In this document: positions 1-64,000 of the stretch, piece by piece
Numbering within the stretch: the first letter of the stretch is position 1
Layout: the number at the start of each line of letters is the position of its first letter
From: Pseudooceanicola spongiae
GTDB taxonomy: Bacteria > Pseudomonadota > Alphaproteobacteria > Rhodobacterales > Rhodobacteraceae
NCBI RefSeq assembly: GCF_014899185.1
Contig: NZ_CP045201.1
Coordinates: 2,402,501 to 2,466,500, forward strand
Length of the DNA: 64,000 bases
Reading direction: 5' to 3'
Made by a program: the position numbers and the translations under genes
Notes under the pieces: model-generated
The model's database searches: none
What the model was told of the DNA's origin: nothing
Seen by the model: the letters and a program-made list of their open reading frames with translations, nothing else

Positions 1-708
1 CAGCTGATGCAATGGCTCGGCATTTCCCGCACCATCGTCACCCAAGGCAACGCCCAACAGGGCGACAACGAAAACCTGCTCGCCTGCCTCGCCGACATGA
101 AAGCGGCCGGGGTCACCGCCCGTGGCGTCGCCGTCATCACGCCCGAGACGTCCGAGGCCGAGCTTCAGCGCCTCTCCGACGCCGGGGTGATCGGCGCCCG
201 CCTGATGGACCTGCCCGGCGGCGCCATTGGCCTTTCGGCGCTGGAGGCCCTCGACGCGATCTGCGCCGCCCACGACTGGGTGCTGGCCGTGCAATTCGAC
301 GGCTCCGACATCTTGCAGCATGAGAGCCGCCTCGCCGCCCTCAACAGCAACTGGGTCTTTGACCACCACGGCAAGTTCTTCCGCGGCGCCGCCCCTGATG
401 GTCCTGAGATCGCCGCCACCAAGCGCCTGATCGACAAGGGCAATTGCTGGTTCAAGCTGACGGGTGGGTATGAGAGCAGCCAGACCGGCGGGCCGGAGTA
501 CAGCGACATCGCCGCCAACACCCGCGCCCTCGCCGCCCACGCGCCCGAGCGTCTGATCTGGGGCACCAACTGGCCGCACAACCTTGCGAAGACGACGGAA
601 GAGTACCCCAACGACGCGGCCCTCCTCGACACAGTCCTCGGCTGGCTGACACCCGAGCAACGCCAGCGCGCCCTCGTCACCACCCCCGAAACCCTCTTCC
701 GCCTCTAA
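1..708 (+). CDS. Amidohydrolase-2 family hydrolase, 5' truncated by window edge
   Basis: This is the C-terminal part of a TIM-barrel hydrolase of the amidohydrolase-2 family, whose relatives include 2-pyrone-4,6-dicarboxylate lactonase (LigI). The frame is open to base 1, and the ATG at 7 lies inside the fold, so the true start and the N-terminal HxH strand lie outside the window. Counting from that ATG, I see VFDHHGKFF (117-125) and, near the C-terminus, WGTNWPHN (185-192). In LigI-type enzymes the third residue of GTDWPH is a catalytic Asp, whereas here it is Asn188. The family is clear. The substrate is unknown; a lactone or cyclic carboxylate is the usual choice. A hairpin 70 bases downstream probably ends the transcript. 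Confidence 0.85.
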   Translation, partial: QLMQWLGISRTIVTQGNAQQGDNENLLACLADMKAAGVTARGVAVITPETSEAELQRLSDAGVIGARLMDLPGGAIGLSALEALDAICAAHDWVLAVQFDGSDILQHESRLAALNSNWVFDHHGKFFRGAAPDGPEIAATKRLIDKGNCWFKLTGGYESSQTGGPEYSDIAANTRALAAHAPERLIWGTNWPHNLAKTTEEYPNDAALLDTVLGWLTPEQRQRALVTTPETLFRL

Positions 709-776
709 GCCAAAGCGCCCCACCGCCCCGCAAGTGCGACCGCCCCCAAAGAGCCACCCCGCCCGGCCCAAAGCCG

Positions 777-823
777 AAAGCGCCGGGCGAGCGCCCGCCC
801 GTCCCCACGGGCTGGCGCTTTTG
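777..823 (+). terminator. Probable Rho-independent terminator of the amidohydrolase-2 gene
   Basis: AAAGCGCC (777-784) pairs with GGCGCTTT (814-821). An inner stem GCCCGT (797-802) / ACGGGC (807-812) closes a CCCC loop. The outer stem runs directly into a short T tract, and the hairpin lies about 70 bases after the stop at 708. The branched shape makes this less certain than a simple hairpin. Confidence 0.5.
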
Positions 824-975
824 CTATGTTGTGCTCCAGCGGATCTCGGGGAGGTCTCGGGCCGCCATTTAGCGCCCCCCGCACCCGCTTTGGGGCTGGA
901 TATTGGCCGCATCAGGGAAATTTATCCAATACGGTTCGTCCTTTCAGACGCGTAGTTTCGACCCCGAAAGCATCG

Positions 976-1794
976 TCACTCATGCAACCAGTCCATTGCC
1001 TTATTCCAGCCATTGGCGGTACCTTGCTTTGCTCCGCTCCACATCGAACCGGATTTGGCCTTTGCACCTGCCGCCCACTCGCTCCACGGAATATCGAAAT
1101 TGCGAACATCCTCCAGCTTTGGCATCGCCTCCCTCGAGGCGCTCCAGGCTTTGCCGGGCGCGGTAGAAACTGCTTCCAACAATGCTTGCCGGCTCGGCAC
1201 GGTTATCCCGCAAACCTCTGGCTCCTCGTCGTCCTGAACTATTTCCGGATCCAGAATTTTCTGTATATTATTCATGTCTTTAGCGGTCTGACAAAGGTCG
1301 TATAACTCCCAAGAGGTTGCGGTTACGATAACAGCCGCGCCCCAAAAGGGTATCGCCTCACCCGCCATGGAGGCCGTCGCTCGGCTTGCCGTTTTCGTAG
1401 TGCGGAGGGCAACGCTTCTGCTGACAGCAGAGACTTCATCCCGTAACTTAGACCGCGATATCTTCGCCAACGCCAATTGAGAGCTGATATCATTGGCCTC
1501 TTCCAACGCCTTACGTCTGGCCTGCCGCTCTACAACCAGATTTGCATTTGCGTCTGCAATCTCAGACCTCAGACCACGATTAAGCTGCTTTTCACCGTCC
1601 AGTTCGGCAACCAGTCTAGCTCTCTCTTTCGCCAGCTTCCTGGCCGGATGATTATGCCCGGTCAAAGTGCTCATAACAGAGGTCGCAGCATTATAAAGAG
1701 TCGTGCTTGCAATCAGCGCGATATTGAAAAACAACGAAATAGTCAGAAATGAAATGAAAATGAAACGGCGAATGCCGCGAAAAAATGATCGCAT
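976..1794 (-). CDS. Hypothetical membrane-anchored coiled-coil protein
   Basis: I do not recognise this 272-residue protein. Residues 1-35 form a basic N-terminus followed by a strongly hydrophobic, Phe/Ile-rich segment, probably a membrane anchor. Residues about 50-125 are rich in Lys, Arg, Glu, Leu and Ala with heptad-like spacing, suggesting a coiled coil. A second hydrophobic stretch (about 147-166, FWGAAVIVTATSWELYDLC) follows, then an acidic linker and a Trp-rich tail. The ATG is preceded by GGGGATAA at a normal distance. The gene is visibly richer in A and T than its neighbours, stands alone, and faces the preceding plus-strand gene, so it may have been acquired separately. No function can be assigned. 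Confidence 0.7.
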   Translation of the reverse strand: MRSFFRGIRRFIFISFLTISLFFNIALIASTTLYNAATSVMSTLTGHNHPARKLAKERARLVAELDGEKQLNRGLRSEIADANANLVVERQARRKALEEANDISSQLALAKISRSKLRDEVSAVSRSVALRTTKTASRATASMAGEAIPFWGAAVIVTATSWELYDLCQTAKDMNNIQKILDPEIVQDDEEPEVCGITVPSRQALLEAVSTAPGKAWSASREAMPKLEDVRNFDIPWSEWAAGAKAKSGSMWSGAKQGTANGWNKAMDWLHE

Positions 1795-1873
1795 CCTTTA
1801 TCCCCAAAGAATCCCCAGTCAGTTAACTCTAATAAGCAAACCGAAGAAGCTTCCAAGTTTTTTTACTTCCCCC

Positions 1874-3082
1874 TCACCACTTCAACCCCACCTTCTCCCG
1901 CTCGAAAACCACCCTCCCGCGCTTGATCCCCAGCAACGGCACCGCGATCTCGGCCACGGCCGACGCCGCACTTCCCGCGTCGAACACCACCACATCCGCC
2001 ACGCCTCCGACCGCCAGCCCGTAGCCCGGCAGCCGCATCACCCGCGCCGACTGCGCGGAGATCATGCCAAAGCACCCCTCCAGCCCCGCAAGATCCCCCA
2101 CCTGCGCCACATTGGCGAAGAGGTTGGCGATCCGCATCAGTGACCCGTCTCCGAACGGGGTGAACGGGTTCAGCACGTTGTTCGTCGACAGGCAGCAGCA
2201 CACCCCCTGCGCCGCCAGCCGATGCGCCGGGGCGACGCCGCGCGGTACGTTGTGGTCGATGCCCCGCCCGGTCAGGAACAGATCCGTCGCGGGCAGGATC
2301 ACCGCCGCCACCCCGGCCTCGCGCATCATCCCAGCCATCGCCGCCAGCTCCTGCTCCGGCAGGGCCGACAGCTTGGTGACATGGCCGACGCTGACCCGCC
2401 CCTGCATCCCATGCTCCACCGTCAGCGCGCAGACGTCCGGCAGCTCGGCCCCCATCGGGTCAAGGTCGAAGTCGAGGTGCAGGTCCAGATCGACGTCGAA
2501 GCGCACCGCCAGCTCGAACACCTTTCGCAGATGCGCGCCGGGGTCGCTGTCGGCGTAGGAACAGCCGCCCAGCACCTCGGCCCCACCCTCCAGCGCCTCG
2601 ATCAGCAGGGCCTCGGTGCCGGGGCGGTTGAACAGCCCCTCCTGCGGGAAGACGCAGATCTCGATGTCGATCGCCCAGGCGTATTCCGCGCGCAGCCGCT
2701 GCACCGCCTCGATGCCGCGCAGGCCGATGGAGGGGTCGACCTCGACATGGGTGCGCATCCGCGTGGTGCCCTGCAGGATGCACCGCTCCAGCGTGCGGCG
2801 GGCGCGGGCCATGATGTCCTCGACGCTCATCCCCGCCTTCAGGGCCGAGACCTTGGCGATGGCATCCGCCAGCCCGTCCGCCCCCGGCACCGACAGGCAG
2901 GACTTGTCGAGGTGGATATGCGTCTCGATCAGCCCCGGCGTCACCAGCGCGCCGTCCAGCGCCTTGACCGGCCCGCCGCTGAGGCCCGCGCCAATCGCCG
3001 CGATGCGGCCCCCGCGCAGCCCGAGGTCGACCGCGCCGTGCCCCAGCACGATACCCCCCTGCAGGATCAGATCAAAGCTCAT
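1874..3082 (-). CDS. Cytosine-deaminase-like amidohydrolase with atypical active site
   Basis: This 402-residue protein belongs to the CodA/AtzC-like branch of the amidohydrolase superfamily. It has an N-terminal beta-sandwich strand (MSFDLILQGGIV), the metal motif HIHLDK at 55-60, His202 in DLHLDFD, His234 in GHVTKLS, and STNNVLNPFTPFGD at 299-312. In E. coli CodA the last motif carries the metal-binding, catalytic Asp (HDDVFDP), but here both positions are Asn301-Asn302. The general-acid Glu after the third His is also not conserved (HLDFD). The ATG at 3082 is chosen because AAAGGGAG lies just upstream and the fold begins there. Canonical deaminase activity is doubtful. An iteron array and the co-oriented LysR gene lie upstream. 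Confidence 0.85.
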   Translation of the reverse strand: MSFDLILQGGIVLGHGAVDLGLRGGRIAAIGAGLSGGPVKALDGALVTPGLIETHIHLDKSCLSVPGADGLADAIAKVSALKAGMSVEDIMARARRTLERCILQGTTRMRTHVEVDPSIGLRGIEAVQRLRAEYAWAIDIEICVFPQEGLFNRPGTEALLIEALEGGAEVLGGCSYADSDPGAHLRKVFELAVRFDVDLDLHLDFDLDPMGAELPDVCALTVEHGMQGRVSVGHVTKLSALPEQELAAMAGMMREAGVAAVILPATDLFLTGRGIDHNVPRGVAPAHRLAAQGVCCCLSTNNVLNPFTPFGDGSLMRIANLFANVAQVGDLAGLEGCFGMISAQSARVMRLPGYGLAVGGVADVVVFDAGSAASAVAEIAVPLLGIKRGRVVFEREKVGLKW

Positions 3083-3177
3083 CGGCACACTCCCTTTTGT
3101 GACGGAGCCTCGGCGATCCCCTGCCCCGCCACAAGACGCAGCCGCGCAGGGGCCGCGATCCGCCCGCCCGCTGCCCA

Positions 3178-3228
3178 TTTTCGCACCGTTCAGATACCGA
3201 CGGGATACCGACCCGATACCGACAGTGC
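3178..3228. repeat. 11-bp iteron array, locus A
   Basis: Four ACCG cores start at 3185, 3196, 3207 and 3218, exactly 11 bases apart, in units of the form ACCGNNNNGAT or ACCGACNNGAT. The array is preceded by TTTTCGCACCGTTC (3178-3191), which also flanks locus B near 35.7 kb. It fills the gap between the LysR stop and the amidohydrolase start, about 100 bases upstream of the latter. One-turn spacing suggests a protein-binding array, but a dispersed repeat of other function is possible. Confidence 0.7.
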
Positions 3229-3240
3229 GATGTGCCGGTT

Positions 3241-4125
3241 TCAGCCACCCGCCGCGGCTTCGAAATGCGCCGCCATGTCGAAGAAAGCGTCGACGATCTT
3301 GCCCGTCGTCTCGCTCAGCGCAAAGACCGTTTCATGGGTTTCGGCGCGGCCCATTTCGACAATCGGCAGCCGCTTGATGCCATCCCCGCGCGAGGTGCCA
3401 TCGCGCCACAGGAACCCCACGCCAAGCCCGCTGACCACTGCCTCATAAAGGCCATCGCGCGCATCCAGCGTCAGAAAAGGCTCCGGCACGGCACCGCTGC
3501 GGGCAAACATCCGCTCCACCGCCCGCTGGGTCGAGGAGCCGCTGGCGCGAAAGATCAAGGGCTCGCGGCGCAGCTGATCGGCCGTGACCTCGCGCTGGCG
3601 GGCAAGGGCATGGGACAGCGGCGCAATCGCCACCACCTCGGTGCGCGCCAGGTGGGTGCGGCGGAAACGGCGGTCCTGCGGCACCTCCGGCAACACCGCC
3701 ACATCCGCGCCATGGCTCAGCACCGCGCGGGTGATCTTTTCATGAGAGCCGGTTTCAACCCTGATGCTAACCCCCGGATAAGCCTTGTGAAACGCCGCCA
3801 CCAGCGCCATCCCCGGCATGGCATTTCCCAGCCCGATGGTGATCTCTCCCCGCGCCAGCGACGACCGGCTTTGCAGCAAACGCTCCGCATCATCGCGCGC
3901 TTCGGCCATGCGCTCAGCGGCATCACAAAGCTTCTGACCCAGCGCCGTCGGCACCAGCCGCCCCTCATGTCGCGCGAACAATCGCACGCCGTACTCCGCC
4001 TCAAGCGCCCGCACCAGCTGCGATATATTCGGCTGAGTCACCCCCAGCAGCCGCGCCGCCGCCGCGTAAGATCCTGATTCAGCCACGGTTCGCACCGCCT
4101 CCAGACGCACATTCGACAAAGACAT
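3241..4125 (-). CDS. LysR-family transcriptional regulator
   Basis: This 294-residue protein has the normal LysR layout. An N-terminal winged helix-turn-helix spans residues 1-62, with the characteristic SGSYAAAARLLGVTQPNISQLVRALEAE-type helix pair. A periplasmic-binding-protein-like effector domain follows (about 90-290). It is transcribed divergently from the HAD/Dpp-type operon beginning at 4260. The 134-base space between them holds a direct-plus-inverted repeat typical of LysR operators, so it probably controls that operon and itself. The amidohydrolase lies downstream on the same strand. The effector ligand cannot be inferred from sequence. Confidence 0.92.
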   Translation of the reverse strand: MSLSNVRLEAVRTVAESGSYAAAARLLGVTQPNISQLVRALEAEYGVRLFARHEGRLVPTALGQKLCDAAERMAEARDDAERLLQSRSSLARGEITIGLGNAMPGMALVAAFHKAYPGVSIRVETGSHEKITRAVLSHGADVAVLPEVPQDRRFRRTHLARTEVVAIAPLSHALARQREVTADQLRREPLIFRASGSSTQRAVERMFARSGAVPEPFLTLDARDGLYEAVVSGLGVGFLWRDGTSRGDGIKRLPIVEMGRAETHETVFALSETTGKIVDAFFDMAAHFEAAAGG

Positions 4126-4142
4126 CGCATTCCCCGCATCCC

Positions 4143-4176
4143 GGCTTTGCTTTGCCCAAAGCCTAGCTTTGCTTTG
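4143..4176. promoter_or_regulatory. Candidate LysR operator between divergent genes
   Basis: GGCTTTG (4143-4149), a 7-base spacer and CAAAGCC (4157-4163) form a perfect inverted repeat. The string GCTTTGCTTTG occurs at 4144-4154 and again at 4166-4176, exactly 22 bases (two helical turns) apart. The position between divergent lysR and the HAD gene is where LysR proteins normally bind. Function is inferred from position and symmetry. Confidence 0.55.
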
Positions 4177-4259
4177 TTACAGCGACGTCACAGCAACCCG
4201 TCATTTGGGACCTCAGACAGCCGGTGATCCCCGGCACGACCCCTGAGGAGCCTGAGACC

Positions 4260-5024
4260 TTGCACGCACCCACGATCCCCCTCCAGCCGCCCGTTCTGCT
4301 GCGCACCGCCCTTGATGCCAGCGACGTGGCACAGGCCCGCCGCGTGCTCTGCGATCTGGACGGCTGCCTGATCTCTGAGGGTCGCCCCTTTGCGGATAGT
4401 GCTGAATTCATTGCGGAATGTGGCGCGCGGCTCTGGATCGTCTCGAACAATTCCGACACCACGGCGCTGTTGCTTTCGGCGAAACTGGCCAGCCTCGGCC
4501 TCGATATTCCCGCCCGGCGTATCCTGCTGGCGGGCGAGGTCGCGCTGCTGAGAATCGCCCGCCTCGGCCTGATGCGTCTGCGCCTTCACGCCAGCCCGGC
4601 GCTGGTTGAGGCGGCCCGCGACCTCGGCTTTGACACCGCCCATCCCGCACCGCAAGCCGCCCTGCTCTGCCGCGATCCGGCCTTTGGGATCAATGACTTT
4701 GGCCCGCTGCTCAACCTTGCCAGCGACGCCCCGCTCTGGGTCGCGAACGAGGATCTGTCCCATCCCAGCCATTCCGGTCAGCCCGTCGCCGAGACCGGCG
4801 CTCTGCTGGCCGCCCTGCGCGCCATCCGCCCCGGTCTGCGCTGGCAAAGTCCGGGCAAGCCGAACCCGCTGATGCTGACCCTCGCGCTCGGGGATCTCGA
4901 CCCGGCGCAGGCGATCTTTGTCGGCGACAATCCCGCCACCGATGGTCGAGCCGCCCGTGCCGCAGGCCTGCCCTTCCTGCACCTGCAAAGGGCCGCCACC
5001 CCCCAGAAGGATGCCATGACATGA
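4260..5024 (+). CDS. HAD-superfamily phosphatase (NagD-like)
   Basis: This is a predicted phosphohydrolase of about 254 residues in the class IIA (NagD/AraL-like) HAD group. Motif I is CDLDG with the nucleophile Asp32 and Asp34. Motif II is VSNNSD, the GKPNPL lysine fits motif III, and GDNPATDG is motif IV. I choose the TTG at 4260 because GAGGAG (4245-4250) lies 9 bases before it; a GTG at 4224 in the same frame has no good ribosome site. It is the first gene of the operon, and its stop overlaps the start of the next gene (4 bases). With the phosphoesterase at 8522 it suggests that the imported solute is phosphorylated. Confidence 0.85.
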   Translation: MHAPTIPLQPPVLLRTALDASDVAQARRVLCDLDGCLISEGRPFADSAEFIAECGARLWIVSNNSDTTALLLSAKLASLGLDIPARRILLAGEVALLRIARLGLMRLRLHASPALVEAARDLGFDTAHPAPQAALLCRDPAFGINDFGPLLNLASDAPLWVANEDLSHPSHSGQPVAETGALLAALRAIRPGLRWQSPGKPNPLMLTLALGDLDPAQAIFVGDNPATDGRAARAAGLPFLHLQRAATPQKDAMT

Positions 5025-5947
5025 CCGCTTACCTGCTGAGAATATTCATCAAAATGGCGGTGACGCTGTTTGCGATCCTGACCATCACCTTCATTGCCAC
5101 ACGCTTGTCCGGCAACCCGATCGACACGTTTCTGGGCGAAGGCCTCACGGCAGAGGGGCGCGAGAAACTCATCGCCTACTTCCAACTCGACCGCTCTCTC
5201 TGGCACCAATACCTCGCCTTTCTGCGCGCCGCCGCCTCGGGCGATTTCGGCCTGTCGTTTGTCGAGCGTCGCCCCGTCACGCAGGTCATCGCAAGCCGCA
5301 TCTGGCCCTCGGCGCAACTGCTGCTGACCTCCGTCAGCCTCACGCTGCTGGTCTCGATCCCCCTCGGCGTCCTCGCCGCCGTCTACCGCAAAAGCTGGAT
5401 CGGATCGGCGGTGATGGTGATCGCCTTCGCAGGCTACGCCGTCCCCGCCTTCATCCTCGCCATCGTCATGATCCTGATCTTTTCCTACACCCTCAACTGG
5501 TTACCCGTGGTCGGCAACGGGTCTTTCCTGCACTTCATCATGCCAACCATCGCCCTGTCCGGCGTGCTGGTCGCCGCCCTGACCCGCTTTACCCGCAACG
5601 CCATGCTGGACGTGCTGGGGCAGGAATACATCCGCACCGCCCGCGCCAAGGGCTTGTCGGAGTTCTGGGTCGTCATGCGCCATGGCCTCGGCAATGCCTC
5701 GATCACCGTGATCTCGGTCATCGGATTGCAGATCGCCTCGCTCGCCGCCGCCGGCAGTGTTGTGGTCGAGAGCATCTTTTCCTGGCCCGGCATCGGTCAG
5801 CTGCTGGTGAACGCCGCCATCGTGCGCGACTACCCGGTGCTGCAGTTCGGCGTCATCACCGTCGCCGTCGCCGTCGTGCTGATCAACGCGGTCACCGACA
5901 TCGCCTATGCGCTGGCCGATCCCCGCATCCGCCTGGCGAAAAGCTGA
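5021..5947 (+). CDS. Dpp/Opp-type ABC transporter permease (DppB-like)
   Basis: This 308-residue inner-membrane permease has the DppB architecture. A single N-terminal membrane segment (about 8-28) is followed by an extracytoplasmic region with the typical LDRSLWHQYLAFL stretch, then five more segments from about residue 98. The cytoplasmic EAA coupling loop is at about 201-225 (EYIRTARAKGLSEFWVVMRHGL). It overlaps the HAD gene by ATGA and pairs with the DppC-like permease 15 bases downstream. Family 5 importers of this type take up peptides, nickel, glycosides or other small solutes; the phosphatases in this operon point to something other than plain peptides. Confidence 0.93.
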   Translation: MTAYLLRIFIKMAVTLFAILTITFIATRLSGNPIDTFLGEGLTAEGREKLIAYFQLDRSLWHQYLAFLRAAASGDFGLSFVERRPVTQVIASRIWPSAQLLLTSVSLTLLVSIPLGVLAAVYRKSWIGSAVMVIAFAGYAVPAFILAIVMILIFSYTLNWLPVVGNGSFLHFIMPTIALSGVLVAALTRFTRNAMLDVLGQEYIRTARAKGLSEFWVVMRHGLGNASITVISVIGLQIASLAAAGSVVVESIFSWPGIGQLLVNAAIVRDYPVLQFGVITVAVAVVLINAVTDIAYALADPRIRLAKS

Positions 5948-5962
5948 ACAGGAGCCAACCTC

Positions 5963-6835
5963 ATGACAACGCTCGCAGACCCGATCCTACGTAGGCGCCG
6001 CCCCTCCGCGACCAACGCCCTCCAGAAGGTTGCGCTGACCCTCGCCGTGCTGCTGGTCGGTGCCGCCCTCTTCGCCCCGCTGATCGCGCCATTCGATCCC
6101 TTGGATCAAAGCCTGATCTCGCGCCTGCGCCCGCCCATCGGCTTTGGCCGCGCCAGCCCCGGCCATTTCGCCGGCACAGATGAACTGGGCCGCGACGTCT
6201 TCTCACGCGGGCTCTACGGGCTGCGCCTGACCCTGGCACTGGCGTTTTGCGGGGCCGTCATCGGGCTGGCCATCGGCGGCCTGCTGGGCCTGATCGCGGG
6301 CCTGCGCCCCGGCTGGGCCGAGGATGGCATCATGGCGCTGGTCGACATGCAGATCGCCATTCCCTTCACCCTTGTGGCCCTTCTGGTGCTGGCGCTGCTC
6401 GGCTCCTCGCTCACCGTGCTGATCTTCGTGCTCGGCATCGCGGGGTGGGAGCAATACGCCCGTATCGTGCGCGCCGAGGTCCGCCGCCTTGCCTCGCAAC
6501 CCTTTATCGAGGCGGCGCGCGCCGCCGGTGGCGGCACCGCCTATATCGCCCGGCGTCACCTGCTGCCCAATATCGTCTCGCCCCTCGTCGTGCAGTTCAC
6601 GCTGGCGCTGTCGAACATCGTCATTCTGGAAAGCACGCTCAGCTTTCTCGGGCTGGGCGTGCAACCGCCGACGCCCTCGCTCGGCTCAATGGTGGGGCTG
6701 GGGCGCGACTACATGCCGACGGCCCCCTGGATCGTGCTGATCCCCGCCGGGCTGATCGTGCTGCTGACCTTCACCGTGCAGATCCTGGGCGACTGGCTGC
6801 GAGACCGCGCCGATGTCCGCCTGCGCGACCGCTGA
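5963..6835 (+). CDS. Dpp/Opp-type ABC transporter permease (DppC-like)
   Basis: This 290-residue partner permease has the DppC signature GTDELGRDVFSRGLYG (71-86) after the first membrane segment (about 24-44). Further segments begin near 88, and the EAA loop is at about 181-203 (FIEAARAAGGGTAYIARRHLLPN). It is preceded by GAGCCAACC-type spacing in a 15-base gap after the DppB-like gene, so the two are co-translated. It forms the second half of the membrane channel. Length and motifs are normal for the family. Confidence 0.93.
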   Translation: MTTLADPILRRRRPSATNALQKVALTLAVLLVGAALFAPLIAPFDPLDQSLISRLRPPIGFGRASPGHFAGTDELGRDVFSRGLYGLRLTLALAFCGAVIGLAIGGLLGLIAGLRPGWAEDGIMALVDMQIAIPFTLVALLVLALLGSSLTVLIFVLGIAGWEQYARIVRAEVRRLASQPFIEAARAAGGGTAYIARRHLLPNIVSPLVVQFTLALSNIVILESTLSFLGLGVQPPTPSLGSMVGLGRDYMPTAPWIVLIPAGLIVLLTFTVQILGDWLRDRADVRLRDR

Positions 6836-6898
6836 CACCAACAAGAGCCGCCCAAAGCGGCCCCTGCCAACCCTTTCAAACCCTTACCGGAGATTATC

Positions 6899-8452
6899 AT
6901 GTTCAGACTGATGCTCACCACCGCCCTCTCGGCCGCCCTGACAACGGCTGCCTTTGCCGCGGATATTACCGTCGGCGCCGCCAATGTCTCGCCCTACCTC
7001 GATCCGGGCCGCGATCACTCCAACGTCGGATCGCAGTTCTATTACAACAGCTTCGACACCCTGATCGACCGCGACCACACCAAGCTGGAGTCGGTCTGGG
7101 TCCCTGCCCTCGCCACCTCGTGGGAACTGATCGACCCCACCACGATGGAGCTGAAACTGCGCCACGGCGTCACCTTCCATAACGGCGAAGCGATGACCGC
7201 CGATGACGTGGTCTTCTCGCTCAACCGTATGTTCCAGGCGACTTTCGCGCCCTACGCCGTGCGCGCCAAGGACCGCCTCGGCAACTTTTCCGGCGCGGAA
7301 AAGGTCGATGACTACACCGTCCGCATCCACGCCGTTCGTGAAGAACCGCTCTGGGAAACTCTGGTCTCGCTGCAGCAGATCATGATCATCCCCGAGGACT
7401 ACACCAAGGGCCTGACCGGTGACCCCGCCGTCGCTGAGGACAGCGATTACGAGGCCTTCTCGATGGCCCCCGTCGGCACCGGCCCCTACAAGGTGGCCGA
7501 ATTCATGCCCGGCGAGAAAATCGTCTGGGAGCGTTTCGATAACTTCTGGGGCGACAAGGCCCCACTGGATCGCGCCACCGTCGTGCAGATCTCCGAGACA
7601 GCCAGCCGTATCACCGCGCTGAAGACGGGCGAGGCCGATATCGTCACCAATATCGCCCCCGACCAGCTGTCCCTGATCGACAACGACCCGGCCCTCAAGA
7701 CCGAAGGCGCGGCCACCGCGCTGTTCCACGTCATGATCATGAACCAGAACAACCCGAAACTGAAAGATCCGCGCATCCGTCAGGCGATGAGCCTCGCCAT
7801 CGACCGCGACACGCTGAACGAGGCGCTCTGGCAGGGCAAGGCGATCGTGCCGTCCTCGCACACCATGATGGAGATGGGCGACCTCTACATGCCCGAGCTC
7901 AAGACTTTCGAATATGACCCCGAAAAGGCCAAGGCTCTGCTGAAAGAGGCCGGCTACGACGGGTTCGAGATCACCTATGACACCGCCGCGACCTATTACA
8001 CCAACGGCCTTCTGGCCGCGCAGGCCATCATGGAGATGTGGGCCGCCGTCGGCATCAATGGCCGCGTCAACGTGCAGGATCAGTGGTCGGGCAACGACCC
8101 CGAGATGATGGCGCGCAACTGGTCGAACCCGATGTACTTTGCCGACCCCTTCGGCAGCTTCGGCGTGATGTGGGCCCCGAATGGCCCGTCCGAGGGCGAA
8201 GGCCGTTTCAACACCGATGCCGATTACGCCGAGAAATGGGATCGTTTCCGCTTTTCCAAGGACGTCGACGCCCGCCGCGCCGCCTATGCCGAGCTGATGG
8301 AGCGGATCAAGCAGGACCCGCCCGTGCTGCCGCTGTACCGACCCTTTGAAAGCTGGGGCATGAAGCAGTCGGTCAACTGGGCGCCGCAGCCCGGCCACAT
8401 CCCTTATGTGCTCGATTTCCGCGCCGGCTCCATCTCCCTCGCGGGCAGCTGA
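6899..8452 (+). CDS. Dpp/Opp-type solute-binding protein (SBP family 5)
   Basis: This 517-residue periplasmic binding protein has a Sec signal peptide (MFRLMLTTALSAALTTAAFA, cleavage near 20-21). It is followed by the family 5 fold with the KLRHGVTFHNGEAMTADDVVFS motif near residue 85-105. CCGGAG precedes the ATG. It should capture the solute for the two upstream permeases and the fused ATPase at 9361. A GC-rich hairpin follows the stop. The ligand is unknown. The operon context, with a HAD phosphatase and a metallophosphoesterase, makes a phosphate ester or glycosyl phosphate a reasonable guess. Confidence 0.93.
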   Translation: MFRLMLTTALSAALTTAAFAADITVGAANVSPYLDPGRDHSNVGSQFYYNSFDTLIDRDHTKLESVWVPALATSWELIDPTTMELKLRHGVTFHNGEAMTADDVVFSLNRMFQATFAPYAVRAKDRLGNFSGAEKVDDYTVRIHAVREEPLWETLVSLQQIMIIPEDYTKGLTGDPAVAEDSDYEAFSMAPVGTGPYKVAEFMPGEKIVWERFDNFWGDKAPLDRATVVQISETASRITALKTGEADIVTNIAPDQLSLIDNDPALKTEGAATALFHVMIMNQNNPKLKDPRIRQAMSLAIDRDTLNEALWQGKAIVPSSHTMMEMGDLYMPELKTFEYDPEKAKALLKEAGYDGFEITYDTAATYYTNGLLAAQAIMEMWAAVGINGRVNVQDQWSGNDPEMMARNWSNPMYFADPFGSFGVMWAPNGPSEGEGRFNTDADYAEKWDRFRFSKDVDARRAAYAELMERIKQDPPVLPLYRPFESWGMKQSVNWAPQPGHIPYVLDFRAGSISLAGS

Positions 8453-8464
8453 TCGCCCACGGGT

Positions 8465-8485
8465 CGGGCGGCACGAGGCTGCCCG
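8465..8485 (+). other. Intercistronic hairpin after the solute-binding gene
   Basis: CGGGCGGC (8465-8472) pairs with GCTGCCCG (8478-8485, one G-U) around an ACGAG loop, followed by a pyrimidine stretch but no T run. It sits between the binding-protein stop and the phosphoesterase start. Such hairpins commonly stabilise the upstream binding-protein mRNA or partly attenuate downstream genes. Confidence 0.5.
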
Positions 8486-8521
8486 GCTCCCCTCCTCTCT
8501 CTTCTGATCCCGGAACACACC

Positions 8522-9364
8522 ATGACCCGCATCGCCATTGTCACCGATATTCACCACGGCGCCCCCTCGCACACCAAACGCGGCGATACGGCGCTGGAAT
8601 TGCTGGCCGATTTCACGAAATGGACCAATGCCGAGGCCCCCGATCTGATCCTCGATCTGGGCGACCGCATCTCCGACATCGACACCGCCACCGATGACCG
8701 GCTGGAGCGTGAGGTGGCAGAGGCCCTGTCGCACCTCGACGCGCCGATCCACCACATCTGCGGCAACCACGACCGTGATCACCTCAGCGTCGCCGACAAC
8801 GAAGCGATCCTCGGCACTGCCCTGCAAAGCCAGATCATCGACCTTGGCGACTGGCAGCTCGCCCTCTGGCGCGCCGATGCCAAGATCCACCGCGACACTG
8901 CCACCCCCGGCTTTGATCTGCCAGAATCCGATCTGCTCTGGCTGTCGCGCATGGCCCAGCAGGCGGAAAAGCCGACGCTGGTGGCCAGCCACGTCCCCGT
9001 CTCCGGTCACAGCCAGATCGGCAACTACTACTTCCAGCGCAACGCCTCTGTCTCGACCTACCCGCAGGCGGATCGCGCACGGCAAGCGCTGGCGCAGGCC
9101 CGCGTCCCCGTCGCCTGCATCGCCGGGCATGTCCACTGGAACACCGTCACCACCGTCGACGGCATCCCTCACATGACCCAGCAGAGCCTGACCGAAAGCT
9201 TCACCACCGGCGGCGAACCCGCCCGCGCCTGGGGCATGCTGACCCTCGGCGAAACCCTGCACTGGCAGGTCCATGGCGATGACCCGTTCGAGGCCCGACT
9301 GACCCCCGGACGCCGCTGGACCCCACCGCTGGCCCCCTTCCTGCAACGTCTGGCCGCAAAATGA
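8522..9364 (+). CDS. Calcineurin-type metallophosphoesterase
   Basis: This 280-residue cytoplasmic metallophosphoesterase has all blocks of the superfamily in order: D9-x-H11 in TDIHHG, GD48 in LDLGDR, GNHD at 81-84, SHVP in the middle, and GHVH at 202-205. It has no signal peptide. Relatives include CpdA-like cyclic-nucleotide phosphodiesterases and the glycerophosphodiesterase/UDP-sugar-type group, so it should split a phosphodiester or monoester with two metal ions. It lies between the binding protein and the ATPase of a Dpp-type importer and overlaps the ATPase gene by 4 bases. With the HAD phosphatase it could release phosphate in two steps, an inference from context. Confidence 0.9.
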   Translation: MTRIAIVTDIHHGAPSHTKRGDTALELLADFTKWTNAEAPDLILDLGDRISDIDTATDDRLEREVAEALSHLDAPIHHICGNHDRDHLSVADNEAILGTALQSQIIDLGDWQLALWRADAKIHRDTATPGFDLPESDLLWLSRMAQQAEKPTLVASHVPVSGHSQIGNYYFQRNASVSTYPQADRARQALAQARVPVACIAGHVHWNTVTTVDGIPHMTQQSLTESFTTGGEPARAWGMLTLGETLHWQVHGDDPFEARLTPGRRWTPPLAPFLQRLAAK

Positions 9365-11025
9365 CCCTGCGCCCGCACAACCCGCCGCTGTTGTCGGTCA
9401 AGGACCTGCGCATTGCCTTTGGCGATGTGCAGGCCGTGCATGGCCTGTCCTTCGACATCCACCGGGGCGAGACGCTGGCGCTGGTCGGTGAAAGCGGCTC
9501 GGGCAAATCCGCCACCGCCCTGTCAATCCTGCGCCTGATCGAGCGCGAAGGCGGGCGCATCAACGGCGGCTCGATCCGCTTCGGGCCCTCGCCTGACCCG
9601 GTCGAGATCACCACCCTGCCTGCCGCCGCCCTGCGCGCCCTGCGCGGCGACCGCATCGCGATGGTGTTTCAGGAGCCGATGACCTCGCTCAACCCCGTGA
9701 TGCGGATCGGGCGGCAAATGACCGAAACCCTGCGGCTGCATCGCGGCCTCACGGGAGCCGAGGCGCGCTCCGCCGCGCGCGCCGCGCTTGACCGGGTGAT
9801 GATCCCCGACCCCGGTCGCCGCCTTGATCAGTACCCGCACGAACTCTCCGGCGGGCTGCGCCAGCGCGTCATGATCGCCATGGCGCTGGCCTGCGAACCC
9901 GAAGTGCTGATCGCGGATGAACCCACCACCGCCCTCGACGTGACCACCCAGGCCGAGATCCTGACCCTGCTGCGCGATCTGCAGCGCGATATGGGCATGG
10001 CGGTGCTGTTCATCACCCATGATCTTGGCGTCGTTGCCGAAATCGCCGATCGCGTCGTCGTCATGCAAAACGGCCGCAAGGTCGAGGAGGCCCGCACTGA
10101 TGCCCTCTTCGCCGCCCCCCGCCATCCCTACACGCGCGAACTCATCGCCGCCTCGCCGCGCCTCGGCGCCGGCGCACCAGCCCCTCTGAAAGACGCGCAG
10201 ACCCTGCTGAAGGTCAGCAACCTCTGCACCAGCTTTGGCGGCACCTCGCTGCTGTCGCGCAAGGCCCCGACGCCGGTGGTGCGCAACGTCTCCCTGACCC
10301 TCGCCCGCGGTGAAACCCTCGGGCTGGTGGGGGAGTCGGGCTGCGGCAAATCCACCCTCGCCCGCTCGATCCTGCGCCTGATCGAGCCGACCTCGGGCCT
10401 GATCGAACTGGACGGCACGCCGATCACCGGCCTCTCGCCAAAGGCGCTGAAGCCGCACCGCGCGCGGATGCAGATGGTGTTTCAGGACCCCTATGCCTCG
10501 CTCAACCCGCGCATGAGCATCCGCGATCTGGTCACCGAACCGGCCTTTCTGCACGGCGTCGCACATGGCGCCGACCGCGCCGCCCTTGCCGCCGATCTGC
10601 TGACCCGCGTCGGCCTGCCCGCAGATGCCGCGGATCGCTATCCGCACCAGTTCTCGGGCGGTCAGCGCCAACGGATCTGCATTGCCCGCGCCCTGTCCGT
10701 GCGCCCCGCGATCATCGTCGCGGACGAAGCCGTCTCGGCCCTCGACGTCTCGAACGCCCAGCGGATCACCGACCTCATGGCCGACATCCAGCGCACCGAA
10801 GGCCTGTCGTTCCTGTTCATCAGCCACGATATCGCCGTGGTCGAACGCGTCAGCCACCGCATCGCCGTCATGTACAAGGGCGAGATTGTCGAAACCGGCC
10901 CGACCAACGAAGTGCTGCGTGCGCCGCAGCATCCCTATACCCGCCGCCTGCTGGCCGCCGTACCGAAGGGCGCGCCGGAACGCCTGATCCAGACGCCCTC
11001 TCGCCCGCTTGTCGACGCCCTCTGA
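9361..11025 (+). CDS. Dpp/Opp-type ABC transporter, fused double ATPase (DppD-DppF)
   Basis: This 554-residue protein contains two complete ABC ATPase domains in one chain. Domain 1 has Walker A GESGSGKS at 43-50 and signature LSGGLRQR at 162-169. Domain 2 begins near residue 280 with Walker A GESGCGKS at 324-331 and signature FSGGQRQR at 431-438. Each domain ends with the oligopeptide-type HPYT motif. It supplies ATP hydrolysis for the permeases at 5021-6835 and completes the importer. The DppF importer operon at 28.9-35.6 kb instead uses two separate ATPase genes. The gene ends in a hairpin that overlaps its stop and faces the convergent efflux gene. Confidence 0.94.
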
Positions 11026-11036
11026 AAGGCGTCGAC
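11011..11036. other. Hairpin between convergent genes
   Basis: GTCGACGCC (11011-11019) and GGCGTCGAC (11028-11036) form a perfect 9-base stem around an 8-base loop containing the ATPase stop codon. There is no T run on either side. It may act as a weak bidirectional terminator or transcript-end stabiliser for the converging genes. Confidence 0.45.
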
Positions 11037-11043
11037 GGTTCGT

Positions 11044-12588
11044 CTACTCCATCACCGCATGCGCCTCGGCGGCGGGCGCGTGGGTCGGGGGTTTGCGCAG
11101 AAACAGCACGATCGGAAACACCGCCAGCGTCAGGTACATCATCAGCAGGAAGTTATCGACATAGCCGATCATCGCTGCCTGCTGTGACACCAGCTGATCC
11201 GCCTGCGCCAGCAGCGCCTTGGAGCCACCGATCAGCTGCGGCATCTGCATCTGCACCTGAGGCGAGGTCGCCGTCAGGCTTGCGCCCAGCTCCTCATGGT
11301 TGACCACGCTCATCCGCGCCAGCACCGTCGTGACCAGCGAAATCCCGACGCCAGAGCCGACGTTGCGCACCAGACTGAACATGCTGGTCGCCTCGCTGCG
11401 GAACTTCGCGTTCAGCGTGGCGAAGGTCAGCGTCGACAGCGGCACGAACACAAAGCCGAGTCCAAAGCCCTGAATAACCCCCGAAATCACGATCAGATGC
11501 GCGTCCATCCCGACGCTGAACCCGGCCATCAGCCGCATCGAGATCGCCGTTGCCGCCAGCCCGAAGCAGACCAGCACGCGGGCATCGACCACGCCCACCA
11601 GCCGCCCGACGAGGATCATCGACACCATCGTGCCCACGCCCCTCGGCGCCATCACGATCCCGGTCGATATCACCGGATAGCCCATCAGCTTTTGCAGCAG
11701 CGGCGGCAACAGCGCGAGGCCGGAAAACATCGTCAGCCCGACCACGAAGATAAAGATCAGCCCCATGGCAAAGTTGCGATCCGCGAACATGCGCAGATCG
11801 ACGAAGGGCTCTGCTGCCGTGAAACTGTGTACGATGAAGACCCACATGCCGCCGATGATCAGGCCAAGGTAAATCCAGCTCTCGATGGCATTGAACCAGT
11901 CGACCGACTGGCCCCGGTCCAGCAACAGCTGCAGCGATCCGACAGCCACAGCCAGCATGGCAAAGCCAAAGATATCAAAGCGCCGCTTGCGGGTCTCTTC
12001 CTTCGGCAGAAAGGCCCAGATCCCTGCCATGGCGATGATGCCCACCGGCAGGTTGATGAAGAAGACATAGCGCCAGTTGAACACCTCGGTCAGCCAGCCG
12101 CCCAGCGTCGGGCCGATGATCGGGCCAATCATGATGCCCGCGCCGTAGACCGCCATGGCCTGCCCGATGCGTTCGCGCGGGTTGATGTCCAGCAGCACCG
12201 CCTGCGCCAACGGAATGATCACCGCGCCAAAGATGCCCTGCAGGATGCGAAAGGCCACCATCTCGGGCAGCCCCACCGCCAGCCCACAGGCCAGCGAGGT
12301 CAGCACGAAGCCCGCAATCGCCGTGATGAACACCGCCCGGCGGCCAAAGCGGTCCGCCACCCAGCCGGTCAGCGGCGTCGCGATGGCCGAGGCGACGATA
12401 TAGCTGGTCAGAACCCAGGTCACCTCCTCCTGCGTCGCGCCGAGGCTTGAGGCCATATGCGGCAGGGCGACGTTGGCGATGGTGGTGTCGAGCACCTGCA
12501 TGATCGTCGCCAGCATGATCGACGCGGTCAGCCAGCCCGGTGCTGCGACGCGGACCGCCGGCGCTGAATAGACTGGCTTGGCGCTCAT
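11044..12588 (-). CDS. DHA2-family MFS multidrug efflux permease (EmrB-like)
   Basis: This 514-residue inner-membrane antiporter has the length and segment pattern of a 14-helix DHA2 transporter. LDTTIANVALP (33-43) is the hallmark of the first helix, and GWVADRFGRR (75-84) is MFS motif A between helices 2 and 3. It overlaps the upstream HlyD-type adaptor gene by 4 bases. Together they should make an EmrAB-type drug/proton pump that needs an outer-membrane TolC partner, which is not encoded nearby. The MarR gene at the head of the operon is the likely repressor. Confidence 0.92.
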   Translation of the reverse strand: MSAKPVYSAPAVRVAAPGWLTASIMLATIMQVLDTTIANVALPHMASSLGATQEEVTWVLTSYIVASAIATPLTGWVADRFGRRAVFITAIAGFVLTSLACGLAVGLPEMVAFRILQGIFGAVIIPLAQAVLLDINPRERIGQAMAVYGAGIMIGPIIGPTLGGWLTEVFNWRYVFFINLPVGIIAMAGIWAFLPKEETRKRRFDIFGFAMLAVAVGSLQLLLDRGQSVDWFNAIESWIYLGLIIGGMWVFIVHSFTAAEPFVDLRMFADRNFAMGLIFIFVVGLTMFSGLALLPPLLQKLMGYPVISTGIVMAPRGVGTMVSMILVGRLVGVVDARVLVCFGLAATAISMRLMAGFSVGMDAHLIVISGVIQGFGLGFVFVPLSTLTFATLNAKFRSEATSMFSLVRNVGSGVGISLVTTVLARMSVVNHEELGASLTATSPQVQMQMPQLIGGSKALLAQADQLVSQQAAMIGYVDNFLLMMYLTLAVFPIVLFLRKPPTHAPAAEAHAVME

Positions 12589-13673
12589 CTCAGGTTGTCC
12601 AGATGGGTTTTGCCGGTGTCGACCGAGGCCGCCACGCTCATCCCGTCACGCAGCAACCCGCGCGTGTCGCTGTCGATGCGGATGCGCACGGGGATGCGCT
12701 GCACTACCTTGACCCAGTTGCCGGTCGCGTTCTGCGCCGGGATCAGCGAGAATTGCGAGCCTGTGGCCGCGCCGATGCTCTCGACCGCGCCGCTGAGGTG
12801 CAGGTCGGGATAGGCATCGACGTCAATCTCCACCGGCTGGCCGACGGCGATCTTGGTCAGCTGAGTTTCCTTGAAGTTCGCTTCGATCCAGCTGTCATCG
12901 GTGTTCACAAGGCTGGCCACGGTGGACCCGGTGCCGAGGTACTGCCCCACGTTCAGGCTGTCGATCTGCGAGACGACTCCGCCGATTGGCGCCAGAACCC
13001 GTGTCTTTTCAAGGTTGCGCGCCGCCGCGTCGCGCTGCGCGATGGCGGCGCGGACCGAGGGCACATCGTCCGTCGCAATATCGGGATTGCCCGCAAGCGC
13101 CGCCGCCGCCGCGTTCAGTTGTTGTTGCGCGACCTTGACGGCGTTTTCGGCCTGACGCGCATCCATGATCGCCTCATCATAAGTCGTCGCCGGAGACAGG
13201 CCCTTTTCCGACAGCGAATCCTGACGCCCAAGCTCGCGCTTCTGCACGTCCAGAATGCCCTCTGCCGCCTGCACCTGCGCGGCCACGGTGGCATAGTTCG
13301 CCCGCAGTTGCGCCACCGACAGCCGGGCCGAGGCCAGCGCCGCATCTGCCTGCGCCAGAGCAATATCATAGGGCGTGGAATCGATGCTGAACAGCGGATC
13401 GCCCACGGCAACTTTGCTGTTCTCGGCCACGTTCACCTCAACGATCCGCCCCGCCACATCGGCCGAGACCGGCACCAGCGGCTGGTGCACATAGGCGTTG
13501 TCGGTCTCCATGTAGCGCCCGCCGGTCAGCCAGGCATAGCCGCCGCCCAGCAGAAGCAGCACCGGCACACCGAACATCAGCACGCGCCGCCGCCCCTTGC
13601 CGCGCGTCTTCGCCTCCGGCGCGGCAGTGCCGACGGGAATGGGATCGACTGGTTTCTTCTCGGCAACGCTCAT
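12585..13673 (-). CDS. HlyD-family efflux adaptor (EmrA-like membrane fusion protein)
   Basis: This 362-residue periplasmic adaptor has a short basic cytoplasmic tail, one membrane anchor (about 31-49), a split lipoyl/barrel-sandwich domain (VSADVAGRIVEVNVAENSKV near 78-97 and its partner near 225-245), an alpha-helical hairpin between the halves, and a C-terminal beta-barrel. It bridges the EmrB-like pump to an outer-membrane channel. Both ends of the gene overlap its neighbours by 4 bases, so marR, this adaptor and the pump are one transcript. Confidence 0.92.
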   Translation of the reverse strand: MSVAEKKPVDPIPVGTAAPEAKTRGKGRRRVLMFGVPVLLLLGGGYAWLTGGRYMETDNAYVHQPLVPVSADVAGRIVEVNVAENSKVAVGDPLFSIDSTPYDIALAQADAALASARLSVAQLRANYATVAAQVQAAEGILDVQKRELGRQDSLSEKGLSPATTYDEAIMDARQAENAVKVAQQQLNAAAAALAGNPDIATDDVPSVRAAIAQRDAAARNLEKTRVLAPIGGVVSQIDSLNVGQYLGTGSTVASLVNTDDSWIEANFKETQLTKIAVGQPVEIDVDAYPDLHLSGAVESIGAATGSQFSLIPAQNATGNWVKVVQRIPVRIRIDSDTRGLLRDGMSVAASVDTGKTHLDNLR

Positions 13674-14113
13674 CTTTTCAATTCCTTTTTCGGGGCCTTG
13701 CGGTCCTGTAAATTCTCGGCGATCCGGGTCAGAACACGCTCGGTCGCGGCATGGTCGGCGGGGTCGATCCCCTCCAGCGTGCGGGCATAGACGCGCTCGG
13801 CCACAGCGCGCATCTCAAGGCGCAGGGCGGCGCCCTTGGGCGTGATGCAGACCCGTTTGGCGCGGTTGTCGGCCGGGTCCGTTTCGCGCGTCACAAGCCC
13901 GGCCAGCTCCAGCCGCTCGATCACGTCGCTGATCGTCATCGCCCCAGCCTTCAGCTCGGCCCCGAGGTCGGTCTGCGTCACGCTATCGCGCTCGGCCAGC
14001 GAGGCCAGCACGCGCCATTGCAGCAACGTCAGCTTGTAGGGCCGCGCGCTGCGCTCGAACTCGCGCTTGAGCATCGCCGCCGTCTCATAAAGCATCAACC
14101 CGATGGAGTTCAT
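13670..14113 (-). CDS. MarR-family transcriptional regulator
   Basis: This 147-residue winged-helix regulator has the MarR arrangement: an N-terminal dimerisation helix, the recognition helix in the LGAELKAGAMTISDVIERLELAGLV region (about 70-95), and the wing TDPADNRAKRV. It is the first gene of the efflux operon. MarR proteins at this position usually repress their own promoter until a phenolic or drug ligand binds. The upstream region contains an A/T-rich imperfect inverted site, TATT-N7-AATA (14196-14210), and a possible TTTACA -35 on the minus strand, both only suggestive. Confidence 0.92.
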   Translation of the reverse strand: MNSIGLMLYETAAMLKREFERSARPYKLTLLQWRVLASLAERDSVTQTDLGAELKAGAMTISDVIERLELAGLVTRETDPADNRAKRVCITPKGAALRLEMRAVAERVYARTLEGIDPADHAATERVLTRIAENLQDRKAPKKELKR

Positions 14114-14195
14114 CGCTGCAACTTCCGCATGTCTGGCAATCGGTCTGAGATCCGCGACAGACTCGCTCCGCGCGCCTCAGGCAGCGAGGAGTTAG

Positions 14196-14210
14196 TATTG
14201 GTCCGTAATA
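14196..14210 (-). promoter_or_regulatory. Possible MarR operator/promoter
   Basis: TATT-GGTCCGT-AATA is a short inverted repeat in an otherwise A/T-rich island about 85 bases upstream of the MarR start. On the minus strand it follows TTTACA. MarR sites are typically A/T-rich dyads near -10/-35, so position and composition fit, but the symmetry is weak. Confidence 0.3.
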
Positions 14211-14279
14211 ATGTAAAGTCATGGAATACGATTTGCCGCACCTCGCACGCAAAATTCATCCCCCGCGCCGTTACGTCAC

Positions 14280-14313
14280 AAAAAAACCCCGAACGGCGGG
14301 GCACCGTTCGGGG
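14280..14313 (-). terminator. Rho-independent terminator of the luciferase-like oxidoreductase gene
   Basis: CCCCGAACGG (14287-14296) and CCGTTCGGGG (14304-14313) form a perfect 10-base stem around a 7-base loop. On the minus strand the stem is followed directly by seven T residues (14286-14280). It lies 56 bases past the stop of the gene ending at 14370. This also separates it from marR. Confidence 0.9.
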
Positions 14314-14369
14314 GGATCTGGTCTTGCAGAGGGGGTAGCAGCCACAGCGCCGCCCCCGGAAAGTCTCTC

Positions 14370-15392
14370 TCAGCGCCAGCCGAGGCCCGGCGCCACATGG
14401 GTCAGGATCGCCTCAATGACATGGGCGTTGTACTCAACCCCCAGCTGGTTCGGCACCGTCAGCAGCAGCGTATCGGCTTCGGCCACGGCCTCGTCCTGCG
14501 CCAGTTCCTTGATCAGCTTGTCCGGCTCGGCGGCATAGCTGCGGCCAAAGATGGCGCGGGTGTTGGCATCAAGATACCCCACGGAATCCTTGCCCTTTTC
14601 GCCGGTCCCGAAATAGGCGCGGTCCATGTCGTTGGTCAGCGCAAAGATGCTGCGGCTGACAGAAACACGCGGCGTCCGGGTATGCCCGGCGGCCTTCCAG
14701 GCCTCACGATACGCGCGGATCTGCTTGGCCTGCTGGATGTGGAACGGCTCGCCCGTCTCATCGTCCTTCAGGGTCGAGCTTTGCAGGTTCATGCCCAGCT
14801 CTGCCGCCCAGATCGCCGTCGCGTTCGAGCCCGCGCCCCACCAGATCCGGTCCCGCAGCCCTTCCGAGTACGGCTCCACCCGCAGCAGGCCCGGCGGGTT
14901 GGGGAACATGGGGTTCGGGTTCGGCTGGGCGAAGCCTTCGCCGCGCAGCACGTCAAAGAAGATCTGCGCGTGATGCCGCCCCAGATCGGCATCCGTGCCG
15001 CCTTCGGGTGGCGCATAGCCAAAGTGCCGCCAGCCCTCGACCACCTGTTCGGGCGATCCCCGGCTGATCCCCAGCTGCAGACGCCCGCCCGAGATCAGGT
15101 CGGCCGCGCCGGCATCCTCGGCCATGTACAGCGGGTTTTCATAGCGCATGTCGATGACGCCGGTGCCGATCTCGATCTTGCTGGTCTTGGCGCCAACGGC
15201 GGCCAGCAGCGGAAACGGCGAGGCGAGCTGACGCGCATAGTGGTGCACCCGGAAATAGGCGCCATCCGCGCCCAGCTCCTCAGCCGCGACGGCCAGATCG
15301 ATGGATTGCAGCAGGACATCCGCAGCGGTCTGAGTTTGCGACCCGCGACCGGGGCTCCAATGGCCAAACGACAGGAAACCGATATTTTTCAT
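14370..15392 (-). CDS. LLM-class flavin-dependent oxidoreductase (luciferase-like)
   Basis: This 340-residue TIM-barrel protein belongs to the bacterial-luciferase-like superfamily. It has the N-terminal GFLSFGHWSPG strand, FRVHHYARQLASPFPLLAAVGAKTSKIEIGTGVIDMRYENPLYMAEDAGAAD-type sequence over about 47-100 with the flavin-site HHY, and GRLQLGISRGSP near 103-114. Such enzymes use FMN or F420; proteobacterial members normally use reduced FMN to oxidise alkanes, sulfonates or other small molecules. The gene stands alone with its own terminator. The substrate cannot be inferred. Confidence 0.88.
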   Translation of the reverse strand: MKNIGFLSFGHWSPGRGSQTQTAADVLLQSIDLAVAAEELGADGAYFRVHHYARQLASPFPLLAAVGAKTSKIEIGTGVIDMRYENPLYMAEDAGAADLISGGRLQLGISRGSPEQVVEGWRHFGYAPPEGGTDADLGRHHAQIFFDVLRGEGFAQPNPNPMFPNPPGLLRVEPYSEGLRDRIWWGAGSNATAIWAAELGMNLQSSTLKDDETGEPFHIQQAKQIRAYREAWKAAGHTRTPRVSVSRSIFALTNDMDRAYFGTGEKGKDSVGYLDANTRAIFGRSYAAEPDKLIKELAQDEAVAEADTLLLTVPNQLGVEYNAHVIEAILTHVAPGLGWR

Positions 15393-15542
15393 GGGATATG
15401 CGCCTCCGTTGCGCCGATGTTCAGGGGGCCAGCGCCCTCAGGCTCCGGCTGTTACCCCGGAACTTATGGGCCGCGCAGAGGCACAACAAGGCCCGCGCCC
15501 CTGCCCCGATGAACAGCCATGGTGCGCAAGTGCGACAGCGCG

Positions 15543-18500
15543 CTATTTTGCCAGCTCGATCACACGCACATCCGGCAGCACATCGCGGGCGAGCGTGACC
15601 AGATGGCGATGGTGCGTGAACAGGATCGCCTGCCCCAGCTTGCCCATCTCGCCCGCCAGCTCCAGCGCCGCGCGTGATCGCATGTCGTCAAAGGTCTCGT
15701 GGATGTCGTCCGTCACAAACGGCAGCGGGCCATGGCGCGCCACGAAATCCGCGTGCCCGGCGATGCGCAGCGCAAGGTAAAGCTGCCCCCGCGTGCCCGT
15801 CGACATGGCATCCGCCGTCACCGGCAGCCCGTCGCGCAGCGCCACCAGCCGCTCCGATTTGCCGGTCGACTGCGTTTCCAGCCGGGGCCATTCGCCATGG
15901 GTCAGCCGCGCGAAGGCTGCCTCGGTCGCCTCCAGCATGTCGCCCCGGTGTTCCTGACGGAACCGGCGCAAAGCCCCCTGCGCCGCCATCAGCCCCAGCA
16001 GTTTCGTCGCCGCAATCCGGGCCTCTTCGCTCAGCGTCTCCAGCGCGGTTGCCCGCCGCTGGTCGATATCCGCGCCCCCCGTGCTGGCCAGCGCCAGACG
16101 CAGCGCCTCGTCCGCCTCGCCCGCCCGGCGCAACACGCCGTCGCGCTGCGCCTCGGCCTCGGCAAGGTCCGCCTGCAGCCCCGCCAGTCGCGCCGGGTCC
16201 ACCTGCTGCGCCTCGGCCTCCAGCGCCGCCTCGTCCAGCCCGCCCGCCGCCAGCGCATGCTCCGCGCGCAGACGTTGCAGCGTCGCCCGGTCCCGATCAC
16301 GCGCCACCAGCGTGCTGACATGACGGCGCGGGTTTGCCTCCGGCGCGCTCTCCTGCCCCTCCAGCACCTGCGCAATCTCGGCCGCGCTGGCCCGCATCAC
16401 CTGCTCCGCTGCGCCCTGCGCAGACCGCGCCGCTTCCAGCTTGCGGGCCAGCGCGCTGATCTGCGCCGCACCCGCTTCGGCGGCCTTGGCCCGCTGCCGC
16501 GCCGCCGCCAATGTTTCACTGACCGAGGCCGCGTCCGCCAGCCCCAGCGCCGGGCGCAAGGGCTGCATCACCGCCTCGAAAGCCGCCAGCGCCGCCTCCA
16601 TCAGGCCAATGCGCCGCGCCCGGTCCGCGTGCTCGACCTCGACCTGCGCCAGCCGGTCCAGATCCGGCAAGCGGGCCAGTATGGCCTCGGCGTCCATGCC
16701 CTCGGCCCAGCCGGTCGCGATCCGCGCCAGCGCCGCGCGGTGCAGGCTCAGCGCCTGCTCGGCCGCGTCGCGCTTGTGGTTCAGACTGGCAAGGCTCGCC
16801 GCCGCCGCCTGCCGGGCACGGGCTTCCTTCGCGCGGGTCTCAAGCTGCACTAGCAACCGCTCCGCCTCGGGCTGCAGACGCTCCGGCGTGCTCACCCCGC
16901 CGGCCCCCTGCACCGCGTCGCTCAGCCGCCCCAGCAAGGCATCGCGCCGCGCACGCGCCTGCGCGGCGAGCGTCGCCGCGGCCTCTGCCTCCAGCGCCAG
17001 ATCCAGCGCCGTCCGCAGGGCAGCACGTCGGGCCACGAAGCCCGCCACGGGAAACTCCGCGCCAAGACCCAGACGCGCCGCCAGCGCCGCCGCCTCGGCC
17101 TGCAGAGCCGCCTGCTCCTCATCACAGCGCGCCACCGCAGCGCTGCGACGGGCACAGCGCTGTTGCTCCTGCTGCACCTGCTCCTGCGCCGCAGTCAGAC
17201 GCAAACGCCCCTCGGCCGAGGCCGCGTGGCGGGCGCGCAAAGCGTCGTCCCCGCGCATCAAATCGGCAAAGCGCGCAGCCGTGGCGCGCTGCAAATCCGT
17301 CTCATGCTCCGCCCAGGCCGCATCACGCGCGGCGCGGCTCTCGGCGATTTCACCGTCCGTCACTGCGGCCCCGAAATCGCGCGCGGCTGTCAGCGCGGCC
17401 TCCTGCGCCGCCAGCGCGTCCTCGGCTTCCGCCAGCTGGCGCGCCGCATCGCTCGCCCGCTCGGCCAGACGTGCGCTGCGTGTCGCAAGCTCGGCCAGCT
17501 CCGCCTCCTCCGGCAAGCCCGCCTCTGCCAGCGCGCGCCAGTCCCCGCTCAGCCCGGCCGCCGCACGCGCCGCCTGCACGCCCGCCCGCGTCGCTGCATC
17601 CGCCAGCGCCACAGGATCAGAGATATCGCGCTGCAGCGCCAGCAGCGCATCGCTCAGCGCGTCAATGCCCTGCGGCATCGCCAGGTCCGGGCCAAGCGCC
17701 GCCTGCGTCTCCTGCCGGGTCAGGTCCAGATCGGCCAGCTGGCGCGCACCATCGCGCACCGCCTGCGCCGAGGCGCGCAAGGCCATCCGACGCTCCTCGG
17801 GCAGGGCCACATCCTGCGCGCCCGGCCCTGCAATCCGCTCCGCCAGCGCAGTCGCATCGCGCAGCAACTGCGCCGCCTCTGCCCGCCTGCGCCCGATATC
17901 CGCCGCCGCCGTCTGCACGCGCGGCAACAACAGCTCACCATCGTCGAACCGCGCGATCTCCAGCGTCGCCAGAGCCTCGGCCACCGCCAGCCCCTCCGCA
18001 TCCGGAGCCAGCGCCGCCGCCTCTGCCTCAAGCCGCGCCCCCTCCTGCACCGCCTCGGCGTGGTGCTGCTCGGCGGCCAGACGGCGCTCGTCCGCCGCGA
18101 CCACCCGGCTCAGCGCGTCCTCGGGCAGATCCGGCCCGGCAGGGGCCGCTGCCAGCTTGTCCTGCTCCACCGCGATGGCCGCAGCGATGGCGCGCCGCCG
18201 CTCAGCCGCCTCGCGAACGATCACCGCACGCTGCGCTGCGGCGCAGGCCGCTTTCGCCGCCGCAAGCTCCGCCGCCGCCGTCGCCTGCGCCTTGCGCAGA
18301 TCGGCGAAATGGCGCGGCTCGACACGGGCGGCCTGTATCGCCTGCTCCAGATCGGCGAGGTCCTTTTTCGCCGCCGCCAGCGTGGTCTTGCGGCCGGATT
18401 TCTTGTGAAACCCGTCCACCTCGGCCTCCACCGCCGTCATCGCCTCGGAAATCCCCGACAGGCCCGAGGTCCCGGCATGCAGCAACCGCCCCAGATCGCC

Positions 18501-18926
18501 CTGCGCGCGCGCAATCTCCTCGCCGCCCTCGCGCAGCACCGCATCATCCAGCGAAAACCGCTTGGCATAGCTGTCGCGGTCCAGCCCGTGCAACAGTGCG
18601 CTGAGCCGCGCCTCGTCGACCACCCGCCCATGCGCGTCCGTCAGCGAGTCCTGCCGCTTGCCCGTGCGCCGCAGCGTCAGGCTGTCGCCGCCCGCCTCGA
18701 TCGTCGCCCCGACCATCATGTCCTTGCGATCAAAGCGAAAGGCATGCGCCGTCTGCATCGGCAAGCCGAACAGCAGATCGAGCCAGGCGGCAAAGGCCGT
18801 GCTCTTGCCCGCCTCGTTTTCGCCGAACACCACCGTAACATCGCAGTCGCGCCCGGCGGCGCCGAAATCCAGCACCTGCTCGTGAAACTTGCCATAGCGG
18901 ATCAGGTCGAGCTGTCGCAGCCTCAT
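15543..18926 (-). CDS. SbcC/YhaN-like SMC-type ATPase
   Basis: This 1127-residue protein has a split ABC/SMC ATPase. Walker A GENEAGKS is at residues 35-42 and the Walker B/D-loop region (FVTDDIHETFDD) lies near the C-terminus, followed by ALELAGEMGKLGQAILFTHH. The 900 residues between are Ala-, Arg-, Glu- and Leu-rich and should form long coiled coils. Its start overlaps the stop of the nuclease gene at 18923, so the two form an SbcD-SbcC/YhaO-YhaN type pair. The pair probably acts on DNA ends or damaged DNA. It is shorter on conserved zinc-hook features than Rad50: I see no CxxC hook. YhaN-like is therefore the better label. Confidence 0.9.
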   Translation of the reverse strand: MRLRQLDLIRYGKFHEQVLDFGAAGRDCDVTVVFGENEAGKSTAFAAWLDLLFGLPMQTAHAFRFDRKDMMVGATIEAGGDSLTLRRTGKRQDSLTDAHGRVVDEARLSALLHGLDRDSYAKRFSLDDAVLREGGEEIARAQGDLGRLLHAGTSGLSGISEAMTAVEAEVDGFHKKSGRKTTLAAAKKDLADLEQAIQAARVEPRHFADLRKAQATAAAELAAAKAACAAAQRAVIVREAAERRRAIAAAIAVEQDKLAAAPAGPDLPEDALSRVVAADERRLAAEQHHAEAVQEGARLEAEAAALAPDAEGLAVAEALATLEIARFDDGELLLPRVQTAAADIGRRRAEAAQLLRDATALAERIAGPGAQDVALPEERRMALRASAQAVRDGARQLADLDLTRQETQAALGPDLAMPQGIDALSDALLALQRDISDPVALADAATRAGVQAARAAAGLSGDWRALAEAGLPEEAELAELATRSARLAERASDAARQLAEAEDALAAQEAALTAARDFGAAVTDGEIAESRAARDAAWAEHETDLQRATAARFADLMRGDDALRARHAASAEGRLRLTAAQEQVQQEQQRCARRSAAVARCDEEQAALQAEAAALAARLGLGAEFPVAGFVARRAALRTALDLALEAEAAATLAAQARARRDALLGRLSDAVQGAGGVSTPERLQPEAERLLVQLETRAKEARARQAAAASLASLNHKRDAAEQALSLHRAALARIATGWAEGMDAEAILARLPDLDRLAQVEVEHADRARRIGLMEAALAAFEAVMQPLRPALGLADAASVSETLAAARQRAKAAEAGAAQISALARKLEAARSAQGAAEQVMRASAAEIAQVLEGQESAPEANPRRHVSTLVARDRDRATLQRLRAEHALAAGGLDEAALEAEAQQVDPARLAGLQADLAEAEAQRDGVLRRAGEADEALRLALASTGGADIDQRRATALETLSEEARIAATKLLGLMAAQGALRRFRQEHRGDMLEATEAAFARLTHGEWPRLETQSTGKSERLVALRDGLPVTADAMSTGTRGQLYLALRIAGHADFVARHGPLPFVTDDIHETFDDMRSRAALELAGEMGKLGQAILFTHHRHLVTLARDVLPDVRVIELAK

Positions 18927-20113
18927 GACGCCTCTCCCCCTGCGCCAAGGCGTGCCAGCATCATCTCGATGCCCTCCTCGACCAGCGCATCAAACCCTTC
19001 GGGCGCCAGCACATCGGCCACTTCGCGCGGCAGGGCACGCCGCCACTCCTCGATCAGCGCGCCCGCTTCATCGCGAAACCCGGCGCTCGCCGCATCCTCG
19101 GCCATCATCGCCGCAAGGTCCGACAGCACCCCGGGCGCCACCGCCGTCCGGTCGCGATCAAAGCGCACCGCCTCGACAAAGACGCCCGTGGTCTGTGCGG
19201 CGGCTTCCTCGGCCAGCTGGCGGGCAAAGTCGGGCGTGCCGGGCAAGCTGCCCGCGCCGCGCAGCCGCAACCGCAGCGCCACCGGCCCCGCCGCGCCAGC
19301 TGTGCGCATCGCATCCGCCATCGTCGCAATCTGCGCCGCCTGAGACTGCGCCCCGCTCAGATCCAGCGGCTGCACCTCAAACCGCACCAGCGCGATCGGC
19401 ACCTCAGAGGCCCGCACCCCCGCGCCATCAATCTCGATCAGCGTGGCCGAGCCCTGCCCCGTCTCGCGGATGCTGCGCCCCTGCGGGATCCCCGGCATCA
19501 CCGCCAGAGACCGCTCGCTGCGCCGCTCAAACCGCTTGTGAATATGGCCGAGACCCCAGTAATCATAGCCCCAGCCCAGCAGATCCGCCTCAGAACAGGG
19601 CGCATAGGGATCATGCCCCTCCGCCCCGCCGAGCGAGGTGTGCATCAGCCCGATATTGATCCGCCCCGGCTCGGCCACGGGATAATCCGGCAGCATCGTC
19701 TCGGCGACATGGCGCGTCGTGAAGCCAAGCCCGTGGATCGAGGCCTCGCCCACGCGAAACGTCGGCGTGTCGCGGTTCAGCTGCACAACGCTGTCGCCAA
19801 TCGGGCCATAGCTCGCCATGTCGAGCAGTGCATCGTGGTTGCCCCGGATCATCACCGTCGGAATGCCCGCCGCGCCCAGCCGCCCCAGTTCCGCTGCCAG
19901 CGCCGCGCGGCTGGCGACGTCGATCTGACCACTGTCAAAGACGTCCCCCGCCAGCAACAGCGCGTCGACATCCTGCGCAATCGCGGTATCGACGATCCGC
20001 GCCAAAGCGCTGCGCGAGGCCGCGCGCAGGGTCGCCGCAAGCTCGGCATTCTTCAGCGCCTGGGACCGCAGCGGCGAATCCAGATGCAGATCTGCAGAAT
20101 GAAGAAAGCGCAT
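18923..20113 (-). CDS. SbcD/YhaO-like DNA exonuclease (metallophosphoesterase)
   Basis: This 396-residue Mre11/SbcD-type nuclease has ordered phosphoesterase motifs: D8-x-H10 in HSADLHLDSPL, GDVFD, GNHD and GLGHIH. A C-terminal capping domain follows. The ATG at 20113 is chosen because MRFLHSADLHLD is the usual N-terminus of the family; an in-frame ATG at 20146 would add 11 unconserved residues. It is translationally coupled to the YhaN-like ATPase. The pair is probably a housekeeping repair function and not tied to the metabolic genes around it. Confidence 0.9.
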   Translation of the reverse strand: MRFLHSADLHLDSPLRSQALKNAELAATLRAASRSALARIVDTAIAQDVDALLLAGDVFDSGQIDVASRAALAAELGRLGAAGIPTVMIRGNHDALLDMASYGPIGDSVVQLNRDTPTFRVGEASIHGLGFTTRHVAETMLPDYPVAEPGRINIGLMHTSLGGAEGHDPYAPCSEADLLGWGYDYWGLGHIHKRFERRSERSLAVMPGIPQGRSIRETGQGSATLIEIDGAGVRASEVPIALVRFEVQPLDLSGAQSQAAQIATMADAMRTAGAAGPVALRLRLRGAGSLPGTPDFARQLAEEAAAQTTGVFVEAVRFDRDRTAVAPGVLSDLAAMMAEDAASAGFRDEAGALIEEWRRALPREVADVLAPEGFDALVEEGIEMMLARLGAGGEAS

Positions 20114-20344
20114 CAGCGTTGCCTGCCCCGGTGGTCCCTGTGCCACCCCGTGACACTCTGCGCGGGACTGTCGCGCATCACGCCGCCCAGATGCAATGCC
20201 CCGATGCGCGACTCAATCCAGAGGCGAAACATGCAAAGGCAACTCAGCCCTCAAATTCCAACACGAGAACTCCCTGCGCTGATGCGGAATTCCCGATATA
20301 TATCAATGCAATATCACTTTTCCGCCGACACCCTTAACAGCCTG

Positions 20345-20386
20345 TTGACAGAAACCCCTCTCCGCGTCACCATTTGTAGGACAAAT
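20345..20386 (+). promoter_or_regulatory. Putative promoter and operator of the arabinofuranosidase operon
   Basis: A consensus -35 box TTGACA lies at 20345-20350, with a weak -10 (CACCAT) 17 bases on. Overlapping and following it is a perfect inverted repeat ATTTGT-AGG-ACAAAT (20372-20386), 16 bases before the start codon. The half-site is the same as that of Bacillus AraR operators (ATTTGTACGTACAAAT) and resembles FadR-group GntR sites. The rest of 20114-20402 shows only an A/T-rich stretch with palindrome GATATATATC (20295-20304) and no gene. Confidence 0.5.
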
Positions 20387-20402
20387 CAGGGAGGGATTTT
20401 GG

Positions 20403-21908
20403 ATGCAGGTATCTGCCGCCATTCACCGCGACTTCACCATCGCGGCGATCGACGATCGTCTGTACGCAGCCTTTATCGAACACATGGGCCGGGCGATCTA
20501 TTCCGGCATCTATGAACCGGGCCACCCGCAGGCCGACGAACACGGGTTTCGCCGCGACGTCGCCGACATGGTGCGCGATCTGAACATCCCGGCGATCCGC
20601 TATCCCGGCGGCAACTTCGTGTCGGCCTACAACTGGGAAGACGGCATCGGCCCGAAGGAAGACCGCCCCGTGCGCCTCGACCTCGCCTGGCGCAGCAAAG
20701 AGAGCAATCAGGTCGGTATCAACGAATTCGCCGTCTGGGCCAAGGACCTCGGCATCGACATGATGCTGGCCGTCAACCTTGGCTCGCGTGGGATCGAAGA
20801 GGCCCGCAACTTCATGGAATACGTCAACCACCCCTCCGGCACCGAATGGTCGGACCTGCGCCGCAGCCACGGCGTGGAACAGCCCTACAACGTCAAGATG
20901 TGGTGCCTGGGCAATGAGATGGACGGCCCTTGGCAGATCGGCCAGAAGAAGGCCTCGGAATACGGCCAGCTCGCCAGCCAGACCGCCAAGGCGCTGCGCC
21001 AGATGACCCCGGACGCCGAGATGATCGTCTGCGGCTCCTCCAACGACGAGATGCCGACCTACCCCGAGTGGGAGCGTCAGGTGCTGGAGGAGTGCTATGA
21101 GAACGTCGACTATATCTCGCTGCACAAGTACTTCGGCAACTCCAGCCGCGACACGCTGAACTTCTTCGGCAAGGTCGAAGAGACAGGCCGCTACATTCAG
21201 GCCATCGGCGGCGTCATCGACTTCGTGAAGGCCAAGAAGCGCGCCAAGAACGACGTCTACATCTGCTTCGACGAATGGAACGTCTGGTACCACAAGCGCG
21301 AACAGGATTCCGCGAACTGGCGCAGCTGGGACTGGCCCGAGGCCCCGGCGCTGCTGGAGGAGGACTATACCTTCGAGGACACGCTGTTCATCGGTTGCCT
21401 GCTGAACGAATTCATCCGCCGCTCGGACCGGGTCAAGATCGCCTGCATTGCCCAGCTGGTCAACGTCATCGCCCCGATCCGCGCCGAGGCCGACGGCCCC
21501 GCGTGGCGGCAGTCGATCTACTGGCCCTACCAGATGGCCTCGCTCTATGGTCGTGGCACCGCGCTGAAGGTGGCCGTCGACGGGCCGACCTATGACTGCG
21601 CCGTCGCCTCGGACGTGCCCTACATGGACATCGCCGCCGTGCATGACAAAGCCGCCAGCGCAGTGACGGTGTTCATCGTCAACCGCCACCTGAGCGAGGC
21701 GGCGGACCTGCGCACCACCCTGACTGGCTTTCCGGATGCGACCATCGACTTCCATAAAGTCATTGAGGGTCATGACCTGATGGCGTCGAACGGCCCCGGA
21801 GCCGAGGTCATCGCGCCCACAAAGGGCACCGGCCTCGCGGTAGCAGACGGTGTTCTGGGTGGCAGCGTCGCGCCCCTGTCGTACCACGTCGTCCGGCTGA
21901 AGGTGTAG
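20403..21908 (+). CDS. GH51 alpha-L-arabinofuranosidase
   Basis: This 501-residue retaining glycosidase belongs to family 51. The acid/base is Glu172 in CLGNEMDG and the nucleophile is Glu291 in CFDEWNVWY. IRYPGGNFVSAYNWEDGIGP (65-84) is the conserved early barrel motif, and a C-terminal beta-sandwich completes the fold. There is no signal peptide, so it works in the cytoplasm on arabinofuranosyl oligosaccharides after import. GGGAGGG precedes the ATG. It is first in an operon with a MalK-type ATPase, binding protein and two permeases (21913-26171), which fits import and trimming of arabinan or arabinoxylan fragments. Some GH51 members are endoglucanases, but these motifs favour arabinofuranosidase. 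Confidence 0.93.
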   Translation: MQVSAAIHRDFTIAAIDDRLYAAFIEHMGRAIYSGIYEPGHPQADEHGFRRDVADMVRDLNIPAIRYPGGNFVSAYNWEDGIGPKEDRPVRLDLAWRSKESNQVGINEFAVWAKDLGIDMMLAVNLGSRGIEEARNFMEYVNHPSGTEWSDLRRSHGVEQPYNVKMWCLGNEMDGPWQIGQKKASEYGQLASQTAKALRQMTPDAEMIVCGSSNDEMPTYPEWERQVLEECYENVDYISLHKYFGNSSRDTLNFFGKVEETGRYIQAIGGVIDFVKAKKRAKNDVYICFDEWNVWYHKREQDSANWRSWDWPEAPALLEEDYTFEDTLFIGCLLNEFIRRSDRVKIACIAQLVNVIAPIRAEADGPAWRQSIYWPYQMASLYGRGTALKVAVDGPTYDCAVASDVPYMDIAAVHDKAASAVTVFIVNRHLSEAADLRTTLTGFPDATIDFHKVIEGHDLMASNGPGAEVIAPTKGTGLAVADGVLGGSVAPLSYHVVRLKV

Positions 21909-21912
21909 GGCG

Positions 21913-22986
21913 ATGTCGGGCGTCAAACTGACCAATGTGCGCAAATCCTTCGGCCCGCTGGACGTCATCAAGGACGTCTCGCTGGAGGTGCCGAAGGGCG
22001 AATTCGGCGTCTTCGTCGGCCCCTCGGGCTGTGGCAAATCCACCCTGCTGCGAATGATCGCGGGGCTGGAGGACACGACCGGTGGCAAGATCGAGATCGG
22101 TGGCCGCGATGTCACCGCGGTCGAGCCCGCCAAGCGCGGCGTCGCGATGGTGTTCCAGTCCTACGCGCTCTATCCGCATCTGTCGGTCGCCGAAAACATG
22201 GCCTTTTCGCTGCGCCTCTCGCGCGCCCCCAAGCATGAGCGTGAGGAAAAGGTGCGCGAGGCCGCCCGCATCCTGCAGCTGACAGACCACCTCGACAAAA
22301 AGCCCTCGGCCCTGTCGGGCGGGCAACGCCAGCGCGTCGCCATCGGCCGTGCCATCGTGCGCGAACCGGAGGTGTTCCTCTTCGATGAGCCGCTCTCCAA
22401 CCTCGACGCCGAGCTGCGCGTGCAGATGCGGCTGGAACTGACCCGCCTGCACCGCCAGATCGGCGCGACGATGATCTACGTCACCCACGATCAGGTCGAG
22501 GCGATGACCCTCGCCGATGACATCTATGTCCTGAAGGGCGGCCACGTCATGCAATCGGGCCGCCCGCTGTCGCTCTATGACGATCCCGACAACCGCTTTG
22601 TGGCGGGCTTCATCGGCTCACCGGCGATGAACTTCGTGACCGGCAAGGTCACGGGCACCGGCAACGGCATCGCCCGTGTCGCTTGCGCCGACGGCACGCT
22701 GGACGTCGCCCTGCAGGGCGCCCTGCCCGGCCCCGGAGCCGACATCATCCTCGGGGTGCGCCCCGAACATCTGGCCCCTGTCGAGGAGGGCGGGCTGCCA
22801 GTGACGGTCGAGGTCGCCGAGGAGCTGGGCGGCAGTTCCTTCATCCACGCCCGCTCCGCCACCGGCGCGGATATCGTGTTTGAACGCCGCGGCCAGCGCG
22901 ATCGCCTCGACGGGCAGTCCCTCAGGATCGCCGCGCCCGCCGAAAACGTGCTGGCCTTCCTGCCCGACGGGCGGCGCCTGCGCTAA
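21913..22986 (+). CDS. CUT1 sugar ABC transporter ATPase (MalK/UgpC-like)
   Basis: This 357-residue ATPase has Walker A GPSGCGKS at 36-43, a Q-loop in FQSYALYPHLSV, signature LSGGQRQRVAIGRA near 135-148, Walker B FLFDEPLSNLD, and a C-terminal TOBE regulatory domain after about residue 240. It starts 4 bases after the GH51 stop. It energises the binding protein and permeases downstream. The UgpC name is often attached to such proteins automatically. The GH51 partner argues for an arabinose-containing oligosaccharide instead of glycerol phosphate. Confidence 0.94.
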   Translation: MSGVKLTNVRKSFGPLDVIKDVSLEVPKGEFGVFVGPSGCGKSTLLRMIAGLEDTTGGKIEIGGRDVTAVEPAKRGVAMVFQSYALYPHLSVAENMAFSLRLSRAPKHEREEKVREAARILQLTDHLDKKPSALSGGQRQRVAIGRAIVREPEVFLFDEPLSNLDAELRVQMRLELTRLHRQIGATMIYVTHDQVEAMTLADDIYVLKGGHVMQSGRPLSLYDDPDNRFVAGFIGSPAMNFVTGKVTGTGNGIARVACADGTLDVALQGALPGPGADIILGVRPEHLAPVEEGGLPVTVEVAEELGGSSFIHARSATGADIVFERRGQRDRLDGQSLRIAAPAENVLAFLPDGRRLR

Positions 22987-23094
22987 GGATTGGGTCTGCT
23001 GGCCTTTGGGTCAGGGGGCTTTGCTGCGTCTCGCCCCAGCGGCGGGACGATTTCAGAAAGGGGGCCGACGCGCCCCGCATAGGGAGGAGAACCG

Positions 23095-24387
23095 ATGCAC
23101 TTTCGTAAAATCGCACTCGCCACGGCGCTGAGCCTGTCAGCCGCCATCGGCGTCGCAACCCCGGCCTTCGCACAGCAGACCGTCACCTGGTGGGATTTCC
23201 TGTCAGGCGGCGACGGCGTGCGCATGAAGGCCCTGATCAGCCAGTTCAACGAGGAACACCCCGACATTCAGGTCAAGGGCACCACGCTGGAATGGGGCGT
23301 GCCCTTCTACACCAAGGTGCGCACCTCGGCCGCCGTTGGCCAGGGCCCCGACGTGATGACCTATCACCTGTCGCGCCTGCCCCTCGGCCTCAGCGAAGGC
23401 GTGCTGACCCCGATCACCGATGCGGATCTGGAAAATGCCGGCCTCGCCAAGGCCGACTTCTTCCCCGCCGCCGAAAAGGCCGCCGAGGGGCCGGATGGCA
23501 CGCTCTACGCCGTGCCCTTCGATATCCACTCCATCGTGCTCTACTACAACAAGTCCTTCCTTGAGGGGTCGCGCTTCCTCGACGATCAGGGCAACCTGAC
23601 CGGCATCGAAAGCGTCGGTGACTTTGAAGAGGCGATGCAGACCGCCGCCGACAATGGCGCTGAAACGCCCCTCACCTATGCCACCGGCGACGATGGCGGC
23701 GTCTACCGCGTCTTCTACACCCTGCTGGCGCAACAGGGCGGCACGCTGATCTCGGACGACGGGGAAATCCTGCCCGGCGACAGCACCGAAAAGGCCATCA
23801 AGGCGGTCGAGACCATGACCAAATGGCAGACCGAGGGCTGGCAGCCCGAACAGGCGCTCTACGAGGCCTCCGTCGCCCTCTTCACCTCCGGCAAATCCGC
23901 CTTTCAGCTGAATGGTGTGTGGGAAGTGCCGACGATGAAGGACCTCGCCACCGCAGGCACGCTCGGTTTTGAATGGGGCGCGGTGCAGGTGCCGAAACTG
24001 ATGGAAACCCAGACCACCTGGGCCGACAGCCACGCCTTCGCCATCCCCGTCCACGGCAAGGACGAGATGGACCCCGAAAAGCGCAAGGCCGTCATGACCG
24101 TCATCGGCTGGATGGAGAAACATTCCATCGCCTGGGCCGAAGCAGGCCATATCCCGGCCTACAAACCCGTCGCCGACAGCGCAGAATACGCCCAGATGCA
24201 ACCGAACGCGACCTATGCCACGCTGGCCGACAGCGCGACGTATGATCCGCGCAACGACATCGCCGGGGTCGCCTCGCCCGTCTATGACGCCTCGATCAAC
24301 ATCCTCTCGCCCGCCATGCACGGCTATCTCACGCCCGAGGATGCCATCGCGCAGATGAAGTCCGAACTTGAAAGCCGCATGCGCTGA
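23095..24387 (+). CDS. CUT1 sugar ABC transporter solute-binding protein
   Basis: This 430-residue family 1 periplasmic binding protein has a signal peptide (MHFRKIALATALSLSAAIGVATPAFA, cleavage near 26). It is followed by QTVTWWDFLSGGDG and the typical alternating alpha/beta lobes. AGGGAGGAG gives a very strong ribosome site, in keeping with high expression of binding proteins. The 108-base gap after the ATPase gene has no visible terminator, so it remains in the operon. A strong hairpin follows the stop. The expected ligand is an arabinose-containing oligosaccharide. Confidence 0.93.
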   Translation: MHFRKIALATALSLSAAIGVATPAFAQQTVTWWDFLSGGDGVRMKALISQFNEEHPDIQVKGTTLEWGVPFYTKVRTSAAVGQGPDVMTYHLSRLPLGLSEGVLTPITDADLENAGLAKADFFPAAEKAAEGPDGTLYAVPFDIHSIVLYYNKSFLEGSRFLDDQGNLTGIESVGDFEEAMQTAADNGAETPLTYATGDDGGVYRVFYTLLAQQGGTLISDDGEILPGDSTEKAIKAVETMTKWQTEGWQPEQALYEASVALFTSGKSAFQLNGVWEVPTMKDLATAGTLGFEWGAVQVPKLMETQTTWADSHAFAIPVHGKDEMDPEKRKAVMTVIGWMEKHSIAWAEAGHIPAYKPVADSAEYAQMQPNATYATLADSATYDPRNDIAGVASPVYDASINILSPAMHGYLTPEDAIAQMKSELESRMR

Positions 24388-24397
24388 CAGGCGCACC

Positions 24398-24428
24398 GGC
24401 CTGCGCGGGGACGCCTTCCGCGCAGGCC
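24398..24428 (+). other. Intercistronic hairpin after the CUT1 binding-protein gene
   Basis: GGCCTGCGCGG (24398-24408) and CCGCGCAGGCC (24418-24428) make a perfect 11-base stem with a 9-base loop and no T run. It is located between the binding-protein stop and the first permease start. It most likely stabilises the binding-protein part of the message. Confidence 0.55.
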
Positions 24429-24453
24429 AAGCAACCGACCCGAGGGAGGCACC

Positions 24454-25344
24454 ATGGCCATCATCCGCAACAAGAGACGCCACGGGCTGGTCGCCCTGTC
24501 GCTGATCCTGCCGTTCCTTGCGATCTTCGCACTGGTCTTTGCCTATCCGCTTTATGAGGTGGTGCGCCTGTCCTTCACCGACGCGCCCCTGATCGGCGAG
24601 GGCAACTGGATCGGGCTGGACAACTATGTCCGCCTGTTTTCGGACCGGATCTTTTACATCTCGATCAAGAACAATGCCTATTTCGTGGTGCTGACGGTGA
24701 TCCCGACGACGCTGATCGCCATGGTCATCGCGCTGGCTGTCAACCGCCTGTCCGGGCGCTGGCAGGCCCTCGCGCTGGTGCTGTTCTTCACGCCCTACGT
24801 GCTGCCCGTCTCGGTCGTCACGCAAATCTGGGCCTGGATGCTGGATTTCCAGTTCGGCGTGCTGCAGCCGGTCTTCACCTTCTTCACCGGCAAACCGGTG
24901 CCGGTGTTCAAGAACCCCTACTGGGTGCTGCCCTCCATCGCGGTCGTCACCATCTGGTGGACCAACGGCTTCAACGTACTGCTGATCCTCGCCGGTCTGC
25001 GCAACATCCCCACCGACCTCTACGAGGCCGCGGCGCTTGACGGCGCCACCCGTCGCCAGCTGTTCGCGCGCATCACCTGGCCGCTGCTCTGGCCGGTCAC
25101 GGCGCTGGTGCTGACCCTGCAACTGATCCTGCAACTCAAGCTCTTCGATCAGGTCTACCTGCTGTCCGAGGGCGGCCCCTTCAACACAAGCTACGTCCTG
25201 CTGCTGATGGTCTACCGCGAGGCGTTCCAGCTGAACCACGGCGGCTATGCGGCGGCAATCTCGCTGATCCTGTTCCTGCTGATCGCCGTCGTCTCGGTCC
25301 TGCAATACCAACTGCTGCGCATCGGAAGAGGCAAAGACACATGA
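24454..25344 (+). CDS. CUT1 sugar ABC transporter permease (MalF-like)
   Basis: This 296-residue permease has about six membrane segments, the first at about 16-38. The EAA loop, YEAAALDGATRRQLFARITWPLL, is at about 190-212. GAGGGAGG precedes the ATG. Its stop overlaps the next permease start by 4 bases. It forms the transport channel with that partner and is driven by the ATPase at 21913. Confidence 0.93.
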   Translation: MAIIRNKRRHGLVALSLILPFLAIFALVFAYPLYEVVRLSFTDAPLIGEGNWIGLDNYVRLFSDRIFYISIKNNAYFVVLTVIPTTLIAMVIALAVNRLSGRWQALALVLFFTPYVLPVSVVTQIWAWMLDFQFGVLQPVFTFFTGKPVPVFKNPYWVLPSIAVVTIWWTNGFNVLLILAGLRNIPTDLYEAAALDGATRRQLFARITWPLLWPVTALVLTLQLILQLKLFDQVYLLSEGGPFNTSYVLLLMVYREAFQLNHGGYAAAISLILFLLIAVVSVLQYQLLRIGRGKDT

Positions 25345-26171
25345 CCCCACAACGCCGCATCGAGAATATCGCCCTGACCGCCATCACCCTGATCGCCGGG
25401 CTGATCTGGATCTTCCCGCTCTACTGGGCCTTCATCACCTCGATCCGAACCGAAAGCCGCGTGGTCTCGGACAGCGCCGGCCTGATCCCGGATGAATTCA
25501 GCCTGTCGAGCTATTCCGACGCGCTGTTCAACACCTCGCTGATGCACTGGTACATCAACTCGATCGGGACCTCGCTGATCATCACCGTGATCGTGCTGAT
25601 CACCGGGATGATGTGCGCCTATGCCCTCAGCCAGATGCAGTTCTTCGGGCGCAAGCTGCTGTACGGAGTCGTCCTCGCCAGTTTCATGGTGCCGGTGCAA
25701 TCGCTGGTGGTGCCGCAATTCGTGCTGATGAACGACCTCGGGCTGATCAACAAATGGGGCGGGATCATCCTGCCGCAACTGGTCGTGCCGGTGGTCATCA
25801 TCATCTACAAACAGTTCTTCGACGCCGTGCCGAAAGAGATGAAAGAGGCCGTCGTGCTGGATGGTGGCAGTGATTACACGCTGCTTTTCCGGGTCTATCT
25901 GCCGCTGAACTGGGGCATCACCACCGCGCTCGGCATCATCACCTTCATCATGGCGTGGAACTCGTTTCTCTGGCCCTTCCTCGTCATCACCACCGAGGAG
26001 ATGATGACAATCCCCGTCGGCATCACCCAGGTGAACGATGCCTTCGGTGTCGCCTATGCCCGCATCATGTCGGTCGCCCTGCTGGCCGCCGCCCCCGTCG
26101 TCATCGCCTACCTGATCTTTCAGAAGCGCGTGACCGAGGCGGTGATGATCTCATCCGGCGTCAAGGGCTGA
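25341..26171 (+). CDS. CUT1 sugar ABC transporter permease (MalG-like)
   Basis: This 276-residue permease is the second channel subunit. The N-terminal membrane segment is at about 10-32, with LYWAFITSIRTE after it as in the MalG group. The EAA loop KEAVVLDGGSDYTLLFRVYLPL is near 171-192, and the protein ends FQKRVTEAVMISSGVKG, the usual MalG-type C-terminus. It is the last gene of the operon and is followed by a strong Rho-independent terminator. Confidence 0.93.
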   Translation: MTPQRRIENIALTAITLIAGLIWIFPLYWAFITSIRTESRVVSDSAGLIPDEFSLSSYSDALFNTSLMHWYINSIGTSLIITVIVLITGMMCAYALSQMQFFGRKLLYGVVLASFMVPVQSLVVPQFVLMNDLGLINKWGGIILPQLVVPVVIIIYKQFFDAVPKEMKEAVVLDGGSDYTLLFRVYLPLNWGITTALGIITFIMAWNSFLWPFLVITTEEMMTIPVGITQVNDAFGVAYARIMSVALLAAAPVVIAYLIFQKRVTEAVMISSGVKG

Positions 26172-26193
26172 GGGCGCTCCTCCTCCACCAACT

Positions 26194-26229
26194 GGCGGCG
26201 TCGGGATCCCAACCCGCGCCGCCTTTTTT
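26194..26229 (+). terminator. Rho-independent terminator of the arabinofuranoside operon
   Basis: GGCGGCG-T-CGGG (26194-26205) pairs with CCCG-CGCCGCC (26213-26223), leaving one bulged T and a 7-base loop. Six T residues follow (26224-26229). It lies 22 bases after the permease stop and just before the convergent GntR gene. Confidence 0.88.
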
Positions 26230-26232
26230 ATG

Positions 26233-27009
26233 TCACCGGATCGTCGGCAGGCCGAGGTCAAACACCGTCGTGCCCTTGGAATCGAGCAGCGCGGTATCGA
26301 CAAGTTCGCTCATCAGCCGCCGCGCGCCTGCGGCATCGCGCGCCTCGATCCGCTCGAACACCGCTTCATGTTCGGCCACCGGGTTGCGCGTATGCGGATT
26401 GGGCATGTCGCGATAGCGGAACGCCGTCGTGTACGCCACGGCCGAGCTGATCCCCGCCTCCAGCGACAACAACACCGGGTTGTGCGAGCTGACGAGGATC
26501 GCGCGGTGAAAGCCCGCATCCGCCTGATGCCAGCTGTCCTCGGTCATCTCGCAGGTGCGCATGGCATGCAGCGCCTCGCGGAACGCCTGCAAATCCTCTT
26601 CGGTGCGGCGCTCAGCGGCAAAGGCGGCGGCGGGCGGCTCGATCATGGTGCGCAGCTCATAGAGCGCGCGAATGAACCAGTCGGCGGGCTTGCCGAGCTC
26701 AAAGTTCCAGCGCACCACATCCGCGTCCAGCATCGTCCACTTTTCGCGCGGGGCGACGCGGGTGCCGGTGCGGGTCTTGCTGACCAGCATCCCCTTGGCG
26801 GCCAGCACGCGCAACGCCTCGCGGTAGGCCCCCCGTGAAATCCCGGTGCGGTCGCAGAACTCGATCTCCCTCGGCACCGCCGCCCCCTCGACCAGCTCAC
26901 CGGAGACGATCTGACGGCCCAGCCAGTCGGCGATCTCGCCATTGATGCGGCGGGCCGAGCGGGTGGAGAAGGCAACGCCTTCCAGATTGGCAGGGAAATC
27001 ATGCGACAT
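26233..27009 (-). CDS. GntR-family (FadR/FCD) regulator
   Basis: This 258-residue regulator has an N-terminal winged helix (about 18-82, with EFCDRTGISRGAYREALRVLAAKGML) and an FCD effector domain (about 95-245) containing the usual Asp/His metal-site pattern. The ATG at 27009 is preferred to a TTG at 27015. It lies convergent to the arabinofuranoside operon and divergent from the aminotransferase operon. It could control either; the AraR-like dyad at 20372 and the dyad ATTGTCGACAAT at 27202 are both the kind of site FadR-group GntR proteins bind. Confidence 0.9.
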   Translation of the reverse strand: MSHDFPANLEGVAFSTRSARRINGEIADWLGRQIVSGELVEGAAVPREIEFCDRTGISRGAYREALRVLAAKGMLVSKTRTGTRVAPREKWTMLDADVVRWNFELGKPADWFIRALYELRTMIEPPAAAFAAERRTEEDLQAFREALHAMRTCEMTEDSWHQADAGFHRAILVSSHNPVLLSLEAGISSAVAYTTAFRYRDMPNPHTRNPVAEHEAVFERIEARDAAGARRLMSELVDTALLDSKGTTVFDLGLPTIR

Positions 27010-27186
27010 GGCCAAAGACTATCCGCTTCGCGCGGCTTTCACAGCCTGATTTTCGCCCAAACGCCCTGATACATGCGGTTTTCGCGATTATTCCCGGCGA
27101 CCGGGTGCGCTCAAGCCCAAAACAGGTTAAACGCGTAATTCCTGAGCTTGACGCAACGGATGCCTGAAAATTCCGCATTAAGGCCA

Positions 27187-27215
27187 TTGCCAAGAGATTT
27201 CATTGTCGACAATCT
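27187..27215 (+). promoter_or_regulatory. Candidate GntR operator upstream of the aminotransferase operon
   Basis: ATTGTCGACAAT (27202-27213) is a perfect 12-base palindrome 34 bases before the ATG at 27248. TTGCCA (27187-27192) with a 17-base gap would place a poor -10 across the right half of the palindrome. FCD-type GntR proteins commonly bind TTGTNNACAA-like dyads. Two such regulators are encoded nearby (26233 and 28177), and the divergent arrangement does not say which one binds. Confidence 0.5.
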
Positions 27216-27247
27216 GAAACACAACCAAAGAGGATATCCGACCGCCC

Positions 27248-28180
27248 ATGCTGCAACCGCAAGCCAACGTCGAAACCACTCATAGCGCCGAGGATGACCC
27301 CCGCAACGCCGACATTCAGATCTATGTCGATGGCGTGCTGAAGCATCGCGACGACGCCAAGGTGTCGGTCTATGACAGTGGGTTCATGCTGGGCGACGGC
27401 ATGTGGGAAGGGATGCGGCTTTATAACGGCAAATGGGCCTTCTTCGACGATCACATGGATCGGCTGTTCGACAGCTGCAAGGCGGTCAGCCTCGACATCG
27501 GGATGGACCGCGCCGGGGTGCTTGAGGCACTGACGATGACCGCCGCCGCCAACGGCATGACCCATGACGTGCACTGCCGCCTGATGGTGACGCGCGGCGT
27601 CAAGATCCACCCGTTCCAGCATCCCAAGCTGTCGCAAAGCGGGCCGACCATGGTGATCATCATGGAACACTCCAAACCCGTCAGCACGCTGCAGGCCAAG
27701 GGCATCCGCCTCGCCACCGTGCCTCAGGTGCGCGGCCTGCCGATGAGCCAGGATGCCAAGTACAACAGCCATTCCAAGCTGAACTGCGTCATCGCCTGCC
27801 TGCAGGCCGAACAGGCCGGCGCGGACGAGGGGCTGATGCTCGACCCGCATGGCTTCGTCAACACCACCAACGGCTGCAACTTCTTCATCGTCCGCCGGGG
27901 CGAGGTTTGGACCTCCACTGGCGACTACTGCATGAACGGCGTCACCCGGCAGAAGGTCATCGACCTCTGCCGCGCCAATGACATCCCCGTGCATGAGCGC
28001 AACTTTTCCCTCTTTGAGGCCTACAACGCCGACGAGGCCTTCCTCACCGGCACCTTCGGCGCCCAGACCCCCGTTGCGGACATCGACGGGCGGGCCATCG
28101 GCACCGACGGCGGGCGCGGCCCCGTCTTCCAGCGCATCCGCGAGCTGTATGCGGCGCTGGTGCAGGAGAGCACGCGATGA
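27248..28180 (+). CDS. Class IV PLP aminotransferase (BCAT/D-amino-acid transaminase type)
   Basis: This 310-residue fold-type IV aminotransferase has its PLP lysine at Lys177 in KYNSHSKLNC. VYDSGFMLGDGMWEGMRLYNG (41-61) forms the start of the PLP site, and TTNGCNFFIVRRGEVWT carries the phosphate-binding Thr/Asn region. Family members transfer amino groups of branched-chain, aromatic or D-amino acids, or eliminate from aminodeoxychorismate. The downstream peptide importer and M24 peptidase suggest degradation of amino acids released from peptides. The stop overlaps the start of the following GntR gene. Confidence 0.9.
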   Translation: MLQPQANVETTHSAEDDPRNADIQIYVDGVLKHRDDAKVSVYDSGFMLGDGMWEGMRLYNGKWAFFDDHMDRLFDSCKAVSLDIGMDRAGVLEALTMTAAANGMTHDVHCRLMVTRGVKIHPFQHPKLSQSGPTMVIIMEHSKPVSTLQAKGIRLATVPQVRGLPMSQDAKYNSHSKLNCVIACLQAEQAGADEGLMLDPHGFVNTTNGCNFFIVRRGEVWTSTGDYCMNGVTRQKVIDLCRANDIPVHERNFSLFEAYNADEAFLTGTFGAQTPVADIDGRAIGTDGGRGPVFQRIRELYAALVQESTR

Positions 28181-28887
28181 AGCTCTCGCCGCTGGGAGAG
28201 GCCACCCGACGCGACCAGATCGTGCGCAGCCTGCGCGATCTGATTGTCTCGGGCGCGGTCCCGGCGGGCGAACGCCTGACCGAAACGGATCTCTCGTCGC
28301 AGATGGGCGTCAGCCGCGCACCGCTGCGCGAGGCGATCCGCGAACTGGTCTCCAGCGGACTGCTGGTCAGCCAGCCCTACCGGGGCCTCTTTGTGCGCGA
28401 GTTCTCGCCCCGCGATCTGGAGGAGCTCTATTCCCTGCGCACCACGCTTGAGGCGATGGCCTTTCGCCACTGCTGGGATCTGCGCGACGACGCCGCCCTT
28501 GCCGATCTGGACCGCCGCCACTGCGATCTGGTGCGCACGGTCGAACGCGGCGACGACCCCGCCCGCGCCATCGAGCTTGAGCTTGCCCTGCACAGCTGGG
28601 CCTACGAACTTTCGGGCCACCGCCTGCTGAACGAAGCCTGGCAGCGCATCCACCCGAACCTGCAATTCTACTTTACGTTACATCAACGTGCCCATTCCCG
28701 GCCCGGCCCTCGTCGCGACGCCCATGAGGTTTATGTCGCCCGGGCAAGAGGCCAAGATCTGCGTGCCATGCTGGACCATCTTGAGGACCACATGCGCCAG
28801 GGGCTGCTGCACACGGCGCAGCTGCTCACCCACGACGCTGACCCCGGCATCAGACCGGGGACAGGCACCACGACCGACATAAGATAA
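28177..28887 (+). CDS. GntR-family (FCD) regulator
   Basis: This 236-residue FadR-group regulator has a winged helix at about 10-75 (DLSSQMGVSRAPLREAIRELVSSGLL) and an FCD helical effector domain at about 85-220. It is co-translated with the aminotransferase by a 4-base overlap and lies 18 bases before the binding-protein gene, so it is embedded in the operon it probably controls. The palindrome at 27202 is the most likely target. The C-terminal 15 residues are unconserved-looking. Confidence 0.92.
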   Translation: MKLSPLGEATRRDQIVRSLRDLIVSGAVPAGERLTETDLSSQMGVSRAPLREAIRELVSSGLLVSQPYRGLFVREFSPRDLEELYSLRTTLEAMAFRHCWDLRDDAALADLDRRHCDLVRTVERGDDPARAIELELALHSWAYELSGHRLLNEAWQRIHPNLQFYFTLHQRAHSRPGPRRDAHEVYVARARGQDLRAMLDHLEDHMRQGLLHTAQLLTHDADPGIRPGTGTTTDIR

Positions 28888-28905
28888 ACGAACAGGGAGT
28901 TTCCA

Positions 28906-30501
28906 ATGTCACTTAAAAAGTACCTCGCAATCGGCGGCATGATCGCCGCCGTCTCTGCGGGCAGCGCGGGCGCACAGACGCTGGTCTATTGCTCCGAAGG
29001 CTCGCCTGAGGGGTTCGATCCGGCGCTCTATACCTCCGGCACCACCTTCGATGCCTCCGGCCAGGCGATCTACAACCGCCTCGTCGAATTCGAGACCGGC
29101 ACCACCAAGGTCATCCCCGGCCTCGCGGAAAGCTGGGACGTCTCCGAAGACGGTCTGGAATACACCTTCCACCTGCGCTCGGGTGTCAAGTTCCACTCCA
29201 GCGACAGCTTCACGCCCAGCCGTGATTTCAACGCCGACGACGTCGTCTTCTCGTTCGAGCGTCAGCGCGTCGAGGACAACCCCTTCCACATGGCCTCCGG
29301 CGGCACCTGGGAATACTTCCAGGGCATGTCCATGCCCGAGCTGATTTCCTCGGTGGAAAAAGTTGACGACATGACCGTCAAGTTCGTCCTGACCCACCCC
29401 GAAGCGCCCTTTGTCGCCAACATGGCGATGGACTTCGCGTCGATCCTGTCGTCCGAATACGCCGACGCGATGCTCGAAGCGGGCACGCCCGAAATGCTGA
29501 ACCAGGCGCCCATCGGCACCGGCCCGTTCACCTTCGTCGCCTACCAGAAAGACGCCGTGATCCGCTACGCCAAGAACGTGGACTACTGGCAGGACGGTCT
29601 GCCCAAGGTCGACAACCTGGTCTTCGCGATCACCCCGGATGCCTCCGTGCGCTATCAAAAGCTCTCGGCCGGCGAATGCCACGTCATGCCCTACCCCAAC
29701 CCGGCGGATGTCGCGGCCATGCAAGCCGACGAAAACATCAACGTGCTCGAGCAGGAAGGCCTGAACGTCGGCTACCTTGCCTACAACACGACCATCGCGC
29801 CCTACGACAACCCCAAGGTCCGCAAGGCCCTGAACATGGCGATCGACAAGCAGTCGATCATCGACGTGGTGTTCCAGGGCTCTGGCCAGATCGCCAAGAA
29901 CCCGATCCCGCCGACCATGTGGTCCTATAACGACGCCGTCGAAGACGACGCCTATGATCCCGAAGCCGCCAAGGCGATGCTCGCCGAAGAAGGCGTCACC
30001 GATCTCAACATGAAGATCTGGGCGATGCCCGTGCAGCGCCCCTACAACCCCAACGCCCGCCGCATGGCCGAGCTGATGCAGGAGGATTTCTCCAAGATCG
30101 GCGTGACGGTCGAAATCGTCTCGTATGAGTGGGGCGAATACCTCAGCCGCTCGCGCGAGCTTGACCGCGATGGCGCGCTGCTGATGGGTTGGACCGGCGA
30201 CAACGGTGATCCCGACAACTTCCTCGCCGTCCTGCTGGGCTGCGATGCCGTTGGCAACTCGAACCGCGCACAGTGGTGCTACAAGCCCTTCGACGACCTG
30301 ATCCAGCAGGCCAAGGTCATCACCGACATCGACAAGCGCACCGCTCTCTATGAAGAAGCGCAGGTCGTGTTCAAGGATCAGGCGCCCTGGGCCACCATCG
30401 CCCATTCGGTCGTCTACATGCCTGTGCGCCCCGAAGTGGAGGGCTTCAAGGTCCACCCGCTCGGCAGCCACATCTTCACCAACGTAAGCCTGGCCGAGTA
30501 A
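28906..30501 (+). CDS. Dpp/Opp-type solute-binding protein (DppA-like)
   Basis: This 531-residue family 5 binding protein has a signal peptide ([23 protein letters not shown], cleavage near 23). [20 protein letters not shown] near 25-44 is a stretch typical of dipeptide-binding DppA proteins. The [10 protein letters not shown]...[14 protein letters not shown] motif is near 85-115, and a Cys pair near the C-terminal half ([13 protein letters not shown]) matches the DppA disulphide pattern. AACAGGGAG precedes the ATG. It belongs to the importer formed by genes 31656-35575, probably for dipeptides or short peptides. Confidence 0.93.
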
Positions 30502-30511
30502 TCGTCCGGCA

Positions 30512-30541
30512 GGCGGGGCCGCCACCTTGCGCGGCCCCGCC
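30512..30541 (+). other. Intercistronic hairpin after the DppA-like gene
   Basis: GGCGGGGCCGC (30512-30522) and GCGGCCCCGCC (30531-30541) form a perfect 11-base stem with an 8-base loop, followed by TCTTTCTCCC. The tail is pyrimidine-rich but not a clean T run, so partial termination or mRNA stabilisation is likely. Confidence 0.55.
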
Positions 30542-30564
30542 TCTTTCTCCCTTCTGAGGACCTC

Positions 30565-31655
30565 ATGGATAAATATTCCCAATACCGCGGCGTGGCTGAA
30601 CGCCTCGGTGCTGATGCCGTCGCCCTCGTGCCCGGCCCCAATTTTGAACGCCTGACCGGCCATAGTTTTCATTCCCACGAACGCCCCCTGCTGATCGTGA
30701 TCCCGACCACTGGCACCCCCGCCGCCATCGTTCCCAATCTTGAGCTGCGCTCTTTCGACCTTCTGGGGTTCGAGGGCGAGGTGTTCGATTGGCGCGATCA
30801 GGATGGCTACGCCGACGCCTTCACCGCGCTTGCCGCGCATATGCCGCTGCAAAAACTGGCCGTTGAGGGCCAGGTCATGCGCGTCTTCGTCCACCACGCC
30901 CTGCTTGAGGCCAATCCCGGCCTCTCGATCCTTGATGGCGAGCGTGAGATTTCCGGCCTGCGCATCCACAAGACCGAGGATGAGGTCGCGGCCCTCAGAG
31001 AAGCCATTCGCATCTCCGAAGCCGCCCTTGGCGACGTTCTGGCCGAGGTCCGCATCGGCATGACCGAAAAGCAGGTCGAGGCGATGCTGATCCAGGCGCT
31101 GTTCCGCAACGGCTCCGACGGGCTGGCCTTTGATCCGATCGTCGCGGCGGGTGACAACTCCGCCCGGCCCCACGCCTCGGCCCGCGCCGATTATGCCATT
31201 CAGGACGGCGACGCGCTGCTGTTCGATTTCGGCGCGACCCATGGCGGCTTCATGGCCGACATCACCCGCACCGTCTTTGTCGGTCACGCCAGTGACGCGG
31301 CCCGCGCGGTCTATGACACCGTGCTGCGCGCCAATCTGAAAGGGCACGAGATCACCCGCCCCGGCGTCACCGCCCACGATATCGACGATGCCGTCACCAG
31401 CGTGCTGGAGGCCTCTCCATACGTGGACCGCATCCGTACCAAGACCGGCCACGGGCTGGGCCGCGCGGTGCACGAACACCCCTATATCATGCGCGGCAAC
31501 ACCCTCGTGCTGGAACCGGGCATGGTCTTTACCAACGAACCCGGCCTCTACGACCTCGCCAGTTTCGGGGTGCGGATCGAGGATGACATCCTCGTCACCG
31601 AAGACGGCTGCGTGTCCCTGACAACCTTCCCCAAAGACCTGACAGTGGTGGGCTG

Positions 31656-31656
<1 letters not shown>
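30565..31656 (+). CDS. M24-family metallopeptidase (Xaa-Pro dipeptidase-like)
   Basis: This 363-residue cytoplasmic pita-bread peptidase has the full metal-ligand set: Asp221 in LLFDFGAT, Asp232 in MADITRT, His296 in KTGHGLGRAVHEHPY, Glu324 in TNEPGLY and Glu339 in VRIEDD. An N-terminal creatinase-like domain occupies about 1-130. PepQ-type members cut Xaa-Pro dipeptides. Its place between dppA and dppB indicates that imported peptides are hydrolysed here, with the aminotransferase acting on released amino acids. Its stop shares one base with the next start. Confidence 0.92.
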
Positions 31657-32662
<1,006 letters not shown>

Positions 32663-32663
<1 letters not shown>

Positions 32664-33568
32664 TGACCGATACAACGCACACCGCCCCGAAATCCGCCCC
32701 GAAACCACCCGGCCGCCTGGCCGAGTTCTGGTCCTATTTCAAGGAAAACCGCGGCGCCGTCATGGGCCTCTATGTCTTCGGCGCCTTCGTCTTTGTCGCG
32801 CTGTTCGCGAATTTTCTCGCGCCCTACGACGCCTCGGCACAGTTCCGCGATTTCACCCTGCTCCCCCCCGTCTGGCAGGAGGGCGGCAACTGGAGCTTCC
32901 CGCTCGGCACCGACCCGCTGGGCCGCGACATGCTCTCTCGGCTGCTCTATGGCGCGCGCTATTCCTTCTTCGTCGGCATCCTCGTCGTGGTGATCGCGGC
33001 GACGGGGGGCATCCTGATCGGCCTGCTGGCGGGCTTTGCGCCGCGCTGGCTCGACACCATCATCATGCGGCTGATGGACATCGTGCTGTCCTTCCCGTCG
33101 CTGCTGCTGGCGCTGGTGCTGGTGGCGATCCTCGGCCCGTCGCTGATCAACGCGATGATCGCCATCGCCATCGTGCTGCAACCCCACTACGTCCGCCTGA
33201 CCCGCGCCTCCGTCATCAACGAGCTGACCAAGGAATACGTCATCTCGGCCCGCGTTGCCGGTGCCCACCTGCCCCGGCTGATGTTCATCACCGTGCTGCC
33301 GAACTGCCTCGCGCCGATCATCGTGCAGGCCGCGCTGTCGTTTTCCTCAGCGATCCTCGACACCGCCGCACTCGGCTTTCTCGGCATGGGCGCGCAACCC
33401 CCGACACCGGAGTGGGGCACCATGCTGGCGGAATCGCGCGAATTCATCCTGCGCGCCTGGTGGGTCGTCACCTTCCCCGGCCTCGCCATCCTGTTCACCG
33501 TCCTCGCCATCAACCTGATGGGCGACGGTCTGCGCGACGCCCTCGACCCCAAGATGAAGCGGAGCTGA
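32663..33568 (+). CDS. dppC: Dpp-type ABC transporter permease (DppC)
   Basis: This permease has 301 residues from the ATG at 32663. The frame is open further upstream inside dppB, but the family N-terminus (a soluble Pro-rich tail, then FWSYFKENRGAVMGLYVFGAFVFVALFANFLAPYD) begins at this ATG, whose A is also the last base of the dppB stop. GTDPLGRDMLSRLLYGARYS is the DppC signature, and the EAA loop is near 190-215. It is the second channel subunit. Confidence 0.93.
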
Positions 33569-33572
33569 ACCC

Positions 33573-34568
33573 ATGTCAGACCCCACCCCCCTGCTGCGCA
33601 TCCGCAACCTGTCGGTCGATTTCACCACGTCCAGCGGGCTGTTCCGCGCCGTCGACGGCATCGACCTCGACGTCGCCTCGGGCGAGCTGCTGGCCATCGT
33701 CGGCGAATCCGGCTCGGGCAAGTCCGTGTCGATGCTGGCCGTCATGGGCCTGCTGCCCTGGACCGCCAAGATCACCGCCGACGAGATCACCTTCGACGGC
33801 ACCGACCTGCGCAATCTCAGCGGCCCGGCCCGCCGCCGCCTGATCGGCCGCGACATGGCGATGATCTTTCAAGAGCCGATGTCGTCCCTCAACCCCTGCT
33901 TCACCATCGGCTTTCAGCTGAAAGAGGCGCTGCGCCAGCACCTCGGCCTGAACGCCCGAGACCGCCACGCCCGCGCCATCGAGCTGCTGGAGATGGTCGG
34001 CATGCCCGACCCCGAACGCCGCCTCAAGGCCTTCCCCTTTCAGCTGTCGGGCGGCATGAACCAGCGCGTGATGATCGCCATGGCCATCGCCTGCCGTCCC
34101 CGCCTGCTGATCGCGGATGAACCGACAACGGCGCTGGATGTCACCATTCAGGCGCAGATCCTCGACCTGCTGACGGGCCTGCAGAACGACACCGGCATGA
34201 CGCTGATCCTGATCACCCACGACATGGGCGTCGTCGCCGAAACGGCGGAGCGCGTCTGTGTCCAATACGCCGGGCAGAAGGTCGAGGATCAGCCGGTCAT
34301 CGACCTCTTCGACCACCCCTATCACCCCTATACCGCCGCCCTGCTGGCCGCCCTGCCGGAACGCGCCACCGAACGCCGCCTGCCGACGATCCCCGGCACC
34401 GTCCCCGGCGCCTTCGACCGCCCCACCGGCTGCCTGTTCTCGCCGCGCTGCCGCTTTGCCGATGACACCTGCCGAGGCACCCAACCCCCCGTGCAACCGC
34501 CCGCACTGGGCCGCGCCCGCTGCCACTACCCCATCGGGGCCACGACGCCGCAAAAGGTCACCCAATGA
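33573..34568 (+). CDS. dppD: Dpp-type ABC transporter ATPase (DppD)
   Basis: This 331-residue ATPase has Walker A GESGSGKS at 44-51, the Q-loop in [11 protein letters not shown], signature [14 protein letters not shown] near 152-165, Walker [13 protein letters not shown], and the oligopeptide-type C-terminal extension ([13 protein letters not shown], then a cysteine-containing [15 protein letters not shown] region). That extension carries an Fe-S-like or structural Cys cluster in DppD/DppF proteins. The stop overlaps dppF by 4 bases. Confidence 0.93.
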
Positions 34569-35575
34569 CAGACGCGCTCCTCAAACCCATCGTCACTGCC
34601 GACAACCTCAGCCGCGATTACGATGTCGGCGGCGGCATGTTCAGCAAGCCCCAGACCCTCAGCGCCGTGGCGGGTGCCTCCTTCTCGGTGCTGCCGGGCA
34701 AGACCCTCGCCATCGTCGGCGAATCCGGCTGTGGCAAATCCACCCTCGCCCGCCTCGTCACCATGATCGAAACGCCAACCGGCGGCACCCTGTCGATCGG
34801 CGGACGCGCGGTGACCCCTTCGGACTGGTCCAGCCTGCGCAGCGTCGTGCAGATCGTGTTCCAGAACCCCTATGGCTCGCTCAACCTGCGCCACCGGGTC
34901 GGCTACATCATCGAAGAACCGCTGATCATCAACCGCCCCGACATGCCCAAGGCCGAACGTGTCGCCCGCGTCCGCGAGATCATGCAGCTGGTTGGCATGC
35001 GCCCCGAACACTACGACCGTTACCCGCACATGTTCTCCGGCGGGCAACGCCAGCGCATCGCCATCGCCCGCGCTTTGGTGCTGGAGCCGAAGCTGCTGGT
35101 GCTGGACGAACCCGTCTCCGCCCTCGACCTCTCGATCCAGAGCCAGATCCTCAACCTGCTGATCGACCTGCAGGAGCGGTTGGACCTCGCCTACCTCTTC
35201 ATCTCGCACGACCTCTCGGTGGTGCGCCATGTCGCCGACGATGTGATCGTGATGTACCTGGGGCGCGCCGTCGAGTCTGGCAGCAAGGAGGAGGTTTTCT
35301 CCAACCCGCGCCACCCCTACACCAAGGCCCTGCTCTCGGCGACGCCCAAGGCCGACCCGCGCGGCACCTCGACCCGCATCCGCCTGCAGGGCGAGCTGCC
35401 CTCGCCCCTCAACATCCCGCCCGGCTGCCCCTTTGCCGAGCGGTGCTGGAAGGTGCAGGACAAATGCCGCGCCGAGCGTCCCGCCCTCGACGGTGATCAC
35501 CACAAGGCCGCCTGCTTCTTCCCCGAAGGCGCGGCCGAGGCCTCAGCCCCCGTCGCTTCGGCCCCCGTCGCCTGA
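34565..35575 (+). CDS. dppF: Dpp-type ABC transporter ATPase (DppF)
   Basis: This 336-residue ATPase has Walker A GESGCGKS at 52-59, Q-loop in FQNPYGSLNLRHRVG, signature [14 protein letters not shown] and Walker B LLVLDEPVSALD. The C-terminal oligopeptide domain contains GCPFAERCWKVQDKC. It is the last gene of the peptide operon. The tail ends in an unusual AEASAPVASAPVA repeat. The region after it holds a minus-strand terminator and iteron locus B but no clear plus-strand terminator. Confidence 0.93.
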   Translation: MTDALLKPIVTADNLSRDYDVGGGMFSKPQTLSAVAGASFSVLPGKTLAIVGESGCGKSTLARLVTMIETPTGGTLSIGGRAVTPSDWSSLRSVVQIVFQNPYGSLNLRHRVGYIIEEPLIINRPDMPKAERVARVREIMQLVGMRPEHYDRYPHMFSGGQRQRIAIARALVLEPKLLVLDEPVSALDLSIQSQILNLLIDLQERLDLAYLFISHDLSVVRHVADDVIVMYLGRAVESGSKEEVFSNPRHPYTKALLSATPKADPRGTSTRIRLQGELPSPLNIPPGCPFAERCWKVQDKCRAERPALDGDHHKAACFFPEGAAEASAPVASAPVA

Positions 35576-35583
35576 GGCAGAGC

Positions 35584-35614
35584 AAAAACAGCGACGGCGT
35601 CCCCGCCGTCGCTG
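35584..35614 (-). terminator. Rho-independent terminator for the molybdenum-hydroxylase operon
   Basis: CAGCGACGGC (35589-35598) and GCCGTCGCTG (35605-35614) form a perfect 10-base stem with a 6-base loop. On the minus strand it is followed by five T residues (35588-35584). It lies about 235 bases past the stop at 35851 and 14 bases past dppF on the other strand, so it may also serve as the hairpin end of the dpp transcript. Confidence 0.7.
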
Positions 35615-35685
35615 CCCATTCCACCGCCCCGAGTCCCCCCGAATCCGAGGTCAAAGCCGAGGTTCATCCTCGTCGATTTCCGCCT

Positions 35686-35736
35686 TTTTCGCACCGTTCG
35701 GATACCGTTCAGATACCGACGCAATACCGACATCAC
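35686..35736. repeat. 11-bp iteron array, locus B
   Basis: ACCG cores start at 35693, 35704, 35715 and 35726, again exactly 11 bases apart, and are preceded by TTTTCGCACCGTTC (35686-35699), identical to the flank of locus A. Here the array lies between two convergent genes, in the 3' untranslated region of the molybdenum-hydroxylase operon. That is not a classic promoter position. The remaining intergenic bases 35576-35850 contain the terminator above and no gene. Confidence 0.7.
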
Positions 35737-35850
35737 GATTTTGAGCTCTCAGAGCCTCCAACCCGCCCGAAATTCGCCTGCCCAAGGGCCGCCCGAGTCC
35801 CTCGTCCGCAGCGGACTCTTAGGCCGCCCGCGTCGTGCACAGCCTGCCCC

Positions 35851-38145
35851 TCAAAGCGGTAAGTCCTCAATCCTGATAGGAAATTTCGTCGGCGTATAGC
35901 CCGTCGCATGGCGAATGGCATTGGCAATCGCCCCGACAGATCCGGTGATCCCCACCTCGCCCACGCCCTTGACGCCCAGCGCATTGACGAAAGGGTCAAT
36001 TTCCTCAACCGTCATGGTCTGAATCGCCGGAATATCCGCATGAACCGGTATGTGATACCCCGCCAGATCGTCGTTCAGCACCTTGCCGGAGGTCGGGTCA
36101 AACACCGCTTCCTCATGCAGCGCAAAGGATAATCCCCAGATCATCCCCCCCTCCAGCTGGCTCTGCACCATGCGCGGGTTGAGGATGCGTCCCGCCGCAA
36201 AAGCCCCCACCATCCGCGTCACCAGAATCTGCCCGAGGTCGGGATCAATCGCCACCTCCGCAAACACCGCGCCATGGCTGAACATCGCGTATTTTTCCGC
36301 GTTCTCCGCCGCGCGTTCGCCCACGCCTGTGCCCGTCAGGTCACGCAACCCCGCACGCGCCATGATATCGACGTAAGCCTCGCCAACTGCAGGATTATCT
36401 GCGCGCAAAAGACGCCCTTCAACCGCCAGAACCCCACTGTTTCCCGCGCCAAAAAGCGGCGATTTAGGGTCATTCAACGCCAGCGCCGTCAGCTGTTTCA
36501 CGACGTCCTTGCCAGCCTCCGACAGCGCCGTTCCCGCCGTCGCCGTATGCCCCGAACCGCCCGCGACCGAGCCATCCGGCAGCACCGAACTGCCCGATCT
36601 CAGCAGCACCTTTTCCGGCGAAATCCCCAAGCCCTCCGCCGCGGTCTGCGCCAGAATGGTCCAGGCCCCCTGCCCCATATCGACGCCCGCGACCTCGGCC
36701 ACGGCGCTGCCGTCGCCGCGCAGGATCACCCGCGCCTCACCGCGATACATGGTGCACAGATACTGCGCCGTCCCCATGCCCCAGCCCAGCAAGCGCCCCC
36801 TCCGATCCCGCATACTGCGCGCCGCCAGCGGCCTGCCCGCCCAGCCAAACGCCGCCGCACCCTGCGCATAGCATTCGCGTAACGCCTTGGAAGAAAACGC
36901 TTGTCCTGTCGAGGGATCAACCTCAGCATAATTTCGCAACCGGAACTCCAGCGGATCAAGGCCCACCGCATCGGCAGCCACATCCATCGCCACCTCCAGC
37001 GCCGCAGAGCCGCTCGCCTCGCCCGGCGCACGCATCGCCAGAGGTGTCCCGATGTCCCCGCGCAGCCCGATATGCGACATCGCCAAATTCGGCGCCGCAT
37101 AGAGGTGTTGCGACGCCCGCCCCGCCGGTTCGACGAAGTCCTCAAAACTGGACGTAAGCGCCTGAACATCATGCGAAAGCGCCGTCAGCCTGCCGTCCCT
37201 GGCGACACCCAGCGTCAGCTTTTGCCGGGTACCCGCGCGGTGCCCAACGGGGCCGTACATCTGCGCCCGTGTCAGCACCGTCTTGACCGCTCGGCCCTGC
37301 GCCCGCGCCGCCAGCGCTGTCAGCACCATCGCCCCGTAGATCATCAGCTTGGAGCCAAAGCCGCCCCCGATGAACGGCGTGCGCAACACCACATCCTCCG
37401 CCGCGATCCCGAGGTATCCGGCCAGCAGCCCTGCCGTCATCACCGGCCCCTGATTAGGCGTGTCCAGCAGCAGACGCGCACGGCCGTCCTCCTGCACCCA
37501 TTCCGCCACGATGGCATGCGGCTCCATCGCGTTATGGAACTGCGCCGGTGTGTCCATGGTGATCTCACTCACCACGTCGGCGTCGGCCAAACCTTTGGCA
37601 ATATTGCCGATCTCGTGGGTTGCTGGGGCGAAGAACCCGACCATCTGCGGCGTCCAGGGCTCTGCTGCGTCGAAGCCGATACGGGGCACCTCGGCCTCAT
37701 AGACCGGGGCAAGCAGACGCGCACCCTCAGTCGCGGCCTCAAGACTGTCGCCCAGAACCATCGCAATCGCCTGCCCCGCATAGCGGACCCGGTCGTCCTG
37801 CAGCGCCTCGTGGCGAAAGTTGAAAGGGTGGCGCTTTTCATCCGGGTGCTGCGCCAAAGGGGGGCGGTTCTGCGGCGTCATCACCTCGACCACCCCGGGG
37901 TGCGCCATCGCTGCCGCCACGTTCATCGCGGCCACCCGCCCCCGCGCAATCCGCGCCGAGACGATCACCCCATGCAGCGCCTTTGCGGGCGAAACGTCTG
38001 CGGTATAGCGCGCCGCACCCGTGACCTTGGCCAACCCGTCACGCCGCGCCGCAGACTGCCCGCCCGTGCCGAACCGGCGGGGTGGCGCGGCAATGCTGAA
38101 GCCATGATCCGCATCTGGCGTAATTTTGCGAAAATCGTCGGGCAT
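35851..38145 (-). CDS. Molybdenum hydroxylase, molybdopterin-binding large subunit (PaoC/YagR-like)
   Basis: This 764-residue xanthine-oxidase-family subunit binds the molybdenum cofactor. GGGFGSKL in the middle, LRGDIGTPLAMRAPGEASG and the C-terminal KGVGEVGITGSVGAIANA (726-743, catalytic Glu730) are the cofactor and active-site motifs. There is no AYXCSFR loop, so it is not a true CO dehydrogenase. The ATG at 38145 is chosen because it follows the FAD-subunit stop by 4 bases and matches the family N-terminus; the frame is open far upstream. PaoC-type enzymes oxidise aldehydes, and relatives hydroxylate N-heterocycles. It works with the two subunits upstream in the operon. Confidence 0.92.
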   Translation of the reverse strand: MPDDFRKITPDADHGFSIAAPPRRFGTGGQSAARRDGLAKVTGAARYTADVSPAKALHGVIVSARIARGRVAAMNVAAAMAHPGVVEVMTPQNRPPLAQHPDEKRHPFNFRHEALQDDRVRYAGQAIAMVLGDSLEAATEGARLLAPVYEAEVPRIGFDAAEPWTPQMVGFFAPATHEIGNIAKGLADADVVSEITMDTPAQFHNAMEPHAIVAEWVQEDGRARLLLDTPNQGPVMTAGLLAGYLGIAAEDVVLRTPFIGGGFGSKLMIYGAMVLTALAARAQGRAVKTVLTRAQMYGPVGHRAGTRQKLTLGVARDGRLTALSHDVQALTSSFEDFVEPAGRASQHLYAAPNLAMSHIGLRGDIGTPLAMRAPGEASGSAALEVAMDVAADAVGLDPLEFRLRNYAEVDPSTGQAFSSKALRECYAQGAAAFGWAGRPLAARSMRDRRGRLLGWGMGTAQYLCTMYRGEARVILRGDGSAVAEVAGVDMGQGAWTILAQTAAEGLGISPEKVLLRSGSSVLPDGSVAGGSGHTATAGTALSEAGKDVVKQLTALALNDPKSPLFGAGNSGVLAVEGRLLRADNPAVGEAYVDIMARAGLRDLTGTGVGERAAENAEKYAMFSHGAVFAEVAIDPDLGQILVTRMVGAFAAGRILNPRMVQSQLEGGMIWGLSFALHEEAVFDPTSGKVLNDDLAGYHIPVHADIPAIQTMTVEEIDPFVNALGVKGVGEVGITGSVGAIANAIRHATGYTPTKFPIRIEDLPL

Positions 38146-38149
38146 GATC

Positions 38150-39196
38150 TCAAGCCTCTGGAATCGTGTCAAAAACGGACGCGGGCAGATCGCGACCAAG
38201 GCCCGGAACATCGGCAGCAGCCCATTCAAACGCCCGCGCGACCGTGCGTTTCGCCAGCTCGATCTTGAAGCCATTGTCGCCAGATGGCGCAGCGCCTTGC
38301 AGGGCAATCTCAGCGGCCATGCGGTAGGTCTCGGGCGTCGCGGCCCGCCCCACCATCGCCTCCTCCGCCTCAGGCACACGCCATGGCTTCGGGGCGATCC
38401 CGCCGAGCGCAAGGCGGGCGCGGATGACCTTGCCGCCCGCAATCTGCACCGCAGCGGCGGCCGAGACGAGCGCAAAGGCGAACGACGTCCGCTCGCGCAC
38501 CTTGAGGTATCGGCTCTGCCCGGCCAATGCGGTTGCCGCCGCAGGGATCACGAGCGCGGTGATAATCTCACCGCTTCCCAACAGGTTACGACGGTTTGGT
38601 GTCTCCTCGGGCAGGGTGAGGAAATCGCTCAGCGCGACCAGACGCACGCCCTCCGGGCCGCTGAGTTCGACCTTGGCGTCAAGCGCCACCAAGGGCACGC
38701 ACATATCCGAGGGATGCACCGCACGGCAGGCCTCGGACCAGCCGATCACAGCATGTTCGCGCCCGGCATGGACACGGGCGTCACAGCCCTGCCCGCCATC
38801 GCGGCGCGCACAAGCTGCGTCCGGATTGGCAAAATAGGGGCAGCGGGTCTCCTGCAGGACATTGCCCGCGACAGTCGCCATGTTGCGGATCTGCGCCGAC
38901 GCGCCAGAGAGCAGAGCCTCCGCCACCATGGGCGCATGGGCACGCAGCAGCGGCGCACGCGCCAGCGTCGCATTGCGCACCGCAGCGCCGATGCGCAGGT
39001 TGCCCGCATCGTCCAAAGTGATGCTCTGCAGGGCCTGCACGCCGGTCAGATCGACCAGACCATCAGGCGTCGCCGCACCCGTCTTCATCAGGTCGAGCAG
39101 GTTGGTGCCGCCGCCATAGGCCACGGACCCAGGCAAAGCCATCGCCGCCAGAGCCTCCGGCAGCGTCTTTGGGTTAAGGTACTGAAACGCCTTCAT
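38150..39196 (-). CDS. Molybdenum hydroxylase, FAD-binding medium subunit (PaoB/YagS-like)
   Basis: This 348-residue FAD subunit has the FAD motif GGGTNLLDLMKTG at 28-40 and TVAGNVLQ at 108-115. Cys119, Cys129, Cys138 and Cys157, in CPYF...C...GC...HAVIG...C spacing, match the extra [4Fe-4S] insertion known from PaoB/YagS and 4-hydroxybenzoyl-CoA reductase. The ATG at 39196 overlaps the stop of the [2Fe-2S] gene (ATGA) and begins with the family's MKAFQYLNPKTL, so an upstream in-frame start was rejected. It passes electrons between the iron-sulphur subunit and FAD. Confidence 0.92.
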   Translation of the reverse strand: MKAFQYLNPKTLPEALAAMALPGSVAYGGGTNLLDLMKTGAATPDGLVDLTGVQALQSITLDDAGNLRIGAAVRNATLARAPLLRAHAPMVAEALLSGASAQIRNMATVAGNVLQETRCPYFANPDAACARRDGGQGCDARVHAGREHAVIGWSEACRAVHPSDMCVPLVALDAKVELSGPEGVRLVALSDFLTLPEETPNRRNLLGSGEIITALVIPAAATALAGQSRYLKVRERTSFAFALVSAAAAVQIAGGKVIRARLALGGIAPKPWRVPEAEEAMVGRAATPETYRMAAEIALQGAAPSGDNGFKIELAKRTVARAFEWAAADVPGLGRDLPASVFDTIPEA

Positions 39197-39675
39197 CTTG
39201 ACCCGCTCGAATGAGCCTGCAGCACCTCTTGCACTGCCGCGACAATCCCCGGCTGGGCACCGCAACGGCAGAGGTTGCCGCTCATGCCTTCGCGCACACG
39301 GGCCACGTCATCGCCGCTCTCGCCCTCGTTCATCAGACCAATGGCGCTGAGGATCTGGCCCGGCGTGCAAAAGCCACATTGCAAGGCGTCGTGATCTAGA
39401 AAAGCCTGCTGCATGGGGTGCAAATTGCCGCCCTCAGACAGCCCCTCGACCGTAGTGACCTCGGCGCCCTGCAGCGCCACGGCCAGCGTCAGGCAGGCGT
39501 TCACCCGCGCGCCGTTGACCAGCACCGTACAGGCGCCACATTGCCCCCGATCACAGCCCTTCTTGGCGCCAGTCAAACCCAACCGGTCGCGCAGCAGATC
39601 CAACAGCGTCACCCGAGGGTCCTCCAGCGCAACCCCGCACGCCGCCCCGTTCACGACAAACTCCAGACCGCTCAT
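39193..39675 (-). CDS. Molybdenum hydroxylase, [2Fe-2S] small subunit (PaoA/YagT-like)
   Basis: This 160-residue iron-sulphur subunit has both clusters' ligands: Cys41, Cys46, Cys49 and Cys61 (plant-ferredoxin type) and Cys100, Cys103, Cys136 and Cys138 (the helical CGFC...CRC domain). Unlike E. coli PaoA it has no twin-arginine signal, so this enzyme should be cytoplasmic. It overlaps the alcohol dehydrogenase upstream by 4 bases, which suggests that alcohol and aldehyde oxidation are consecutive. Confidence 0.94.
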   Translation of the reverse strand: MSGLEFVVNGAACGVALEDPRVTLLDLLRDRLGLTGAKKGCDRGQCGACTVLVNGARVNACLTLAVALQGAEVTTVEGLSEGGNLHPMQQAFLDHDALQCGFCTPGQILSAIGLMNEGESGDDVARVREGMSGNLCRCGAQPGIVAAVQEVLQAHSSGSR

Positions 39676-40760
39676 GAGAACATCGCGACAGAGCGCGTCA
39701 CCCCGTCCGAGTGATCCAGCGCGACCAGCGCCGCATCAACCTCGCTCAGCCCGATATGGGCCGAGATCATCTCGTCCACCTTCAGCAGGCCGCTCTCGTA
39801 CATCTTCATGTAGCGCGGAATATCGACGCGGAACCGGTTCGACCCCATGGAGGAGCCCTGAACCCGCCGATCAAATGTCAGCATCGTACTGTCAACGCTG
39901 ACTTTTTCACCCTGAGGCAGCAGCCCCACGATGGTCGCGACGCCCCCCACCTTGGTGGTGTTGAAGGCGGCCTCGGCAGTGGCGGCCAGACCGACGGCCT
40001 CGAAGGCATGATCGACGCCGCCCTTGGTCATCTCGACAATCGCTGCCACCTCATTGCCATCCGCGATCACCGCATCGGTCGCGCCATAAGCCTTCGCAGC
40101 CTCGGCTTTCAGGGGCGAGCGGTCCACCGCAATGATCCGCCCCGCGCCGGTGATCCGCGCCGCCTGAATGACGCTGAGCCCGATACCGCCGCAGCCGATC
40201 ACAGCAACCGTTTCGCCGGGCCGCACCTTGGCGGTGTTGAACACGGCCCCCATGCCGGTGGTGATCGCACAGCCCATGATCGCCGCCACATCCATCGGGA
40301 TATCGCGGTCGATCTTCACCAGCGCGCGTTCATGCACCAGCATCATCTCGGAAAAGCCCGACAGATTGACGAACTGCGACACCGGCTTGCCTTTGCGCGA
40401 CAGACGGGGCCGTCCGCCCTCGGCCCGCTGCAGACCACCGCCTATGCAGATGTTGGGCCGCCCCTGCAGGCAATTCTCGCATTCGCCGCAAAACGGTGTC
40501 AGGCAGCCCACCACATGATCACCCGGTTGCAGATAACGCACCTGAGAGCCGACCTTTTCCACCACACCGGAACACTCATGCCCCAGCACCAGCGGCAGCG
40601 GAAAGCTGGTCCATTTGCCCTGACGGAAATGCAGATCGCTGTGGCAGATACCGCAGGCGCAGGTGCGCACCAGCACCTCGTGTTCCTGCGGCAGATCGAT
40701 GTCGAGATCGTCGATCAGCTCCTGCGCCTGGCCGGTTTCGTTGAGGATGAGAGCTTTCAT
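39672..40760 (-). CDS. Zinc-dependent alcohol dehydrogenase
   Basis: This 362-residue medium-chain dehydrogenase has catalytic-zinc residues in GICHSDLH (Cys39) and GHE (His61-Glu62). The structural zinc ligands are Cys91, Cys94, Cys97 and Cys105, and the NAD(P) fold begins VAVIGCGGIGLSVIQAARITGAGRIIAVD. The Asp at the end of the second strand favours NAD over NADP. It is class III/Zn-ADH-like in layout. The position, directly coupled to the molybdenum hydroxylase, predicts alcohol to aldehyde to acid oxidation of the solute imported by the Rbs-type system upstream. Confidence 0.92.
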   Translation of the reverse strand: MKALILNETGQAQELIDDLDIDLPQEHEVLVRTCACGICHSDLHFRQGKWTSFPLPLVLGHECSGVVEKVGSQVRYLQPGDHVVGCLTPFCGECENCLQGRPNICIGGGLQRAEGGRPRLSRKGKPVSQFVNLSGFSEMMLVHERALVKIDRDIPMDVAAIMGCAITTGMGAVFNTAKVRPGETVAVIGCGGIGLSVIQAARITGAGRIIAVDRSPLKAEAAKAYGATDAVIADGNEVAAIVEMTKGGVDHAFEAVGLAATAEAAFNTTKVGGVATIVGLLPQGEKVSVDSTMLTFDRRVQGSSMGSNRFRVDIPRYMKMYESGLLKVDEMISAHIGLSEVDAALVALDHSDGVTRSVAMFS

Positions 40761-40785
40761 GGCGGGACTTTCGCAAGACAGATGC

Positions 40786-40810
40786 GCGCGGCCCGACAGC
40801 CGGGCCGCGC
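40786..40810 (-). other. Intercistronic hairpin after the Rbs-type binding-protein gene
   Basis: GCGCGGCCCG (40786-40795) and CGGGCCGCGC (40801-40810) form a perfect 10-base stem with a 5-base loop in the 63-base gap between the binding-protein stop and the dehydrogenase start. There is no T run on the minus strand. It probably sets a higher level of the binding protein than of the downstream enzymes. Confidence 0.55.
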
Positions 40811-40823
40811 TTGGACGGAAGGT

Positions 40824-41789
40824 TTACTGAAGGCCGGGGAAGTCGATCCGCTCTTCATAGGGCTTCCACTGGTCGATGGTCTCGGCGGTCCACTCGGGGA
40901 CATTTTCCGGCGTGAAAACAACCGTCTGACTGGGTTTCTCGACCTTGCCCTGCAGGATGTCCGCGACCCACACCGACAGGTCATAGCCGACCTTCACCGG
41001 CTCCATGTCCCAGCTGGCGTTGATCAAGCCCTGCTTGATCCCGGCCTGTGCGAAGGCTTCGCCGTTCAGCCCGGTGACGATGATGTCACGCCCCGCCGAT
41101 TTCGCCGCCAGACCCGCGCCAAGCGCCGGGCCATCGCCCGAGGTCCAGATCGCCGTCAGATCGGGAAAGCGGGTCAGCAGGTTTTCGGCAATCGGGCGGG
41201 CGGTGGCGGAATCGTCGGGAATGGCGCGTTCCTCGGCGACGATCTTGAGGTCCGGGCACTGCTTCTGAATCGTCTCGCGGAACATGTCCCAGCGCGGCGA
41301 CAGCGTCGGCAGCTCGATCGTCTTGATCATCGCCACTTCGCCTTTGCCGCCCGTGACCTTGCACATGTATTCGCCCGAACGCACGCCCTGCTCGGCGGAC
41401 GGAATATCCGCCTGCACCAGCAGCGCGTCAAACCCCGGCGTGCCGCCGATGCCGAACACCGGGATGCCCGCAGCCTCAGCCCGCTTCAGCGGCGCCAGAA
41501 CCGCATTGGGGTCGCCCGCCACGTTGATCACCAGCGCATCGACGCCCTCGGTCACGAACTGGTCGATCTGCGACACCTGCCGATTGATGTCGATCATCGC
41601 GTCGAGGAACTTGTACTCGATCCCGCGCTCTTTCAGGCCCGCGGCAACGCCCTCGTACTGGGCGCGGGCGGCAGGAATGGCGTAGTTGGCGCCGAGGATG
41701 CCGACGACGAAAGGCTCGTCCGCCTGCGCGGTGCTGAGGCTGGCAGAGACCAGCGCCGTGCTGACCATCAGTGTCTTGAGGTATCGCAT
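40824..41789 (-). CDS. Rbs-type (CUT2) periplasmic solute-binding protein
   Basis: This 321-residue binding protein has a signal peptide (MRYLKTLMVSTALVSASLSTAQA, cleavage near 23) and the periplasmic-binding-protein-1 fold of RbsB (FVVGILGANYAIPAARAQYEGV near the start, DALVINVAGDPNAV, IVTGLNGEAFAQAGIKQG near the hinge). CUT2 systems carry pentoses, polyols, autoinducer-2 and other small polar molecules. Its genetic link with an alcohol dehydrogenase, an SDR and a molybdenum hydroxylase points to an alcohol- or aldehyde-bearing solute, not a common sugar. Confidence 0.92.
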   Translation of the reverse strand: MRYLKTLMVSTALVSASLSTAQADEPFVVGILGANYAIPAARAQYEGVAAGLKERGIEYKFLDAMIDINRQVSQIDQFVTEGVDALVINVAGDPNAVLAPLKRAEAAGIPVFGIGGTPGFDALLVQADIPSAEQGVRSGEYMCKVTGGKGEVAMIKTIELPTLSPRWDMFRETIQKQCPDLKIVAEERAIPDDSATARPIAENLLTRFPDLTAIWTSGDGPALGAGLAAKSAGRDIIVTGLNGEAFAQAGIKQGLINASWDMEPVKVGYDLSVWVADILQGKVEKPSQTVVFTPENVPEWTAETIDQWKPYEERIDFPGLQ

Positions 41790-41851
41790 AAATCATACTC
41801 CGAGTTGGGGGATGCGGGCTTTTGCCCTGCTCTTGTTATTGAAATGTCGTG

Positions 41852-42829
41852 TTATTTGGCGCGGATGCGGTCCAGCGCGATGGCCGCGATCAGCACGGCG
41901 CCCGTGGCGATGCCCTGCCAGTAGGACGGCACGCCGGCGAGCGTGATGCCATTGGCCAGCACGCTCAGAAACAGCACCCCGATGGCCGTGCCGCCGATAT
42001 TGCCCGCACCGCCAGAAAAGCTCGCCCCGCCCAGCAGCACTGCCGCCGCCGCCGAAAGCTCAAGCCCCAAGGCGGCACTGACCGGCTGAGATGACGTCAG
42101 CCGCCCCGTCAGCATGATCGCCGACACCCCGGCGCAGGCGGCGGAAATACCGTAGACCGCGACACGCACCTGTTTGACGTTGATGCCCGCCAGCCGCGCC
42201 GCCGTCTCGTTCCCGCCAACCGCGTAGACCGAGCGACCGAACCGCGTCCAGCGCATCACGGCGTAGCCCAGAATGCCGATCAGCACCGCCAGCACGACCG
42301 GCACCGGCAGCCCCGCAACCACGCCATCGCCGACCCATTGCACCGGGTCCCACATGAAGGTCGAAGCCGGCACGCCGTTCGAAATCACCAGCGCCGCGCC
42401 ACGCAGCAATTGCATCATCGCCAGCGTGACGACGAAGAAGTTGAACCCTCCGTAGGCAATTAGCCCCCCATTCACGACCGCGCCCAGAAAGGTGCAGGCC
42501 AGAATCGTCAGCGCAATCGCCGGCCAGGCCCCGACGCCCGAGGTCAGCAGCTCGGCCAGGAACACCCCGCCGAGCGCCGTCATCGACCCGACAGACAGAT
42601 CCAGCCCCTGACTGATGATCACGAAGGTCAGCCCGACGGCAGCGACGAACATCACGGAATTGGTCCGCAGGATGTTCATGATGTTGTTATACTTCAGGAA
42701 ATTTTCCTGCGTCACCGACAGGAACAGGATCAGCGCAACCAGCGCAGCCCCCACCCCGGCATACCGGCGCAGGATTGTGGCGAGCGAGGTCGTGCTGGAG
42801 GTCTGGGAGATATCGGCTGCGGTCATCAT
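41852..42829 (-). CDS. Rbs-type (CUT2) ABC transporter permease
   Basis: This 325-residue RbsC-like permease has about ten membrane segments. VGLTFVIISQGLDLSVGSMTALGGVFLAELL near 62-92 is the hallmark sequence of the family, with AAGLETAAR-like ETAARLAGINVKQV in the cytoplasmic coupling loop near 205-220 and AAAVLLGGASFSGGAGNIGGTAIG toward the C-terminus. It probably dimerises to form the channel and lies between the binding-protein and ATPase genes. Confidence 0.93.
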   Translation of the reverse strand: MMTAADISQTSSTTSLATILRRYAGVGAALVALILFLSVTQENFLKYNNIMNILRTNSVMFVAAVGLTFVIISQGLDLSVGSMTALGGVFLAELLTSGVGAWPAIALTILACTFLGAVVNGGLIAYGGFNFFVVTLAMMQLLRGAALVISNGVPASTFMWDPVQWVGDGVVAGLPVPVVLAVLIGILGYAVMRWTRFGRSVYAVGGNETAARLAGINVKQVRVAVYGISAACAGVSAIMLTGRLTSSQPVSAALGLELSAAAAVLLGGASFSGGAGNIGGTAIGVLFLSVLANGITLAGVPSYWQGIATGAVLIAAIALDRIRAK

Positions 42830-42867
42830 ACGCTCTTCTTCGCTATGTCAGAGGGGGGTCGTCAGGC

Positions 42868-44379
42868 TCAGGCCGCACCGATCAAATGCGCGCCCGAGGC
42901 CCAGTAGGCGAGGGCTTCCTCGCTGGCCTCGGCGGCCGGGATGTCGGCCACGATCTGGCCCTGAAACAGCACCAGAATGCGGTCGCAAACCCCGATCAGC
43001 TCCTGCAGTTCGGAGGAGGCGATCATCAGCCCCATGCCGCCCTGCACCAACGCGCTGATCTGGGCATAGATGTCTTCCTTGGCGCCGACATCGACACCGC
43101 GCGTCGGCTCGTCCAGCAACAGCAATTCCGGCGAAATCGCCAGTTCGCGCGCGATCAGCACCTTCTGCTGGTTGCCGCCCGACAGCTCCGACACGGCCTG
43201 ACGCGGGTCCGAGGTGCGCACTTTCAGCCCCTCCGTTCCCTTGGCATAGGCCGCGCGGTCGATCCGTTCCGTCACAGGGGCCAGCGCGCGCAGCGCCGCC
43301 ACCCGCGACAGCCCGGCATTGCGATAGAGCGACCAGTGCATCACCAGCCCCTCGCCCTTGCGATCTTCGGGCACATAGCCGATGCCCAGCTGGCGGGCGT
43401 GGCGCGGCGACTGGATGCGCACCGAAGCGCGGTTGACGAACATCTCGCCCGCCTCCATCCGCTTGACCCCGGCGATGGTGCGCAACAGGGCGCTGCGCCC
43501 ACTGCCCACCAGCCCGGCAAGGCCAACGATCTCGCCCTTGTTCACCGTCAGATCGATGGATTTCAGCGGCCCGCGCGACACCCGGACCATGCGCAACAGC
43601 GCCTCGCCCTGCGCCACCTCGGCCTTGTGCCAGTACGATTTCAGATCGCGCCCGACCATCATCGACACCAGTACATGCTCATCCGTCTGCGACAGCAGCC
43701 GCGTGCCAATATACTGGCCATCGCGCAACACGGTCGCGCGGTCGGCATGTTCCATCACTTCGGTCATGCGGTGCGAGACGAAGGCAATCGCCGTGCCCGC
43801 CGCCCGCAACCGCGCCAGCAGCGCAAACAGCGTCCGGGTGTCGGCTTCGTCGAGCGAACTCGTCGCCTCGTCCAGCAGCAGAACCTGCGGGCGATCGGCC
43901 AGCGCCTTGGCAATCTCGACCATCTGCCGCCGCCCCAGCGACAACGAGGATACCGGCGCGCGCGGATCGATCTCCAACTGCAACTCCGCCAGGATTTCGG
44001 CGGCGCGGCGATGCACCTCACGCCAGCTGACGCGGCCCGCCGTCGTCGGCAACCGCCCGAGGAAGATGTTCTCACCCACCGTCAACGCCGACGACAGCTG
44101 AGGTTCCTGAGAGACAACCGCAATGCCAAGGCGGCGCGCCTCGGCCGGCGTCAGCCCGACCAGCTCCTGCCCGCGCAGTGTGATCTTGCCGGTGTCGGCA
44201 GGTTGCGCCCCGGCCAGAATGGTCAGCAATGTCGACTTGCCCGAGCCATTCTCGCCCATCAGCGCGTGAATTTCCCCCGGATAGAGCACCGCCTGCGCAT
44301 TATCGAGCGCGACCGTCGGCCCGAAGGTCTTGCGAATGCCGGTGGCGGTGATGAGGGGAAGCAAACTCTCGGCGCTCAT
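42868..44379 (-). CDS. Rbs-type (CUT2) ABC transporter ATPase with two ABC domains
   Basis: This 503-residue RbsA-like protein has two tandem ATPase domains. Domain 1 has Walker A GENGSGKS at 42-49 and signature SLGRRQMVEIAKAL. Domain 2 has a Walker A-like GLVGSGRS, in which the Lys is replaced by Arg as is usual for RbsA, then LSGGNQQKVLIARELA and LLLLDEPTRGVDVGAK. Its start overlaps the SDR stop by 4 bases. It drives the RbsC-like permease. Confidence 0.94.
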   Translation of the reverse strand: MSAESLLPLITATGIRKTFGPTVALDNAQAVLYPGEIHALMGENGSGKSTLLTILAGAQPADTGKITLRGQELVGLTPAEARRLGIAVVSQEPQLSSALTVGENIFLGRLPTTAGRVSWREVHRRAAEILAELQLEIDPRAPVSSLSLGRRQMVEIAKALADRPQVLLLDEATSSLDEADTRTLFALLARLRAAGTAIAFVSHRMTEVMEHADRATVLRDGQYIGTRLLSQTDEHVLVSMMVGRDLKSYWHKAEVAQGEALLRMVRVSRGPLKSIDLTVNKGEIVGLAGLVGSGRSALLRTIAGVKRMEAGEMFVNRASVRIQSPRHARQLGIGYVPEDRKGEGLVMHWSLYRNAGLSRVAALRALAPVTERIDRAAYAKGTEGLKVRTSDPRQAVSELSGGNQQKVLIARELAISPELLLLDEPTRGVDVGAKEDIYAQISALVQGGMGLMIASSELQELIGVCDRILVLFQGQIVADIPAAEASEEALAYWASGAHLIGAA

Positions 44380-45122
44380 GATTTCTTGATCCCGCCGTCC
44401 AGGCTGATGATCTCGCCCGTCATGAAATCCGACCCCGCACCGGCCATGAAGACCGCCAGCGGGCCAATCTCCTCAGCCCGTCCGACGCGGCCCAGTGGGG
44501 TTTCGTCGCTGATTGCCTGCAGGATCGCGGGCTGCTCCAGCAGATGCGCGTTGATATCCGTCGCGAAGGCGCCGGGGGCGATGGCGTTGACCGTCAGCTT
44601 CGGCGCCCATTCCCAGGCCAGCGTCTTGACCATGGCGTTCAGCGCCCCCTTGCTGGCCGCATAAGCGACCCAGCCCGCCGAGCCGCGAATGCCGATGTCG
44701 GAGGAGGTGGCGATCAGCTTGCCCGATCCGCGCGCCAGCATGCGGGTGCCGAAAGCGCGCAGGGTGGTGAAACTGCCGATCACATTGGCGTCGATGATCC
44801 GGCGCATATCGGCGTCCGTCGTCTCAACCGCCGGTTTCGTCAGGCTGATCCCGGCATTGGCAAAAACCGTATCAACCGGCCCTTTTGTCCATACCTTTTC
44901 AGCAAAAGCCTCGACCTCTTCCGCGTTGTTGATGTCCAGCGCATAGAGCTCGCTCGTACCCCCAATCGCCGCGACTTCCGTCTGGGTCCGCGCCAGGGCC
45001 GACGGATCGCGCCCCGTCACGATCACCGTTGCGCCCTCTTTCGCAAGCGCTACAGCCATTGCCCGGCCAAGGCCCCGACTCGCGCCTGTAACGACAATTC
45101 TTTGTCCGGAGAGAGATGCCAT
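44376..45122 (-). CDS. Short-chain dehydrogenase/reductase
   Basis: This 248-residue classical SDR has the cofactor motif TGASRGLGRA (12-21), NAG in VFANAG, the catalytic Ser/Tyr/Lys set with YAASKGA, and a C-terminal tail GEIISLDGGIKKS. Its Arg in VTGRDPSAL after the second strand favours NADP, whereas the acidic residue usual for NAD is absent. It heads the operon that continues with the Rbs-type importer, alcohol dehydrogenase and molybdenum hydroxylase. The promoter region upstream contains two direct repeats. Confidence 0.91.
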   Translation of the reverse strand: MASLSGQRIVVTGASRGLGRAMAVALAKEGATVIVTGRDPSALARTQTEVAAIGGTSELYALDINNAEEVEAFAEKVWTKGPVDTVFANAGISLTKPAVETTDADMRRIIDANVIGSFTTLRAFGTRMLARGSGKLIATSSDIGIRGSAGWVAYAASKGALNAMVKTLAWEWAPKLTVNAIAPGAFATDINAHLLEQPAILQAISDETPLGRVGRAEEIGPLAVFMAGAGSDFMTGEIISLDGGIKKS

Positions 45123-45203
45123 GTCTGAAACCTGTTGCCAGTTGCCCTGTCCCGCCCGTGAGAGGCGCGGCAGGATGGGTTAGGACGTTATGCAGAGTTT
45201 AGC

Positions 45204-45249
45204 GATATATTGTCCGTACCAGTCAAATCAAAACGAGATATTTTGTCCG
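45204..45249 (-). promoter_or_regulatory. Candidate operator pair upstream of the SDR-Rbs-molybdenum hydroxylase operon
   Basis: GATATATTGTCCG (45204-45216) and GATATTTTGTCCG (45237-45249) differ at one base and are 33 bases (three helical turns) apart. The first continues into GTACCAGTCAAAT, giving an ATATTGTC...CAAAT dyad like those near 52.9-53.2 kb. The A/T-rich setting 80-130 bases before the SDR start fits a regulated promoter. The rest of 45123-45291 shows nothing else. Confidence 0.5.
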
Positions 45250-45291
45250 GATATATTGGGGACCCATGCTTTCGCACAAATCCTCGGCAGA

Positions 45292-47196
45292 CTAGGCAGA
45301 CGCCTTCGCCGCACCAGTGCGCAGCATCGGTGCCGCCAGAACCAGCAGACCGAGCGCCGAGACGACATACTCGCCAGACCAGCCCGCGAACTCATGCAAG
45401 GGCGCCATCATTGCCAGCCCGAGGCAGCCCCAGAGGACGCGCATGGCCCAGCTCAGCGGCACCCGCGCGTGGCCGACAATCGACCCGGTGATCAGCACCA
45501 GCGCGGCGACCGCGCTGACAAAGACATAGGACACGTCCCAGATCGAGCCCTGCATCAGGATCGCCGGTTTGTAGATGAACAGGAACGGCAGCAGATAGGC
45601 GATCCAGCCAAAGCGGAACGACTGCAGCCCGGTCTGGATCTGCGACGCGCCCGAAATCGACGCCGCCGCGAAAGCCGCCATCGCAATCGGTGGCGTGATC
45701 ATCGACAGCATCCCGTAGTAGAACACGAACATATGCGCCGGCAGATCCGGCACACCCAGCTGCACCAGAGCAGGCGCGGCGAGTGAAGCCAGCAACAGAT
45801 AGACCCCCGACGTCGGGAGACCGAGGCCAAGGATGATCGCCACCAGTCCCGTCAGCACCAGCAGCCCGAACAGGTTGCCCTGACCGAAATCCATCAGGAA
45901 ATAACTCAGCGCGAATCCGAGGCCCGTGACGCTCAGCAAGCCGATGATCATGCCTGCCGCAGCCGTGATCAGCAGCACATCGCAGGTCGTGCGCCCGGTG
46001 CTGATCACCGAGGTCAGCAGACCTCGCGCCGACAGGCCGCCAAGCCCCGCAGCATTTGCCCCAATACCAAGTGCCGAGATCGCGAAAACGGTCCAGACTG
46101 CCGCCGCCTCGGCCCGCATGCGGAACTGAAAGATCAGCACCAGCAGCACCGCAAAGGCAATCACCGCGATCCAGCCGCGCCGCAGGATGGTGGCGACAGG
46201 CGCGCGCTCCTCGTCCTCGATCGAGGCGATGTTGTCGCGCCGCGCAATGAAATCGATCTGCGTGAAAATCGAGATGTAGTAGAGCGCCGCAGGCAGCAGC
46301 GCCGCAATCAGGATCTCTCGGTAGGGCACCTGCAGGATCTCGGCCATCAGGAAGGCCGCGGCCCCCATGATCGGCGGCATCAGCTGCCCCCCGGTCGAGG
46401 CGACGGCCTCGATCGCGCCGGCCTGCTCGGGGCGAAAGCCCGCGCGTTTCATCAGCGGGATGGTCATGACACCCGTCGACATGACGTTCGACACCGCCGA
46501 GCCCGACACCGATCCCATCAGCGCCGAGGCCCCGACGGCCACTTTCGCCGCATTGCCGGGGCCATTGCCCGCTGCCTTCAGCGCCAGTTGGGTGAAGAAA
46601 TCTCCGCCACCCACGGCGATCAGCACACCGCCGAACAGCACGAAGACCACGACGATGAAGGCCGCGATCTGCAGCGCCTGCCCCCAGGTTGCGGTACTGT
46701 CAGCGCCCAGAAACTGCATCACCTCCAGAAACGGTATCGGCCGCCCGACGATGGCCTGCGGCGCGTGATCGGCGAACAGCGCGTATGCCAGAACGGCGGC
46801 AAAGATCACCACCAGCGTCCAGCCAACAGCGCGGCGCAGCCCCTCCAGCACCAGCGCCGTGACCAGCAGGCCCAGCAGGGCCGTCTCGACGGGGTGCGTA
46901 TACTGCCCCTCGGCCAGAACCGGGAACCGCAGGAAGACCCAGAGCGCAAGGCCGCTTCCCAATACCGCAAGTGCAGCATCCAAACCTGCCGCCAGCCGCG
47001 ATTTCTCCTCGATGCCTTTCAGGAAAATGACCGACATCGCCGCCCCCAGCATCACCCCCGCGATCTGTTCGGGATAGACCAGCAGGCCGACGCGCTGCGG
47101 CAGTGACAGCACCCAAACGATCGCCAGCCCCGGTGTCACAAGACACAAGAGGCTGGCATAAAGCGCGGCACTACGGCGGAGGGGAGAGACAGTCAT
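45292..47196 (-). CDS. TRAP transporter permease, fused small (4TM) and large (12TM) subunits
   Basis: This 634-residue inner-membrane protein is a DctQ-DctM fusion of the type that accompanies TAXI binding proteins. The N-terminal segments (to about residue 165) form the small subunit. The large subunit then contains the conserved SVSGSAVSNVMSTGVMTIPLMKRAGFRPEQAGAIEAVASTGGQLMPPIMGAAAFLMAE region near 230-285 and a second half with GLGLPTSGVYLLLASLAAPALVQLG. It performs sodium-coupled uptake of an organic acid or related solute delivered by the binding protein at 47269. Confidence 0.94.
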   Translation of the reverse strand: MTVSPLRRSAALYASLLCLVTPGLAIVWVLSLPQRVGLLVYPEQIAGVMLGAAMSVIFLKGIEEKSRLAAGLDAALAVLGSGLALWVFLRFPVLAEGQYTHPVETALLGLLVTALVLEGLRRAVGWTLVVIFAAVLAYALFADHAPQAIVGRPIPFLEVMQFLGADSTATWGQALQIAAFIVVVFVLFGGVLIAVGGGDFFTQLALKAAGNGPGNAAKVAVGASALMGSVSGSAVSNVMSTGVMTIPLMKRAGFRPEQAGAIEAVASTGGQLMPPIMGAAAFLMAEILQVPYREILIAALLPAALYYISIFTQIDFIARRDNIASIEDEERAPVATILRRGWIAVIAFAVLLVLIFQFRMRAEAAAVWTVFAISALGIGANAAGLGGLSARGLLTSVISTGRTTCDVLLITAAAGMIIGLLSVTGLGFALSYFLMDFGQGNLFGLLVLTGLVAIILGLGLPTSGVYLLLASLAAPALVQLGVPDLPAHMFVFYYGMLSMITPPIAMAAFAAASISGASQIQTGLQSFRFGWIAYLLPFLFIYKPAILMQGSIWDVSYVFVSAVAALVLITGSIVGHARVPLSWAMRVLWGCLGLAMMAPLHEFAGWSGEYVVSALGLLVLAAPMLRTGAAKASA

Positions 47197-47234
47197 GGCA
47201 AATTTCGCACTTCAATTCAGTCAGTTATCACGGC

Positions 47235-47262
47235 TGCCGGGCCCAGACCTCTGGACCCGGCA
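47235..47262 (-). other. Intercistronic hairpin after the TAXI binding-protein gene
   Basis: TGCCGGG (47235-47241) plus CCAG (47243-47246) pair with CTGG (47251-47254) plus CCCGGCA (47256-47262), with one mismatch and an ACCT loop. It lies between the binding protein and the TRAP permease on their shared transcript and has no T run, so it is more likely a stabiliser than a terminator. Confidence 0.5.
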
Positions 47263-47268
47263 TCGCGG

Positions 47269-48228
47269 TTACTCAGCCGGCCAGATGCCGACGCTCTTGT
47301 AATAGGCGGCGGCGGCTGGGTGGTAGTCCAGCTTCTGCGCGCTGGCCAAACCGGCCGGATCGAAGGGCGCCCAGAGCGGGCCATTCGCCTTCAGCGCCTC
47401 TTCACCCTCATAGAGCGATTTGGCGACCTGAGTGATGATCTCGTCCGGGACATCGGCATTGGCGAACAGCATGTAGGGGTAGCTGTAGGTGATGGTGCCC
47501 GCCGCAATGCCGGGCATCTCTTTGCTGCCGTCCCAGGTCTTCAGCTCAGTGCCGGGCAGAACCTTGTCCAGCGCTTCGCCATCGCCCTCTTTCATCGTCA
47601 GGAAGGTGACGCCGCCAACCGCAGCCTCGATATCATAGGTGGATTCCGAACCGACCGTGGCGATGGTCACATCCGTGATGCCATCCTTGATCGCCTGGAA
47701 CATGGCGGGAAAGTTCGCCGTCGGCACCGGTGTCACGTCATCATAGCTCAGATCCGCCGTGCTCAGCGCCGCCTTGATGATGTAATCGCCCAGCGATCCG
47801 TCCGCGAACTTCGGCACCTTCTTGCCCGCAAGCCCCTTGATGTCCGAAATCCCGAGCTTGCTTGCCACCATCAGCCCGACATCGAAGGGCACCAGCGTCG
47901 CCACCATCCGAAGGTTCGGCATCGGCTGACCCTCGGACATCCCCTCGCCCAGAACGGCAAAGGTCGCCTGCGGCAAGTTGCCGATGCCCAGCTCCATCCG
48001 GCCACCATCGACCAGCGGCAGGTATTGCGAGGTATTGCCCATGGCCTGCGGGCGCACCAGCAGATCAGAGCTGTCGGAAATGACCGCCGCCAGCGCGTTC
48101 GACAGCTGCGCCGTCGCGCCGCCCTTGGTCGTGCCGATGGCGACGGTCTGCGCCATGGCAGCGCCGGTGGTGAAAATCGCCAGAGCCGTGGCCAGAGCGA
48201 ACTTGCGAAGAATGGGGGTGTGGAACAT
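47269..48228 (-). CDS. TAXI-family TRAP transporter solute-binding protein
   Basis: This 319-residue periplasmic protein has a signal peptide (MFHTPILRKFALATALAIFTTGAAMA, cleavage near 26). It is followed by QTVAIGTTKGGATAQLSNALAAVI, the TAXI N-terminal strand-helix, and later DVTIATVGSESTYDIEAA. It delivers solute to the fused TRAP permease 72 bases downstream. It lies after the Liv operon, separated from livK-like gene 48313 by a terminator. TAXI ligands are mostly dicarboxylates, glutamate-like or unknown organic acids. Confidence 0.92.
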   Translation of the reverse strand: MFHTPILRKFALATALAIFTTGAAMAQTVAIGTTKGGATAQLSNALAAVISDSSDLLVRPQAMGNTSQYLPLVDGGRMELGIGNLPQATFAVLGEGMSEGQPMPNLRMVATLVPFDVGLMVASKLGISDIKGLAGKKVPKFADGSLGDYIIKAALSTADLSYDDVTPVPTANFPAMFQAIKDGITDVTIATVGSESTYDIEAAVGGVTFLTMKEGDGEALDKVLPGTELKTWDGSKEMPGIAAGTITYSYPYMLFANADVPDEIITQVAKSLYEGEEALKANGPLWAPFDPAGLASAQKLDYHPAAAAYYKSVGIWPAE

Positions 48229-48276
48229 CAGAGTTCTCCCGTTATGGGGTGGCCGCGAAAGCCGGAAATTCGTGGC

Positions 48277-48306
48277 AAAAGGCCCGCCGCGATCTTGGCG
48301 GCGGGC
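48277..48306 (-). terminator. Rho-independent terminator after the Liv-type binding-protein gene
   Basis: GCCCGCCGC (48282-48290) and GCGGCGGGC (48298-48306) form a perfect 9-base stem with a 7-base loop. On the minus strand it is followed by CTTTTG. It begins 7 bases after the stop of the Liv-type binding-protein gene, so the TAXI-TRAP genes may have a separate promoter or depend on read-through. Confidence 0.65.
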
Positions 48307-48312
48307 GATGCT

Positions 48313-49488
48313 TCATTCACATTTGTCGGCGGGGGCTTCGGCGAACTTGGTCCATTTGCCGCCCGTGACCTCGATCACATAGCCGGGCAGTTCGGCGTCA
48401 TGACCGACGAAACAGATGTCGTCGCCCACGATGCCGTTGAAGGAAATCCCCTCCATCGCGGCGGCCATTTCCGCGCGCTCTTCGTCAACCTTGTCCTCGT
48501 CACCGGTGACTCCGGTCTTCTCCATCAGCTGCTTCAGCAGGTAGACGCCGTCATAGGCCTGTGCGTCGGTGTGGTGCGCGCCCAGCTTGTGAATACCCTT
48601 GGCCTCAAGTTCGCTCAGGAATTCGGTGTTGAAGGTCGTGGCAGCCTCGGTGCGACCCGGCCAGAAGCCCGCCACCACCAGCGTGCCATCGCCCTCGGGG
48701 CCGAACAGCTCGACGATATTGGGGTCGGCGAAGATCTGACTGCCGATGACGCGGCCCTCATAGCCCTGACGGCGCAACTCCTTGATGACCTTGGACGCAC
48801 TCTGCGGCAGGCCAGCCACGGCCACGATATCAGGGTTGGTCTTCATGATCGTCGCCACCTGCGCGGACATGTCAAAGCTCTTGAACTGCACCGGGATCGG
48901 CTCGCCCACTTCAATCCCCGCCGCTTTCATCAGCGTCGGATAGAGCTCGGTACCCGCCGCATTGGCGACAACCTCGTCCGAGACATAGACGATCTCGGCC
49001 GTCTTGTGCGGGATGTCCGAGGCGGTCAGCGCCGCCAGCAAACGCCCGAACTGCTTGCTCTCGTCCTCGGTCAGACGCCAGCCATATTTGCTCTCATCCG
49101 TCAGACCGGGGGCCGAGGCAGCGGTCGGGATCATCAGCACCTTGAAGCGGTCGGCATCATTCAGCGCCACGCGCGCCTCACCGGATGAGAACGGCCCCAG
49201 GATCGCCAGCACGTCATCATCCTGGATCAGCTTACGCGCACCGACCGACGCCTGACGCGGATCGGACCCGGAGTCATAGCGGATCAGCTCGATCGGCTTG
49301 CCGTTGACGCCACCGGCGTCGTTGATTTCCCTCACCGCGATGTCAAAGGCGGTCTCGGCGCTTTCCCCGACGCTTTTCAGAAAGCCCGAGCTGGCGACGA
49401 TATTGCCGATCTTGATCGTGTCACCGGCAAAGGCCGGCAGTGCCGCCAGGATGGCCACCGCAGAAAGCAGAGTGGTACGCAGTTTCAT
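48313..49488 (-). CDS. Liv-type ABC transporter solute-binding protein
   Basis: This 391-residue binding protein has a signal peptide (MKLRTTLLSAVAILAALPAFA, cleavage near 21) and a type I periplasmic fold of the leucine/isoleucine-binding group (IKIGNIVASSGFLKSVGESAETAFDIAVREINDAGGVNGKPIELI). The broad HAAT family also moves urea, amides, aromatic acids and short-chain amides. With a flavin monooxygenase operon divergent from livH, an aromatic or nitrogenous solute is as likely as an amino acid. Cys117-like disulphide residues appear only near the C-terminus (DDICFVGHD, DKCE). Confidence 0.92.
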   Translation of the reverse strand: MKLRTTLLSAVAILAALPAFAGDTIKIGNIVASSGFLKSVGESAETAFDIAVREINDAGGVNGKPIELIRYDSGSDPRQASVGARKLIQDDDVLAILGPFSSGEARVALNDADRFKVLMIPTAASAPGLTDESKYGWRLTEDESKQFGRLLAALTASDIPHKTAEIVYVSDEVVANAAGTELYPTLMKAAGIEVGEPIPVQFKSFDMSAQVATIMKTNPDIVAVAGLPQSASKVIKELRRQGYEGRVIGSQIFADPNIVELFGPEGDGTLVVAGFWPGRTEAATTFNTEFLSELEAKGIHKLGAHHTDAQAYDGVYLLKQLMEKTGVTGDEDKVDEERAEMAAAMEGISFNGIVGDDICFVGHDAELPGYVIEVTGGKWTKFAEAPADKCE

Positions 49489-49542
49489 GTGTCGTCTCCG
49501 TGTTGGATCGTTTTGTTTTTGATTGATTGAGCCGGGGGCGGA

Positions 49543-50250
49543 TCAGGCCGCCCCCAGATAGGCTTCGGCAAGGCTGGGGTTTGCCGCCAGTTCTGCAGCA
49601 GGCCCCGACAACATCTCGCGCCCCAGTTCCAGCACGATCCCGCGTGCCGCAACTTCCAGCGCCATATGAGTATTCTGCTCGACCAGCAGGATCGAAATGC
49701 CGTCGCTGTTCAGCTCCCGGATCAGATCGAACAGCTTTTCCACGAACAGCGGCGACAGGCCCAGCGAGGGTTCGTCCAGCATGATCAGCCGGGGTTTAGA
49801 GATCAGCGCGCGGCCCAAAGCCAGCATCTGCTGCTCGCCCCCCGACAGCACAGTCGCCTTCATGTGGCGACGCTCGCCCAGGTTCGGGAACCGCTCGTAA
49901 ATCGCGGCAAGGTCGCCATGCACGCCGTCGTCGCGCCGCATGTACCCGCCCATCAGCAGGTTTTCCTCAACCGTCATCGACACGAAGATCTGACGGCCTT
50001 CGGGCACCAGCGCCATGCCCTTGGCGACCCGCGCGGCGGGCGACAGCGCCGTCATGTCTTCGCCGTCGAAAATGATCTGCCCGCCCTGCGGCTTTCGTGC
50101 GCCCTGAAGCGCGCGCAAAAGCGATGTCTTGCCCGCCCCGTTGGCGCCCAGAACGGTGACGACCTCGCCCCGCTCAACCCCGAAGGACACCCCCTGAACC
50201 GCCTTGGTGCGCCCGTAGGTGACCTCAAGATCCTTGACTTCAAGCAACAT
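49543..50250 (-). CDS. livF: Liv-type ABC transporter ATPase (LivF)
   Basis: This 235-residue ATPase has Walker A GANGAGKT at 35-42, FVSMTVEENLLMGGYMRRDD, signature LSGGEQQMLALGRAL and Walker B LIMLDEPSLGLSP, all typical of LivF. The ATG at 50250 is chosen because MLLEVKDLEVTYG is the family N-terminus; it overlaps the livG stop by 11 bases. It forms the ATPase pair with LivG. The binding-protein gene follows after 54 bases. Confidence 0.93.
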   Translation of the reverse strand: MLLEVKDLEVTYGRTKAVQGVSFGVERGEVVTVLGANGAGKTSLLRALQGARKPQGGQIIFDGEDMTALSPAARVAKGMALVPEGRQIFVSMTVEENLLMGGYMRRDDGVHGDLAAIYERFPNLGERRHMKATVLSGGEQQMLALGRALISKPRLIMLDEPSLGLSPLFVEKLFDLIRELNSDGISILLVEQNTHMALEVAARGIVLELGREMLSGPAAELAANPSLAEAYLGAA

Positions 50251-51031
50251 CGCTCGCCTCCGATTTGTCTGAATGGCGCGGGCCAAGGTAGGCCTCCAGC
50301 ACCAGCGGATCGCGCTGCACGTCCGCCGTCGGCCCGTCATAGATCTTGCGGCCAAAGTTCAGCACAACGGCCCGCGTGCAGAGCGAGCGGACCAGCCCCA
50401 TGTCATGCTCCACCACCAGCAGCGTCACGCCACTGGCCGAAATCCGGTCGAGGAAGGCCATCAGCTCCTCTGTCTCGGCGCCGTTCAGCCCGGCTGCAGG
50501 TTCATCCAGCAGCAGCAAGTTGGGCCGGGCGGCCAGCGCACGCACCAGCTCGATCTTCTTGCGGATCCCGTAGGGAAGGGTCGAGACGTCCTGCCCCGGC
50601 ACCACCTCGATCCCCATGTCTTCCAGCAGCGCCTCGGCCTCGGCCCGCGCTTGCGAGCGGCCAAAGAACGACAGCGGCGTCAGCAGACCGCCGGGGCGAT
50701 CGGCGCGCGAATGCTGCCCCAGCATGACGTTCTCCACCACGCCGAGGTGCGGCATCAGGCGGATGTTCTGGAAACTGCGCGCCATGCCAAAGCCGATGCG
50801 CTTGCGGCTGGGCGCTGTATCAATCAGCTGCCCACCAAGGCGCACATGCCCCGTATCCTGCCGGTACACGCCCGACAGCAGGTTGAAGATGGTCGTCTTG
50901 CCCGCGCCGTTGGGTCCGATCAGCGCCAGCCGTCCGCCCTCTTCAAGCGAGAAGCTGACATCGTCGATCACCTTCAGACCCCCAAAGGAAATCGACAGAT
51001 TTTCGACGGAAAGAAGAGGTGCGCCACTCAT
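50240..51031 (-). CDS. livG: Liv-type ABC transporter ATPase (LivG)
   Basis: This 263-residue ATPase has Walker A GPNGAGKT at 39-46 and GMARSFQNIRLMPHLGVVENVMLGQH, the long insertion characteristic of LivG, where LivF is shorter. It has a degenerate signature, STLPYGIRKKIELVRALA, and Walker B LLLLDEPAAGLN. It is translationally coupled to livM (4-base overlap) and livF. Confidence 0.93.
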   Translation of the reverse strand: MSGAPLLSVENLSISFGGLKVIDDVSFSLEEGGRLALIGPNGAGKTTIFNLLSGVYRQDTGHVRLGGQLIDTAPSRKRIGFGMARSFQNIRLMPHLGVVENVMLGQHSRADRPGGLLTPLSFFGRSQARAEAEALLEDMGIEVVPGQDVSTLPYGIRKKIELVRALAARPNLLLLDEPAAGLNGAETEELMAFLDRISASGVTLLVVEHDMGLVRSLCTRAVVLNFGRKIYDGPTADVQRDPLVLEAYLGPRHSDKSEASDVA

Positions 51032-51957
51032 GCCTCGGCCTCCTTCACGGCTGCACTGCGCCGGAACGGATGGCTCAGCCGCTCAACCAGTCGCCGCGTC
51101 ACCAGCCCTTCGGAGCGGAAGACCATCATCAGCACCGTCACCACGCCCAGCAGCACAAACCGCCAGCTTTCATCGGGGGGATTGACCGTGCCCTCGACCC
51201 CAAGCGCCGACATCACGGCCATCTTCAGCTCTGGCAGCAGGCTGCGCAACGCCTCGGGCACCAGCGTGAAGAACGCCGCGCCGACCATCGGCCCCCAGGG
51301 CGTCTGCGCCCCGCCCAGCAGGACATACAGCAGCACGTAGATCGAGAGAGAGGCGTTGAAGGTCTGCACCTCGACATAGGTATAGGCGTGGGCATAAAGC
51401 CCACCCGACAACCCCGCCAATCCAGCGCCAAGCGCGAACATCGCCACCCGCACCAAGCGGACATCGACGCCCATCAGGTCCGACACGACATCGTCGTCAT
51501 GCACCGCACGGACGACAAGCCCCAGACGGGTCGACATGATGTAAAAGCAGATCAGCGCCGCAATCACCGCGCCCGCCACCGGCACCGGCCAGTCGATATA
51601 ATCGGGCACCGGCAGCCCCATCGCACCGCCAAGCGCATCCGAGTTGATGATGATCCCCACCACCACCTCGGCAAAGGCAAAGGTGCCGAGCACCAGATAC
51701 ACCCCCTTCAGCCGCAAAATGGGAAAGGCAAAGGCGAACCCGATCAGCGCCGTCACAAGGATCGACGCCGGGATCGTCACATACAGCGGCATCCCCATCT
51801 CGGCCGACAGCCAGGCCGCCGCATAGGCGCCAATCGCCTGAAACCCTGCCCCGCCGAGGTTCAGCTGCCCCGTCGCGACCGCCAGATAGATGCCATAGGC
51901 AAAGACCATGTTGATCGACAGGATCGTGATGATCCCAATCCAATAACCGCTCATCAC
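51028..51957 (-). CDS. livM: Liv-type ABC transporter permease (LivM)
   Basis: This 309-residue permease has about eight to ten membrane segments. VATGQLNLGGAGFQAIGAYAAAWL near 28-51 is the LivM first-half motif, VRAVHDDDVVSDLMGVDVRLVRVAMFALGAGLAGLSGGLYA (about 158-198) contains the coupling loop, and LLGGAQTPWGPMVGAAFF is toward the end. It overlaps both neighbours by 4 bases and forms the channel with LivH. Confidence 0.93.
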   Translation of the reverse strand: MMSGYWIGIITILSINMVFAYGIYLAVATGQLNLGGAGFQAIGAYAAAWLSAEMGMPLYVTIPASILVTALIGFAFAFPILRLKGVYLVLGTFAFAEVVVGIIINSDALGGAMGLPVPDYIDWPVPVAGAVIAALICFYIMSTRLGLVVRAVHDDDVVSDLMGVDVRLVRVAMFALGAGLAGLSGGLYAHAYTYVEVQTFNASLSIYVLLYVLLGGAQTPWGPMVGAAFFTLVPEALRSLLPELKMAVMSALGVEGTVNPPDESWRFVLLGVVTVLMMVFRSEGLVTRRLVERLSHPFRRSAAVKEAEA

Positions 51958-52871
51958 AGCTTCCCCTTGCCAATGGCGTTATGGCCGAACAGCCCCTGCG
52001 GCCGCATCAGCAGTGTCACCAGCAGCGCACCCCAGACCGCGACCTGCACCGCATCGGCGCCAAAAAAGTGGATCGTCAGCATCTCGACCAGCCCGACGAT
52101 GATGCCGCCCGCAACCGCCCCCCAGAGAGAGCCGAGGCCGCCGACAACCATCCCGGCAATCGCCTTGGAGCCGATATCCTCGCCCATCATCGGGCTGACC
52201 TCGCCGTAGTTGACCGCGAACAGCGCCCCCGCCAGACCACAGAGCAGCCCCGTCAGCATGAAGACGACCGGCACGATCTTGTTCGGTTCGACCCCGAGGA
52301 TCGTCGCCGCATCGGGATTTTCCGCAATCGCGCGCAAGCCCCGCCCGATGCGGGTGTGCTTCATCATCCAGACCAGCCCGAGGATCAGCACCATCACGAT
52401 GACAAAGCTGACCAGCTGCGGAATGCGCACGAAAATGCCGCCGATCTGCGTCGTCAGATCCGACGACGGCCCCGGAAAGCGCTGTGAATCCGACCCGTAG
52501 AAGATCCGGATCAGGTTTTCGAGGATCAGCAGAAAGCCCAGCGACGACACCAGCGGAATGGCGTGTTCCGTCGAATCACCGTGGCGGGTGCGCATGTAGC
52601 GAAAGGTGAACCGCTCTACCAACAGCGAACACAGGATCGACGCGACCGCTCCGCAGGCCAGCGCAGCCGGCCAGGCGAGCGGACCGCTCAGCCCGAACGG
52701 CAGGCCGAAGTAAGCCAGACCCCAGCTCACCATGCCCGCGACCATGAACAGGGTCGGGATCGTGAAGTTCAGGAAATTCAGGATGCTGATCGTCAGCGTG
52801 AAGGCCACCGCAACTGTCACATAGACGGACCCCAGCATCAGGCCATTCACGATCTGCTGGACTAGCAACAT
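51954..52871 (-). CDS. livH: Liv-type ABC transporter permease (LivH)
   Basis: This 305-residue permease starts MLLVQQIVNGLMLGSVYVTVAVAFTLTISILNFLNF, the usual LivH N-terminus. The coupling loop RGLRAIAENPDAATILGVEPNKIV is near 180-203, and GGLGSLWGAVAGGIIVGLVEM near the end. It is the first gene of the livHMGF-binding-protein operon and is divergent from the flavin monooxygenase operon across a 370-base control region. Confidence 0.93.
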   Translation of the reverse strand: MLLVQQIVNGLMLGSVYVTVAVAFTLTISILNFLNFTIPTLFMVAGMVSWGLAYFGLPFGLSGPLAWPAALACGAVASILCSLLVERFTFRYMRTRHGDSTEHAIPLVSSLGFLLILENLIRIFYGSDSQRFPGPSSDLTTQIGGIFVRIPQLVSFVIVMVLILGLVWMMKHTRIGRGLRAIAENPDAATILGVEPNKIVPVVFMLTGLLCGLAGALFAVNYGEVSPMMGEDIGSKAIAGMVVGGLGSLWGAVAGGIIVGLVEMLTIHFFGADAVQVAVWGALLVTLLMRPQGLFGHNAIGKGKL

Positions 52872-52925
52872 GGGATGTCCTCCACGTTACTGAAAGTTTC
52901 GGTATACATATCACGCTCTCGTTTT

Positions 52926-52944
52926 CATTTGGACTGGACAAATG
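52926..52944. promoter_or_regulatory. Candidate operator near livH
   Basis: CATTTG-GACTGGA-CAAATG is a perfect 6-base inverted repeat with a 7-base centre, 55 bases upstream of the livH start on the minus strand. Its core TTTGGACTGGACAAA resembles TTTGTACTGACAA at 53167 and the sites near 45.2 and 59.6 kb, suggesting one regulator for several operons. Confidence 0.55.
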
Positions 52945-53165
52945 TGAACAACAAAAAGGCAGATCGGTCCAGACATTCTGTCACATCTGCCCGTAAGATT
53001 TCGGACTCAGCGCGGTATGTTTGCCGTAAAAACAGGCAAAACGCGCCAAAATCAGCAATTTGCGCAGATTTTCCGTCGATTTACACCACAACCGACACGG
53101 TCGCGCCCTGTGCATTTCGCAGCACTCCGCCCGCAGCGGCCGCCATTCGTGCATTTTCAGAATTG

Positions 53166-53190
53166 ATTTGTACTGACAATATGTGCACAT
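53166..53190. promoter_or_regulatory. Candidate operator near the flavin monooxygenase operon
   Basis: TTGT-ACTG-ACAA (53168-53179) is an inverted repeat directly followed by the palindrome ATGTGCACAT (53181-53190). It lies about 55-75 bases before the start at 53242. The first part is closely similar to the CTTTG...CAAAG dyad upstream of the operon at 59664 when both are read in the same sense (TTTGTAC then ACAA or TCAAA). Confidence 0.5.
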
Positions 53191-53241
53191 TTGCTCGCAG
53201 AACGACGGCAAGAACATCATCTCGGAAGGAAGCGAATCGCG

Positions 53242-54459
53242 ATGACACACAGCAAAGACGCAAGGTCGCGACGGGTAATCGTTGTCGGTGCAGGCCCGGT
53301 CGGCCTCGTTGCCGCCTGTTCCCTGATCGAAGAGGGCATTCCCGTCACGATCATCGAAAAGACCCCGGACCTGCCGGAGGACCTGCGCGCCTCCACCTTC
53401 CACCCGCCGACCCTCGACATGCTCGACCGTTTCGGCGTCACCGAAGGGCTGATCGCGCGTGGACTCGTCTGCCCGCACTGGCAGTTCCGCGACCGCGAGG
53501 AAGGCGTCGTTGCCACCTATGACCTCGGGATGCTGAAGGACGACACCAACCACCCCTACCGGCTGCAATGCGAACAGTGGAAACTGACCGAGGCCCTGCG
53601 CGACCTGCTGGAAGCCAGCGACCTGGCCGAGCTGCTCTACAACCGCCGCGCCACCGCGATCACCCAGGACGACACCAGCGTCACCCTGACGGTCGAACAT
53701 GACAACGGCAGCATCGAGATGATGACCGCCGATTATGTCATCGCCGCCGATGGCGCCCATTCGGCGCTGCGCAAGGCGCTGGAGATCCCCTTCGAGGGCA
53801 TGACCATCCCCGAGATCTTCCTGTCGATGTCGACCACTTTCGACTTTGTCGAAGCCATGCCAGACCTCGCCCCCATCGCCTATCTGACCGACCCCAAGGA
53901 ATGGGCCGTGATGCTGCGCACCCCCAGCCTCTGGCGCGTGCTGCTGCCCACCGACCCCGAGATGACCGAGGCCCAGATCAAGGACCCCGCCCTGATGGAG
54001 GCCCGCCTGCAGGCCCTCTGCCCCAAGGACACCCCCTACGAGGTGGTCCACGCGACCGCCTACCGCGTGCACCAGCGCGTCGCGCAAACCTATGTAAAGG
54101 GGCGCGCTTTCCTGGCCGGGGACTCGGCGCACCTGAACAACCCGCTGGGTGGGATGGGCATGAACGGCGGCGTGCATGATGCGGTCAACCTGGTCGACAA
54201 GCTGGCGCGCGTCTGGCGCGGCGAGGCTTCGCTCGACCTGCTCGACCTCTATGACCAGCAGCGTCGCAAGGCCTGCATCGACACCGTGCAATCGCAGTCG
54301 ATCCGCAACCGTCGCATGATGGCCGAAACCGACCCCGAGGCCCGCGCCGCCTATCACGACGACATGCGCGCCGTGGTCGCCGACCCCGTGCGGCACCGTC
54401 AGTTCATGCTGCAATCGTCGATGATCCAGTCCCTGCGCGACTCCGAAGCGCTCGTCTAA
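53242..54459 (+). CDS. FAD-dependent group A monooxygenase (PHBH fold)
   Basis: This 405-residue flavoprotein has the three motifs of single-component aromatic hydroxylases: GAGPVG (16-21) in the Rossmann strand, the DG motif at Asp170-Gly171 (AADGAHSALRK), and GDSAH (293-297) followed by PLGGMGMNGG. Such enzymes use NAD(P)H and oxygen to hydroxylate an activated ring; a few (the MHPC and 5-pyridoxate oxygenases) also open a pyridine ring. The ATG at 53242 follows GGAAGGAAGCGA; an upstream TTG at 53191 was rejected. It heads an operon with an AMDase-fold protein, a PuuE-like hydrolase and other degradation genes. Confidence 0.92.
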   Translation: MTHSKDARSRRVIVVGAGPVGLVAACSLIEEGIPVTIIEKTPDLPEDLRASTFHPPTLDMLDRFGVTEGLIARGLVCPHWQFRDREEGVVATYDLGMLKDDTNHPYRLQCEQWKLTEALRDLLEASDLAELLYNRRATAITQDDTSVTLTVEHDNGSIEMMTADYVIAADGAHSALRKALEIPFEGMTIPEIFLSMSTTFDFVEAMPDLAPIAYLTDPKEWAVMLRTPSLWRVLLPTDPEMTEAQIKDPALMEARLQALCPKDTPYEVVHATAYRVHQRVAQTYVKGRAFLAGDSAHLNNPLGGMGMNGGVHDAVNLVDKLARVWRGEASLDLLDLYDQQRRKACIDTVQSQSIRNRRMMAETDPEARAAYHDDMRAVVADPVRHRQFMLQSSMIQSLRDSEALV

Positions 54460-54484
54460 TCCACCCGCCTTGAGGACCCACACA

Positions 54485-55231
54485 ATGACCGACAGTCTTG
54501 GCTACCGAATGAAGTTTGGCGTGATCGCGCCCTCCACCAACACCTCTGTCCAGCCCGAGTTCGACGACATGCGCCCGGTTGGCGTTACCAACCACTTCTC
54601 GCGCATCATCATCCCCGACGATCCGGTCCACTCGGACGAGGATTTCAACGAACTGGTCATGCGGATCCGGGGCGAGACGATGAACGCCATCGACGCCGTC
54701 AAGACCTGCTCGCCCGACGCCATGATCATGGGGATGTCGGCCGAAACCTTCTGGGATGGCAAGGACCGCGCCGACAGCCTCAAGGCCGAGGTCGAGGCCC
54801 GCGCCGGCATGAACGTCGCCATGGGCTCGGACGCCTGCCAGAACGCGCTGCAGTGCTTCGGTGATATCAAGCGGATCGCCGTCGTCACCCCCTACATGCC
54901 GATCGGCGATGAACAGGTGCGCAAGTTCTTTGAGGACTGCGGCTATGAGGTGGTTCAGGTGCTGGGGCTGAAATCCAAAAGCCCGATGCTGATCGCCCAT
55001 GAGACGGAACAAACCCTGCGCGACGCCATCATCGAGGTGAACGATCCTTCGGTCGAGGCCATCGTGCAGGCGGGCACCAACCTCGCCATGGCCCGCGTCG
55101 GCGGCATCGCGGAGTTCTGGCTCGACAAGCCGGTGATCGCGATCAACACCGCGACCTACTGGCACGCGCTGCGCATGAACGGCATTCAGGACAAGGTGCA
55201 GGGCTTCGGCTCGCTGCTCAGCCACTACTGA
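54485..55231 (+). CDS. Maleate-isomerase/AMDase-fold protein lacking both catalytic cysteines
   Basis: This 248-residue protein belongs to the Asp/Glu racemase-arylmalonate decarboxylase-maleate isomerase superfamily, with APSTNTSVQPEFD (15-27) at the start like PSSNT of the family. Two cysteines act in maleate isomerases, near residues 76-82 and 194-200. Here the corresponding spots read MGMSAET (Ser85) and QAGTNLA (Gly197), so both thiols are missing. It is thus either a different lyase, isomerase or hydratase, or non-catalytic. The ATG at 54485 follows TTGAGGA. It is second in the monooxygenase operon. A second, cysteine-containing homologue lies at 59664. Confidence 0.88.
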   Translation: MTDSLGYRMKFGVIAPSTNTSVQPEFDDMRPVGVTNHFSRIIIPDDPVHSDEDFNELVMRIRGETMNAIDAVKTCSPDAMIMGMSAETFWDGKDRADSLKAEVEARAGMNVAMGSDACQNALQCFGDIKRIAVVTPYMPIGDEQVRKFFEDCGYEVVQVLGLKSKSPMLIAHETEQTLRDAIIEVNDPSVEAIVQAGTNLAMARVGGIAEFWLDKPVIAINTATYWHALRMNGIQDKVQGFGSLLSHY

Positions 55232-55239
55232 CGCCTTCG

Positions 55240-55261
55240 GTCGGGCGGCCCGCTGCCCGAC
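55240..55261 (+). other. Intercistronic hairpin in the monooxygenase operon
   Basis: GTCGGGC (55240-55246) and GCCCGAC (55255-55261) pair around an 8-base loop, followed by a long pyrimidine tract ending CCCCTTTTC. It lies 9 bases after the AMDase-fold gene stop. It may attenuate transcription into the downstream deacetylase-fold gene or protect the upstream message. Confidence 0.45.
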
Positions 55262-55292
55262 CCCCTTCCCCTTTTCAGCTAAAGAGACCGCC

Positions 55293-56204
55293 ATGCATTA
55301 CGACTTCGTGCCCCTCCCCGACCGCAAGCCCCTGATCTGGCCGAATGGCAAGAAGCTGGCGGTGATCCTGACCACCAACCTCGAATACTGGGACCAGGAA
55401 CGCGACGACCCCGCGCCCTATTACCCCGGCGGCCCCGGCATCGTCGGCGGCACACTGGGCGGCGATGTCTATGACAACCCGAACTGGACATGGCGCGAAT
55501 ACGGCCAGCGCGTCGGCGTCTGGCGCATGTTCGATGTCTTCGCAGCTGAGGGCGTGCCGACCTCCTGCACCATGAACGCCAAGATGGGGTTGGAGCGCCG
55601 CGCCGTCGTCGATGCCGCCGTCGCCCGCGGGTACGAGGTGATCCCCCACAACTACGTCCAGTCCGACCTGCTGACCGACTTCGCCAAGGACAAGGAAAAG
55701 GAACGCGCCGTCATCCGCGAGACGCTGAAGGTCTACCGCGATGTCGTCGGCAAACCCGCCAAAGGCTGGCTGTCGTCCTCGCTGCGCTCTACCCTCAACA
55801 CCGCCGATATCCTCGCGGAAGAGGGGCTGACCTTCTTCACCGACCTGCTGAACGACGACCAGCCCTACATGATCCAGACCGAAAGCGGCCGCCCGCTGGT
55901 CTCGATTTCCTATACCTCCGAGGTCAACGACTTCACCGTCTTCATGCGTCAGGGCATGGATGTCGACGGCGCCGCGCGGGTGTTTCAGGAACAGTTCGAC
56001 TGGCTGCGGCAAGAGGCGACAGAGACCGGCTCGGGTCGCTTCATGAACATCGGCCTGCACCCCCATGTGATCGGCCAGCCGTTCCGTATCCGTGCGATCC
56101 GTGATTTCATCCGCTATGCCAAGCAATTCGACGACATCTGGTTCGCCACCCGCGAGGAACTGGCCGACTGGTACGCCGAGAACCACGCCTCGCACATCGG
56201 ATAA
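55293..56204 (+). CDS. Polysaccharide-deacetylase-fold amidohydrolase (PuuE-like)
   Basis: This 303-residue cytoplasmic protein has the NodB/CE4 barrel, but its residues fit the PuuE allantoinase-like branch better than sugar deacetylases. The metal Asp-Asp pair is replaced by NLEYWD (29-34). His119 in VIPHNYVQSD lacks the second His four residues on, where Gln123 stands. A late GLHPHVIGQP supplies another His. PuuE is known as a metal-independent allantoinase, so hydrolysis of a cyclic amide, imide or ureide is plausible. The context with a flavin monooxygenase and maleamate-type enzymes agrees. There is no signal peptide. Confidence 0.88.
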   Translation: MHYDFVPLPDRKPLIWPNGKKLAVILTTNLEYWDQERDDPAPYYPGGPGIVGGTLGGDVYDNPNWTWREYGQRVGVWRMFDVFAAEGVPTSCTMNAKMGLERRAVVDAAVARGYEVIPHNYVQSDLLTDFAKDKEKERAVIRETLKVYRDVVGKPAKGWLSSSLRSTLNTADILAEEGLTFFTDLLNDDQPYMIQTESGRPLVSISYTSEVNDFTVFMRQGMDVDGAARVFQEQFDWLRQEATETGSGRFMNIGLHPHVIGQPFRIRAIRDFIRYAKQFDDIWFATREELADWYAENHASHIG

Positions 56205-56224
56205 GACCGCGCGAAAGGGATCGC

Positions 56225-56980
56225 ATGACGGACAGAGACGCAGATATGGACCACGATGCAGACGCATTGGCCCGGATGAAACCGGCCGATCGTGCCTATC
56301 ACGTCATCCGCGCCGCGATCCTGACGGGCGAGCTGCGCCCCGGGGCCCACCTCGCCGAAAACCAGCTCGCCGAGATGTGCAACTCCTCGCGCACCCCCGT
56401 GCGCGAGGCCCTGCAGCGCCTGACCGCCGAAGGTCTGGCGCTGTCGGAACGGCGCAGCCGCTTCGTTGCAAACTTCTCGTATGAGGAAGTCTCGGTCGTG
56501 TTCGAACTGCGCGCCCGGATCGAGGCCTATCTCGCCCGCCTCGCCGCGCTGCACGTCACGCCCGACGAAATCCGCCAGATGGAGGCGCTGATCCTGCGCA
56601 TGGATGACGTCGCCAATCAGGACCCCGCCGCCTTTCACGACCTCAACACCCAGTTTCACGATGCGATCCTGCGGGCCACCCGCTCGGCGCAGCTGCGCTC
56701 GGTCACGCGGCAGGTCTTTGCCCTGCCCCTCGTCACGATCAAGCGCGCCTACTGCGATCAACCCATTGATCCCGCACGCTCAAACGCCCAGCACCGCGAT
56801 ATCCTCGCCGCCTTCCGCAACCGCGACGAAGCCTGGGCCGAATCCGCGATGATGAGCCATATCCTGTCCGCCAAGCCGACCCGCCCGGCAGGCACCTCCC
56901 CCGAAGAGGCGCGCGTGCGCGCCCTCGCCAATGGCCTCGCACCCAATCCGCACGGCGGATTTTTCGGAGACCCGTCATGA
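56225..56980 (+). CDS. GntR-family (FCD) regulator
   Basis: This 251-residue FadR-group regulator has a winged helix at about 20-90 (QLAEMCNSSRTPVREALQRLTAEGLALSE) and an FCD domain at about 95-225 with the HD...TQFHDAIL metal-site pattern. It lies 20 bases after the deacetylase-fold gene and overlaps the SDR by 4 bases, so it is made with the enzymes. It may control its own operon through the sites in 52872-53241. An unrelated UTRA-type GntR 2.5 kb away is the other candidate. Confidence 0.92.
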   Translation: MTDRDADMDHDADALARMKPADRAYHVIRAAILTGELRPGAHLAENQLAEMCNSSRTPVREALQRLTAEGLALSERRSRFVANFSYEEVSVVFELRARIEAYLARLAALHVTPDEIRQMEALILRMDDVANQDPAAFHDLNTQFHDAILRATRSAQLRSVTRQVFALPLVTIKRAYCDQPIDPARSNAQHRDILAAFRNRDEAWAESAMMSHILSAKPTRPAGTSPEEARVRALANGLAPNPHGGFFGDPS

Positions 56981-57801
56981 CCAGAGCCCTCACCGGCAAG
57001 ACCATCCTCATCACCGGCGCCTCGCGCGGGTTGGGCCGCGAAATGGCGCTGGAACTGGCGCAGGCCGGGGCGCAGCTGGTCCTGATCGGGCGCAGCGACA
57101 GCCCCGCCCTGCGCGCGGTTCAGGCCGAGGCGCAGGCCCTCGGCGCCGAGGCCATCGCGCTGGCCTGCGACGTCGCCGACAAAGACCAGTGCCAGGCCAC
57201 GATCAAAGCCGCGCTGGACCGTTTTGGCCGCCTCGATGCCCTGATCAACAATGCCGGGATCGGGATGCGCGCCATTTCCGAGACGTTCAACACCACCCCC
57301 ACCAAATTCTGGGAGGCCGACCCCGCCGCATGGGCCGCGATCGTCAGTGCCAACGTCAACGGCCCGTTCTACATGGCCCGCTTTGCCGCCCCGCACATGG
57401 TCGCGCAGGGCGCGGGCAAGATCATCAACATCTCGACCTCGGATCAGACCATGGTGCGGCGCGGCTACGCGCCCTACGGCCCCTCGAAAGCCGCGCTTGA
57501 GGCCGCCTCCCGCGTCTGGGCGCAGGATCTCGACGGCACCGGCGTCACCGTCAACGTCTACCTGCCCGGCGGCGCCGCCGACACCGATCTGCTGCCGCCC
57601 TCGCCCGACAAGAAGGGGGCCGACGGCAACCTGCTGGAGGCCGCGATCATGCGCCGCGCCATCGTCTGGCTCTGCTCTGATGCCTCCGACGGTGTCACCG
57701 GCGCCCGCTTCATCGCCCGCCTCTGGAACCCCGACCTGCCGGACGCCGAGGCCGCCGCCGCCGCCCGCAGCCCCTCCGTCGACAAACCGGGCATCATGTG
57801 A
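56977..57801 (+). CDS. Short-chain dehydrogenase/reductase
   Basis: This 274-residue classical SDR has TGASRGLGREMA (13-24), the Asp of CDVAD, NNAGIGMR, the catalytic Ser in INISTSD and YGPSKAALE, with the active Tyr-x-x-x-Lys. It is co-translated with the GntR before it, and its TGA shares a base with the next ATG. It should oxidise or reduce a hydroxyl or keto intermediate. The C-terminal tail after residue 250 is longer than in minimal SDRs. Confidence 0.91.
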   Translation: MTRALTGKTILITGASRGLGREMALELAQAGAQLVLIGRSDSPALRAVQAEAQALGAEAIALACDVADKDQCQATIKAALDRFGRLDALINNAGIGMRAISETFNTTPTKFWEADPAAWAAIVSANVNGPFYMARFAAPHMVAQGAGKIINISTSDQTMVRRGYAPYGPSKAALEAASRVWAQDLDGTGVTVNVYLPGGAADTDLLPPSPDKKGADGNLLEAAIMRRAIVWLCSDASDGVTGARFIARLWNPDLPDAEAAAAARSPSVDKPGIM

Positions 57802-58697
57802 TGGTCGCCCTCGGCCCCCATGCCACGCTGGAGCGCGTGATTGACCTCGACCCCTTCCGCCTGCCGCTGGACTTCCTCTTTCCCGACGCCCGCCTCGACG
57901 CGCTGGAGGGCGCGCGCGACTGGCTCGCCCCGCATCACATCGACTTTGACCGGGCCGAGGTGCTGCTCGGCGTGCAAAGCCACCTGCTGCGGATCAATGG
58001 CCGCATTATCCTGATCGACAGCTGCGTCGGCGAACACAAATCCCGCCCCAGCCGGGCCGACTGGCACATGCGCGCAGGCACAGGCTATCTTGCCCGCCTC
58101 GCCGCGCATGGCGTGACGCCCGCCGATGTCGATGTCGTCTTCTGCACCCACCTGCACGCCGATCACATCGGCTGGAACACCCGGCTGGAGGATGGCCGCT
58201 GGGTGCCGACCTTCCCCAACGCCCGCTACCTGATCGGCAAGGCCGAGCTGGCGCACTGGCTGACACACGCCGCCGCCAATCACGGCGCCTTCAACGACAG
58301 CGTCGCGCCCCTGCTGGACGCCGGTTGCGTCGATACAGTCGAGGATGGCGCGGATCTCGGCGGGCACATGCACCTTGAGGCCCGCCTCAGCGTCACCGAC
58401 CTGCCCGGCCACTCGCCCGGCCAGACCGGCCTGATCCTGCAGAGCCCCGGCACCCGCGCGATCTTCTGCGGCGATGCAATCCACAGCCCGGCGCAGCTGG
58501 TGCGCCCCGACTGGTCGTCGCAGTTCTGCCACGATCCCCTGCAGGCCGCCCGCACCCGCCAGCACCTGCTGGCCGAGGCGCATGACACCGACAGCCTCCT
58601 GATCCCCGCGCATCTGCGCGACGCCATCGCCTTTCGCGCCCGCCCGAAACAGTCAGGCGGCAGGGAGATCTGGGAGCCGCAATGGCTTCAGGACTGA
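57801..58697 (+). CDS. Metallo-beta-lactamase-fold hydrolase (lactonase-like)
   Basis: This 298-residue hydrolase has the two-metal motif THLHADHIGWN (His117, His119, Asp121, His122), then LPGHSPGQ, CGDAIHS and a late PAH, the full ligand set. The layout resembles N-acyl-homoserine lactonases and 4-pyridoxolactonase. Lactone hydrolysis in the degradation pathway is a reasonable guess, but esterase or thioesterase activity is also possible. The ATG at 57801 overlaps the SDR stop; a GTG one codon earlier is possible. The 3' end overlaps the convergent GntR gene by 10 bases. Confidence 0.9.
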   Translation: MVALGPHATLERVIDLDPFRLPLDFLFPDARLDALEGARDWLAPHHIDFDRAEVLLGVQSHLLRINGRIILIDSCVGEHKSRPSRADWHMRAGTGYLARLAAHGVTPADVDVVFCTHLHADHIGWNTRLEDGRWVPTFPNARYLIGKAELAHWLTHAAANHGAFNDSVAPLLDAGCVDTVEDGADLGGHMHLEARLSVTDLPGHSPGQTGLILQSPGTRAIFCGDAIHSPAQLVRPDWSSQFCHDPLQAARTRQHLLAEAHDTDSLLIPAHLRDAIAFRARPKQSGGREIWEPQWLQD

Positions 58698-59458
58698 CCT
58701 CGGTTGCGCTTGATCCGCATCTTGTAGCTCAGCTGCTCTGCCGGGTGCCAGTTGCACGAGGTGATCAGAACGCCCTCGGACGTGCGATACCTGCGCAACA
58801 ATTGCAGCGCGATCGCCCCCGGTGTCAGCCCAAGCTGACGCTGCGCGGCCTCCGGCATCGGCGCGGCGCTGATCTCCTGCTCGCACTCATCGATCGGCAC
58901 GACCGAGTTGCTCTCCAACAGGTTGAAAAACGGCCCCTTATAGTCCTGAAACTGCGGCACCAGATGGGCAAAGGCCTGCGGAACATAGCTTTGGATATAG
59001 GCCATCGGGCGGCCCCCCGGCCGGGTCCAGCGCACACCGTCCACCCGGGTCCAGACCTCACCGACCTTGCCGCCAACGACCCCGGCCAGCTCCTTGTCCA
59101 GAGCAATCACCTCACTGCCCAGCACGACATAATAGGTCTCCACCGCGACCTGAAACAGCTCCTGCAGGCTATCGAACGTCTGGCTGTAATGCACCTGCGG
59201 CTGAGTCGAGATGACACGCGTGCCAAGCCCCTGACGACGCTCGACAAATCCACTGTCCGTCAGGTTGCGCAAGGCCTCGCGGACGGTGAATCGGGAGGTG
59301 TCGAATTCCGCCGAAAGCTCCACCTCGGTCGGCATCAGCGACCCGATCGGATAGGTCCCGTCCCGCAAGCGCGCCTCCAGAATCCGCTGGATTCGCGCAT
59401 AGCGCGGCCCCACGCCGTCATCCTTCTGTGTTGGCTTATCGGACAAATCTTCGGACAT
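58688..59458 (-). CDS. GntR-family (HutC/UTRA) regulator
   Basis: This 256-residue regulator has an N-terminal winged helix (about 15-85, SLMPTEVELSAEFDTSRFTVREALRNLTDSGFVERRQGLGTRV) and a C-terminal UTRA ligand domain (about 100-250). The ATG at 59458 is preceded by GACGAGGCG; an in-frame upstream start at 59518 was not used. It faces away from the maleate-isomerase operon at 59664, and the dyad at 59612 between them is its most probable operator. Similar dyads in two other control regions of this block suggest it may be the common regulator, with a pathway intermediate as effector. Confidence 0.91.
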   Translation of the reverse strand: MSEDLSDKPTQKDDGVGPRYARIQRILEARLRDGTYPIGSLMPTEVELSAEFDTSRFTVREALRNLTDSGFVERRQGLGTRVISTQPQVHYSQTFDSLQELFQVAVETYYVVLGSEVIALDKELAGVVGGKVGEVWTRVDGVRWTRPGGRPMAYIQSYVPQAFAHLVPQFQDYKGPFFNLLESNSVVPIDECEQEISAAPMPEAAQRQLGLTPGAIALQLLRRYRTSEGVLITSCNWHPAEQLSYKMRIKRNRGQS

Positions 59459-59611
59459 CAGCGCCTCGTCAATGCAAAGTGTTACACGACCCGTACAACC
59501 TACAGGCGTCTTGTTCAAATGGGATCATATAGGGCAGACTGCAAACATTTCCCGGCCTATCCCGCAACAGGCAGCTTAAAAGATATGGACATTTAAGTCA
59601 TCGCATGAAAT

Positions 59612-59627
59612 CTTTGATCGTACAAAG
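59612..59627. promoter_or_regulatory. Candidate operator between the UTRA-type GntR gene and the maleate-isomerase operon
   Basis: CTTTG-ATCGTA-CAAAG is a perfect 5-base inverted repeat with a 6-base centre, 36 bases before the start at 59664. Its reverse reads CTTTGTACGATCAAAG, similar to TTTGTACTGACAA at 53167. A further GTTACAC...GTACAAC stretch (59480-59499) lies nearer the regulator start. The rest of 59459-59663 holds no gene. Confidence 0.5.
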
Positions 59628-59663
59628 GGTGTTCTGCATCCCAATTTCACCGGAAATAACATC

Positions 59664-60443
59664 ATGTCTGCGCCTCTGGCCACGTCCCCTCGCCCCACAC
59701 GCCGCGCCTCTTCCTATAGCACCCGTGCCCGCCTTGGCCTGATCACGCCGCCCACCAATACGGTGAACGAAGCGGAATGGGCGCGCATGATGCCCGCGGG
59801 TGTCACCTATCACAGTCACAGGATGCGCCTGCACGCCGATACCACGAGCGAGGCCGGGCTGAAAACACTCCACGACGATCTCGACGCCGCCATCGCCATG
59901 CTGAGCGCCGCCGATGTCGATGTCGTCGCCTATGCCTGCACCGCAGGCTCCATGGTGACGCCCGCCGCTTCGATCCCCGAGGCCCTCACTGCGCGCAACC
60001 ACCTGCCCGTCGTCACCACCGCCGCCGCCATCATCGACGCGCTCACGGCCCTCGGCGTGACCCGGATCAGCGTCGCGACGCCCTACCACGACGCCCTGAA
60101 TGATCACGAGGTCCACTTCCTCGCCGATCACGGGGTTGAGGCGCTGTCGATCTCCGGCCTCGGCCTTGGTGCCAACGGCCCCTCCGAATACCCCCTGATC
60201 GCGCAGACCTCCTTGGCCGATGTCGCCGCCCATGCCCGCGCCAGTGTGGTGCCCGGCGCGCAGGCGCTGCTGATCTCCTGCACCGATTTCCCCACCCTGC
60301 CGATCATCCCGGCGCTGGAGGCGGAGCTGGGCATCCCCGTCCTCTCCTCCAACACCGCGACGCTGTTTGCCGCCCTCCGCGCGGCGGGCCTCGCCCACGA
60401 ACCCATTCCCGGCGCCGGCCGCCTGCTGTCCGGCACGCTGTAA
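59664..60443 (+). CDS. Maleate cis-trans isomerase / AMDase-family enzyme with both cysteines
   Basis: This 259-residue member of the Asp/Glu racemase superfamily has LITPPTNTVNEAEW (26-39). The two catalytic cysteines are Cys92 in YACTAGSM and Cys206 in ISCTDFPTLP, placed as in maleate isomerases. EutA proteins of ectoine use and arylmalonate decarboxylases are related, so the exact reaction is open: isomerising a (substituted) maleate to the fumarate form, or decarboxylating a malonate. It leads an operon with a lyase, an amidase and an SDR, which fits removal of a maleamate-like intermediate. Confidence 0.9.
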   Translation: MSAPLATSPRPTRRASSYSTRARLGLITPPTNTVNEAEWARMMPAGVTYHSHRMRLHADTTSEAGLKTLHDDLDAAIAMLSAADVDVVAYACTAGSMVTPAASIPEALTARNHLPVVTTAAAIIDALTALGVTRISVATPYHDALNDHEVHFLADHGVEALSISGLGLGANGPSEYPLIAQTSLADVAAHARASVVPGAQALLISCTDFPTLPIIPALEAELGIPVLSSNTATLFAALRAAGLAHEPIPGAGRLLSGTL

Positions 60444-60458
60444 TCAGGAGAGTACCCC

Positions 60459-61322
60459 ATGGCCAATCCCATCCTCCGTCAGAAACTGACTGCGGGCGAC
60501 TTCATCCTCGCCCCCGGTGTCTTTGACCTGATCTCGACCCTGATCGCGGACCGCGCCGGGTTTCCCGCGCTTTATGTCACCGGCTACGGCACCGTCGCCT
60601 CGCACCTCGGGCTGCCGGACGCGGGCCTTGCCACCTATACCGAGATGCTGGGCCGCATTGCCCAGATGGTGAAGCGCGCCGACACCCCGATCATTGCCGA
60701 TGCCGACACCGGCTATGGCGGCTTGCTGAACGTGCGCCACACCGTGCAGGGGTATGAAGACGCCGGCGTCACCGCCATCCAGATCGAGGATCAGGAGTTC
60801 CCCAAGAAATGCGGCCACACCCCCGGCCGCCGCGTCATCGCGATGCAGGACATGGTCCGCAAGGTCGAGGTTGCCGTCGACAGCCGCCGGTCCGATGATT
60901 TTCTCATCATCGCCCGCACCGACGCCCGCACCACGCTTGGGCTGGACGAGGCGATCCGTCGTGGCAAGGCCTATGCCGCCGCCGGGGCCGACATCGTCTT
61001 CATCGAAAGCCCCGAGAGCCCCGACGAGATGCGCCGCATCGCCGAGGAGATCGACCGCCCCCTCATGGCCAACATGGTCGAAGGGGGCCGCACCCCGATC
61101 CTGACCGCCGACGCGCTGAAGGATCTCGGCTATGCCATCGCGATCCACCCCGCCACCGGCTTCCTCGCCATGGGCGCCGCGCTGACCGCCGCCTATGCCG
61201 ACCTGCGCGACAATGGCGAGACGACCGAGGCGATCCCGATGCATTCCTTCGCCGATTTCAACAGCCTTGTCGGCTTCGAGGATGTCTGGGCGTTCGAGCG
61301 CCGTTTCCCCGAAACAGACTGA
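60459..61322 (+). CDS. Isocitrate lyase/PEP mutase-family carbon-carbon lyase
   Basis: This 287-residue TIM-barrel enzyme has the magnesium-site residues in ADADTGYGG (80-88), IEDQ (109-112) and the flexible-loop motif KKCGH (116-120). The Cys of KKCGH is the base in isocitrate, 2-methylisocitrate and 2,3-dimethylmalate lyases and is absent in PEP mutase and phosphonopyruvate hydrolase, so a lyase or oxaloacetate decarboxylase-like role is favoured. Following a maleate-isomerase homologue it could split a substituted malate into pyruvate or glyoxylate plus an acid. The gap before it is 15 bases, with AGGAGAG as ribosome site. Confidence 0.9.
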   Translation: MANPILRQKLTAGDFILAPGVFDLISTLIADRAGFPALYVTGYGTVASHLGLPDAGLATYTEMLGRIAQMVKRADTPIIADADTGYGGLLNVRHTVQGYEDAGVTAIQIEDQEFPKKCGHTPGRRVIAMQDMVRKVEVAVDSRRSDDFLIIARTDARTTLGLDEAIRRGKAYAAAGADIVFIESPESPDEMRRIAEEIDRPLMANMVEGGRTPILTADALKDLGYAIAIHPATGFLAMGAALTAAYADLRDNGETTEAIPMHSFADFNSLVGFEDVWAFERRFPETD

Positions 61323-61361
61323 CCGGATACCGCCCCGATACCGACTGGATACCGACGTGAT
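61322..61361. repeat. 11-bp iteron array, locus C
   Basis: ACCG cores start at 61322, 61329, 61340 and 61351. The last three are 11 bases apart, in units like ACCGACTGGAT. This copy fills the whole 37-base gap between the lyase stop and the amidase start, leaving no room for a normal ribosome site other than GGA at 61347-61349. It lacks the TTTTCGC flank of loci A and B. Confidence 0.65.
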
Positions 61362-62007
61362 GAATGACGACCTCAGTGACAACTACGCCCGTGCCTATGG
61401 TGGCACCGCAGGCTTCGGCGCGCGACCCGCTCTGGTGCTGGTGGACTTCGCCGAAGGCTATTTCGACCCCGATTGCCCGCTCTATGGCGACGAGGGGTGC
61501 CGCACCGCCCTTGCCTCGGCCCTGCGCATCCGCGAGGCGGCCCATGCCGCAGGCCTCCCAGTGATCCTAACCGAGGTCAGCTACCCTGACGACAGCGGTG
61601 TCACGGGGGGGCGCTTCTGGCAAAAAGCCAAGCCTTTGCAAGCCTTTGTGAAGGGCCGCAGCACCGCAGCCTTTGCCGCCGGACTGGTGCCGCGCGACGA
61701 TGAAGTCATCGTCACCAAGCACTACCCTTCGGCATTTTTCGGCACATCCCTCGCGCCGATGCTGACCGCCATGGGCGTCGACAACGTCATCCTGACGGGC
61801 CTGACGACCTCCGGCTGCATCCGCGCCAGCTGCGTCGACGCGATGAGCCATGGCTTCATCACCACCGTCGTCTCGGACGCCTGCGGCGATCGCCACCCCG
61901 GCCCTCACGAGGCTAACCTGTTCGATATGAACGCAAAATACGCCGACGTGGTGTCCGAGGAAACCATCCTCGCGCATATCTCGACGCTTCCGAAACGCGG
62001 TAACTGA
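61360..62007 (+). CDS. Isochorismatase-like cysteine amidohydrolase
   Basis: This 215-residue hydrolase has the Asp-Lys-Cys triad of the family: Asp29 in LVLVDFAEGYF, Lys120 in VTKHYPSAFFGT, and Cys153 in TTSGCIRASCVDAMSHGF. The FFGTSL and cis-peptide region match N-carbamoylsarcosine amidase and maleamate amidohydrolase (NicF) more than true isochorismatases. Deamidation of a maleamate- or carbamoyl-type intermediate is the best guess. The start is ATG 61360 (a GTG lies one codon before); the frame is open upstream inside the lyase gene, but the family sequence begins NYARAYGG just after this ATG. Confidence 0.9.
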   Translation: MNDDLSDNYARAYGGTAGFGARPALVLVDFAEGYFDPDCPLYGDEGCRTALASALRIREAAHAAGLPVILTEVSYPDDSGVTGGRFWQKAKPLQAFVKGRSTAAFAAGLVPRDDEVIVTKHYPSAFFGTSLAPMLTAMGVDNVILTGLTTSGCIRASCVDAMSHGFITTVVSDACGDRHPGPHEANLFDMNAKYADVVSEETILAHISTLPKRGN

Positions 62008-62025
62008 GCCCGGAAAGGCCAAGAC

Positions 62026-62769
62026 ATGGCAACTGAAGACACCCCCAAGACCATCGCGGTCCTCGGCGGCGCCGGTGGCATCGGCCGCACTCTGGTCGCC
62101 AGCTTGCAGGACCGGGGCCATACGGTGACCGTCCTCGACCTACCCGTGTCGCTAAAGACCCATGACATCAACGGCATAGCCATCGATGCCGCTGACGAAG
62201 CCGCCGTCACCCGCGCCATGGCCGAGCTGTCCGAGCGGCACCCGGATGGCATCGACGGCTTCGTCAACCTCGCCGGCTGGAACTCCGACATCCAGCCGCT
62301 GAGCGAAACGCCCGCCTCCTATTTCGATGATGTCATCCAGGGCAACCTGCGCTCCACCTTCCTCGCCACCAAGGCCGTGGCGCCGCTGATCACTGACGGA
62401 GGCGCAATTGTTCTGTGTTCCTCGGGGCTTGGCCAGTTCATCCGCCCCGGCTTCGGCCCCTATGCGGCCTCAAAGGCCGGTGTCATTGCCCTGACCAAGA
62501 CCTTCGCGCTGGAGCTTGCGCCGCGTCTGCGCGTCAACGCCGTCGGTCCCGCCGTGGTCGATACCGCCTTCCTGCGCGGCGGCACCGGGCGCTCGGATGA
62601 AAGTGCCGACAACGTGCTGGATATCGAACGTCACAAGGCGATGACGCCCCTTGGCCGCGTCGCCCAACCCGAAGATGTCGCTGGCCCGATCCGCTTTCTG
62701 CTTGGCCCCGACGCCAGTTTCATGACAGGTCAGGTGCTCTGGATCAACGGCGGCGCCTACATGCCCTGA
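62026..62769 (+). CDS. Short-chain dehydrogenase/reductase
   Basis: This 247-residue SDR has GGAGGIGRTL (14-23) as the cofactor loop, VLDLP with Asp after the second strand (NAD-type), NLAG, a Ser in VLCSSGLG, the catalytic pair in YAASKAG, and the usual GQVLWINGGAYMP end. GGAAAGG precedes the ATG after an 18-base gap, so it is fourth in the operon. A hydroxy-acid or keto-acid intermediate is the likely substrate. Confidence 0.9.
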   Translation: MATEDTPKTIAVLGGAGGIGRTLVASLQDRGHTVTVLDLPVSLKTHDINGIAIDAADEAAVTRAMAELSERHPDGIDGFVNLAGWNSDIQPLSETPASYFDDVIQGNLRSTFLATKAVAPLITDGGAIVLCSSGLGQFIRPGFGPYAASKAGVIALTKTFALELAPRLRVNAVGPAVVDTAFLRGGTGRSDESADNVLDIERHKAMTPLGRVAQPEDVAGPIRFLLGPDASFMTGQVLWINGGAYMP

Positions 62770-62820
62770 GGGCGCATAGCCGCTTGCCCTGCCCCTTGAC
62801 CCGTTCCGCCGCGAGATCCT

Positions 62821-63960
62821 GTGACCCTACAAATTGATATGACGCCCGCGACATCGCGGCACAGCCCCTCACGCCGGGCCATGGCAAAGCGCCTGTCGAT
62901 CTGGCTGGCGCTTGTGCTGATGTCGGCGCTGCTGGCCATCGCGCTTGAGCTGGTGCATCTGCCCGCCGCCCTGCTGCTGGGGCCGATGATCGCCGCGATC
63001 ATCCTCGCCTCGTCCGGGCTGACGTCGCCCGTGCCGCCCATGCCCGCCATGGTCATCCCGCGCCCGGTGTTCGGGGTTGCGCAGGCGGCCATCGGCGCGA
63101 TGATCGCCACGACGATCCCCCCCGAAACCCTGCGCGATATAGGGGAGAACTGGCCGGTTTTTCTGTTCGGCGTTATCTCGGTGATCGTGGTGTCCACCAC
63201 ACTTGGCTACCTGCTGGCGATCCGACAGGTGCTGCCCGGGGCCACTGCCATCTGGGGGTCCACGCCCGGCGCGGCACAAGCCATGGTGTTCATGGCCGAG
63301 GCGCACGGCTCTGACATGCGCCTTGTCGCCGTCATGCAGTACCTTCGGGTCGGTCTTGTCGCGGCAGGTGCCTCGCTTGTTGCGCGCTTCTGGGTCGGCG
63401 TGCCCGACGTCGCACCAGAGCCGATCCTGTGGTTTCCTCCGCTGGAGATCGGCTTTCTGCACACCCTCGGCCTGATGGCCCTCGGCGTCGCCGTCAGCCG
63501 CATCATCCGCATACCGGCCGGCGAGTTTCTGGTGCCCCTTCTGGTTGGCGCCGTCGCTCAGGGCATGGGGCTGATCCACCCCATGGTGCCGCCGTGGTTT
63601 CTGGTCATCGCCTTTGCGCTCTGCGGCTGGATGATCGGCCTGCGTTTCACCCGTGAAATCCTTGTCCACGCCTGGAAGGCGCTGCCGCGTCTGGTCATGT
63701 CGATCCTGCTGCTGATGGCCCTCTGTGGCGCGCTGGCAGCGCTGATCTCATGGACCCTCGGGGTCGATCCGCTGACCGCCTACCTCGCCACCAGTCCGGG
63801 GGGCGCGGATTCCGTAGCGGTGATCGCGGCCTCCAGCGACGTCGACATGGCATTCGTGATGTCGATGCAGACGCTGCGCTTTGTCCTCGTCCTCATCTCG
63901 GGGCCCATCGTGTCACGCTGGTTCGCGCGGCGTCTGGCCGCCCGGACCGCCGCCGCCTAG
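62821..63960 (+). CDS. AbrB-family membrane protein (putative transporter)
   Basis: This 379-residue polytopic inner-membrane protein belongs to the AbrB/DUF-type family named after the E. coli ammonia-monooxygenase-regulator-like AbrB, not the DNA-binding AbrB. Two similar halves each contain a Gly-rich motif: GSTPGAAQAMVFMAEAHGSDMRLVAVMQYLRV in the first and TSPGGADSVAVIAASSDVDMAFVMSMQTLRF in the second, a clear internal repeat. Function is poorly known, but transport is likely. The GTG at 62821 has GAGATC upstream; ATGs at 62839 and 62881 are alternatives. It ends the operon. Confidence 0.87.
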   Translation: MTLQIDMTPATSRHSPSRRAMAKRLSIWLALVLMSALLAIALELVHLPAALLLGPMIAAIILASSGLTSPVPPMPAMVIPRPVFGVAQAAIGAMIATTIPPETLRDIGENWPVFLFGVISVIVVSTTLGYLLAIRQVLPGATAIWGSTPGAAQAMVFMAEAHGSDMRLVAVMQYLRVGLVAAGASLVARFWVGVPDVAPEPILWFPPLEIGFLHTLGLMALGVAVSRIIRIPAGEFLVPLLVGAVAQGMGLIHPMVPPWFLVIAFALCGWMIGLRFTREILVHAWKALPRLVMSILLLMALCGALAALISWTLGVDPLTAYLATSPGGADSVAVIAASSDVDMAFVMSMQTLRFVLVLISGPIVSRWFARRLAARTAAA

Positions 63961-63968
63961 AAGCTGGC

Positions 63969-63991
63969 GGGCCGGCACCACAGGCCGGCTC
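63969..63991 (+). terminator. Possible terminator hairpin at the operon end
   Basis: GCCGGC (63971-63976) and GCCGGC (63984-63989), a self-complementary pair, enclose ACCACAG 10 bases after the AbrB-family stop. Two more bases on each side can pair if a G-U is allowed. The following bases TCATCCGATTT contain only a short T run at the window edge, so termination is uncertain. Confidence 0.35.
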
Positions 63992-64000
63992 ATCCGATTT

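Follow-up and report, generated by a model that had tools for sequence, protein, structure and literature searches.

The window analyzed here is a stretch of 64,000 nucleotides from the genome of Pseudooceanicola spongiae. At positions 54485-55231 of its plus strand lies an intact ORF with an ATG start, whose 248-residue product we call the Cys-less protein for reasons given below. The features surrounding this gene, in window coordinates, are the following.

48313-52871, minus strand: divergent branched-chain-type ABC uptake genes (a binding protein, two ATPases and two permeases; named by eye)
53236-54459, plus strand: FAD monooxygenase (FAD_binding_3), 25 bp upstream of the Cys-less gene; the gene caller gives an alternative start at 53242
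54485-55231, plus strand: Cys-less protein of the AMDase/maleate-isomerase fold, with M84 and G197 at the cysteine columns
55293-56204, plus strand: PuuE-allantoinase-like hydrolase of the polysaccharide-deacetylase fold, 61 bp downstream of the Cys-less gene
56225-56980, plus strand: GntR/FCD regulator, in the same-strand run
56977-57801, plus strand: SDR oxidoreductase, overlapping the GntR/FCD regulator gene
57798-58697, plus strand: metallo-beta-lactamase-fold hydrolase, AidB-lactonase-like but under the AidB model's cut-off
59664-60443, plus strand: Cys-bearing paralogue (Cys92, Cys206), likely a cis-trans isomerase or racemase
60459-61322, plus strand: lyase of the isocitrate-lyase/PEP-mutase family, from profile and solved-relative matches
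61366-62007, plus strand: isochorismatase-type amidase; nearest solved relative N-carbamoylsarcosine amidohydrolase (26st), then 3ot4/3uao

The Cys-less gene had been described as forming an operon of its own; instead, it is the second in a same-strand run of six genes (53236-58697: monooxygenase, Cys-less protein, PuuE-like hydrolase, GntR regulator, SDR and metallo-hydrolase), which we infer from the spacing to be co-transcribed. The nearest solved relatives of the monooxygenase are PnpA (6ain, 3e-61) and HspB (7da9, 2.6e-50). The PuuE-like product has no Pfam match at 0.01. A second block, comprising the Cys-bearing paralogue, the lyase and the amidase, also has an SDR gene, and the solved relatives of its lyase are petal death protein, carboxyphosphonate mutase, methylisocitrate lyase and, lower, dimethylmalate lyase. 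An antisense ORF of 296 codons (54404-55294, minus strand) spans the whole Cys-less gene. Antisense and out-of-frame ghost ORFs of this kind recur over relatives of the gene and mimic conserved genes. Indeed, three apparent clusters of conserved neighbors (1, 2 and 4) were discarded because they consisted mostly of such ORFs overlying the gene, together with some unrelated ones.

A single Pfam family, AMDase (PF17645), matches the Cys-less protein, with 53.7 bits against a cut-off of 25.9, and neither Pfam nor an AlphaFold2 model revealed a second domain in its 248 residues. The model, built from an alignment of 42 sequences, has a mean pLDDT of 96. Its top solved match is the maleate isomerase 2xed (Z 32.3, 1.8 A over 235 residues), followed by 4fq5 (Z 31.3), the AMDase 3ixl (Z 29.6) and 4ix1 (Z 27.0). 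Solved maleate isomerases, AMDases, 4ix1 and 2dgd together give Z 25-32, and no family from outside the superfamily was found among the best 50 matches of each fold search. The profile score and the predicted two-domain fold thus place the protein in the AMDase/maleate-isomerase fold family of the Asp/Glu racemase superfamily. Narrower models describe it poorly: the EutA model of ectoine utilization (TIGR02990), the best NCBIfam match by E-value, reaches only 59.2 bits against a cut-off of 318, and the NCBIfam AMDase model 51 bits against 225. The original prediction, that the fold outside the catalytic cysteines is preserved and that the PSTNT segment near the start is kept (P16-T20), is upheld. 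Four PF17645 matches occur in the organism's genome, counting the window protein and the paralogue at 59664.

In a MAFFT alignment with AMDase and two maleate isomerases, M84 falls on AMDase position 74 and on the first cysteine of both maleate isomerases; S85 is aligned with Thr75 of AMDase, Y137 with Tyr126, G197 with Cys188 and T198 with Gly189. A profile-profile alignment against ten Cys-bearing paralogues agrees, pairing M84 with Cys92, S85 with Thr93 and G197 with Cys206. Both catalytic cysteines are therefore absent from the window protein, as had been proposed, and the paralogue at 59664 does retain its Cys92 and Cys206. The second site had been correctly located at Gly197. The first had been assigned to Ser85, which is off by one: the cysteine column holds Met84. 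The same prediction had asked for an alignment with solved relatives lest other cysteines, for example Cys118 or Cys124, occupy the catalytic positions; in the sequence alignment C75, C118, C124 and C152 appear at no catalytic column. The window protein thus has, in M84 and G197, neither the two cysteines of maleate isomerase (EC 5.2.1.1) nor the pair used for 1,1-proton transfer by Asp/Glu or hydantoin racemases.

In a single scan of genome contigs, we obtained 66 related loci. Going by record titles, Alphaproteobacteria account for 36; the others include Gammaproteobacteria, Comamonadaceae-type bacteria and metagenome-assembled genomes (MAGs) of Deltaproteobacteria, Binatia, Chloroflexi and Dehalococcoidia. 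The clade occurs in Proteobacteria as well as in MAGs of Chloroflexota and Binatia. A phylum-wide sample had a match to the family profile at E 1e-15 in 51 of 398 genomes, but only four matches, window included, exceeded 360 bits, the next one scoring 133 bits. The column alignment was built from 160 matches, reduced to 156 by removal of duplicates and supplemented with four reference sequences. Among its 160 rows, the residues at the two sites are M/G in 80, C/C in 50, I/G in 10, G/C in six, V/G in four, Y/G in four and L/G in two, with C/G, N/G, R/C and M/gap once each; the C/C count takes in the AMDase reference, a G74C mutant of an enzyme that is naturally Gly/Cys. Cysteine is found at neither site in any of the 102 family rows. 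Residue 84 is M in 81 of these, I in 10, Y in four, V in four, L in two and N in one.

The phylogeny that had been called for groups the Cys-less rows in one clade: in a tree of 83 rows, all 52 lie on one side of a single branch (SH-aLRT 98.2). The tree was made by a quick method from rows hand-picked for spread out of the 160, has several long branches, and is unrooted. We regard this as a real, conserved, cysteine-free clade. L003, another protein of the organism's own genome, has Cys at site 1 and Gly at site 2; it lies outside the clade on the longest branch, and its mixed pair possibly represents a half-way state.

The original prediction spoke of a preserved fold with a cleared active site. 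The fold part stands, but "cleared" does not, as columns of the pocket rank with the conserved ones. Over 99 family rows, the 15 AMDase pocket positions (13 from the criteria in PMC4996985, plus positions 77 and 190, which we added) have a mean top-residue frequency of 0.878, against 0.675 for all columns; only two of 10,000 random column sets of equal size reached that value. A further alignment comprises 85 family and 29 other sequences after duplicate removal. The conserved signature reads N19...S85...Y137...Q195-x-G-T-N199...N221...W226. Of the 99 family rows, 98 have a letter at G197, T198 and N199, and in these the three residues never vary; T18, N19, T20, S85, Y137, Q195, N221, W226 and R230 are each at least 97% conserved in the family rows. 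Pocket position 46 is poorly conserved (top frequency 0.30), and three divergent rows (L019, L020 and L025) have part of the signature altered. The pocket loops contain no invariant acid or base in place of the cysteines (E87 is found in 73 of 99 rows and, in the alignment with 85 family rows, D91 in 69), and no invariant set of metal ligands was seen in them. The dN/dS values of the Cys-less gene are 0.068 against L026, 0.178 against L039 and 0.166 against L042, which is within the range of the neighboring genes (for L039, a comparison without a value for SDR1).

The conservation of the pocket columns makes a decayed role unlikely, and the invariance of G197, T198 and N199, the lack of cysteine in all 102 rows and dN/dS values of 0.07-0.18 likewise speak against decay. 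Conservation and purifying selection therefore argue that a dead protein is unlikely, and the sequences point to an active site that is rebuilt, not cleared.

A comparison with characterized relatives refines this picture. The maleate cis-trans isomerases of Nocardia farcinica (2XEC/2XED) and Pseudomonas putida S16 (Iso, 4FQ5/4FQ7) are the nearest in fold (Z 31-32, rmsd 1.8 A over 233-235 residues) and have N19 and Y137 in common with the window protein, but they carry cysteines at both columns where it has M84 and G197, and their sequences are only 19-24% identical to it. Iso takes part in the breakdown of nicotine by P. putida S16, together with an amidase and an HspB-type flavin monooxygenase, and its gene company is thus similar to that of the Cys-less gene. 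4IX1 (Rhodococcus opacus OPAG_01669) is alike in fold (Z 27.0) and also has Gly at the second cysteine column, but it reads SGAA where the window protein has QxGTN. OpaE is a two-cysteine member according to PMC12661438.

AMDase of Bordetella (3IXL and 3DG9, Z 29.6 and 29.3) shares the fold and part of the pocket. The window protein has P16, S85 (Thr75) and Y137 (Tyr126), and its FYRG/FWDG segment after site 1 is aligned between the two. It differs at three positions, with G197 for Cys188, M84 for Gly74 and T198 for Gly189. Cys188, the proton donor of AMDase (EC 4.1.1.76), and Gly74 together constitute criterion 10 in Table 4 of Maimanakos et al. 2016 (PMC4996985), and the window protein has neither. 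The dioxyanion-hole residues T75, S76, Y126 and G189 correspond to S85, A86, Y137 and T198, two being conservative or identical and two changed. The hydrophobic pocket of AMDase (L40, V43, Y48, V156 and M159), for which identical or similar residues are required, is represented by I43, D46, F54, P167 and I170, of which D46 and P167 are dissimilar. Because Cys188, Gly74 and Gly189 are replaced and the AMDase score falls so far below its cut-off, the name "arylmalonate decarboxylase" given to Cys-less proteins in public annotation is unsafe; it does not fit their pocket.

The gene surroundings bear on what the protein might do instead. We counted as a neighbor any blastp match at E 1e-10 covering half the length; several loci are cut by contig ends, and the counts are thus lower bounds. 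On this basis, the FAD monooxygenase is found in 34 of the 66 loci, in 32 of them as the immediate upstream neighbor of the Cys-less gene; the isochorismatase-type amidase in 32, directly upstream in 15; the PuuE-like gene in 26, directly downstream in 17; and the Cys-bearing paralogue in 24. Homologs of the ABC uptake genes occur in 15-18 of the 66, depending on the gene. Within the stretch examined, 14 of the 66 loci have neither monooxygenase nor amidase, and more than one reaction may therefore occur in the clade. For comparison, we used the next-best 26 loci, those of Cys-bearing members (20 Cys/Cys and six Gly/Cys; L107-L132): the monooxygenase occurs in none and the amidase in four, although these control loci have flanks of about 1.5 kb, shorter than those of the test loci, are next-best matches and not random ones, and for two of them the Cys-less protein is the better query.

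The linkage was also approached from the monooxygenase. A reverse search over 394 genomes of the family gave 31 matches, 30 of which were taken as loci. The Cys-less gene lies within 1.5 kb in 14 of these (window included); in another five (L137, L138, L141, L142 and L144), its coordinates put it on the same contig at a distance of up to 4 kb. Of the remaining eleven, ten have a monooxygenase of 39-45% identity and one, L140, of 61%. Mean identity is 88% for the Cys-less protein in 24 close loci and 71% for the monooxygenase in 22, but we do not take this as evidence: it is an ascertainment effect, as the loci were found with the Cys-less protein. Apart from the window, 13 loci found with the monooxygenase carry the Cys-less protein within the flank; its identity is 87, 85 and 71% in three of these and 37-52% in the other ten.

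Two further ideas arising from the gene surroundings were rejected. Long open frames in L040, L041 and L071 suggested a fusion of the monooxygenase with the Cys-less protein, but L040 and L041 have a separate monooxygenase ORF, and in L071 the upstream gene, by eye a CoA-transferase-like ORF, stops where the Cys-less gene begins. Nor does residue 84 closely track gene context: M84 is found both in L099, with a glutamate-cyclase-like partner, and in L085, with a RutA-like one, whereas V84 occurs in L017 and L018 (genomes G024 and G035) with a monooxygenase beside the gene (L154 and L156). Residue 84 varies with subclade and only loosely with context.

Plasmids extend the range of partners. A search of 72,556 records gave 185 with a match at E 1e-5, a count that takes in the weaker matches irrespective of their cysteines. 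Twelve regions were opened, two of them without annotation; in the ten annotated ones, the Cys-less proteins are named "arylmalonate decarboxylase". In Thioclava and Novosphingobium capsulatum, the monooxygenase directly precedes the Cys-less gene and an isochorismatase is nearby. RutA directly follows the gene in Roseomonas (614.7 against a curated cut-off of 498.3), a D-glutamate-cyclase-like protein overlaps it in Salipiger, and a CoA transferase, an HMG-CoA-lyase-like protein and an isochorismatase accompany it in Tistrella. None of these partners is directly beside it on a second Tistrella and a second Roseomonas plasmid. Common to many of the partners is a nitrogen in an amide, imide or hydroxypyridine setting, with dicarboxylate-type lyases downstream.

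In Leisingera, Rhizobium and Bradyrhizobium, the Cys-less gene adjoins an NRPS of about 1,300 residues. The NRPS has AMP-binding, carrier and thioesterase domains. A tautomerase is annotated in the Leisingera and Rhizobium regions; Pfam supports the former but not the latter. By gene order, we take the Leisingera arrangement to be the indigoidine operon and the Cys-less genes of L100-L102 to be igiC. That operon is described in PMC5014874 as comprising igiR, igiB (hydroxyisobutyrate dehydrogenase), igiC ("arylmalonate decarboxylase"), igiD (peptide synthetase), igiF (tautomerase) and igiE, and igiBCDFE is placed on a Phaeobacter caeruleus plasmid in PMC3910702. PMC12826045 credits earlier research with implicating igiB and igiC in pigment production, to which polar effects on igiD may have contributed. 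One further indigoidine paper makes no mention of igiB, igiC or arylmalonate. The putative IgiC has no cysteine at either site, has the QxGTN motif and falls on the same branch; hence it appears to belong to the Cys-less clade. The Leisingera copies are 41.8-43.0% identical to the window protein. L100-L102 differ from it in having V or L at position 84 and in being NRPS-linked with no monooxygenase, and the annotated tautomerase is present in L100 and L101. No NRPS of indigoidine size is beside the window gene, the longest ORF listed in 48000-64000 having 622 codons. Among the matches listed in the open-licence literature, the igiC annotation was the only description found of this clade, and no pathway for this gene set was found.

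The catalysis known for this superfamily depends on one or two cysteines. That a clade both widespread and strictly conserved has neither suggests that the fold supports another chemistry. The original prediction offered a new reaction or a binding or regulatory role; the former is likely, to judge from the sequences, and the latter found no positive support. We consider it somewhat probable that the window protein is a working enzyme of the cysteine-free clade, carrying out a decarboxylation or tautomerization on a nitrogen-containing ring, amide or imide. This reading draws on the predicted fold, the absence of both cysteines by alignment, the single clade, the strictly conserved new pocket signature, purifying selection and the recurrent linkage to amidase-type genes and to a flavoenzyme of a ring-hydroxylating type.

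Its substrate would be a nitrogen-containing ring, a ring-derived amide or imide, or a hydroxypyridine intermediate, made by the flavin monooxygenase. The PuuE-like hydrolase, amidase, Cys-bearing isomerase and lyase would act after it in a pathway that might degrade an N-heterocycle or cyclic imide as far as a C4/C5 dicarboxylate. The intermediate of AMDase is stabilized by the oxyanion hole, and its only proton donor is Cys188 (PMC4996985). The window protein may retain such a hole, in which S85, Y137 and the G197/T198 backbone, with N19, N199 and Q195, would hold a carboxylate or imide oxyanion. The chemistry might then be decarboxylation or keto-enol/imide tautomerization, with proton exchange with solvent. 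With these residues at the two sites, the protein can carry out neither of the family's cysteine-dependent reactions, 1,1-proton transfer or cis-trans isomerization by thiol addition. Because the equivalents of Tyr126 and Thr75 are retained, a cysteine-free decarboxylation or tautomerization in which solvent donates the proton is the most economical proposal.

The main rival is a hydrolase, in which the pocket would activate water and open a cyclic imide, lactam or azaquinone supplied by the monooxygenase. The company of amide hydrolases and cyclic-amide enzymes (PuuE-like, N-carbamoylsarcosine-amidase-like, RutA and D-glutamate-cyclase-like) speaks for this. We nonetheless hold it unlikely, as the pocket loops have no invariant acid, base or metal ligand set, and amide hydrolases are already supplied by the neighbors. 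That same want of an evident acid or base substitute, with both catalytic cysteines gone, could also indicate a small-molecule-binding or partner protein, either regulatory or one that chaperones the monooxygenase product. Such a role seems quite unlikely to us, given pocket columns conserved above the rest, a gene that recurs beside different kinds of oxygenase, and a 248-residue chain in which no second domain was found.

A third alternative, very improbable in our view, is an ordinary maleate isomerase, racemase or AMDase that relies on some other residue instead. The window protein does have their fold and Pfam family, but its four tested cysteines align with non-catalytic columns, the AMDase-specific positions are not kept, and a Cys-bearing paralogue is already present in the same gene block.

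Returning to the decarboxylation or tautomerization that we prefer, one could go further and propose that the clade is a distinct enzyme family with one cysteine-independent reaction on azaquinone- or imide-type rings, serving both N-heterocycle breakdown and indigoidine synthesis, with site 1 as a variable specificity position. We put this wider proposal forward tentatively, and think it unlikely to hold as a whole. If the window protein does act on the monooxygenase product, knowledge of that conversion could give clade members from several phyla an annotation and could also account for IgiC.

Several loci carry more than one copy or unusual partners. L071 (4017-7334) has two Cys-less paralogues, in the order CoA-transferase-like ORF, I84 type, amidase, M84 type. 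Two Cys-less copies are also found in genomes G062, G142, G162 and G188, and G148 has a second copy of 34% identity. In L085 (6928-7995), from a gammaproteobacterial MAG, a RutA-like monooxygenase (394 bits against the cut-off of 498) lies 5 bp before the Cys-less gene, which is followed by a gene of the enoyl-CoA-hydratase family. Finally, the organism's own genome has another cluster, L167 (G000:C1, about 3486443-3494309), in which the L003 paralogue is joined by a monooxygenase paralogue that has a single in-frame stop and by a weak match to isochorismatase.
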